This document shows positions 1-33,052 of a DNA stretch of 33,052 nucleotides, piece after piece; position 1 is the first letter of the stretch, and each line of letters starts with the position of its first letter. The notes beneath the pieces are model-generated. The model was given only the letters and a program-made list of their open reading frames with translations. It made no database searches and was not told where the DNA came from. Origin of the DNA: Gammaproteobacteria bacterium (lineage in GTDB: Bacteria > Pseudomonadota > Gammaproteobacteria > Burkholderiales > Rhodocyclaceae); the NCBI GenBank assembly GCA_018824085.1, contig JAHJHI010000006.1, forward strand, positions 1 through 33,052, read 5' to 3'. The position numbers and the translations under genes are program-made.

Positions 1-136
1 AGGCCGTTTGAACCCCTCATCAGACCTCCAACGGGCGTTTCCTGGACCGCTTTGGCACGGAAACCGCCAAATCGACTGTGCCGACAACGCCATTCGCGTC
101 AAACCGCCAAGCTAAAACGCTCTGCCGCGCAGACTC

Positions 137-952
137 CTAGCTGCGGGCGCAGCGCTCGCACGGCACCTGGAACACGGCCCGGTCGTCCAGCCGCACGGCG
201 GTCAGTTCGCCGCCCCAGAGACAACCGGAATCCAGCGCCATCAGGTTCGCGTCGGCGCGGTAGCCGAGCGCCGACCAGTGACCGCAGACGACGGTGTGCG
301 TACGCCAGCGCGCATGCTCCACACTGAACCATGGCTGGAAGCCGGGCGGCGGCTCGTCCGGTGAACCCTTGCTGTGAAATTCCATGCGACCGTCCGGCGT
401 GCAGAAGCGCATGCGCGTGAGCGCGTTGACGACGACACGCAGGCGATCCCACTCATGCAGGTCGTCGTGCCACGCCGCCGGCTCGCTGCCCCACATCCGG
501 TGCATGAACTCGTCGTGGCTCGGGCCGCGCAGCGCGGCCTCCACCTCGTTCGCCAGCGCCAGCGCCTTCGGAACATCCCACTGCGGCAGCAGGCCGGCGT
601 GCACCATGGCGTAGTCGCCCTCGACGTGCATCATGGGTCGCTGGCGCAGCCAGTCGACCAGTTCATCGCAATCCGGCGCGTCGAGAACGTGGTGAAAGGT
701 GTCCAGCCGATGCTGCTTGCCGCGCCCGGCCGCGATCATCAACAGCGACAGGTCGTGATTGCCGAGCACGGCGACCGCCGCGTCGCCAAGGTCGCGCACG
801 AAACGCAGCGTTTCCAGCGACTTCGGTCCGCGATTGATCAGGTCACCGACAAACCACAGGCGATCGCGCGTGCGATCGAAGGCGCAACGCTCCAGCAACA
901 GCTCGAGCGGATCGAAGCATCCCTGGAGATCGCCGATGGCGTATGTGCTCAT
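137..952 (-). CDS. apaH: Symmetrical bis(5'-nucleosyl)-tetraphosphatase (diadenosine tetraphosphatase)
   Basis: This 271-residue protein is a calcineurin-like metallophosphoesterase of the ApaH family, which hydrolyses Ap4A to two ADP in the cytoplasm. The metal-binding motifs are visible in order: GDLQGC (residues 7-12), GDLINRGP (36-43) and GNHD (64-67). The length is close to that of E. coli ApaH (about 280). The ATG start overlaps the stop of the upstream dehydratase gene by 4 bases (ATGA), so it is probably translated as the last gene of the long minus-strand operon. Its housekeeping role has no obvious link to glycan synthesis. It may be a chromosomal flank of the accessory locus. The 136 bases beyond its TAG stop hold no gene that I can recognise. 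Confidence 0.95.
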   Translation of the reverse strand: MSTYAIGDLQGCFDPLELLLERCAFDRTRDRLWFVGDLINRGPKSLETLRFVRDLGDAAVAVLGNHDLSLLMIAAGRGKQHRLDTFHHVLDAPDCDELVDWLRQRPMMHVEGDYAMVHAGLLPQWDVPKALALANEVEAALRGPSHDEFMHRMWGSEPAAWHDDLHEWDRLRVVVNALTRMRFCTPDGRMEFHSKGSPDEPPPGFQPWFSVEHARWRTHTVVCGHWSALGYRADANLMALDSGCLWGGELTAVRLDDRAVFQVPCERCARS

Positions 953-2826
953 GCCTGCCGTGCGTCCGGATCCGCCACCGGCGCCAGCGCGGGTGGCGGT
1001 TCATTCTGCGGCTTGTACTCGGGCACCCACTGCGCCAGTTCGTTGCGGATTGCCACAGGCTCGACCGGCAGCGGCCCGGCCAGCCAGCGTTCAAGCCGCG
1101 CCAGCCACAGGCCGTCATCGATCGCCCGCGCCCGCGCAATGCGCACCTTCGGATGGTGGGTCGGGCGCGTCGTTTCGTCGCTCGCCAGCAGTTCCTCGAA
1201 CAGCTTCTCGCCGGGCCGCAGGCCGGTGAACTCGACCTTCACGTCGTCTTCCGACGCCCCGGACAGACGGATCATGTCCTGCGCCAGATCCGCGATGCGG
1301 ACCGGTTCGCCCATGTCGAGCACGAAAATCTCGCCGCCCTCACCCATCAACGCAGCCTGCAGCACCAGTTGCGCCGCCTCGGGAATGGACATGAAGTACC
1401 GGATGATGTCCGGGTGCGTGACCGTGACCGGGCCGCCGCGGGCGATCTGTTCCTGGAATTTCGGGATGACACTGCCGGCACTGCCCAGCACATTGCCGAA
1501 GCGCACCGTGCTGAACAGCGTATCCCCGCCGCGCGCCGCCAGCGCCTGGCAGCCCATTTCAGCCAGCCGCTTCGTCGCACCCATCACATTCACAGGGTTC
1601 ACCGCCTTGTCGGTCGACACCAGCACGAAGCGCGGCACCCCGCAGGCCTGTGCCGCACGCGCCGCAGCAAGAGTGCCGCCGACGTTGTTGCGGATGGCCT
1701 CGGCCGCATTCACGTCTTCCATCAGTGGCACATGCTTGTACGCCGCCGCGTGGAACACCACAACCGGGCGGAACTGCTGCATCGCAGCCAGCAATCGGGC
1801 GTCCTCGCGCACGTCGCCAATCACGGGTTCGATGCGCACGCCCGGAAACAGCTCGCCGAACTCCTCGACCAGCTGATACAGGAAGAATTCGCCCCGCTCG
1901 AAGGCCACGATGGCCGACGGCGCAAAGCGTGCGATCTGCCGGCACAGTTCCGAGCCGATGGATCCGCCAGCGCCGGTCACCATGACGGTCTGCCCTTCGA
2001 TCAGCTCGCGCAGGCGTGGCGCATCGATCTTGACTGGATCGCGTCCGAGCAGATCCTCTACCTCGACTTCGCGCACCAGCGCAACCGCCACGCGGCCACT
2101 GATCAGATCGTCGAACGACGGCACCGTCATAGGCTTGATACCCGCTCTCACGCAGGCGTTTGCCGCCGCACGCCGCCGCTCGTGGGACATCGACGGCATG
2201 GCGATGATGGCGTGAGACACGTCCAGCCTCCTCGCGTAGTGCTCTAGCGCCTCAAGACTGCCGAGTACCTTGTGGCCATAGAGCGTCCTCCGGTGTTTGA
2301 GCGGGTTGTCGTCAAGCAGGCCCACCACTCGCCATGAGTCCGAACGACCGATTTCACGCAGCAGGCTGACCGCTGCTTCTCCCGCCCCCAGAATGATGAC
2401 CGGCTTGCCCTGGTTGGACGCAGCCCCCCACTCGCGATGATCGCGCCACAGACGGTAGGCAAAGCGAGCGCCTCCCATGAACAGCAACAACAAAATGGGA
2501 TCAAGCAGGTAAATCGAGCGCGGAACAATGCCGTCGGGGCTGGCGAACCAGACCAGCACGGGCAGAATGGCAGCCGCCACACCGATAGTCATGACCAACC
2601 GCTTCAGATCCGGCATGCTCGCGAAACGCCATATGCCGCGGTAAAGCCCTCCAAGGTGGAATACGACAGCCTGCGCTCCGACAGCCAGCGGAAGGAGGTC
2701 GAGCATCGGCGGCTGGTATTCCGGCGGAATCGAAAGGTTGAACCTCAGCAGGAAGGCTCCAAACCATGCAAGGCCGGCAACCAGAAGATCACAAATCAAT
2801 ACGACGGTAGTACGCGGCAGACGCAT
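949..2826 (-). CDS. Membrane-bound nucleoside-diphosphate-sugar 4,6-dehydratase (CapD/WbpM/PglF family)
   Basis: A 625-residue protein with several hydrophobic segments in about the first 130 residues. A first Rossmann-like domain follows (VIILGAGE, 143-150), then the catalytic extended SDR domain with GAGGSIGS (285-292), AAYKHVPLME (361-370) and STDKAVNPVNVMGATKR (404-420). WbpM and PglF convert UDP-GlcNAc to UDP-4-keto-6-deoxy-GlcNAc, so this should be the first step of the nonulosonic acid or bacillosamine route encoded just upstream. I chose the ATG at 2826 because GGGGA lies 9 bases upstream and the hydrophobic N terminus then begins as in the family. A longer frame reaches 2922 but adds 32 unrelated residues. 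There is a 102-base gap to the aminotransferase gene and a 4-base overlap with apaH. Confidence 0.92.
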   Translation of the reverse strand: MRLPRTTVVLICDLLVAGLAWFGAFLLRFNLSIPPEYQPPMLDLLPLAVGAQAVVFHLGGLYRGIWRFASMPDLKRLVMTIGVAAAILPVLVWFASPDGIVPRSIYLLDPILLLLFMGGARFAYRLWRDHREWGAASNQGKPVIILGAGEAAVSLLREIGRSDSWRVVGLLDDNPLKHRRTLYGHKVLGSLEALEHYARRLDVSHAIIAMPSMSHERRRAAANACVRAGIKPMTVPSFDDLISGRVAVALVREVEVEDLLGRDPVKIDAPRLRELIEGQTVMVTGAGGSIGSELCRQIARFAPSAIVAFERGEFFLYQLVEEFGELFPGVRIEPVIGDVREDARLLAAMQQFRPVVVFHAAAYKHVPLMEDVNAAEAIRNNVGGTLAAARAAQACGVPRFVLVSTDKAVNPVNVMGATKRLAEMGCQALAARGGDTLFSTVRFGNVLGSAGSVIPKFQEQIARGGPVTVTHPDIIRYFMSIPEAAQLVLQAALMGEGGEIFVLDMGEPVRIADLAQDMIRLSGASEDDVKVEFTGLRPGEKLFEELLASDETTRPTHHPKVRIARARAIDDGLWLARLERWLAGPLPVEPVAIRNELAQWVPEYKPQNEPPPALAPVADPDARQA

Positions 2827-2928
2827 CTGGCGAAATCCCCGAATAAACAGAAAGCAGACAGCCCGCAAACATGGGCCGCGGTTCGGAAGACCGCACGACG
2901 GCAGCTTCCCGGCAGACGCCATGGAATG

Positions 2929-4407
2929 TCAGCGATGACTGAGTGCATCCCGAATCACCGCACAGACGCGTTCGATTTGCGCCTCCTCGAGATTGGAGCC
3001 GGAAGGCAGGCAGACACCATTCTCCAGCGCCTCATCGCTGAAACTACGCCCTTCCTCGTACGGAAAATATTGGCAGCCTTCGAAAAGCGGCTGTCGATGC
3101 ATCGGATTCCAGACGTGGCGTGCCTCGATGTTCTGGCGCGCGAGCGCCGCAATGAACCCGGTTGGGCGGACCGGGCTGACGCCAGGCTCAAGCACGCAGA
3201 CACTGAGCCAGCGGGTCGATCGTCCAAAGTTGGCCTCGGGCATCCAGCCGAGTCCCGGAATGTCGGACAACAAGGTGCGGTAACGCTCGAAAATTCGCCG
3301 GCGCGCGGTGACGCGCTCTTCAAGCACCTGCAACTGGCCCCGACCGACACCGGCGAGGATATTGCTCATGCGGTAGTTGTAGGCCATATGTCGGTGCAGA
3401 TACCATGGCGCAGGCTCCCGGCCTTGTGTGGACAGGAAGCGCGCACGTGCAACCAGTTCTCCGTCATCCGAAACCAGCATGCCACCGCCGGACGTGGTGA
3501 TGATCTTGTTACCGTTGAACGAATAGATGCCGATCCGGCCGAGCGTTCCGCTCGCCCTTCCACGGTAGGTCGCACCCAGCGACTCGGCAGCGTCCTCGAC
3601 GACCGGAACGTCGTGACGGTTGCACAGCGCCAAAATGGGCTCCATGTCGGCGCTTTGTCCGTACAGATTCACGACAACCACCGCCTTCGGCATACGGCCG
3701 CGGCGCAGTGCATCTTCAAATGCGCGCTCAAGCGCATTGACCGACATGTTCCAAGTGTCGGGTTCCGAATCTATGAAGATCGGACGTGCGCCAAGGTAGA
3801 GCACGGGATTCGCTGTCGCAACGAACGTGAGCGAGGAACAGAAGACTTCGTCGCCCGGGCCAACGCCCAGCAGATCCAGCGCGAGATGGATGGCCGCCGT
3901 GCCCGAGGACAGAGCTGCAGCGTGACCAACACCCACGTGTTCGGCAAGCTCCGCTTCGAAAGCATCAACGTTGGGTCCGAGGGGCGCGATCCAGTTGGTA
4001 CGGAAAGCATCATCGACAAAGCCACGCTCCCCCTGCCCGAGATGCGGCGTTGAGAGCAGGATCGGGCTGCACAGGTTACGCCTCAGCAACAGACCGATAG
4101 GACAACCAGCATCGTCAACCTGCGGGATGTGATCGACGCGGTGCCGGTCCATCAGCGCGAGTGCCTGCTCGGCACCTGCATCGGGACCTATCGTTTTCGG
4201 CTCACAGGCAGGCAGCCGTGACAGCGGATCATCAAGGGCGGCTCCTGCAAGCAGCAGGCGCCGCAGGTCGCCGTCCGTCACCGTCCGCTTCAGACACCCG
4301 CCGCCATCGACCAGCAACAACAACCCTCGGGCGGTATTCTCCAGTCTCGCAAGCGCCGCACGAATATCGGTCTGTTCGTCGATCAGAAGTTCTCTTACGC
4401 TATCCAT
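2929..4407 (-). CDS. CBS-domain/DegT-DnrJ-EryC1-StrS aminotransferase fusion
   Basis: Two domains are fused in 492 residues. Residues 1 to about 112 look like a CBS pair (TVTDGDLRR, then HIPQVDDAG), very similar in style to the N terminus of PtmE-type sugar-1-phosphate nucleotidyltransferases. From about residue 118 follows a complete sugar aminotransferase with the family opening (TNWIAPLGPNV), SSGTAAIHLAL, VVEDAAESLGA and the PLP lysine in SFNGNK (about K301). LegC/PglE enzymes of this family aminate C4 of the 4-keto sugar made by the dehydratase, using glutamate. The ATG at 4407 gives an 8-base overlap with the upstream acetyltransferase stop. An in-frame ATG at 4449 would add 14 residues and overlap by 50. 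No nucleotidyltransferase domain is present, so the CBS part may be a regulatory remnant of a domain shuffle. Confidence 0.9.
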   Translation of the reverse strand: MDSVRELLIDEQTDIRAALARLENTARGLLLLVDGGGCLKRTVTDGDLRRLLLAGAALDDPLSRLPACEPKTIGPDAGAEQALALMDRHRVDHIPQVDDAGCPIGLLLRRNLCSPILLSTPHLGQGERGFVDDAFRTNWIAPLGPNVDAFEAELAEHVGVGHAAALSSGTAAIHLALDLLGVGPGDEVFCSSLTFVATANPVLYLGARPIFIDSEPDTWNMSVNALERAFEDALRRGRMPKAVVVVNLYGQSADMEPILALCNRHDVPVVEDAAESLGATYRGRASGTLGRIGIYSFNGNKIITTSGGGMLVSDDGELVARARFLSTQGREPAPWYLHRHMAYNYRMSNILAGVGRGQLQVLEERVTARRRIFERYRTLLSDIPGLGWMPEANFGRSTRWLSVCVLEPGVSPVRPTGFIAALARQNIEARHVWNPMHRQPLFEGCQYFPYEEGRSFSDEALENGVCLPSGSNLEEAQIERVCAVIRDALSHR

Positions 4408-5011
4408 ATATAATTCGGGCCGGCACGCCAATCCAATATTGTCGCTCACCTACGTTCTTCGTGACCACTGCCCCGGCGCCAATCACGGCGTCATCGGCAA
4501 TTTGAATGCCCGGCAGTATGACCGCCCCCGCCCCGACCAATACCCGGTGGCCCACGGAGACCGCGCCGCCAAGCACGGCACCCGGCGCTATATGCGCCCA
4601 GTCACCGACACAGCAATCGTGATCGACTATCGCACCGTGATTGACGATCGTTCCAGTGCCCACATTGGCACCGGGCCCAACAATGGCGCGCGCCGCAACA
4701 AACACACCAGGCCCGATCGCGGCATGACCGGACACTAGGGCGGCGGGATGGATCACAGACGCGAGCCGGGGTCCGAGCCGCGTCATCCGGGTTGCAATGT
4801 CCTGCCGGCAGCGGTTTTGGCCGACGGCAATGTGCACATCGCTGGCCCTGGTCATCTCGGGCACGGCTGGATGCCCAACTGGACAATCCAGCAGCACGGA
4901 CACTTCAGGACGATCGTCACGCACTTCAAGCTCCAACCCGGGATGTGCGAGTTGCCACGCATCGAGAACGACTTTCCCGTGCCCGCCGGCACCGATCAGC
5001 AGCGCGCGCAT
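4400..5011 (-). CDS. neuD: NeuD/PglD-type sugar N- or O-acetyltransferase (left-handed beta helix)
   Basis: A 203-residue protein opening with ALLIGAGGHGKVVLDAW, the Rossmann-like substrate-binding start of the NeuD/PglD family. It continues into hexapeptide repeats typical of a left-handed beta helix (VIHPAALVSGHAAIGPGVFV, then several I/V-G repeats) and ends IGVPARIIYG. The catalytic histidine is probably in NHGAIVDHD. Between an aminotransferase and NeuC, the likely job is acetyl-CoA-dependent acetylation of the new 4-amino group to give UDP-2,4-diacetamido-trideoxyhexose. An O-acetyltransferase acting on the finished nonulosonic acid is the alternative. The ATG at 5011 follows the neuC TGA after one base. 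Another ATG at 5023 would add four residues and overlap neuC. Longer starts fall inside neuC and look spurious. Confidence 0.88.
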   Translation of the reverse strand: MRALLIGAGGHGKVVLDAWQLAHPGLELEVRDDRPEVSVLLDCPVGHPAVPEMTRASDVHIAVGQNRCRQDIATRMTRLGPRLASVIHPAALVSGHAAIGPGVFVAARAIVGPGANVGTGTIVNHGAIVDHDCCVGDWAHIAPGAVLGGAVSVGHRVLVGAGAVILPGIQIADDAVIGAGAVVTKNVGERQYWIGVPARIIYG

Positions 5012-5012
5012 T

Positions 5013-6143
5013 TCAGTAGGCATTCCGCTTGTGCAGCAGGCCGGCATCAAGCGGCAGCCCGGCAAGATGTTCGACAATCCGGCCCGCCGCCAGACCGTCT
5101 CCGTAAACATTCCCGCAGGACATCCTGCCTGTAGCAACTGCACGGGCAACGGCCTGTCCTATCGACTCTCTCGAAACGGGAACGTCTATGACGTTACCGC
5201 TACGCTCCCGCCCCTGCTGCCGGTCACCGACATTGACAACGGGCAGCCCGAAACTCGCGGCCTCGATGATGCCGCTGCTGGAGTTTCCCGCCAGCACATC
5301 GACTGCGGCCAGACAGACCAGATACTCGTCTCGCGGCAAGTGGGTCAGTACAGACGTTCCCGGCGCGCCGGCGACCGCGAGCAGTTCGGTCCGAACAGCA
5401 GCCCCGCCCGCATCGCTGTTGGGCATCAGGCAAAGACGCTGAACACCCTGATCGTGTAGCGCATCAAGCAGGGCACGAACCTGCACGCCCGCGTCGAGAG
5501 CGTCCTGTACGACCGGGTGGAACACGACCAGCGCAATCGGTTCGTCGGGATTCAGTCCATACTTGCGACACAGTCCGTGTCGATCCGCCAAAATGCCGTC
5601 GCCCAGACCATCCAGGCCGGGCGCGCCAGTGACGAACACGTGCAGCGGGTTCTCGCCCATGCGGATGAGACGTTCGCGCGCCCCCACGGTGCTGGCGAAG
5701 TGATAGTGCGCAAGCTTGGAAATCGCATGCCGCACGGGTTCATCGACCGTGCCGGACAACTCTCCGCCGTGAATGTGCGCAACCGGAATATTCAGATGCA
5801 GGGCGGCAATGGCTGCTGCCAGCATTTCCCCGCGATCGCCGAGCACCAGAACGAGATCGGGCGCACTGCGTTCGAAGAACTTCGCCATGCCGTCCATCTG
5901 CACCGCCAAGGCTCTCGCCATCATCGCGCCCGAAGTGCCGTCCAGCTCAACACGGATGCGTTCGACCACATCAAACCCCGACGCTTCGATTTCGCGGACC
6001 GTTTCCCCATAGGAGGGCAACAGATGCATGCCGGTGACACAAAGACCCAACTGCAGCCGCTCATGCTCCCTAATCGCCAAAAGAGTGCGGCGCATCAATC
6101 CGAAATCCGCACGCGTGCCTGAGACGTAGACGATGCGTCTCAC
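5013..6143 (-). CDS. neuC: Hydrolysing UDP-N-acylglucosamine 2-epimerase (NeuC/LegG type)
   Basis: The protein has 376 residues and starts VRRIVYVSGTRADFGLM, the standard opening of NeuC/LegG. It has the family motifs LGDRGEMLAAA, HIHGGELSGTVDE and a C-terminal NSSSGIIEAASFGLPVVNVGDRQ. These GT-B-fold enzymes invert C2 and release UDP, here probably giving 2,4-diacetamido-2,4,6-trideoxymannose for NeuB. The start is a GTG at 6143 whose GTGA overlaps the neuB stop, with GGGAGG 10 bases upstream. A second in-frame GTG at 6161 adds six residues but lacks that support. The gene sits exactly between neuB and the neuD-type gene, as in sialic and legionaminic acid clusters. Whether the substrate is UDP- or GDP-linked cannot be read from sequence. 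Confidence 0.93.
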   Translation of the reverse strand: MRRIVYVSGTRADFGLMRRTLLAIREHERLQLGLCVTGMHLLPSYGETVREIEASGFDVVERIRVELDGTSGAMMARALAVQMDGMAKFFERSAPDLVLVLGDRGEMLAAAIAALHLNIPVAHIHGGELSGTVDEPVRHAISKLAHYHFASTVGARERLIRMGENPLHVFVTGAPGLDGLGDGILADRHGLCRKYGLNPDEPIALVVFHPVVQDALDAGVQVRALLDALHDQGVQRLCLMPNSDAGGAAVRTELLAVAGAPGTSVLTHLPRDEYLVCLAAVDVLAGNSSSGIIEAASFGLPVVNVGDRQQGRERSGNVIDVPVSRESIGQAVARAVATGRMSCGNVYGDGLAAGRIVEHLAGLPLDAGLLHKRNAY

Positions 6144-7204
6144 TGCGTCAGATCCTCCCACCGCAGCGTCACTCCCTCATCCAGCGCACGCACCGCTCGC
6201 CGGCCGATGAGCGCCCCCAGCTCACACGGCGCAATGCCGTCACCCGGGCGCATCAGTGTCAGATCGTCTGCCACCAGCGCCTGCCCGGCCTCCACCCGCG
6301 AGGCCAGGGTCACGCTGCGGCGGGCCGCAACACGGACTTCGAACTCCGCACCGGTGGGAACCTTTCGCCCATCGCCCATGGCCAGCTCTGCATCTCGAAT
6401 GGCACGGACCATCTCGCCAAGTTCGCTCGGCTCCAGCGACGCGGCATGATCAGGACCCGGCAACGTACGATCAAGCGTAAAGTGCTTTTCGAAGACAGTG
6501 GCGCCAAGCACACGCGCCAGCGAGGCGACGAAGATACCGGCCGTGTGATCCGAGTAACCAACCGGCAACTGAAAGCGCTCCGCCAGCGTACGGATCGCCA
6601 GCAGATTCACGTCACCCAGCGCGGTGGGATAGTTCGACGTGCAGTGAAGCAGCGTCAGCACCGACGCAATCGGCTCGGCAAGACCGACAGCAGCACGCGT
6701 CTGTGCCACCCAACCCACCGCGTCAGCCACCTCTTCCATCGTCGCCATGCCGGTGGACATGATCAGCTGCAAGCCTTTTGCGGCGAGAAAGCGGATGAAT
6801 GGCGCATTTGTCAGTTCGCCAGACGGGATCTTGATCCGGCGTACGCCCATGCCGATCAGAAAGTTCGCGGACTCAGTATCGAAGGCCGTCGACAGGAATT
6901 CGATGCCACGGTCCTGGCAGTGAGCCGCCAACCTCAGATGTGCCTCGTCGCTCAGTTCAAGCGCCTGAAGCATCGAAAACTGATTGCCGTCTCCTGTCGT
7001 GGCTTTCTGGTACGCCGCTTTACGTGCGCTGCGCGTCACGAGGCGTTCAGCCTTGAAGGTCTGAAACTTGACGATGTCTGCACCGGCATCTGCCGCCGCG
7101 TCGATCAACCGGAGCGCGGTGGCCTCCGAACCGTCATGATTCACACCCGCTTCCGCGATGATCAGGCACCGAGGTACTGCGGGAATAGCCACCTCACTCA
7201 CCAT
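6140..7204 (-). CDS. neuB: N-acylneuraminate/legionaminate synthase with C-terminal SAF domain
   Basis: A 354-residue NeuB-family enzyme that condenses phosphoenolpyruvate with a 6-carbon N-acyl mannosamine-type sugar to make a nine-carbon nonulosonic acid. The N terminus CLIIAEAGVNHDG is diagnostic. The TIM-barrel motifs FQTFKAERLVT, IKIPSGELTNAPF, LLHCTSNYPT and GYSDHTAGI are all present, as is EKHFTLDRTLPGPDH. The last 70 or so residues (RSVTLASRVEAGQAL to the end) form the antifreeze-like SAF domain that caps the active site in NeuB dimers. The ATG overlaps the SDR stop by 7 bases. Together with the neighbouring dehydratase, aminotransferase and NeuC genes this favours a legionaminate-type rather than a sialate product. 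That choice is inference. Confidence 0.94.
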   Translation of the reverse strand: MVSEVAIPAVPRCLIIAEAGVNHDGSEATALRLIDAAADAGADIVKFQTFKAERLVTRSARKAAYQKATTGDGNQFSMLQALELSDEAHLRLAAHCQDRGIEFLSTAFDTESANFLIGMGVRRIKIPSGELTNAPFIRFLAAKGLQLIMSTGMATMEEVADAVGWVAQTRAAVGLAEPIASVLTLLHCTSNYPTALGDVNLLAIRTLAERFQLPVGYSDHTAGIFVASLARVLGATVFEKHFTLDRTLPGPDHAASLEPSELGEMVRAIRDAELAMGDGRKVPTGAEFEVRVAARRSVTLASRVEAGQALVADDLTLMRPGDGIAPCELGALIGRRAVRALDEGVTLRWEDLTQ

Positions 7205-8013
7205 ATGGACAAGCCTCCATCGACCATCAGGTTCTGCCCCGTAATATAGGACGACGCAGGAGACGCAAGAAAGATCGCCGCATCGGCAATTTCGCGCGCC
7301 TCGGCCATGCGGTTCATCGGCACGCGCGCGCGGTACTTGTCATGAAAGACTCCGTTTTGTCCGCTCGACACGCCGCCCGGTGAAATGGTGTTCACCCGGA
7401 TGTTGTCATTTGCCCAAAGCGCCGCGAGATATCGCGACAACGAGATGACTGCGCCCTTCGACGCGGCATAGACCGGCGGCGTGTTGATTGCCCCGCCGAG
7501 GTAGGATGATCCTTCGTAGATGCGCATGTCCGGTGCCATGGCGCCATAGATCGACGCAGTCTGCACGATGGCCCCGCCGCCGCCTTCCTTCATGCGCTTT
7601 GCGCACTCCCTCGCCATGACGAACAATCCGTCAACGTTGACGGCCATCACTTCGTGCCACGTTTCGAGCGAGTAGCTTTCGGCGGGTTCGAAGAACCGCG
7701 ACAGGTCGTTCGACTTGGATGCGGCATTGTTGAAAAGCACGTCAATCCGGCCGGCCCAGCCATGAATGCGCGCAACGGTCTCCATGATGGCTTCAGCATC
7801 AGACAGATCGCATGGGAAGACACGCAACTCCCCCGCGCCTCCCGTCGCGGCAGCCACGGCATCCAGTCGGGCCACATCGATATCGACCAGTGCAACACGC
7901 GCACCGAATTCAACCAGACGCTGCACGATGACACTTCCGATAATGCCGGCAGCGCCAGTCACGACCGCAACAGCACCATCCAGCCGCAGAAATGAAGCGG
8001 AAGGCCTATTCAT
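7198..8013 (-). CDS. Short-chain dehydrogenase/reductase, PtmA-like
   Basis: A 271-residue classical SDR. The cofactor motif is TGAAGIIG (residues 19-26), with NNAA at 95-98, catalytic Ser154, and Y182/K186 in YAASK. The C terminus ITGQNLMVDGGLSIW is typical of the family. An aspartate at the end of strand 2 (VDID) suggests NAD(H) rather than NADP(H). The position between the cytidylyltransferase/Gfo-Idh genes and neuB matches flagellin-modification clusters in Campylobacter, where PtmA sits with the legionaminic genes and is reported to act in supplying the amino-sugar precursor. The substrate here is not known. It overlaps its neighbours by 4 and 7 bases. Confidence 0.88.
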   Translation of the reverse strand: MNRPSASFLRLDGAVAVVTGAAGIIGSVIVQRLVEFGARVALVDIDVARLDAVAAATGGAGELRVFPCDLSDAEAIMETVARIHGWAGRIDVLFNNAASKSNDLSRFFEPAESYSLETWHEVMAVNVDGLFVMARECAKRMKEGGGGAIVQTASIYGAMAPDMRIYEGSSYLGGAINTPPVYAASKGAVISLSRYLAALWANDNIRVNTISPGGVSSGQNGVFHDKYRARVPMNRMAEAREIADAAIFLASPASSYITGQNLMVDGGLSIW

Positions 8014-8957
8014 CGCATACTCCGTATTGCGTCTTGAAAGCCGGACAGTTCATCAACCCAGCGGCGTTGCTCGATGGAACGGTGTATGGCCTCGACCCAG
8101 CGTACCGTGGACATGCCTTCCGGCACGCCACAGCTGCGCGCATCATTGCCCGCCATCGTTGCCGCATGCTGCGCCCGAATCATCTGGTTGCGATCCAGCG
8201 CGAACCGGGTTTCAGCTCCATTGACGTCGAGCGTGCCGCGCACGAGATCAGCCCTGATCGTGCCGAAACAGCCATTGGCAAGAACCCAGCGGGATGCGAT
8301 GCGGTCCAGATAGTTCATATGGATCGTCACGAGTTCGCAGCGCTCGGTGCGCGCCAGCACCGTTACGGCGTCCTCGCTTTCGATCTCCAGAGCACTCAAG
8401 TGACCGCCGGACGCTACGGTACTTAGCCAGCGTCCGGCCAGCCACTGCGCGTAGTCGAGTTCGTGGCTGAGATCCCTCACTACGCCACCATCCATGCGCC
8501 GCGCGGAGTAGCTCGAGCGGTAGTCGCGCTGCGGCCGCCAGTCAGGCAGGAACTGCCCGACGTAAGCGCTCAGTGACCACAGACTTTGCCCCTTGAGGCG
8601 CTCGAACAGACCGCCAAGAACCGGATGGAAACGCAACGTGTAGCCGATATATACCGGACCGGCAGGACACTCCAACGGCTCGTTGGCATCCGCCAGCATC
8701 GGCTTCTCGACCAGAGTGATACCCGCATAACCGCAACCCGCAAGTCGTGCCAGTGTTTCTCCGTGCAGCCCCGTGTCGTTGGCGATCACCACGTATTCTG
8801 GAGCGTGCCGATCAAGTGCCTCCGCCAGCTCGACATAGGCCGGAATGTCCGCATCTGCACGCTTCGTGACGGCCGCCACGCTGCAACCCATCTCGCGCAG
8901 CACTTCTGCGTGACGGCGCCCGATGGAGCCATAGCCGATGACGAGACACTTCATCAT
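8010..8957 (-). CDS. Gfo/Idh/MocA-family NAD(P)-dependent oxidoreductase
   Basis: A 315-residue protein with an N-terminal Rossmann motif GYGSIGRRHAEVL (residues 8-20) and the family EKP motif at 84-86 (LVEKPMLAD), followed by a mixed alpha/beta substrate domain that includes GGVVRDLSHELDY, the usual active-site helix. Members oxidise or reduce a sugar or sugar nucleotide with NAD(P). It lies between neuA and the PtmA-like SDR, and overlaps each by 4 bases, so it is likely part of the nonulosonic acid module, perhaps making the precursor or changing a hydroxyl or deoxy position of the product. No known step of the basic legionaminate route from UDP-GlcNAc needs it, so its reaction remains open. 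Adjacent ATGs at 8957 and 8954 are both possible starts. Confidence 0.87.
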   Translation of the reverse strand: MMKCLVIGYGSIGRRHAEVLREMGCSVAAVTKRADADIPAYVELAEALDRHAPEYVVIANDTGLHGETLARLAGCGYAGITLVEKPMLADANEPLECPAGPVYIGYTLRFHPVLGGLFERLKGQSLWSLSAYVGQFLPDWRPQRDYRSSYSARRMDGGVVRDLSHELDYAQWLAGRWLSTVASGGHLSALEIESEDAVTVLARTERCELVTIHMNYLDRIASRWVLANGCFGTIRADLVRGTLDVNGAETRFALDRNQMIRAQHAATMAGNDARSCGVPEGMSTVRWVEAIHRSIEQRRWVDELSGFQDAIRSMR

Positions 8958-9661
8958 GCGGCGTTCCGGCGTTCAAGCAGCAACCTGACGATCTCGAAAT
9001 CGAGCTCGCTGTCGATATCGATGGAACGCTCTTCTGGCATCACATAGAGCGCGGTATCAGGGTGGAACAGGCCGTCCCGCCCGAAAAGCGCCTCGCGTCG
9101 CCAGACGTAGATAGACGCATTCATGTCGTAACACTCAGGCGCATCCTGACGACGAACAATCGGATTGGCCGGCCGCTTTGACAGGTCGATGCGGCCGTCC
9201 GGCATGCGTTCGACAAGATTGAAATAGGGAGAACGGCGGGCCGGCGCTGCAGTGATGAGATTTCCGGCATTTGCTTCGCGTAACTGCGCAACGGCAGCGA
9301 GGACGTCCTCGGGCAACCGGAGAGGGGACGTACAGTCCAGATCGACAATGATGTCTGCCTGCCAGCCAAGCAGGTGCTCGGCCGACTCCACCGCGTGCCG
9401 AATGACAGGCAGCTTGCCGGCCGCGTCGCTCGCAAGATCCGCCGGACGAACGACCAGCACGTCGACCCCTGCGTCGGACGCCAATTCACGGTAGAGCTCG
9501 CTGTCACTGCTGAACGCAATCGCCTCGAAAAGACCGCTTGCGCGAGCCTGGCACACCGTATGCGCAAGCAACGGCTGCCCCGCGACGATGCGGGCATTCT
9601 TGTTGGGAACACCCTTTGAGCCACCACGGGCGCATATCGTGCACAAAATTCTGACTGGCAT
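8954..9661 (-). CDS. neuA: CMP-N-acylneuraminate/legionaminate cytidylyltransferase (NeuA/LegF type)
   Basis: A 235-residue enzyme with the N-terminal nucleotide-binding motif ARGGSKGVPNKN (residues 11-22), FSSDSELY, DLDCTSPLR and the C-terminal SIDIDSELDFEI typical of CMP-sugar synthetases. It activates a nonulosonic acid with CTP, giving CMP-sugar and pyrophosphate for a glycosyltransferase. It is the first gene of the compact nonulosonic acid block, and its ATG is preceded by a 67-base gap after the propeller-like gene. The GTase that would use the CMP-sugar is not obvious by family in the window. The next gene overlaps it by 4 bases. NeuA, LegF and PseF are hard to tell apart by eye. The neighbouring enzymes point to LegF. 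Confidence 0.93.
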   Translation of the reverse strand: MPVRILCTICARGGSKGVPNKNARIVAGQPLLAHTVCQARASGLFEAIAFSSDSELYRELASDAGVDVLVVRPADLASDAAGKLPVIRHAVESAEHLLGWQADIIVDLDCTSPLRLPEDVLAAVAQLREANAGNLITAAPARRSPYFNLVERMPDGRIDLSKRPANPIVRRQDAPECYDMNASIYVWRREALFGRDGLFHPDTALYVMPEERSIDIDSELDFEIVRLLLERRNAA

Positions 9662-9728
9662 GACCTGATTCTTGAAGCGTGGAGTCGTTATCGGGGCGGC
9701 ATACCGGCGATGTGTCGTCGCACAGCGG

Positions 9729-10823
9729 TCAGAACGCTATCAGCCAGGTCAGGCGTCCTGTCAGCCAGCTTACCACGCGCAGTTTGCCGTCCATGACGCG
9801 GACGCTGACCGGGTCGACCAACTGTGACGCACCACGCCCAAAGGTCAGCCGGCGCCCGACATAATCGAATTTCCTGGAAAATTTGAAGACGCTGCCCTGT
9901 TGCTTGTCTATCAGATAGAGAGCGTCACCGACCTCGACAACGTCGTTGCAGACCTGTACCGGTGCGGTCGAATGGCGCGTCGCCTCACCCGATTCGATAT
10001 CCATACACGTCACATGTCCGAAATCCGCGTTGTCCATGCAATACAGGGTATTGCCGAAAAGTCGCGCGAAATGCACTTGCGGACACGGCACCCTCCAGAT
10101 GAGCTCGCGCGGGGAATCGCGCCACACTACGCCTGCGCCATCCAGAAAGCGCAGCTCACCCAGATGCTGAAACACCAGCACAATCGGGTGCGCGTGATCA
10201 AGATGCTGCCAGGTCTCACCGTCGACGAGCCAAGCACCTGGCGTGTAAATGGAGCCGACCGACAAGCGTCCGTCGCGCAGCAAGTCAAGTTGCGTGGGCA
10301 GTCCGCGGGAAAACGAGGCCCTTCCACCAGGACCGTCACGGTGAACGTTCTGGTCGCCAGAGGTCAGCCACCAGCGCACACCATCGTACTCGATGCAGTC
10401 CCACGGCTTGTTGCCCGGCAGCACGGACGTATCGAGAATAACAGGCTGCTCGCTGTTGTCCGCCCCTTGATCAACGCACGCTTGAATGCAGTAATTAAGG
10501 CGTTGCGCGCGCATGCGAAGGTGGCGATCACCTCCGGTCGCAAGCTGTCGACACATCAGCGCCGACAGCCGCGCGGCAAGTGTGCGCCATGGCACCGGAT
10601 CGGTAATGACTGGCGGGGTATCGAGCAAGCGTGCCGTCAGCAGATCAAGCCTGGATGCGTCATCCGGCGCCGACCGTAAAAGCAAGCTCTGCACCAGCTG
10701 CTCACAGCTTTCCCCTTCGGGAATACCGGACACCCGTATTGCGTCTCCGGGCAGCCAGTCATACCAAGTCAGCGGATCAACATCACCAGCAACGAACTGC
10801 AAGAAATCCGTCTGTTTGACCAT
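9729..10823 (-). CDS. Protein of unknown function with beta-propeller-like repeats
   Basis: A 364-residue protein I cannot assign to a named family. The N-terminal third is helical and arginine-rich (RLDLLTARLLDTPP, then LAARLSALMCRQL). The rest looks like blades of a propeller, with short strands repeating as 'G-x-L-x-h-x-D' units: LGELRFLDGAG, LFGNTLYCMDNADFG, VGDALYLIDKQQGSVFKF and a last NHL-like blade with LVDPVSVRVMDGKLRVV. There is no signal peptide or membrane segment, so it is probably cytoplasmic. It starts 7 bases after the zinc-ribbon methyltransferase gene at an ATG preceded by a G-rich stretch (GCGGGGG). A frame reaching 10958 overlaps the methyltransferase and looks spurious. 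It could bind a glycan or a biosynthetic partner, but that is a guess. Confidence 0.8.
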   Translation of the reverse strand: MVKQTDFLQFVAGDVDPLTWYDWLPGDAIRVSGIPEGESCEQLVQSLLLRSAPDDASRLDLLTARLLDTPPVITDPVPWRTLAARLSALMCRQLATGGDRHLRMRAQRLNYCIQACVDQGADNSEQPVILDTSVLPGNKPWDCIEYDGVRWWLTSGDQNVHRDGPGGRASFSRGLPTQLDLLRDGRLSVGSIYTPGAWLVDGETWQHLDHAHPIVLVFQHLGELRFLDGAGVVWRDSPRELIWRVPCPQVHFARLFGNTLYCMDNADFGHVTCMDIESGEATRHSTAPVQVCNDVVEVGDALYLIDKQQGSVFKFSRKFDYVGRRLTFGRGASQLVDPVSVRVMDGKLRVVSWLTGRLTWLIAF

Positions 10824-10830
10824 CCCCCGC

Positions 10831-11856
10831 TCACACCACGAGACGTGGGGTTGCCGCGCCACGCCAGTCACCGTCCGCCACCGCGACAACGCGCATGTGG
10901 CTCGATAGCAGGTTGGCCTGCAACAGGCGCTGAAGATCGTCGCGGGCCACCGCATCACCCAAGATCAACCGCATCGCCACGTCGCTGCCGGACGTCTCGG
11001 AACGTCGATCAAGACAGCTTTGTATCCTTGCAACATCAAGCTTGCCCGGCGTGCAGATCTCCACGACGCGAAAACCATTGCGCTCCAGCAGCGTGCGTAT
11101 CGACAACGGGTTGTACAGGCGCACATGATCGAACAGGATGTTCGACGAATTTCGCCCCAGCATTCGGGTTTCCACGCTGCGCTCGTTCGGTGTCGACAAA
11201 ATGAAGGGCGCCCCCGGTTTGAGCACCTGCCGGACCGCGCGAAGAAACATGTCGGGCTCCACCACATGCTCGATCAATTCCCACGCAAAAACAGTATCGA
11301 ACTGCCGTGCGCTGTCCATGAGGGCTTCAAAGCCTTCAGTCAGAATTTCCACGTTGGGCAGGCCAAGTTTCAGCGCCTGCGGCTCGAGGAGAACGATGCT
11401 TCCGACGATGTTCCGCGCCGCAAGCTCTTCTGCAAACTCCCCGTTGCCGGCACCGAACTCAAAGGTCGTTGCCGGCTTGATACCCATGCGTGCCCAGACA
11501 TCGGCCGCGTAATCTGCCCGCTCGCGATACATGGGTTTACGAGTCTCGCGCATTTGCGCTGGCAGCCGCTCACGCCAGAAGGCCATCGCGCGACTCTTGC
11601 GCACGAAGTCCAGATGCAGGCTTTCGATCGGCCCCGGCGAGATATACAGCGTCTCGCACTCAGAACAGCGCCGATAATTCAACGATTGGTGCACGAACGC
11701 ATGTGGCACGGTACTGCCGTGGCAGGCAGGGCAACATGTATCGGAAAACTCGGATTCATGCGCACGCAGATCGTCTATGTCGAGTTGCATCAGGCGGTCA
11801 AACTCCTCCGCCACGCCCTCTGGATGAATGTCCCTTATCTCGATCTTGTCTTTCAT
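10831..11856 (-). CDS. SAM-dependent methyltransferase with N-terminal zinc ribbon
   Basis: A 341-residue class I methyltransferase. Paired cysteines CPAC (42-45) and CSEC (64-67) form a probable zinc ribbon, as in several sugar C- and O-methyltransferases. The SAM-binding motif is FEFGAGNGEFAEEL (from about 132), with a WELIEHV motif and STPNERS further on, matching Methyltransf_23-type proteins. A substrate sugar, or sugar nucleotide, is likely from the context. Its ATG overlaps the stop of the O-antigen ligase-like gene by 4 bases. The C-terminal 60 residues (after VARIQSCLDRR) fit no motif I know. Whether it methylates carbon, oxygen or nitrogen is not visible. Confidence 0.85.
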   Translation of the reverse strand: MKDKIEIRDIHPEGVAEEFDRLMQLDIDDLRAHESEFSDTCCPACHGSTVPHAFVHQSLNYRRCSECETLYISPGPIESLHLDFVRKSRAMAFWRERLPAQMRETRKPMYRERADYAADVWARMGIKPATTFEFGAGNGEFAEELAARNIVGSIVLLEPQALKLGLPNVEILTEGFEALMDSARQFDTVFAWELIEHVVEPDMFLRAVRQVLKPGAPFILSTPNERSVETRMLGRNSSNILFDHVRLYNPLSIRTLLERNGFRVVEICTPGKLDVARIQSCLDRRSETSGSDVAMRLILGDAVARDDLQRLLQANLLSSHMRVVAVADGDWRGAATPRLVV

Positions 11857-14324
11857 TTCGATACCCGTAGTTCACCAGCACGATCACTGGGAGCAAAATA
11901 CATTTCAATCTCGGAAAGCCCCGCGGCGAGCCCGGCGGAATGTCCGCCTGCATCGAAACGCAGTCGATAGTTCGCAAAGGACTGTGATCCGTAAAGAGAA
12001 AACGATGACGGTGCTGATGCGTCCTGACTGAGGGTCACGCCTTCGCGACGATCCAGCTTTGTCCACGATGCGCCGTCATCCGACCCTTCAAGGACCCATC
12101 CGTATGCATCCAACTTGGGCATGCTTCGGTTCGCCATCGCCGTAAGACGATATATTCGCAACGGTGTCGAAGACATTTCCGGCACAGCGAAACTGACCTC
12201 CGCCCCCTCTTCCGCGGGCCAGTAAACGACCGAACCAAAGTTGAAATCGGCAAGCTGCGCCGGCGCACCCGAAACATTCTTTCCGATACGGATACCGGCG
12301 AAGGGTGCGTAATTCGGCAACACTCGCGGCGCACTCTCGGCATCTGGTCGCGCCAGCAGGGCCGGGGTTCTCCGCGCACCCGCGAAAATGAAACTGACCA
12401 CCGGCTGAGCAGATGGCATCAGCCACCAATTCGGAGGAAGGGTGATCGCCAGCGCCTGATTTCGATGCAAGTGTCGCGGCGGCCCGAGCGACGCCACCAG
12501 ATGAGGAAACGCGCTTCGGCTCATTGGATTCCAGAGTATCCAGACCCCGTCGAGCGACAAAATCGGCGTACTGTCATCCAGCACCCGCACACGATCGGAA
12601 TCAGCACCCCGCAACCGAAGAAGCCAGGTCAGCAAGGGACGGAAGTAAGGTTCATTGACGTACACAAGCTGCTTTTCGCGAACGATATCGGCGCCATACC
12701 GCCCGGCAAGCTCGATTACCGGAAACACATAGCGGGGACTGGTCAGCAGCGCCCAACCCAAGGTCGACAGGAACAGCATGGTCAGCGCAATCCGGGGCAA
12801 TGCAAGCGTGCGTCGATCATCCGTTCCCATTTGGCGCCGCGCGACTGCCGCCACGGCAATGCCAGCAACTGCAAAAGCCACACCGATCAACTCGTTTCGC
12901 TCCTGCGGCAGGAACAGCGAAACGACCAGAAAGCTCAAAAGCATCGACAACGCGACTATCCGGATCCTGGCTTCTTCATCGGCGCGAAGGCGCAACCCGG
13001 AGCCCCATCCTGCGACGGCAAATATTGCGAGAAATGCAGCCAGTGCCGGCAATCCAGCCATTAGCGCGACGTCAAGATAAAGCACGTGCGTGGAGTACGT
13101 GCTCAGAAGACCGTTGAACGAATTGCCTTCCAGCGGCAAATCCAGCGTTCCAACCCCGGAACCCAAAAGCCCGGCTGACGACAACCTGCGCAGTCCGCCC
13201 TGTGCCAAGGACGAACGTGCGGCATTGGCGGTCGCCACGGCTGCAACGGTGGTTGGCCCGGCTGCGCCCGAACGCGGTTCCGCAACGTCAGTAACACGCG
13301 CGGACTCCGGTGGCATCTTTGTCAAACTGGGTTTCAGATAGACCACATTTTGCGCCACGACTACAAGAGCAATTCCGACAACAAAGGCTCCAAGCCACTC
13401 CCGCCGGAACAGCAGCCCCGCCAGTAGCGTGGCCAAGCCGCACGTCAAGGCGAGGCTGACAGCGCGTGTATTGTCGAGGAACATCACTGCCAGAAGACCA
13501 ACCGCGGCAACCCAAGCGAGCCATCGCCCTCTCCCGTTGGTCAGTGCCATCCACGCCAAGGCGCCAAAACCGGCAACAAAGGCCGCAGGTGCATGATAGT
13601 AATCGGTTCCGCGAACCCGCTGAAACCCTTCAGACACGCCCGAAATGGCTGCAATGACATATGAACTGTCGTTAACGCACAACTGGAGCGCAATGACAAC
13701 CCCTACGGCAAGCGCACCCAAGCCGATCGCCTGCATCGCGCAGCGCAGTCTTTCGCCGCTTGACAGACTCATTGCAAAGAGAACTGCCCAGTATATCCAC
13801 GTCGCCCATCCGGACACGCCTGTGGCCATTCGGGCAAGCACAAACGGCTCTGTTTGCAGCCCGATCCGTATGCCCCAACCGAGAACAGCCCATCCGAAGA
13901 AGGCGCCCAGCGCGAACGCAAAGGCGCGCTTCACCCGGTCCTCGCCCGACGCTGTCAGTGCATACAAAAGCGCACCCACGACAATGGAGTCATAGACGAG
14001 CAACGCCGCGTCCGGCGCCAGACCGAGCGTCTGACCAAACACGTCGGTCAGCGCATGAATGACATGATCAACCGGCGAGGACGCCATTGAAGTCAGCCAA
14101 CTGATGCCGGCGAAGGCGAGAAGCGCCGCCAGTCCCACAGCAAGCACACGATGAACGATCCGCGGCATGGCTACGCAGACAAGGACCGTGCAGCCTGCGA
14201 GTACGCGCAGGCCACCCTGCCAGACAGGCAGCATTGGCAGCGCAATAGCGCCAGTCAGCAGAATGATCAGAGCGCCGAAAATCCAGTCCGGCACCAGCCG
14301 GACGCGCGACGAAAGCAACGGCAT
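11853..14324 (-). CDS. O-antigen ligase/polymerase-like membrane protein with C-terminal discoidin-like (F5/8 type C) domain
   Basis: An 823-residue protein. About ten or more hydrophobic segments fill residues 1 to about 490, with a large soluble loop before the last group (around KMPPESARVTDVAE to GSGVGTLDLPL), the layout of Wzy/WaaL O-antigen ligase-like proteins. One more hydrophobic segment (ALTMLFLSTLGWALL) is followed by a soluble region. Residues about 692-823 resemble a galactose-binding/discoidin domain: the core motif is WVLEGSDDGASWTKLD, followed by a yxxYRLRFDA strand. The start at 14324 lies one base after the upstream stop. A longer frame to 14426 adds 34 residues that overlap the upstream gene and lack membrane character. 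It probably polymerises or transfers lipid-linked glycan on the periplasmic side. Ligase or polymerase cannot be decided. Confidence 0.82.
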   Translation of the reverse strand: MPLLSSRVRLVPDWIFGALIILLTGAIALPMLPVWQGGLRVLAGCTVLVCVAMPRIVHRVLAVGLAALLAFAGISWLTSMASSPVDHVIHALTDVFGQTLGLAPDAALLVYDSIVVGALLYALTASGEDRVKRAFAFALGAFFGWAVLGWGIRIGLQTEPFVLARMATGVSGWATWIYWAVLFAMSLSSGERLRCAMQAIGLGALAVGVVIALQLCVNDSSYVIAAISGVSEGFQRVRGTDYYHAPAAFVAGFGALAWMALTNGRGRWLAWVAAVGLLAVMFLDNTRAVSLALTCGLATLLAGLLFRREWLGAFVVGIALVVVAQNVVYLKPSLTKMPPESARVTDVAEPRSGAAGPTTVAAVATANAARSSLAQGGLRRLSSAGLLGSGVGTLDLPLEGNSFNGLLSTYSTHVLYLDVALMAGLPALAAFLAIFAVAGWGSGLRLRADEEARIRIVALSMLLSFLVVSLFLPQERNELIGVAFAVAGIAVAAVARRQMGTDDRRTLALPRIALTMLFLSTLGWALLTSPRYVFPVIELAGRYGADIVREKQLVYVNEPYFRPLLTWLLRLRGADSDRVRVLDDSTPILSLDGVWILWNPMSRSAFPHLVASLGPPRHLHRNQALAITLPPNWWLMPSAQPVVSFIFAGARRTPALLARPDAESAPRVLPNYAPFAGIRIGKNVSGAPAQLADFNFGSVVYWPAEEGAEVSFAVPEMSSTPLRIYRLTAMANRSMPKLDAYGWVLEGSDDGASWTKLDRREGVTLSQDASAPSSFSLYGSQSFANYRLRFDAGGHSAGLAAGLSEIEMYFAPSDRAGELRVSK

Positions 14325-14325
14325 C

Positions 14326-15672
14326 TCAGCCCATCCGCAGGGTGGAGACTCCGTAACCGCCACGCGGCCCTGCCGCCCCCACACCGACATCGCTGAGTTC
14401 CTCGGGCGCCATGGTCTGGCCATCAAGAACGTAGGTCCAGTGGCTCCCGGGTTCGATTACGTCCAGGTTGTCGTGCAGATAACGCCCATTCCGCGTCTTC
14501 AGCGCGAGGAAAGGCTGCGGCCCGAAAACTCGTCCGCTCATTAACCGGATATGCAGACGACTGCCACCACGCGTGAGCGAAAACTCGGGGGCAGCGTTCT
14601 CCGTGATATCTGGGGAAATATGGGCCAAGTGCCGCTGTGCCGCATCCTCGGCGCCCGAAAACCGGATCCTGACCCCTGGAAAATCCTTTCGGACGCTTTG
14701 CAGCAATTCCCTGACCCGGCGAACGTCAGGACGCAAATCGCGATAGTCGTGATCTGCGAACGACAGAATCGCACTCCCGTTTGCCTGTGCCTCGGAAAAG
14801 GCCTCGGCCACATCGGATGCTGACAGCTGCCGCAGACGGGTGCCGACATTCAGGCACCGGAATATCCAGCGCCGACACTGCCCGACACGTTGATGATCGT
14901 CATGATGCGGCCGATACCCTAGCCAAGATTGCGGCGCTCGACTCCAGTCGCCAAAGCGTCCGAACTGCGTATCCTGCTGCGCGCAGTTCGAATCGCGGCA
15001 AGCCTGGTTCGCGTAGTCAAAGGGAATCCACTGCTCCAGAAAAGCATGTGAATCCGGGCGCTCGGCGTGGAAACCCGGTCTGTTTGTCGTCGGAAACCAG
15101 CGATCATCAATGATGCGCCGAGCGATGACTGAAAGCAGAACATCCATGCTATTCGAATACGAAGTCGCCGCAGCAAGCGGCTGCCGGCTGAGTGATAGCG
15201 GATGAAAATGCCAGTTGATCTCGTCAAGGTGGCTGCTGGTCGCGGCGAGCATGTCGCGATAGAAATAGAAGACCTTGCCGTAGCCAAGATCCTTGCGCCG
15301 GGGATTGGCGACATAGCCCATGTGATCGAGACAATGCCAGCTATACACCCAACCGCGACCGAAATCATCGACCATTTCACGGCGGAAGTGCTGGTCGAGC
15401 GCGTCCGACAGCATCGCTCGAATATCACCCCAGTTCCTGTTGTAGGCAAGCAGTTCCGGCGCGACCACGGCGGCAACCTGTCCTTCGAGGCCGTCGAGCG
15501 GAACCGTCTGGCACTGTAACGCGCGCAGCATCTCATGCGACGGTTCCAGACGCAGGCCGAACAACTCGTCAATACGACGGAAAGTCGCCTCGATATCTTC
15601 GTCGAGGGGGCCTTCCGTATCGATGCAGTGCACGACATGCAGCACGGGGTCATATTCTGGAACAGGGGTCAT
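14326..15672 (-). CDS. DTEG protein 1, polysaccharide deacetylase-like, unknown substrate
   Basis: A 448-residue protein without signal peptide, paralogous to the gene at 19320-20672. Shared landmarks are the N-terminal H-x-I-DTEGP (residues 13-21), YSWxCxDHxG (109-118), the HFHPxS motif, FxAERPDSHxFLEQ, a HDDxQ motif and a C-terminal module with FGPQPFLALKTRNGRYLHDNLD. An acidic pair near the N terminus plus an HxH motif recalls the metal site of NodB-type polysaccharide deacetylases, so a metal-dependent carbohydrate esterase or amidase is possible. That is inference by motif only. Its ATG overlaps the stop of GT-B-like protein 1 by 4 bases, and the two paralogues are each next to one of a pair of GT-B-like proteins. 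Confidence 0.8.
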   Translation of the reverse strand: MTPVPEYDPVLHVVHCIDTEGPLDEDIEATFRRIDELFGLRLEPSHEMLRALQCQTVPLDGLEGQVAAVVAPELLAYNRNWGDIRAMLSDALDQHFRREMVDDFGRGWVYSWHCLDHMGYVANPRRKDLGYGKVFYFYRDMLAATSSHLDEINWHFHPLSLSRQPLAAATSYSNSMDVLLSVIARRIIDDRWFPTTNRPGFHAERPDSHAFLEQWIPFDYANQACRDSNCAQQDTQFGRFGDWSRAPQSWLGYRPHHDDHQRVGQCRRWIFRCLNVGTRLRQLSASDVAEAFSEAQANGSAILSFADHDYRDLRPDVRRVRELLQSVRKDFPGVRIRFSGAEDAAQRHLAHISPDITENAAPEFSLTRGGSRLHIRLMSGRVFGPQPFLALKTRNGRYLHDNLDVIEPGSHWTYVLDGQTMAPEELSDVGVGAAGPRGGYGVSTLRMG

Positions 15673-16916
15673 TTTTGTGTGGTCCTGTTCATTTCAAGGC
15701 TATAGCGGCGGAGCAGCACAGTATTCTCAATCAGGTCAGAAATTCTATCGGATGCGCCACCCGGCCTCGGCAGTTGTGCACGCAAACGCTTCATGTCATT
15801 TGCGCATGCACAGTCGGTCAGCAACTGCATCAGGCCGGCCTCCGCCTCCTCAAGGGTTTCAACGGCCAACGCGCCGTCCTGTTCACCGTAGGTGACAGCA
15901 TCCCGATAGGCAGAAACACGGATTACGAGAACAGGCTTGTCGCATAGCAGCAGCTCCCAGCCAACCGTTGACGTCAACGTCACACCAACATCGCAGGCAT
16001 GGATCACGTGCGACAACGCTTCATCGGGCAAGCTGTGAATGCAGCCATCAGGAATACTTTCGTTCGCGTGATTCGTACTGCTGGGGTGCAGTCGCACGAC
16101 CAGGCGCCAGCCGTTACGCCGGCACGCCTCAGTCAGGTGAGCGCGTACACGCCGGGGTAGCTCCGGATCACCAGGCTCTGGCTGTTCGGCCCAAAAAACG
16201 AGCTTCTCGTCAGCGCCGACACGACGCTCCCGCCGCCACGTCCTGCCCGACTCGCGAAGGGATACGTCAGCCAATGGATCAAACATCGGACTGCCTGTCA
16301 TATGAATATCAACGCAATTTCGACCTGCTGCGATCATCCGGCGCACGACATCATGTCTGGACACGGCCAGCACATGGCCGTTGTCAGGCCGGCTCAACCA
16401 TTGCTCTTCCAGTAAACCGAACAACTCGATCATGCACAGGCTGGGAACGTCCATCTGAAAGGCAGCACGCAGTGCAGCCTTCTCCATCCGGGGGGAAGTG
16501 GTGGCCACCACGACATCCGGCGCAAGCTCCGACAAAATCCGGCGCATGAACCGTACCGGTGAAAGAGCGTTCAACCCCAGCTGTTCGTAACGTCGCCACG
16601 CGGCGTCTTCGCCGAGGTCTTCCGCCAGTTCGAGGAAGGATGTGCCGAGATAGGCAATTGACTCTGCGCGCGACAGGCCCTTGCCATCGGTATGGTGCCG
16701 CTGTGCAAGCCGCTCGCCAAGCCTGTGGATATCGGGATTGGACACATCCGTGAAATCGATGGGTCTCGAATGTGGAATTCCCGCTCGGCGGGCCACTTCA
16801 CCTGCCGTAGTCAGTGCAAGCAGATGACACTCGTGCCCGCGCGTCACGAGTGTCTCGTAAAGAGGCAGGATCGCAGCAATATGGGCGCCACCGTAACATG
16901 TCAGAAACACTTTCAT
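15669..16916 (-). CDS. GT-B-fold glycosyltransferase-like protein 1
   Basis: A 415-residue protein opening MKVFLTCYGGAHIAAILPL, the strand-loop-helix of a GT-B fold. The C-terminal half has RLHPSS, then ACDVGVTLTSTVGWELLLCDKPVLVI, the usual nucleotide-sugar binding segment shared by CDP-glycerol phosphotransferase-like and UDP-GlcNAc 2-epimerase-like proteins. It is paralogous to the protein at 18102-19316 (both begin CYGG-H and share TTSPR-E-A-LRAA and GSP-FD). A role in adding a sugar or sugar phosphate to the growing glycan is likely. The donor, and whether it is the nonulosonic acid, cannot be read. The ATG overlaps the upstream acyltransferase stop by 4 bases. Confidence 0.82.
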   Translation of the reverse strand: MKVFLTCYGGAHIAAILPLYETLVTRGHECHLLALTTAGEVARRAGIPHSRPIDFTDVSNPDIHRLGERLAQRHHTDGKGLSRAESIAYLGTSFLELAEDLGEDAAWRRYEQLGLNALSPVRFMRRILSELAPDVVVATTSPRMEKAALRAAFQMDVPSLCMIELFGLLEEQWLSRPDNGHVLAVSRHDVVRRMIAAGRNCVDIHMTGSPMFDPLADVSLRESGRTWRRERRVGADEKLVFWAEQPEPGDPELPRRVRAHLTEACRRNGWRLVVRLHPSSTNHANESIPDGCIHSLPDEALSHVIHACDVGVTLTSTVGWELLLCDKPVLVIRVSAYRDAVTYGEQDGALAVETLEEAEAGLMQLLTDCACANDMKRLRAQLPRPGGASDRISDLIENTVLLRRYSLEMNRTTQK

Positions 16917-18088
16917 CGACGGGGGCTTTCGGTCACGGGGCGATGCACCGCCTTGCCACCCGATGCAATGGGAAGGCTGCGGCGACCCGACAGAAATGCG
17001 GCAACGCGCCGGTAGTGCCGTTCAAACAGAAACCAGAACACCACGGAAACAACGTTACACGCGACAAAAAAAATAAGGAAGTCAAGTACCGGCTTGCCGG
17101 TAAAAAGGCCGAAAGCATGCAACAGAACAATGAAGCTGTAGTGAATAAGGTACAGTGAATACGAATAGTCAGCAGCAAACCGCGTGACCCGGTTACGCGC
17201 GCCGTCTTTGCGGTCCATGCGAAGCAAAAACAACGCCGCACAACCGATTATTATCAGCACATACAGATTGAAATCGTAAAAAATCAGCCTTTCGAACGAA
17301 GCACGATGCTCAAGCCAACCCGTCCACGCCAGACGGGCAACGAATAGAAGCAGCACCACACCGAACACCCCGCGCAGCACCCACTTGACCCCGACTGACG
17401 GCGACGGCACCCCTGGCGCCTTCTTCGCCCGCCAGTAGAGCCAGGCCAGCCCCCCCGACATGCACCACAACAGACTGAGCCCCGGGCCGGTTCCTGCAAC
17501 CATATTGAACAGCGGCACAGGCAGGGCAACCATGAGCGCCAGCACACGGGGCCACGTCTGAGCCCCACCTTGAAAGCCGAAAAGAAGCAGGCCGAAAGTG
17601 ACGTAGAGCCACCATTCGACCGCTACTGTCCACAACGGGCGCGCACTGCCGAATGTCGCCAGCTTGAATACGGACAAGCCCATTATCTGATCGATGAACA
17701 GGCCCGCCGGATGTTGCTGAAGCATCAGCAGCGACGCCACGAAGTGCCGCACCTTGTAGTAGTCGCCATAAATCTGTGTTGGAGCCCATGCACGCACTGC
17801 AGAGTCCATTGCCAAGATACACAGCAACGCGGGCAGATAGGGCACGAAGACACGGCAAAACCGGTCCGTCAGATACCCTCGCAAGCCATACCCTGGACCT
17901 TCGAGCCGGTTCAATGTCGTATAGACGATAAGAAAGCCGGAAAGCACGAAGAAAATCACCACTCCCAGATCACCGATACCGAGCGAATGCCCCGGATATA
18001 GCACAATCGAATAGATATGGCCGATCAACACCATCTGGGCTGCGAACACACGCAGCGCATCGAGCAGTGTGGCTTGCAATGGATTCAT
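16913..18088 (-). CDS. Acyltransferase-3 family integral membrane protein (OafA-like)
   Basis: A 391-residue protein with about ten hydrophobic segments. The N-terminal motif LDALRVFAAQMVLIGH carries the family arginine and histidine (H24), followed by GVVIFFVLSGFLIVY and RFCRVFVPYLPALL, all standard for acyltransferase-3 enzymes that O-acetylate surface polysaccharides at the inner membrane. SYSLYLIHYSFIVLLHAFG near the C terminus is also typical. It has no SGNH domain fused to it. The ATG at 18088 fits the family. An open frame reaches a TTG at 18112 and would overlap the upstream gene. It lies at the centre of a symmetric arrangement of paralogous genes. Confidence 0.92.
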   Translation of the reverse strand: MNPLQATLLDALRVFAAQMVLIGHIYSIVLYPGHSLGIGDLGVVIFFVLSGFLIVYTTLNRLEGPGYGLRGYLTDRFCRVFVPYLPALLCILAMDSAVRAWAPTQIYGDYYKVRHFVASLLMLQQHPAGLFIDQIMGLSVFKLATFGSARPLWTVAVEWWLYVTFGLLLFGFQGGAQTWPRVLALMVALPVPLFNMVAGTGPGLSLLWCMSGGLAWLYWRAKKAPGVPSPSVGVKWVLRGVFGVVLLLFVARLAWTGWLEHRASFERLIFYDFNLYVLIIIGCAALFLLRMDRKDGARNRVTRFAADYSYSLYLIHYSFIVLLHAFGLFTGKPVLDFLIFFVACNVVSVVFWFLFERHYRRVAAFLSGRRSLPIASGGKAVHRPVTESPRR

Positions 18089-18101
18089 GGGAGCTGCCCA
18101 C

Positions 18102-19316
18102 TCACTGCCCAAGGCCCGCTAGCGACAAGACGAGATCCCGTACCCGCACCGTCGCCGAAGCATCCGTCGGATACGCCAGCTTCAGGAGATCCGGCGGCAC
18201 GCGTGCGTCCAGGGCGGCCTGCGCATAATCAAGCGAGGGCACGTCGACGGCGAGGCCATATTCGGCGTACGGCGGATAGCCTGCTGATGCAACGGTTACC
18301 ACTGGTTTGCCCAAAAGCGCAGCCTGCAGTCCGACGGTAGACGTTTCGAGAATGACCTGATCCGCCGCATGGAGGCAAACCTCGATCGGGACGTCGCCAG
18401 GGCAGATGCTGCCCCGGTTCAACACTTGGCCAACCGGAACTACCGGCTTGTTCGGATGCTGCCTGACAAGGAACACGGTGTCAGGACGCGACGCGCAGTA
18501 GTCCTCAAGGAAAACGATCATTCTTGCTGTGTCCAGAAAGGGCTTTCCTATCATCGACACGGATGCTGACGGGCACGCCCACAGCAGCAGGCGCCGTTCT
18601 GGCCCGCACCCGAGCGCGCGCCGGAGCTGCGCCGCCGGCTCGCGGAAATCCACATCGAACAGCGCATCGAACGCCGGACTGCCTGTCACGTGAATGCTTC
18701 CGTCTTCAAAGCCGCCGGCGACGAGAAACCGTCCGACCGCATTCGCCATCACCGTAACATTGCGGGCGTAGCCAGGAGCGCAGATATAGGACGATTCGGT
18801 CTGCAGAAACAAGTCCGACACCGCGAGAGTCTTGACACCCTCACTGCGGGCCGCGCGCAGCAACGCAAGCTCGGATCGAGGACTGGTAGTCGTTACAACG
18901 AGATCCACCGGGTTCTCGCGAAGATGGCGCCGCATGGCCTCGATCGGCAAAAAGCACTTCCGGCCTTCGCGCAAGAACATCTCAGTCGCCGCGTTGACAC
19001 CATGAGCCAACTCGAGATCGCGCAATCCGATCGCATAATAGGCCAGCGAATCCTGTTCCGTCACATCCGGATGCAGCGGACGCTCCAAAACGGGCCTTGC
19101 GCGCTCGCACCATGATATGTCCTCGGCTCGCAGCAGCGCACTGTAGCCAAGCGCATCGATTCCGGCCCGCCGGAATGCCGCGAGTGCCGTGGTGAAACCC
19201 AAAACCTGAAGAACGACATCATCGTGATCCGCCAGCGCACGGATAACCGGCATCAGGCTCTGAACATGACCGCCACCATAGCAGGCGAAAAGAATCCGAA
19301 CCTTGCACCGGCCCAT
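18102..19316 (-). CDS. GT-B-fold glycosyltransferase-like protein 2
   Basis: A 404-residue paralogue of the protein at 15669-16916. It opens VRILFACYGGGHVQSLMPV, has LVVTTTSPRSELALLRAA in the middle, HVTGSPAFDALF before the linker, and VRQHPNKP with ADQVILETSTVGLQAALLGKPVV in the C-terminal domain, where the sugar nucleotide should bind. The region LLLWACPSASV replaces LVFWAEQPEPG of protein 1. The same uncertainty applies about donor and acceptor. The start ATG follows the stop of the adjacent DTEG gene after three bases, and an acyltransferase gene lies downstream. Confidence 0.82.
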   Translation of the reverse strand: MGRCKVRILFACYGGGHVQSLMPVIRALADHDDVVLQVLGFTTALAAFRRAGIDALGYSALLRAEDISWCERARPVLERPLHPDVTEQDSLAYYAIGLRDLELAHGVNAATEMFLREGRKCFLPIEAMRRHLRENPVDLVVTTTSPRSELALLRAARSEGVKTLAVSDLFLQTESSYICAPGYARNVTVMANAVGRFLVAGGFEDGSIHVTGSPAFDALFDVDFREPAAQLRRALGCGPERRLLLWACPSASVSMIGKPFLDTARMIVFLEDYCASRPDTVFLVRQHPNKPVVPVGQVLNRGSICPGDVPIEVCLHAADQVILETSTVGLQAALLGKPVVTVASAGYPPYAEYGLAVDVPSLDYAQAALDARVPPDLLKLAYPTDASATVRVRDLVLSLAGLGQ

Positions 19317-19319
19317 GAA

Positions 19320-20672
19320 TCATCCGACCAGATTGTCATAGCGCAACACCACCGTATTGCCCAGCACGTCGTTCGCAGCAACAGCGATGGTCTCAACGTC
19401 TTCCCATGGCAGCGTATCGCCATGGAAGGCGTAGTACCAGATGCGCCCGGACGAATCAAAATCCAGATTGTCATGGATATAACGCCGGGAACGGGTCTTG
19501 ATGGCAAGGAAGGGCTGCGGCCCGAATACTGAGCCCTGCTCGGTCACGATCTCCACATAAGACACATCCTTGCCCGGCTGTTCCGGCCGAAAATTCAATG
19601 ACATCGCCAGCGGTGGCTGCTCGGCTTGCTCCGGAGCCAGCTGCGTACGAAATGCATCACGACAACTACTGTAGAAGAAGGGGATCTCGGGGTACTTCTG
19701 CGCCGCAACGCGGAGAAACCCGAACGCCGCCTCGACTTCCGGCACAAGGTCGCGCCAGTCATGGCTGCACAGTCCGAGCACCACCTGATCACCTTGCCGG
19801 GCTCGCTCGAATGCGATCTCCATCTCCATCTGGGTCATACGGGCGACACGACTGTTCAGGTTAAGGGCACGCCCGATCAAGCGACGGCAGGCGCCTGGAA
19901 CCTGATAGTCATCGTGCGACGGATGATAGACGGACCAGTCGTGCGGCGCCTTTCGCCAATTTCCCGACCGTCCATTGCGAAAATCAATGGAAGCATCGAT
20001 GTCTGCTGTGTCCGCAGTAGCCATGTTGGAGATGTCATACGGAATGAACTGCTCCAGAAACCAGTGGCTGTCCGGGCGCTCGGCCTGAAAACCGGCACGA
20101 TAGGCAGCGGGGAAGAACCCGCGGTCAATGACACGGCGGCACAGTATCTGGTAGAGCTCGTCGCTTCTCAGATAGTGCGTTGCGCATCGATGGGCATCAC
20201 GGTAGGTCGACATCGGATGGAAATGGAACTCCACCGTATCCCGCGCCCAGGGCTGGCGACGCACGAGCGCCGAGTAGTGATCATGGATATTGTGGTGGCC
20301 TATGTCCCGCTTGCGCGGATTCTCGAGGAATCCCACATGATCCATACAGAACCACGAATAGGTCCAGCCGTTCCCCGCGCTGTCGGGAAGTTGAAAACGA
20401 AGCTCGCGCGAACACGCGACCTCAAGCATCTGATCGATCTCTGTCCAGGTGCCGAGTGTATTGGCGCGATGACTGCGCAGCATTTCGCGCACCGCAGCAG
20501 TCCGCTCACCCAAATCAACCGCTCCGTCCTGCAGACGTCTGAGATTCGACGGTGTCGGCTCGATGCCTGTCACCCCGAACAGATCCCCAAGACGTTCGAA
20601 CTTCGCTTCGATTGACTCATACAGCGGTCCTTCGGTGTCGATTGCATGGACAATGTGCACGGCCCCGCTCAC
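19320..20672 (-). CDS. DTEG protein 2, polysaccharide deacetylase-like, unknown substrate
   Basis: A 450-residue protein and close relative of the one at 14326-15672. It has HIVHAIDTEGP (residues 6-16), YSWFCMDHVGF, EFHFHPMS, FQAERPDSHWFLEQFIPYD, YHPSHDDYQVPGACRRLI and the C-terminal FGPQPFLAIKTRSRRYIHDNLD. The conserved D/E and H positions are those one would expect of a metal-dependent carbohydrate-active enzyme. There is no signal peptide, which argues for cytosolic action, unlike most deacetylases. The start is a GTG whose GTGA overlaps the sulfotransferase stop by 4 bases. I know of no characterised member. Confidence 0.8.
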   Translation of the reverse strand: MSGAVHIVHAIDTEGPLYESIEAKFERLGDLFGVTGIEPTPSNLRRLQDGAVDLGERTAAVREMLRSHRANTLGTWTEIDQMLEVACSRELRFQLPDSAGNGWTYSWFCMDHVGFLENPRKRDIGHHNIHDHYSALVRRQPWARDTVEFHFHPMSTYRDAHRCATHYLRSDELYQILCRRVIDRGFFPAAYRAGFQAERPDSHWFLEQFIPYDISNMATADTADIDASIDFRNGRSGNWRKAPHDWSVYHPSHDDYQVPGACRRLIGRALNLNSRVARMTQMEMEIAFERARQGDQVVLGLCSHDWRDLVPEVEAAFGFLRVAAQKYPEIPFFYSSCRDAFRTQLAPEQAEQPPLAMSLNFRPEQPGKDVSYVEIVTEQGSVFGPQPFLAIKTRSRRYIHDNLDFDSSGRIWYYAFHGDTLPWEDVETIAVAANDVLGNTVVLRYDNLVG

Positions 20673-21724
20673 GCAATACCCCCGACCTCGGCATTGAAAC
20701 GCTCCGGAAAGACAATCTTCATCTCATGCTCGTAAGGATCCGTGCGATAGCCCTGCGCACCGCGCCCGGTCGTCAGCCACCCCCTGAACCGTTCGGCGAG
20801 GAAACCTTCCGAAACGAAATCATGCAGAGCGCTCCATTCCTGCCGATTCGGCGTGATGCCCGACGAGGCATATCCCATTCGCGAGAAATAGGGTTGCGAG
20901 ATCATCTCGATGAATGCCGTCTCAGCGCGAGTGAGGTGCTCAGGCCATCGCGGTTTCGCATCGGGCAGCGCCTGATAGGTGGTTCCGAACGACGTGTTAG
21001 AAGCCCAGTCCTCGCCATCGGCGCGCAACGCGCCTGCGTCAACCATCGTCGGAGAATACTCAAGCTCGAGGAAATCACACATCGAACGCGCGTTCGATTC
21101 GGGATTGGCGGCAATATCCTCCGCGCGCACGACCAGCACCCGATCCGGGAAACGCAACAGCAGGGACTCGAGGCACTCCGCCGCGCCCCGGAAGTTGAAC
21201 GCAGCATCGAGATACGAATGGCCTGGCTCGAACGTCATCAGCTTGTATGACACGGCCACATCACGCGGATCGCGAAAGATGTGAATGGCCTTTCCCGCCG
21301 GAAACATGTCGAGAAAGCGTTCGATATCCTCCCACTGCACCGCGAGCTTCTCAGCCCAGCGCACCGTTGGCGCGGCACCCATGCACAGCAGGTCACGCAT
21401 AATGAGTTCATACATCAACGCATAGGATGGCTGCGCGGCAAGGGCTCCGTCCGCCAAGATCTCTTCGACGTTGATGGACAGCCCCCATCGCGTGTTGATG
21501 CGCGCATACGTATCCTTGACGAGAGCCACCCGGTTCTCGGGGATCGCCATGTCGCCATAACGTCCGGCGCAGAAACGCAGGAACTTGACCGTCGACGATG
21601 CGGCCCGAATTTCCGGGTGTGCCCCTAGCATGGCTGTCAGGAACGTGGTTCCCGAACGATATACGCCCGACACCATGATCGGACGAGTGCCGGGCACTTG
21701 TCCGAAAGGAAATGTCCGATTCAT
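20669..21724 (-). CDS. Sulfotransferase family protein (PAPS-dependent)
   Basis: A 351-residue protein with the 5'-phosphosulfate loop VSGVYRSGTTFLTAML (from about residue 18) and the 3'-phosphate motif IHIFRDPRDVAVSY about 130 residues further on, both standard for PAPS-dependent sulfotransferases. The C-terminal half contains helices and the tail PERFNAEVGGIA of no known meaning. The likely acceptor is a hydroxyl or amino group of a sugar in the locus glycan, but a small molecule is possible. PAPS supply genes (cysD/N/C) are not in the window. It overlaps both neighbours by 4 bases, so it belongs to the operon. Confidence 0.88.
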   Translation of the reverse strand: MNRTFPFGQVPGTRPIMVSGVYRSGTTFLTAMLGAHPEIRAASSTVKFLRFCAGRYGDMAIPENRVALVKDTYARINTRWGLSINVEEILADGALAAQPSYALMYELIMRDLLCMGAAPTVRWAEKLAVQWEDIERFLDMFPAGKAIHIFRDPRDVAVSYKLMTFEPGHSYLDAAFNFRGAAECLESLLLRFPDRVLVVRAEDIAANPESNARSMCDFLELEYSPTMVDAGALRADGEDWASNTSFGTTYQALPDAKPRWPEHLTRAETAFIEMISQPYFSRMGYASSGITPNRQEWSALHDFVSEGFLAERFRGWLTTGRGAQGYRTDPYEHEMKIVFPERFNAEVGGIA

Positions 21725-22515
21725 TCGTTTGAACTCGCTGCAAGAAAGGTTCTCGAGTGGGCGCGCGAGAACTCCGGAAAGAATTCACACGCCTCTCCAC
21801 GTGTCAGCACCACCAGATACTCGTAGAAGCGCTCGGGCGACCCGGTCACGAAATCCGCCTTCGCAAAATCACCTCGCCGCGGAAAGCAGAGCAGAGCGTC
21901 GACCCGATGCCCCTGCGCCTTGAGCAGCGCAAGCATGTACAGCGTATCGGTGAAGTAGTTCGGATGGTTCTTGCGCCGGGCACCGGCTTCCGCGTCGAGC
22001 GCGGCCGTGTCGTCGTCGTGATAGTGATCGTGCTTCCCGGTGAAAAATATCCGTGCTCCTGGACGTGTCACTCGCAGGAATTCGCGCAGCGCGCGATTCT
22101 GGAAGGTGGCATCGAATGTCGCGATGCACGCCAGATTGTCGAATGTACCGTCGCCGAACGGCAGTGATTCTGCGGACGACTCGGAAATGCTGTCGATCCT
22201 TTCGTGCCCTAGCCAGGATTCGCGCGCGGCGTCGACCATGGCAGCCGATATATCCACCGCACTGAGCCTGAGACCGTGTTCGAGGTAAAGCGGAAACATG
22301 CGCCCCCACGCGCACCCGACTTCCAGCACGCTACCGGGATTGAAGCCGAACCTCTCGAAGAATTCGCGATAGATCTCGTCCCCTTCTGTATTGGCATCGC
22401 CTTCGATCACCTTACTGCTGCCGACGCCCGCCTCATCGACGCGTGACTTCCAGTAGCGGTAGTAGGAGTCGTTCCAGTACTGCTTGCGCGGATCTTCTTC
22501 GCTCATTGTCCCCAT
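21721..22515 (-). CDS. Class I SAM-dependent methyltransferase
   Basis: A 264-residue protein with the SAM motif VLEVGCAWGRMFPLYLE (from about residue 63), then LSAVDISAAMVDAAR and LPFGDGTFDNLACIATFDA, the usual order of a Methyltransf_11/25 domain. The end has a helix-rich region with FVTGSPERFYEYLVVL. The substrate is presumed to be a sugar in this locus. ATGs at 22515 and 22506 are both possible starts. A frame reaching 22599 would overlap the amidotransferase gene and has no support. Its stop overlaps the sulfotransferase ATG by 4 bases. Confidence 0.86.
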   Translation of the reverse strand: MGTMSEEDPRKQYWNDSYYRYWKSRVDEAGVGSSKVIEGDANTEGDEIYREFFERFGFNPGSVLEVGCAWGRMFPLYLEHGLRLSAVDISAAMVDAARESWLGHERIDSISESSAESLPFGDGTFDNLACIATFDATFQNRALREFLRVTRPGARIFFTGKHDHYHDDDTAALDAEAGARRKNHPNYFTDTLYMLALLKAQGHRVDALLCFPRRGDFAKADFVTGSPERFYEYLVVLTRGEACEFFPEFSRAHSRTFLAASSNE

Positions 22516-22541
22516 CCAAACATTCAACACGGCGGCGCCGG

Positions 22542-23756
22542 TCAGTCCTGCTTCCAGATCGGCTGACGCAAACGCCACTGATCTCCGTCCCGCAACCACA
22601 GGTGGGGCGTGCGAGCGTCCTCGATCACCTCGTCAAACTGGTCCAGTGTGATATCCATATACTCCAGACAGTCGGCCAGATACTGATGCGGGTACTCGCC
22701 GTCGAACCGCTTCACGAGCGCAACGCCCTCGTCACGCGTGATATCGCCATTCCTGATTTCCTGAGCGGAATCGTACGTCGCCCGTCCGATGCCGAACTTG
22801 ATGTGTGCCGTGTAGTAATGCAGCCAGTCGATCTGGTCATCGAGCGAACTGTACTTGCTGTAACTACCTTCGGTACGGTGAACATTCGGGACGAAATCCG
22901 AGTTCTCGACGGCGAAGTAATAGGTTTCCTGCGGATGCCAACGCAGGTAGTACCCTAAGTAGTGCACCTCGGACCCGGTCTCGATCAGACGATTCGGGTC
23001 CACTGGCAGATAGGCCTCCAGATCGGCAATGGTGAATTTATAGCGATCCATCAGCTCAAGCGCACTGAGTCCGCCGAGATAAAGCTCTTCAAGACGCCCT
23101 TCCGCGCTGTAGTACTTCGGATCGCGGGTCGGCTTCTCGTTATCCACGATCGGATTTCCGTACTCCGCCTCGTTCTCACCGAAGATCACGAGAGGAATGT
23201 CGAGCAGCGCCGACATCTTGGGGGCGAGATTCTTCTGGCCCAGGATGAAAGGCTGGAACGGATGGCACAGATTCAGGAATGCCTGCTGCGTCAGTACCCG
23301 GTGAACCTTTCGGTTCTGATGGTATGTGTAGTTGGCGAACCCGGTGTCGAGCCACTTGTTGAAGTTGTACTGTCCGATGCCGGTATAGATTGCCGGCGGC
23401 CACGTGACAAGAATCGGGTTCATCCCGTACTTGTATTTGAGCAGGTGCGCAGCCATAACACTGTCTTTTCCGCCACTGCCGGGTACCACCACGTCATAGC
23501 GACCATCAGTCCTGCGGAACCTGTTGCAAAGGTCGATCAATTGCCGCTCCCGCTCGGCCCAGTCGATCCTCTTCTTCAGCTCCGCAAAATTACAGGCATC
23601 ACACACGCCATCGTCATCGAACACAAGGGACTGCTTGAGTTGCCCCTTCACATTGCGGAACTCCACCGTGGATGCGGGCCGTTGATTGCTCATCGTGCAT
23701 TTGCGGCAGAACTTGACCTTCAGCGGGAGTCCGTACTTTCCAAGCTTGGCATTCAT
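22542..23756 (-). CDS. N-acetyl sugar amidotransferase (WbpG/PseA-like, ATP-PPase)
   Basis: A 404-residue protein of the WbpG/PseA/PtmG family. Cysteines C17/C20 and C52/C55 form a probable zinc site (FCRKCTMSNQRP, GVCDACNFAE), and the ATP-pyrophosphatase P-loop is SGGKDS at residues 94-99. Known relatives convert an N-acetyl group of a sugar to an acetamidino group using ammonia and ATP. In Pseudomonas aeruginosa O-antigen synthesis WbpG works with HisH2/HisF2, and here HisH- and HisF-like genes lie directly upstream with only 7 and 5 bases between them. The ATG at 23756 is preferred over a long frame to 23903 that enters the HisH gene. The substrate is unknown but could be the nonulosonic acid (compare PseA and Leg5Am7Ac) or another diacetamido sugar. 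Confidence 0.9.
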   Translation of the reverse strand: MNAKLGKYGLPLKVKFCRKCTMSNQRPASTVEFRNVKGQLKQSLVFDDDGVCDACNFAELKKRIDWAERERQLIDLCNRFRRTDGRYDVVVPGSGGKDSVMAAHLLKYKYGMNPILVTWPPAIYTGIGQYNFNKWLDTGFANYTYHQNRKVHRVLTQQAFLNLCHPFQPFILGQKNLAPKMSALLDIPLVIFGENEAEYGNPIVDNEKPTRDPKYYSAEGRLEELYLGGLSALELMDRYKFTIADLEAYLPVDPNRLIETGSEVHYLGYYLRWHPQETYYFAVENSDFVPNVHRTEGSYSKYSSLDDQIDWLHYYTAHIKFGIGRATYDSAQEIRNGDITRDEGVALVKRFDGEYPHQYLADCLEYMDITLDQFDEVIEDARTPHLWLRDGDQWRLRQPIWKQD

Positions 23757-23763
23757 GATGTGA

Positions 23764-24369
23764 TCACAGATCGACGAAATTCTTGAGCAGGCGAATGCCG
23801 GCGTTCCGGCTCTTTTCTGGATGAAACTGAACTCCGAAAACCGAGCCCTTGGCAACGGCGGACACGAAGACGTGTCCGCCGTGAGTGGTGAGCCCGGCCA
23901 CATCGGTGTAGTTCACGAACTCGTAGGAGTGCATGAAGTAAAACTCCGCCGTCGCGTCGATAGATGCAAACAACCTCGAATTGCCAATGTGGCGTACCGG
24001 CCGGAAACCGATGTGAGGAATCGCGGCCTTGCAGAGCACCTGTCTGACCTCACCCTCGATCAATCCGAACCCAGCCGTCTCGCCGAACTCGAACCCGATG
24101 TCTGCCAACATCTGCATGCCCAGGCAGATGCCGAGAACCGGCCGGTCTTCAGCCACGCGTTTCACCGCCTCGAACAGTCCTCGATCGTGAATCTGGCGCA
24201 TGCCCTCGGCAAAACTGCCCACCCCCGGCAACACGACCCGGGACGATTCGAGTACGTCGTCCGGAGCATTGACGATCCGCACATCCGCGCCTGCTGCAAC
24301 AAGTGCCTTGCGGATGCTCTCGATATTCCCGGCCGACCCGTAATCCACGACGCTGACATTTTTGGACAT
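23764..24369 (-). CDS. HisH-like class I glutamine amidotransferase subunit
   Basis: A 201-residue protein with a glutaminase triad: C82 in LGICLGMQML, and H183/E185 in VQFHPEKS. The N terminus VSVVDYGSAGNIESIRKAL and LPGVGSFAEGM are HisH signatures. In histidine synthesis HisH feeds ammonia to HisF. In glycan loci a second copy delivers ammonia to the WbpG-type amidotransferase, and the gene order hisF-hisH-wbpG supports that here. No hisA, hisI or other histidine genes are nearby. The ATG at 24369 is chosen over a frame reaching 24420 that enters the HisF gene. Confidence 0.9.
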   Translation of the reverse strand: MSKNVSVVDYGSAGNIESIRKALVAAGADVRIVNAPDDVLESSRVVLPGVGSFAEGMRQIHDRGLFEAVKRVAEDRPVLGICLGMQMLADIGFEFGETAGFGLIEGEVRQVLCKAAIPHIGFRPVRHIGNSRLFASIDATAEFYFMHSYEFVNYTDVAGLTTHGGHVFVSAVAKGSVFGVQFHPEKSRNAGIRLLKNFVDL

Positions 24370-24374
24370 AGCAT

Positions 24375-25109
24375 TCACCCCATGCCCTTCAGGGCCGTCT
24401 TGATATCGGAAATGCTGCACACTCCATAGTGCAGCACGCTGGACACTGCAACGGCATCCGGACGTGCGCGCTCCGCCATCCGAACGATATCCTCGAGGGA
24501 ACCGGCGCCACTGGCCGCAATGATCGGCACCGAAACAGCTGTCTTCACCTGTTCGATCAACTCGACATCAAAGCCCCGTCGGCGCCCGTCACGATCGACA
24601 GACTGCACGAGAATCTCTCCTGCCCCGCGCTGCTGGGCCTCGCGCACCCACTCAATCACGTCCCGACCGCTGCGCTCTCTTCCGCAATCGGTGTAGCACT
24701 CCCAAGACGCACCCCAGTGCTTGGCCTCGACATTCAGCATCACGGCCTGCGACCCGAACATGCGCGCCGCCTGGTCGATGATATCCGGATCACGCTGCAC
24801 CGCCTCCGTATTCAGCGCGACCTTGTCGGCGCCACAATGGAACAGGCGGGAAATGTCCTCGATGCTGCGAATGCCGCCACCTGCAGCGAACGGCACAAAG
24901 ACATGTTCCGACGCGCTGCGAATCTGATCAAAAAGAATTTCCCGGCAATAAAGGGAAGCAACGATGTCAACGTACAAGATCTCGTCCGCCCCTTGCTCGT
25001 AGTAACGCCGTGCAAGCTCGGCCGGCTCACCGATCTTGCGCAAGCCCTCAAAATGGACCGGTTTCACTACATAAGGAGGCTTGACATCTAGTTTTGCGAT
25101 CACTCTCAT
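24375..25109 (-). CDS. HisF-like cyclase subunit (ammonia-channelling partner)
   Basis: A 244-residue (beta/alpha)8 protein of the HisF family, with ADEILYVDIVAS, AAGGGIRSIEDISRLFHCGADKV and ASGAGSLEDIVRMAERARPDAVAVSS. In place of the usual catalytic HisF opening ARVIPCLDVK it has MRVIAKLDVKPPYVVKPVHFEGLRK, the form seen in sugar-cluster copies such as P. aeruginosa HisF2. The ATG at 25109 fits this. The alternative TTG at 25151 adds 14 unlikely residues. It probably carries ammonia from the HisH-like subunit to the amidotransferase rather than working in histidine synthesis. It starts 66 bases after the acyltransferase stop and is followed closely by the HisH-like gene. Confidence 0.88.
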   Translation of the reverse strand: MRVIAKLDVKPPYVVKPVHFEGLRKIGEPAELARRYYEQGADEILYVDIVASLYCREILFDQIRSASEHVFVPFAAGGGIRSIEDISRLFHCGADKVALNTEAVQRDPDIIDQAARMFGSQAVMLNVEAKHWGASWECYTDCGRERSGRDVIEWVREAQQRGAGEILVQSVDRDGRRRGFDVELIEQVKTAVSVPIIAASGAGSLEDIVRMAERARPDAVAVSSVLHYGVCSISDIKTALKGMG

Positions 25110-25160
25110 CGGGAGGTCTTTCGGGCGTATCCGGTCAGGGAGAACATTCAAGGCAGGCAG

Positions 25161-25174
25161 GACGCGATCGCGTC
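25161..25174. repeat. 14-base perfect palindrome in an operon gap
   Basis: GACGCGATCGCGTC reads the same on both strands. It lies two bases beyond the stop codon of the acyltransferase gene and upstream of the HisF-like gene, in one of only four gaps of more than 50 bases inside the operon. There is no T-run after it on the minus strand, so it does not look like an intrinsic terminator. A protein binding site, an RNA hairpin or chance in GC-rich DNA are all open. Confidence 0.6.
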
Positions 25175-25175
25175 G

Positions 25176-26324
25176 TCACCCTGCGCCGAGGGTGAATCGG
25201 GCTCGGCTTCTGGTGAGAAGAGGCTTTTCGACAAAATGATGGAAAAGCATGGCAACCAGCAGGGACACGGCAATCACGACGATCGCCAGGGCAAAGCCGT
25301 GCTCCCGGGCAGGAAGGAAGGCTCGACCAATCGACGCGAAGCCCATCGCCGTCACCGCGTAGAAAATCACGGGGTGCAAAAGATAGAGACCATAGCTGGC
25401 GTCCCCCAGTCGCTTCGCGACAGAACGGATGATACCGCTGGTGGGCAAGCGACTCCATGCAGCAACGACCAGCACCGTCAGCACCGCTCGCCCCCCCCCT
25501 TGCCATCCGGTCAACAGCTCACTCTGCGACTGTCCACTGTCGTGGAACAAACAAAAAAACAGCAATAGAGCCGGCACCCACGCCCAGACGGGCCACTCCC
25601 GCAGCGAGCCGGAACGAAGCCAAGCGCCGACGACGCATCCCCCCGAAAAATAGGCAATGAAGGCGGAGAACTGCGTGTATGCGAAGACTCGATCGGGAAA
25701 GTTCGCCTGGCCAAGATCAAGCACACCATGAACGAAGGAAACCTGTACGGCGAACGCCCCGCCCAGCAGGCAAACCATCCTTGCGGTGCTGGACGCACCA
25801 GAGCGAAGGAACAGCAGGAAGACCGGAAACAATAGATAGAACAGAAACTCGATGCCTAGCGACCAGCCGCCGATTACGAGCGACGTCGAGCCCGGATTGC
25901 CCAGCCCGAAAAGCATCGTGAGATTGGACCAAAGCGCGGTCAGCTTGAGCACGACGGCTTCGCTGTCGCGCGCCACGAAACGATACGCCATTGCCACCAC
26001 GAGTACGGCGATGTAAAGCGGGGCCAGGCGTACAAAACGCAACGCGATGAAGGCGGCAAAGTCATCAAGCGTCCGCACCTTTCGGACGTAGGCGAAAGTA
26101 ATGCTCGCTCCCGACAAGGCAAAGAACACATAGACCGCATAGAGGCCGATCGCGTCGAGCCTGGCCAGAGACTGCCAGTTGAGCAGGTGATACACGGCAA
26201 CTCCGATGGCGCAGCCACCCCGCAACAAGTCGAGCGCGTGCATGCGGCCCTGATCGGGCGCACGCACCTCCGGTGGCCCACCCGCACGTCCCTGCGAACC
26301 GTAATCGCTGAAAGCCCCTGCCAT
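25176..26324 (-). CDS. Acyltransferase-3 family integral membrane protein
   Basis: A 382-residue protein with about ten hydrophobic segments and the family N terminus LDLLRGGCAIGVAVYHLL (arginine at about 35, histidine at about 46), then AVYVFFALSGASITFAYVRK, RFVRLAPLYIAVLV and GWSLGIEFLFYLLFP. Near the end GDASYGLYLLHPVIFYAVTA is standard. It should acylate a glycan or its lipid-linked precursor in the inner membrane. An SD-like GGGGAG lies 11 bases before the ATG. The coding strand has a run of nine G (positions 25491-25499) coding for Gly-Gly-Gly, which could make the gene prone to slippage. It is distinct from the acyltransferase at 16913-18088. Confidence 0.91.
   Translation of the reverse strand: MAGAFSDYGSQGRAGGPPEVRAPDQGRMHALDLLRGGCAIGVAVYHLLNWQSLARLDAIGLYAVYVFFALSGASITFAYVRKVRTLDDFAAFIALRFVRLAPLYIAVLVVAMAYRFVARDSEAVVLKLTALWSNLTMLFGLGNPGSTSLVIGGWSLGIEFLFYLLFPVFLLFLRSGASSTARMVCLLGGAFAVQVSFVHGVLDLGQANFPDRVFAYTQFSAFIAYFSGGCVVGAWLRSGSLREWPVWAWVPALLLFFCLFHDSGQSQSELLTGWQGGGRAVLTVLVVAAWSRLPTSGIIRSVAKRLGDASYGLYLLHPVIFYAVTAMGFASIGRAFLPAREHGFALAIVVIAVSLLVAMLFHHFVEKPLLTRSRARFTLGAG
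25491..25499 (-). repeat. G9 homopolymer inside acyltransferase gene
   Basis: Nine consecutive C on the plus strand read as nine G in the coding strand of the acyltransferase gene, three glycine codons in the WQGGGRAVL region at about residues 276-278. Polymerase slippage by one base would frameshift the last third of the protein. Such G/C tracts are the classic form of phase-variable surface-glycan acetylases in some pathogens. A single sequence cannot show variation. Confidence 0.9.
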
Positions 26325-26328
26325 CTCG

Positions 26329-26886
26329 CTAGAAACTCCCCTTGCCCAGAACCTGGCGCACGGTCATGAGCAGTATCCTGAAATCGAGCCAGATCGTGTG
26401 TGTACGTACATACTGCAGATCCAGATTGAGGCGCTGACCGGCCCGCGCCTCAGACCTCAACGTCGCCTGCGCAAGACCAGTGATACCCGGGCGCACCGAT
26501 ACCCGCTCTGCCCACTGCTCGTCCGTATAAAGCGGGCGCTGGGCCGGCACGTCCGGCCGCGGGCCGACGAGACTCATGTGACCCAGCACGACGTTCAGAA
26601 GCTGCGGAAGCTCATCCAGGCTGGTCTTGCGCAGCCAGCGCCCGGAGCGGGTGATACGCCGATCCTCCTTCTGAGTCTGATAGCCGCCAACACTGTCCGC
26701 GTCCACCACCATGCTGCGGAACTTGTACATACCGAACGGACGCCCATGGCGCCCAACCCGTGTCTGGCGATAGAAGATTGGCCCCGGACTATCCAGGCGA
26801 ACCACCAATGCCAGCACCGTCAGCAAGGGCGCCAGCGCGAACAGCGCGAACAATCCAGTAAACAGGTCGAAAAGTCGCTTGGTCAT
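26329..26886 (-). CDS. PglC/WcaJ-type initiating sugar-1-phosphate transferase (bacterial sugar transferase)
   Basis: A 185-residue short polyprenyl-phosphate sugar-1-phosphotransferase. It has one N-terminal hydrophobic helix (KRLFDLFTGLFALFALAPLL), then RQTRVGRHGRPFGMYKFRSM, the DELPQLLNV motif and SLVGPRPDV, all highly conserved. Members transfer a sugar phosphate (GlcNAc, diNAcBac or galactose) from UDP-sugar to undecaprenyl phosphate, starting lipid-linked glycan assembly. The small size matches the monotopic PglC rather than full-length WcaJ. UDP-diNAcBac, the product of the dehydratase/aminotransferase/NeuD-type enzymes in this operon, could be its donor. The ATG at 26886 follows the asparagine synthase-like stop after 10 bases. 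The longer frame to 27018 enters the neighbour. Confidence 0.93.
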   Translation of the reverse strand: MTKRLFDLFTGLFALFALAPLLTVLALVVRLDSPGPIFYRQTRVGRHGRPFGMYKFRSMVVDADSVGGYQTQKEDRRITRSGRWLRKTSLDELPQLLNVVLGHMSLVGPRPDVPAQRPLYTDEQWAERVSVRPGITGLAQATLRSEARAGQRLNLDLQYVRTHTIWLDFRILLMTVRQVLGKGSF

Positions 26887-26896
26887 CACGAGGGGC

Positions 26897-28750
26897 TCAA
26901 CCCCCGCCGACTCTGGAATCGGAAGCGACTCCAAGAGCCGCGAAATCCAGGGATGGAACCTCGCGCAATCCAGCGACTTCAGAGTCCATGAAGAGGCGCG
27001 CCCACAGTTCCACGGCAATCAGAGCCCGCAGTTCACGCGTTCGGTCCTTCTGGCCAAACCGATGCTCGGCAATCATGCCCGCCACGACATCACGATCAAA
27101 CAGAGCGCGGTCCGACGTGCGTTCGCCGAGCAGAATGTCGTCCACGAAGCCCGACAGCCGGTCGCGAAACCACTCGCCGACCGGGACAGTGAACATCTGC
27201 TTGCGTCGATAAGCCAGATCCTCCCCGATCAACGGCGCAACGGCTTTCTTGTATATGTACTTGGTCTCGCCATCTTTGAGCTTGAGCCCTCCCGGTATCC
27301 GGAAGGCCAGCTCCATCATGCGGTAGTCGAGAAAGGGGGTCCGCGCCTCGAGCGATACCGCCATGCCCATGCGATCAGGCTTGACAAGATTGTTGCCGGC
27401 AAGCAGCAGCTGCATGTCCAGATAGAGTGCCTGATTGATGCGATCCATATGTGCACATTCGTCGAACAGCGGCGCGGTGACGGCATGCGAATCAACACCA
27501 TGCAGGGCGGCACGCAGCGATGTTCCGTAGAGGCATCGCTTCTCGTTCTCGCCGAACAACGTGAGGTTGCCGTGGTACGCCGAGCGAAACTCCGCGCCTG
27601 GCATACCGTCCGCATCGCTCGCAAAGAACTTTTTGTACTTCTCATATCCTGCAAACAGCTCGTCGCCGCCGTCGCCGGTCAGCACAACCTTCACTTCACG
27701 TGCCGCGAGCTGCGATACGCGATAGGTCGGCAGAAAAGACACATCGCCATGCGGCTGGTCGCAGTGCCATATCGCGAGCGGCCAGAGGTCGAGCATATTG
27801 GAATCGACCTTCTGGGCAACGTGCCTCGTACCGAACAGACGAGCAGCCTGCTCGGCATACGGACTCTCATCGAAACGTGCCTCGTGAAAGCCAATGGCAT
27901 AGGTATTCACGGGCTCGTCAAGATGGCGGCTCATCCTGCCGACCACGCTTGTCGAATCAACACCTCCGCTCAGGAAAGCGCCAAAGGGCACATCGGAGCG
28001 CAGGCGCAGGCGTACCGCGTCGTCGAGCGTTTCGTTGAACATCACCATCCATTCGGATTCCGGCCGCGACTCGACACGCTGATCCGCAAGGGACCACCAC
28101 CGCACATCTTCGACGCCGGAACGGTCGATACGCAGGTAATGACCTGGTTCAAGGTGCCGGATGCCATCGAACATCGTGCGCGGAGGCGGCACGTAGTTGA
28201 AGGTCAGGAAATGGTGCAGTGCTTCGTGATCCATCCGGCGCGGCACACCAGCCGCGAGCAGCGACTTGATCTCGGAGGCGAAGTACATCCGATTGCCATC
28301 GTCATGGATGTACAACGGTTTGACGCCGATCCGGTCTCGCACCAGGAAAAGCGAGTCGATGCCTGCGTCGTAGATGGCGAAGGCGAACATTCCGTTCAGC
28401 CTGGAAATGAAGTCCAGCCCCTCAGATTCATACAGACGCAACAGCACCTCGGTATCCGAGTGGGTGCGACATGCGTACGGGCCGCCGCTAAGTTCGGCAG
28501 CGAGTTCAACGTGGTTGAAAATTTCGCCGTTCTGCACGACAGCGATCCGGCCGTCATCCGAAATGAACGGCTGGTGACCGCCGGCCACGTCGATGATGGA
28601 CAGGCGGCGGTTGCCGATGGCAACCCCTTCGGCGCAATGCAGCCCGAGATCATCCGGTCCGCGATGCCAAAGCATGCGCCCCATGGCAGCAAGAAGCGGT
28701 TCTTCCGCAGTTACCCTGCTCCGGTCGAAATAGCCAAATATTCCGCACAT
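26897..28750 (-). CDS. asnB: Asparagine synthase (glutamine-hydrolysing)-like amidotransferase
   Basis: A 617-residue protein with the class II glutaminase domain (M-C2-GIFGY, Cys2 nucleophile, RLSIIDVAGGHQPF, VVQNGEIFNH) and a synthetase domain with SGGVDSTSV at about residue 260 and the TGDGGDELFAGYEKYKKF loop. AsnB-like proteins in glycan loci, for example WbpS- or WbmI-type proteins, may amidate uronic or nonulosonic acids to amides rather than make asparagine. Which applies here is not determined. The start has GAGGA 11 bases upstream, and a 55-base gap separates it from the aldolase-like gene. The C terminus carries the extra residues after SEVAGLREV that are variable in this family. 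Confidence 0.9.
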   Translation of the reverse strand: MCGIFGYFDRSRVTAEEPLLAAMGRMLWHRGPDDLGLHCAEGVAIGNRRLSIIDVAGGHQPFISDDGRIAVVQNGEIFNHVELAAELSGGPYACRTHSDTEVLLRLYESEGLDFISRLNGMFAFAIYDAGIDSLFLVRDRIGVKPLYIHDDGNRMYFASEIKSLLAAGVPRRMDHEALHHFLTFNYVPPPRTMFDGIRHLEPGHYLRIDRSGVEDVRWWSLADQRVESRPESEWMVMFNETLDDAVRLRLRSDVPFGAFLSGGVDSTSVVGRMSRHLDEPVNTYAIGFHEARFDESPYAEQAARLFGTRHVAQKVDSNMLDLWPLAIWHCDQPHGDVSFLPTYRVSQLAAREVKVVLTGDGGDELFAGYEKYKKFFASDADGMPGAEFRSAYHGNLTLFGENEKRCLYGTSLRAALHGVDSHAVTAPLFDECAHMDRINQALYLDMQLLLAGNNLVKPDRMGMAVSLEARTPFLDYRMMELAFRIPGGLKLKDGETKYIYKKAVAPLIGEDLAYRRKQMFTVPVGEWFRDRLSGFVDDILLGERTSDRALFDRDVVAGMIAEHRFGQKDRTRELRALIAVELWARLFMDSEVAGLREVPSLDFAALGVASDSRVGGG

Positions 28751-28805
28751 CTGTTCAGCATTCCTCAGGGGTATTGTTTCGTTAGCACATCACACTTGGC
28801 TCGGC

Positions 28806-29624
28806 TCAACGGCTTCGTTCGGCGAGCGTTGCAACGATGCGTCTCACCTCGCCCTGGTTGGCCGCCAACTCGGCTTCACCGGCGCCCAGGTAGGCAGCGT
28901 ACGCGGACCTCAGACGCATCACCTCGCGCGCAAAATCCATCTCGCCCTTCATGACGTCAAGCGTTGCCGCCTGCCGGTGAAAGGTCCGGGACAGGATGAC
29001 GGACGTCGACCCCAAACGAACGTGCTCGCCAAGAATGCGCTCGGCGGGCAACAGCCCCTCTCCGACCCGAGCCACACCGCCGAAGCCGAAGGGCTTACCT
29101 GCAGCCTTGAGCTGCTCGGCGGCCCGATCAAGCATGCCATTGGCCAGCGGTTCGAACATGAAGCGCAATCCGAGAGACAGATGCAAGTCATTCAGACCGA
29201 TGAACACTTCACCCACGCCATCCACCCGGGATACCTCGGACAAACAGTCAAATGCCTCGGCGGTCTCGACGAGCGGCACCACTGGCACCCGACCCCGCAC
29301 GCTACGGCAGAAGGCCTCCAGCTCCGTCGTCTCACGGAACATGGGCAGCATCAGGAGATCGGCGCCCCTCGCCAGCGCATCCTCTACCTCGTCCGTAGAT
29401 CCGTCATGCCAGGGATTGAGGCGGACCAGCAACTCCGTGTCTCCGATGGCCTCGCGCACACGCGAAATATCTTCGGGCGCATGCCGCGACATCCACGTAT
29501 CCAGATGGCCCTGGCGAGCGGCCTTGCCCATATGTTCAAGGTCGACGAAAACACGGTTCACACCGTGAAGCGCGACATAACGTGCAACGTCGGGCTGGTT
29601 GACGATCATCATCAGTTGAATCAT
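28806..29624 (-). CDS. HpcH/HpaI-type aldolase/citrate lyase-like protein
   Basis: A 272-residue TIM-barrel protein of the class II aldolase (HpcH/HpaI) type. Visible family features are FVDLEHMGK near the N terminus, LVRLNPW (substrate-binding arginine), GADLLMLPMFRETTELEAF, PLVETAEAFD with the metal-binding glutamate, and FIGLNDLHLSLGL with the metal-binding aspartate. Such enzymes split or join pyruvate or acetyl units and aldehydes. A function in glycan synthesis is not established for this subfamily as far as I know. It overlaps the flippase stop by 4 bases, so it is co-transcribed. The substrate could be a 2-keto acid such as a nonulosonic or Kdo-like sugar, but that is speculation. Confidence 0.82.
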   Translation of the reverse strand: MIQLMMIVNQPDVARYVALHGVNRVFVDLEHMGKAARQGHLDTWMSRHAPEDISRVREAIGDTELLVRLNPWHDGSTDEVEDALARGADLLMLPMFRETTELEAFCRSVRGRVPVVPLVETAEAFDCLSEVSRVDGVGEVFIGLNDLHLSLGLRFMFEPLANGMLDRAAEQLKAAGKPFGFGGVARVGEGLLPAERILGEHVRLGSTSVILSRTFHRQAATLDVMKGEMDFAREVMRLRSAYAAYLGAGEAELAANQGEVRRIVATLAERSR

Positions 29625-31165
29625 CTGGCGCCTTCTTTTCCTCGCGACATCAATTGCCTCCACAGACCCGGATTGCATCCGGCAGCCACGACTGCGAAAC
29701 CGGCAAACGCCGCGGCAGCCCAGCCGGCTCGCGTCCAGAACTCCGTACTTATCGAATCACCGACCAACGCGATAGCCGCCGCCGCAAGGACGGGCCACAG
29801 CAGACTCATTCTGGCGCCGCCCAGAACCCTTTCAGTCAACCCGCTGCCGAAACGCGCGACCGCAGCGGCCTGTCGGGCCATCGCAACAGCGCCGATGACA
29901 TAAACCCCCACATAAACCGCCATCACACCCCGCACCCCTGTCTGCGCAAGCGCCAGTGGCGAGAACATCAGCGTTGCCAGCAGCATCAGCAGGGCGACCT
30001 TGAGCAGCGGCCGCATCGCACCCGCCGCCGCAAAGGCCGTGCCGTAGATGGAGAGCGCGGCCTGAAAGGGCAGCGACAAGAAAGCAATGGTTACCAGATC
30101 AGCCAGCAGGGATGTCTGGACGGGCGTAAAGGCCGCTCCGAAAAACGCAAGTCCGACCAGCACATCGGGGAAAAAAACTGCCGGAACCACGATCGCCACC
30201 GACGCCCAGACAACAGCCTTCAGGGCCACGAGCAGTGCCGGCCGTGCGCCGCCATAACCACCCGTTTCAAAGTCCCCGGCTATCCTGGGCAGCAGTACCG
30301 TACCGATCGCGCCGATCAGCACGCCCATCGGCAGATCAACGAGCTTGCTTGCGTAATTGAACAGCGAAAGTGCGCCCGCATCATGAAAGGATGAAATTGC
30401 ACGGGATATCGGCGACAAAGCAACCAGAACGGTGACGAAGCTGAACGTACCGGCAAACTGTTTCAGCAGGCCCGCCATGCGTGGCGCATTCGCAAGCCCC
30501 ACACGCCCGAACACGGGCCAGGCATCGACGCCCTGGACCGTCAATCGGAGCAGAGCGCCCACCGCCACGCCCACGGCGATCGCGAACGCAATCGACCCCT
30601 TCCCGGCCAGCGCGACACAGACGATCACCATCCCATTGAAGAAGAGCGTCCCCCCTGCCCCGACCGCAAACCGGCCATGGGCGTTGAGAAAAGCGACAAC
30701 CACGCCCGAAAGCGCCGACAGGGGGAGAGCCAGCAGCATCACCAGGAAGGACGGAATGTTCGCCGCGCGAACGCCCTCTGACAAGCCGGGGGCGAGCAGC
30801 CCGAGTACCAACGGCGCGGCCAGACCCAGCACGATCGCGAGCAGGACGAAGCCTCCTCCAATCCACAGCATCGCGCGGATGAACAAGGCAGCATCCTCGC
30901 CACGCGGACTGCGCCGGAATGCAGGCACCAGCGTTGCCGCCAACCCGCCGCCTAGCAGCAGGCTCACCATCAGATCCGGAAACGTCAGCAAGACGATGGC
31001 GACGTCGGTCGCCTCGGTTGCTCCACCCTGCGCGGCTATCATCCACTCTCGCACAAATCCGCTGAAACGCCCGACAAGCACCAATGCCGCAACGAGCAGG
31101 GTATTCCGGACCGTCGAACGCGCTGTCGTTTCAACACACGCCGGTTCGGCAGGATTGACCTTCAT
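29621..31165 (-). CDS. MurJ/MviN-type polyprenol-linked oligosaccharide flippase
   Basis: A 514-residue multi-pass protein of the MOP superfamily with about 13-14 hydrophobic segments. The start RNTLLVAALVLVGRFSGFVRE, then FPDLMVSLLLGGGLAATLVPAF and GALSLFNYASKLVDLPMGVLIGAIGTVLLPRIA are the MurJ/MviN landmarks. Classical MurJ exports lipid II. Here it heads a glycan operon and is divergent from the housekeeping type, so it may flip the undecaprenyl-linked glycan in place of Wzx. The ATG at 31165 lies opposite waaA across the intergenic region, from which the whole minus-strand operon could be transcribed. I cannot rule out that it is the cell's only MurJ. Confidence 0.86.
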   Translation of the reverse strand: MKVNPAEPACVETTARSTVRNTLLVAALVLVGRFSGFVREWMIAAQGGATEATDVAIVLLTFPDLMVSLLLGGGLAATLVPAFRRSPRGEDAALFIRAMLWIGGGFVLLAIVLGLAAPLVLGLLAPGLSEGVRAANIPSFLVMLLALPLSALSGVVVAFLNAHGRFAVGAGGTLFFNGMVIVCVALAGKGSIAFAIAVGVAVGALLRLTVQGVDAWPVFGRVGLANAPRMAGLLKQFAGTFSFVTVLVALSPISRAISSFHDAGALSLFNYASKLVDLPMGVLIGAIGTVLLPRIAGDFETGGYGGARPALLVALKAVVWASVAIVVPAVFFPDVLVGLAFFGAAFTPVQTSLLADLVTIAFLSLPFQAALSIYGTAFAAAGAMRPLLKVALLMLLATLMFSPLALAQTGVRGVMAVYVGVYVIGAVAMARQAAAVARFGSGLTERVLGGARMSLLWPVLAAAAIALVGDSISTEFWTRAGWAAAAFAGFAVVAAGCNPGLWRQLMSRGKEGAR

Positions 31166-31202
31166 CGAGGATATGATTTCAGAGTAACGGGAACGGTCGC
31201 TA

Positions 31203-31220
31203 CCACCGACAGGGCGGTGG
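31203..31220. repeat. Small inverted repeat upstream of the flippase gene
   Basis: CCACCG and CGGTGG are separated by six bases (acaggg). The stem is 6 base pairs, GC-only except one A-T pair, and lies 38 bases from the flippase start. It has no T-run, so it is not a terminator. It could be an operator half-site or an mRNA leader hairpin. Confidence 0.5.
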
Positions 31221-31240
31221 ACAACGCAGGAAGGTGCCGC

Positions 31241-31269
31241 GCGCCTGCCTGCAGTGGGGCGGCAGGCGC
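31241..31269. repeat. 9-base inverted repeat between flippase gene and waaA
   Basis: GCGCCTGCC at 31241-31249 and its exact complement GGCAGGCGC at 31261-31269 flank an 11-base spacer. The stem is GC-rich and would form a stable hairpin in RNA from either strand. There is no following T-run on either strand. It sits between the two divergent genes, so it may be a regulatory element. Confidence 0.65.
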
Positions 31270-31407
31270 AATGGTATCAGGATGGGTATCAAACGTGATC
31301 GGAGCGGCCGAAAAGGCACCTCGTGTATCCGCGCTCGATGACTTTGGTACCCTGCTGCGGCCCCTCTGAACAGACCGGCTCACCACGGCCGCGCATGATT
31401 CCGCCCA

Positions 31408-32640
31408 ATGCACTTTCTTTATTCGACTCTCTGGCTGCTCGTACTGCCGTTCGCCGCACTCAAGCTATGGTGGCGCTCTCGAAGGGAATCCGGCTATTCA
31501 ACGAAGCCGGGCGAGAGGCTCGGGCTCGCAGCATCCGTGGCAACCGTACCCACTCTCTGGATCCACGCCGTATCGGTCGGCGAGACACGAGCCGCAGCCC
31601 CGCTGATTGCCGCACTGCGCGCGCGCCACCCGCACCACCGCATCCTTGTCACCCACATGACCGCCACCGGGCGGACCACGGCGCGTGGGCTGTACGGAGA
31701 ATTCGCCGAACTGGCGTGGCTGCCCTGGGATCTGCCCTGGGCACAGCGTGCGTTCCTGCGCCGCTGGAAACCGGCTCTGGGCATCGTCATGGAAACAGAG
31801 ATCTGGCCGAACCTGCTGCGCGAAGCCCGCCGCGCGGGCGTGCCCATGGTGCTTGCAAACGCACGCCTTTCGGCGCGCTCGGCGATGCGCTATGCGCGGC
31901 TCGACGGATTCGTCCGGAACGTACTGGCGGACTTCACTGCCATCGGCGCACAAACCGGCGATGACGGCGCCCGCTTCCGCTCGCTCGGCGCACAGCAGGT
32001 ATCGGTGACCGGCAACCTGAAATTCGACATCTGTGCACCCGCCGCGCAGATCGCACTTGGCACGCGCTGGCATCAGGCGATCGGCGCCCGACAGGTTCTG
32101 CTGCTGGCCAGCACGCGCGACGGCGAAGAAGCGCTGTTGCTCGATGCGCTGCTGGCGGCGATTCCGCCCGACGTACTGATCGCGCTGGTGCCACGTCACC
32201 CGCAGCGTTTCGACGAGGTCGCCACGCTGATCGCCTCGCGCGGACTCGGCCTGTGCCGTCGCAGCGAGGGCCGCTGGCCGACCACAGATACGCGTATCTG
32301 GCTGGGTGACGCGATGGGCGAAATGTTCGCCTGGTACAGGCTGGCCGATCTGGCGTTGATCGGTGGCAGCTGGCTACCGCTGGGCGGTCAGAACCTGATT
32401 GAAGCCTGCTCAGTCGGTTGCCCGGTACTTTCCGGGCCGCACACCTTCAATTTTGAGCAAGCCACCGAGGATGCAATCGCCGCTGGCGCCGCGTTGCGGG
32501 TCGATGATGCAACGGCTGCAGCAGCCGAAGCCCGCCGGCTGCTGGCGGAACCGGCCACGCTAGGTACCATGGGCGAAGCGGGAAGAGCGTATGCGCAGGC
32601 CCATCGCGGCGCAACCGCGCGCACGATGGCGCTGTCATAG
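31408..32640 (+). CDS. waaA: 3-deoxy-D-manno-octulosonic acid (Kdo) transferase, probably short at the C terminus
   Basis: A 410-residue GT30 protein that adds Kdo from CMP-Kdo to lipid A in the inner-membrane inner leaflet. It has an N-terminal membrane anchor (FLYSTLWLLVLPFAALKLWW), PGERLG with the catalytic glutamate, HAVSVGETRAAAPLIAAL, METEIWPNLL, GNLKFD and the CMP-binding end GSWLPLGGQNLIEACSVG with SGPHTFNFEQ. Members are usually about 420-425 residues, and this one stops right after GATARTMALS, where homologues usually have several more. The last 253 bases are overlapped by a convergent adaptor-like frame. This is the only plus-strand gene and is divergent from the glycan operon. Confidence 0.94.
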   Translation: MHFLYSTLWLLVLPFAALKLWWRSRRESGYSTKPGERLGLAASVATVPTLWIHAVSVGETRAAAPLIAALRARHPHHRILVTHMTATGRTTARGLYGEFAELAWLPWDLPWAQRAFLRRWKPALGIVMETEIWPNLLREARRAGVPMVLANARLSARSAMRYARLDGFVRNVLADFTAIGAQTGDDGARFRSLGAQQVSVTGNLKFDICAPAAQIALGTRWHQAIGARQVLLLASTRDGEEALLLDALLAAIPPDVLIALVPRHPQRFDEVATLIASRGLGLCRRSEGRWPTTDTRIWLGDAMGEMFAWYRLADLALIGGSWLPLGGQNLIEACSVGCPVLSGPHTFNFEQATEDAIAAGAALRVDDATAAAAEARRLLAEPATLGTMGEAGRAYAQAHRGATARTMALS

Positions 32641-33052
32641 GTTTCGCCCGGACGATCAGCGATCTTGAGTTTCAGCCCGTTCAGATGGCCGCGGATCAGT
32701 TCGAAATCGTCCTGCGCCACCGCGATCCGGGCAACTTCGGCCCGATCGGGGGTGACATAGCCGATCAGGTCGCCCTTGCGCACGAAACGGCCAGGCAGGT
32801 CCAGCGCGGGTGCCGCGGCCAGGACAAAGCGCCCGTGCGCGTTGGCCTCGATAGCGAGATCGCCCAGTCGCCGTTCCTGCACCGCCAGCCGCTCCATCGC
32901 TTCGGCCAGTTCCAGCTGGCTGACCTCGCGCGCCACGCGGTCGCCGCCCGCCTCGCCCGCGCCCACGCGAAGCTCCGCATCGGCGCGCGACTGCAATTCG
33001 CGCGCGCGCCAGCGCAGCTGCTCGACCTCGGCTGCCAATATCGGATGCTCGG
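32388..33052 (-). CDS. Partial HlyD/membrane-fusion-protein-like gene, runs off the window and into antisense of waaA
   Basis: The frame enters from beyond 33052 (no start in the window) and reads to a TGA at 32388-32390. Residues from the edge to about position 32607 look like a periplasmic adaptor: a coiled-coil part (EVEQLRWRARELQ, QLELAEAMERLAVQERRL), then a lipoyl/barrel-like part (ANAHGRFVLAAAPALDLPGRFVRKGDLIGYV and VAQDDFELIRGHLNGLKLKI). It then meets RPGETYDSAIVRAVAP, after which relatives continue differently and this frame becomes the antisense of waaA. The tail is therefore probably not native. It may be a truncated gene at a rearrangement or an assembly join. Similar adaptors are often found fused to or next to M50-type peptidases. 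Confidence 0.6.
   Translation of the reverse strand, partial: EHPILAAEVEQLRWRARELQSRADAELRVGAGEAGGDRVAREVSQLELAEAMERLAVQERRLGDLAIEANAHGRFVLAAAPALDLPGRFVRKGDLIGYVTPDRAEVARIAVAQDDFELIRGHLNGLKLKIADRPGETYDSAIVRAVAPRWACAYALPASPMVPSVAGSASSRRASAAAAVASSTRNAAPAAIASSVACSKLKVCGPESTGQPTEQASIRF

Follow-up and report, generated by a model that had tools for sequence, protein, structure and literature searches.

Nonulosonic acids bear unusual substituents, acyl and amidino groups among them, and many of their editing enzymes have, to our knowledge, yet to be identified. Gene clusters for acetamidino-modified legionaminic acid are represented by the Campylobacter ptm genes and the Legionella LPS locus. The DNA analysed here (33,052 nucleotides, referred to as the window in its full length) shares with these clusters genes for NeuB, NeuC, a LegC-type aminotransferase, a cytidylyltransferase, an amidotransferase and a methyltransferase. 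It differs from them by the addition of two DTEG-GTB gene pairs, a sulfotransferase, two acyltransferase-3 proteins and an AsnB-HpcH-PglC block. The gene content indicates that the window probably spans all or most of one long cell-surface polysaccharide operon of Methyloversatilis, whose product would contain a nonulosonic acid with many modifications, probably a legionaminate-type one.

All genes described below lie on the minus strand. The nonulosonate pathway genes (949..9661) code for a PglF-like dehydratase, a CBS-LegC aminotransferase, a PglD-like acetyltransferase, NeuC (5013-6161), NeuB, an SDR protein, a Gfo/Idh/MocA oxidoreductase and a CMP-sugar cytidylyltransferase. NeuB passes the NeuB_NnaB model (417.5 bits, cut-off 399.65) and NeuC the NeuC_NnaA model (398 bits, cut-off 235.9), while the LegC (355.8, cut-off 420) and PseF (114.6, cut-off 205.7) models remain below threshold and DegT and CTP_transf_3 pass in Pfam. 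A NeuB-type synthase, NeuC, a LegC-type aminotransferase and a cytidylyltransferase are thus found together, the combination that marks a nonulosonic acid cluster. These scores leave the exact sugar unsure: the passing NeuB model is the equivalog for N-acetylneuraminate, and neither LegC nor PseF reaches its threshold. The grouping of oxidoreductase, cytidylyltransferase and SDR genes at 7198-9661 recalls, by gene neighbourhood only and not by sequence, the 8-epilegionaminate genes elaABC of Acinetobacter, where ElaA is a putative oxidoreductase (PMC9676051, available part).

Decoration and assembly genes, recognized by sequence, flank the DTEG-GTB pairs on both sides. In the window and in relatives, DTEG2 is followed by a gene for a Wzy-like polymerase (11853..14426; Wzy_C 21 bits against a cut-off of 31.7). 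A Sulfotransfer_3 sulfotransferase (20669..21724) overlaps DTEG1 by 4 bases and is joined in the DTEG neighbourhood by a SAM methyltransferase (21721..22599). Beyond them are the WbuX N-acetyl sugar amidotransferase and its HisH- and HisF-like partners for acetamidino formation (22542..25151; TIGR03573, E 4.1e-93), a block coding a PglC-like initiating transferase, an AsnB amidotransferase and an HpcH/HpaI-like aldolase (26329..29678), and a MurJ/Wzx-type flippase assigned by sequence match (29621..31165).

The module at the centre of this study runs from 20672 to 14326 in tightly packed open reading frames, spaced by overlaps of 4-11 bases or a gap of 3 bases. It codes DTEG1 (19320..20672; 450 aa, GTG start), a probably soluble protein of a family without characterised member; GTB1 (18102..19316; 404 aa), a protein of GT-B fold that carries RxHP and TST motifs; the predicted membrane acyltransferase-3 AT3 (16913..18112; 399 aa, TTG start; O-acyl transfer, from Acyl_transf_3 at E 1.8e-24 and hydropathy); the GTB1 paralogue GTB2 (15669..16916; 415 aa); and DTEG2 (14326..15672; 448 aa), a DTEG1 paralogue with intact motif residues. 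The mirrored order on a single strand proposed in the initial annotation agrees with these positions, as does its pairing of paralogues: the DTEG proteins share 39% identity (170/437 residues, E 9e-101) and the GTB proteins 30% (126/414 residues, E 8e-39), both far above chance.

The identical five genes in identical order are found in three further Methyloversatilis genomes (G003, G009 and G012; the AT3 match of G003 is split in two pieces). DTEG was detected in 4 of the 13 Methyloversatilis genomes listed, that of the window included, a lower bound like all DTEG counts given here, since at least one copy (L087, recovered later) escaped the pattern-based genome scan. Among close homologues, adjacency and order are kept for DTEG1-GTB1 in 9/9 genomes and for GTB2-DTEG2 in 6/6, a biased sample as most pair loci were fetched via DTEG. 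The adjacency anticipated for other genomes is thus present. The pairs are separable: the first occurs without the second in four loci, the second without the first in one genome. AT3, in relatives beyond the genus, is located elsewhere or was not found. An inverted or tandem duplication is rejected as the source of the symmetry because each copy has nearer relatives elsewhere than its own partner, a deep split in the family separating DTEG1 from DTEG2; the earlier view that no inverted duplication is involved therefore stands. According to these sequence relationships the symmetry around the acyltransferase is the meeting of two old pairs, which look like inherited blocks.

The pairing is not obligatory. 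The proposal that each DTEG/GTB pair forms a functional unit retains the conserved adjacency and the separability of the pairs, but 16 of the 26 DTEG genomes have no adjoining GTB. Mere gene shuffling within a polysaccharide locus, with DTEG and GTB functionally unlinked, would account for those genomes, for four more distant GTBs with no DTEG within the fetched 18-20 kb, and for the closer co-occurrence of GTB with the AsnB-HpcH-PglC block than with DTEG. It is nonetheless judged unlikely, as adjacency in fixed order holds in 15/15 close pairs from different families, most of them fetched via DTEG and hence a biased sample. GTB-first searches yielded no close GTB without an adjoining DTEG.

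The GTB model (mean pLDDT 89.6) has a predicted GT-B fold with two Rossmann domains. Foldseek gave 244 matches in the PDB with E values of at most 0.001 (best E 1.2e-12); the 50 listed, all presumably of the GT-B type, are mostly UDP-GlcNAc 2-epimerases with a few glycosyltransferases (CalG1, PglA). GTB1 matches Capsule_synth narrowly above the cut-off (21 bits versus 20) and, over 74 residues, the BFO_1060 family glycosyltransferase (NF046086; E 4.1e-4, 19.6 bits versus a cut-off of 200), a family which we take to be linked to a Tannerella pseudaminate transferase. No literature connecting BFO_1060 with nonulosonic acid was found. The Tannerella transferase activity is ascribed to GtfS/Tanf_01245 in the available part of PMC6120980. 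GTB2 has weak matches to Epimerase_2 (E 2.7e-5), Glyco_transf_4 and Glyphos_transf, all below cut-off.

The RxHP and TST motifs are invariant in 13 GTB rows, the HP of the former being H287-P288. GTB thereby resembles the bacterial sialyl- and polysialyltransferases (PMC2169525) and the KpsC/WbbB Kdo transferases (PMC10148158), which are also of GT-B type with an HP motif; in the parts available of these sources, the motif binds CMP-Neu5Ac in the bacterial sialyltransferases (PMC2169525). An HP motif need not imply a CMP donor. In contrast to those enzymes, the D/E-D/E-G motif is absent from GTB2 and GTB1 has one candidate EDG, at 204, and matches to 2-epimerases are stronger. The PDB sequence profile search ranks UDP-GlcNAc 2-epimerases first (E 4.3e-6), ahead of 8csb/5fa0 (E 0.04; labelled N-acetylglucosaminyl transferase, presumably WbbB) and KpsC (E 0.087). 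Together with the structural matches and an hhalign probability of 97.2% over 262 columns with NeuC, this ranking and the Epimerase_2 match of GTB2 would suit NDP-sugar 2-epimerase-like enzymes that are no transferases. That reading is considered very improbable: the histidine of the NeuC FHP segment, which we take to be catalytic from work on WecB/NeuC, has no counterpart in GTB1 (hhalign alignment) or in the matching stretch of GTB2 (by eye), Epimerase_2, with scores of 23.6 and 11.8, stays under its cut-off of 30.6, and the operon already codes a NeuC above its own cut-off. The GTB proteins are better regarded as GT-B transferases, perhaps for a CMP-nonulosonate.

DTEG1 is composed of an amino-terminal domain with conserved D12, E14, H150, H152, R192, D254 and H304 and of a carboxyl-terminal beta-rich domain. 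H150, H152, R192, D254 and H304 are invariant in 27/27 alignment rows, D12 and E14 in all 26 rows that reach them. Hydropathy reveals no transmembrane-like segment. Searches of Pfam and NCBIfam with the 27 members yielded no credible family: the 11 and 7 families matched, none by more than two members and with a best E of 0.013, are attributed to chance. A PDB sequence profile search gave four matches, likewise attributed to chance, two of them to hemagglutinin entries (E 0.002 and 0.006) and the others with E above 0.3. Foldseek with the model (mean pLDDT 88) gave no PDB match that reaches E 0.001, and the 50 matches listed include no deacetylase. Two matches in a viral structure library reach this threshold, one to an uncharacterised protein of Catovirus (7.4e-7, TM 0.37-0.41), the other to an esterase of a Gordonia phage (7.7e-4, probability 0.38). 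An IMG/VR search with the DTEG alignment returned 32 pattern matches and no relative; the plasmid search, run with DTEG1 alone, and the phage search, run with DTEG2 alone, gave no match.

The likeness of DTEG to CE4/NodB (PF01522) resides in a motif order recognized by eye (D-x-E, HxHP, RxGF and a late strand ending in His), with the DTEG, HxHP and RxGF motifs and H304 at strand ends of the predicted model, and in a secondary-structure order compatible, again by eye only, with a deformed beta/alpha barrel. The CE4 metal motif is spaced as HxxxH. The candidate metal or catalytic residues of DTEG (D12/E14, H150, H152 and H304) are conserved but their HxH spacing differs, and neither a profile nor a PDB fold match to CE4/NodB was obtained. 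Membership of CE4 is unsupported by hhalign, with probabilities of 0.05-0.4% versus 0.07-1.0% for unrelated controls (28 CE4 proteins, from 31 CE4 loci fetched, taken whole or as sets of 8 and 18, in local and global modes); the two sets match each other at 98.4%, and the test is not strong as the set of 8 is low in diversity. Pfam gives no CE4 match in the 27 members up to E 10. DUF2334 was rejected (hhalign 0.1%, 4 rows).

The carboxyl-terminal domain, which is well predicted, holds one of the best conserved regions, the FGPQP and HDNLD stretch. The 50 listed PDB matches are mostly immunoglobulin-like or MHC proteins, presumably through this domain, as would be expected if DTEG were a non-enzyme glycan-binding or scaffold partner holding the acceptor for a neighbouring transferase or sulfotransferase. 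Such a role is decidedly unlikely, given that the conserved Asp, Glu, His and Arg set of the amino-terminal domain looks catalytic and that partners vary among loci, so that no single client protein accounts for DTEG. The preferred reading is that DTEG acts in the cytosol as a tailoring hydrolase that depends on a metal, perhaps as an N-deacylase.

NeuB is coded in 26/26 DTEG genomes and lies within 16 kb of a DTEG on the same contig in 23 of them. This exclusive occurrence in NeuB-bearing genomes, together with the acid-rich amino-terminal domain, the sandwich-like domain and a probably cytosolic location, would also fit a trimming or proofreading enzyme, a glycoside hydrolase or lyase, that acts on wrongly assembled nonulosonate units. 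We hold that function to be improbable, no glycoside hydrolase family being matched in Pfam or NCBIfam by the 27 members up to E 10. Out of 11 gene families counted around DTEG, the sulfotransferase is its commonest close neighbour, being near it in 12/22 loci (within 250 bp in 10/22) and not near in the other 10/22. WbuX is present in 12/22 loci, and a GTB lies within 250 bp in 7/22. From these neighbourhoods DTEG is better described as a general tailoring function for nonulosonic acids that is sometimes GT-coupled.

The explanation that we tentatively prefer, at somewhat less than even chances, joins a nonulosonate operon, GTBs that act as CMP-nonulosonate transferases and DTEGs that act as editing hydrolases, brought together by the meeting of two old blocks. 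GTB1 and GTB2 would work in the cytosol as transferases, each extending the lipid-linked unit by a different residue, with CMP-nonulosonates as the most likely donors. DTEG1 and DTEG2, with their NodB-like order of acids and histidines, would be cytosolic metal-dependent hydrolases that strip an N-acyl group from the nonulosonate or an adjacent sugar, freeing an amine, or otherwise edit the residue. The amine could then become a target for sulfo-, methyl- or acyltransfer. Each transferase would have arrived with its own editing partner as a two-gene block.

A more specific proposal, very unlikely in our estimate, draws an analogy with the heparan N-deacetylase/N-sulfotransferase, an animal enzyme: DTEG would be a new N-deacylase family for nonulosonic acids and, with the sulfotransferase, a bacterial two-protein counterpart making N-sulfated nonulosonates. 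Publications on nonulosonic acids with deacetylase or sulfotransferase, in their available parts, name no DTEG-like family (other names for DTEG fall outside the scope of this search) and no N-deacetylase is among the matches listed; the accessible portion of PMC7371886 mentions no deacetylase. If the N-deacylase and N-sulfation proposal were true, the two DTEG-GTB pairs would mark two residues separately edited and transferred in one glycan. As a family, DTEG accompanies nonulosonate genes in several phyla (Pseudomonadota, Bacteroidota, Verrucomicrobiota, Thermodesulfobacteriota and Cloacimonadota) and has no credible match in Pfam, NCBIfam or the PDB; its pairing with particular transferases and a sulfotransferase leads to a direct, testable prediction of its substrate.

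The five-gene module described in the initial annotation lies where it was placed, tightly packed on the minus strand and coding DTEG1 (19320-20672), GTB1 (18102-19316), AT3 (16913-18112), GTB2 (15669-16916) and DTEG2 (14326-15672). The paralogy proposed for the DTEG proteins (170/437 residues identical) and for the GT-B-like GTB proteins (126/414) is borne out, and AT3, at the module centre, is a clear acyltransferase-3. A genome search at E 0.001 finds these two DTEG genes and no third.

The window is one whole contig carrying a polysaccharide operon, which may extend further because the window spans the entire contig. The genes established for the pathway are all on the minus strand. The 949-9661 segment codes for a PglF-like dehydratase, a CBS-LegC aminotransferase, a PglD-like acetyltransferase, NeuC, NeuB, an SDR, a Gfo/Idh/MocA oxidoreductase and a CMP-sugar cytidylyltransferase. 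It is followed by a Wzy-like protein, the five-gene module, a sulfotransferase and a methyltransferase, then by the N-acetyl sugar amidotransferase WbuX with HisH/HisF partners and a second acyltransferase-3. The farthest block codes for a PglC-like transferase, AsnB, an HpcH-like aldolase (26329-29678) and a MurJ/Wzx flippase. NeuB and NeuC exceed curated NCBIfam cut-offs. We can only infer a legionaminate-type product, because the LegC and PseF models score under their own cut-offs and NeuB passes with the N-acetylneuraminate model. The LegC-type aminotransferase (2929-4449) has an amino-terminal CBS domain, and its fused length is matched in loci L011 and L015. The adjacent SDR, oxidoreductase and cytidylyltransferase genes (7198-9661), also found together in L011, L013, L014, L029 and L089, resemble the elaABC set for 8-epilegionaminate. 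A 409-residue protein (9729-10958) matches no family in Pfam or NCBIfam at E values up to 1. Within the genus, and also in L087 (42%), it is conserved next to the Wzy-like protein and a methyltransferase.

Adjacent DTEG and GTB genes recur beyond the window in constant order, which establishes the pairs. Pair 1 (DTEG1 then GTB1) is found in nine genomes (window, G003, G009, G012, L011, L012, L013, L015, L017) and pair 2 (GTB2 then DTEG2) in six (window, G003, G009, G012, G044 and G841, the gammaproteobacterial MAG of L012, where it sits on stretch L087), the order being invariant in both among loci mostly fetched via DTEG. In GTB-first searches each close GTB is accompanied by its DTEG. The pairs also occur separately: G044 has DTEG2 and no DTEG1, and in L011, L013, L015 and L017 there is no second strong GTB in the genome and no DTEG2 within the fetched DNA. 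The DTEG tree of 30 rows splits 15 + 15 with 100/100 support and places DTEG1 and DTEG2 on opposite sides, in keeping with the earlier view that the module is not an inverted duplication; L087 is outside this tree, its DTEG being 60% identical to DTEG2. The GTB tree likewise parts two groups, with a split that is unsure as long branches join there. Judged from this deep split and the separate occurrence of the pairs, the symmetry is that of two old pairs brought together and did not arise by mirror duplication. Within the genus, the gene between the two pairs is AT3; in L011, L012 and L013 it comes after an SDR gene, and it was not found in L015, L044 and L045. Its match in G003 is in two pieces (L010 12597-13732), perhaps by frameshift or MAG assembly error.

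Both families are rare and patchily distributed. Counting the window's own genome, DTEG occurs in 5 of 101 relatives, 3 of 369 class genomes and 1 of 398 phylum genomes, and GTB (E 1e-20) in 4 and 3 of the latter two sets. A GTDB scan with DTEG1 gave 22 loci which, with the window's genome, G012, G044 and G458, make 26 DTEG genomes after merging duplicates by coordinates (L010 = G003, L019 = G009, L017 = G340). NeuB is found in all 26 and in every GTB genome examined; its presence by itself is weak evidence because 9/14 control genomes also have NeuB-family matches. Proximity counts for more: NeuB lies within 16 kb of a DTEG on the same contig in 23/26, including L024 (match only 25% identical) and L030 (match cut by the contig end). 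The others are L022 (13.6-kb contig), G044 (contig ends beside DTEG) and L020, where NeuB is likely ~15 kb away.

The proposal that each pair forms a functional unit holds in part: adjacency and order are kept in the nine and six genomes, but 16/26 DTEG genomes have no adjoining GTB. No strong GTB occurs anywhere in 15 of 22 genomes searched, two of them having weak partial matches. Four remoter GTBs (G377, G214, G570, G807; 30-42% identity) have no DTEG within the 18-20 kb fetched, and none is listed by whole-genome searches of apparently the same genomes. GTB tracks the HpcH-AsnB-PglC block rather than DTEG. All three genes are present in 14/15 GTB-bearing stretches (exception L087, an 18.5-kb contig), and DTEG-only stretches have HpcH in 0/16, PglC in 0/16 and AsnB in 1/16. 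Among the 22 loci, HpcH occurs in 7/7 with GTB versus 0/15 without (Fisher p 5.9e-6, relatedness ignored).

DTEG tracks tailoring genes: nearby are a sulfotransferase in 12/22 loci (≤250 bp in 10), WbuX in 12, a methyltransferase in 8 and GTB in 7 (L017 included). Of 38 further neighbours listed, 20 were scanned for Pfam: six to eight have no family at E 0.001, and the set includes four radical SAM proteins, an ATP sulfurylase, one protein resembling an aminoglycoside-3-N-acetyltransferase and another resembling a polysialyltransferase. A polysialyltransferase-like protein (L018 14145-15188; A-2_8-polyST, E 9.3e-6, over cut-off) is encoded in a Bacteroidota locus with DTEG and without GTB. Downstream of DTEG in a Pelagibacter-like genome (L024 11820-15173), ATP-sulfurylase and sulfotransferase genes suggest local PAPS supply. 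A DUF2172/DUF4910/HTH_47 protein close to DTEG (L021 5536-6855) presumably belongs to the family of Campylobacter Cj1295. One study links Cj1295 to the decoration of pseudaminate with di-O-methyl glyceric acid (PMC3068675).

The GTB1 model is of GT-B type (pLDDT 89.6). The best PDB matches of GTB, by fold and by profile, are 2-epimerases; its carboxyl-terminal part aligns with NeuC (probability 97.2%), with no counterpart of the NeuC FHP His in the alignment. GTB1 narrowly clears the Capsule_synth cut-off, and R285, H287-P288 and T325-S326-T327 are invariant across 13 rows. The HP motif binds CMP-Neu5Ac in bacterial sialyltransferases (PMC2169525) and is common to Kdo transferases (PMC10148158). 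Because NeuB occurs in every GTB genome examined, CMP-nonulosonate is our best guess for the donor.

The DTEG1 model (mean pLDDT 88) has an amino-terminal region of ~350 residues and a carboxyl-terminal beta-rich domain. The 27 members have no meaningful Pfam or NCBIfam match, profile search of PDB gives nothing credible, and a Foldseek search at E 0.001 yields no PDB structure. Against BFVD, the model aligns structurally over nearly its full length with A0A1V0SB23, an uncharacterised protein of Catovirus (E 7.4e-7, TM 0.37-0.41). DTEG is probably cytosolic and soluble because the 19-residue hydropathy peak is at most 1.62 in all members (AT3, 2.58), some rows beginning at the matched stretch rather than the true start. 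The first strand ends at D12 and E14, H150 with H152 and R192-x-G-F each end a further strand, and H304 is directly past a later one, followed by a helix and short strand. By eye, this motif order is like that of NodB/CE4 enzymes. The profile comparison with CE4 gives no support, although its positive control succeeds (98.4%), and the likeness is a lead, not membership.

GTB would transfer the sugar, and DTEG may edit via a metal site, N-deacylating in a step coupled to sulfation. N-deacylation itself is a tentative assignment, somewhat short of an even chance. From gene adjacency alone, DTEG with the sulfotransferase may be likened to the animal heparan N-deacetylase/N-sulfotransferase. In general terms, DTEG is very probably a tailoring factor of nonulosonate loci, and the locus is of an ordinary kind, holding one uncharacterised and oddly consistent family.
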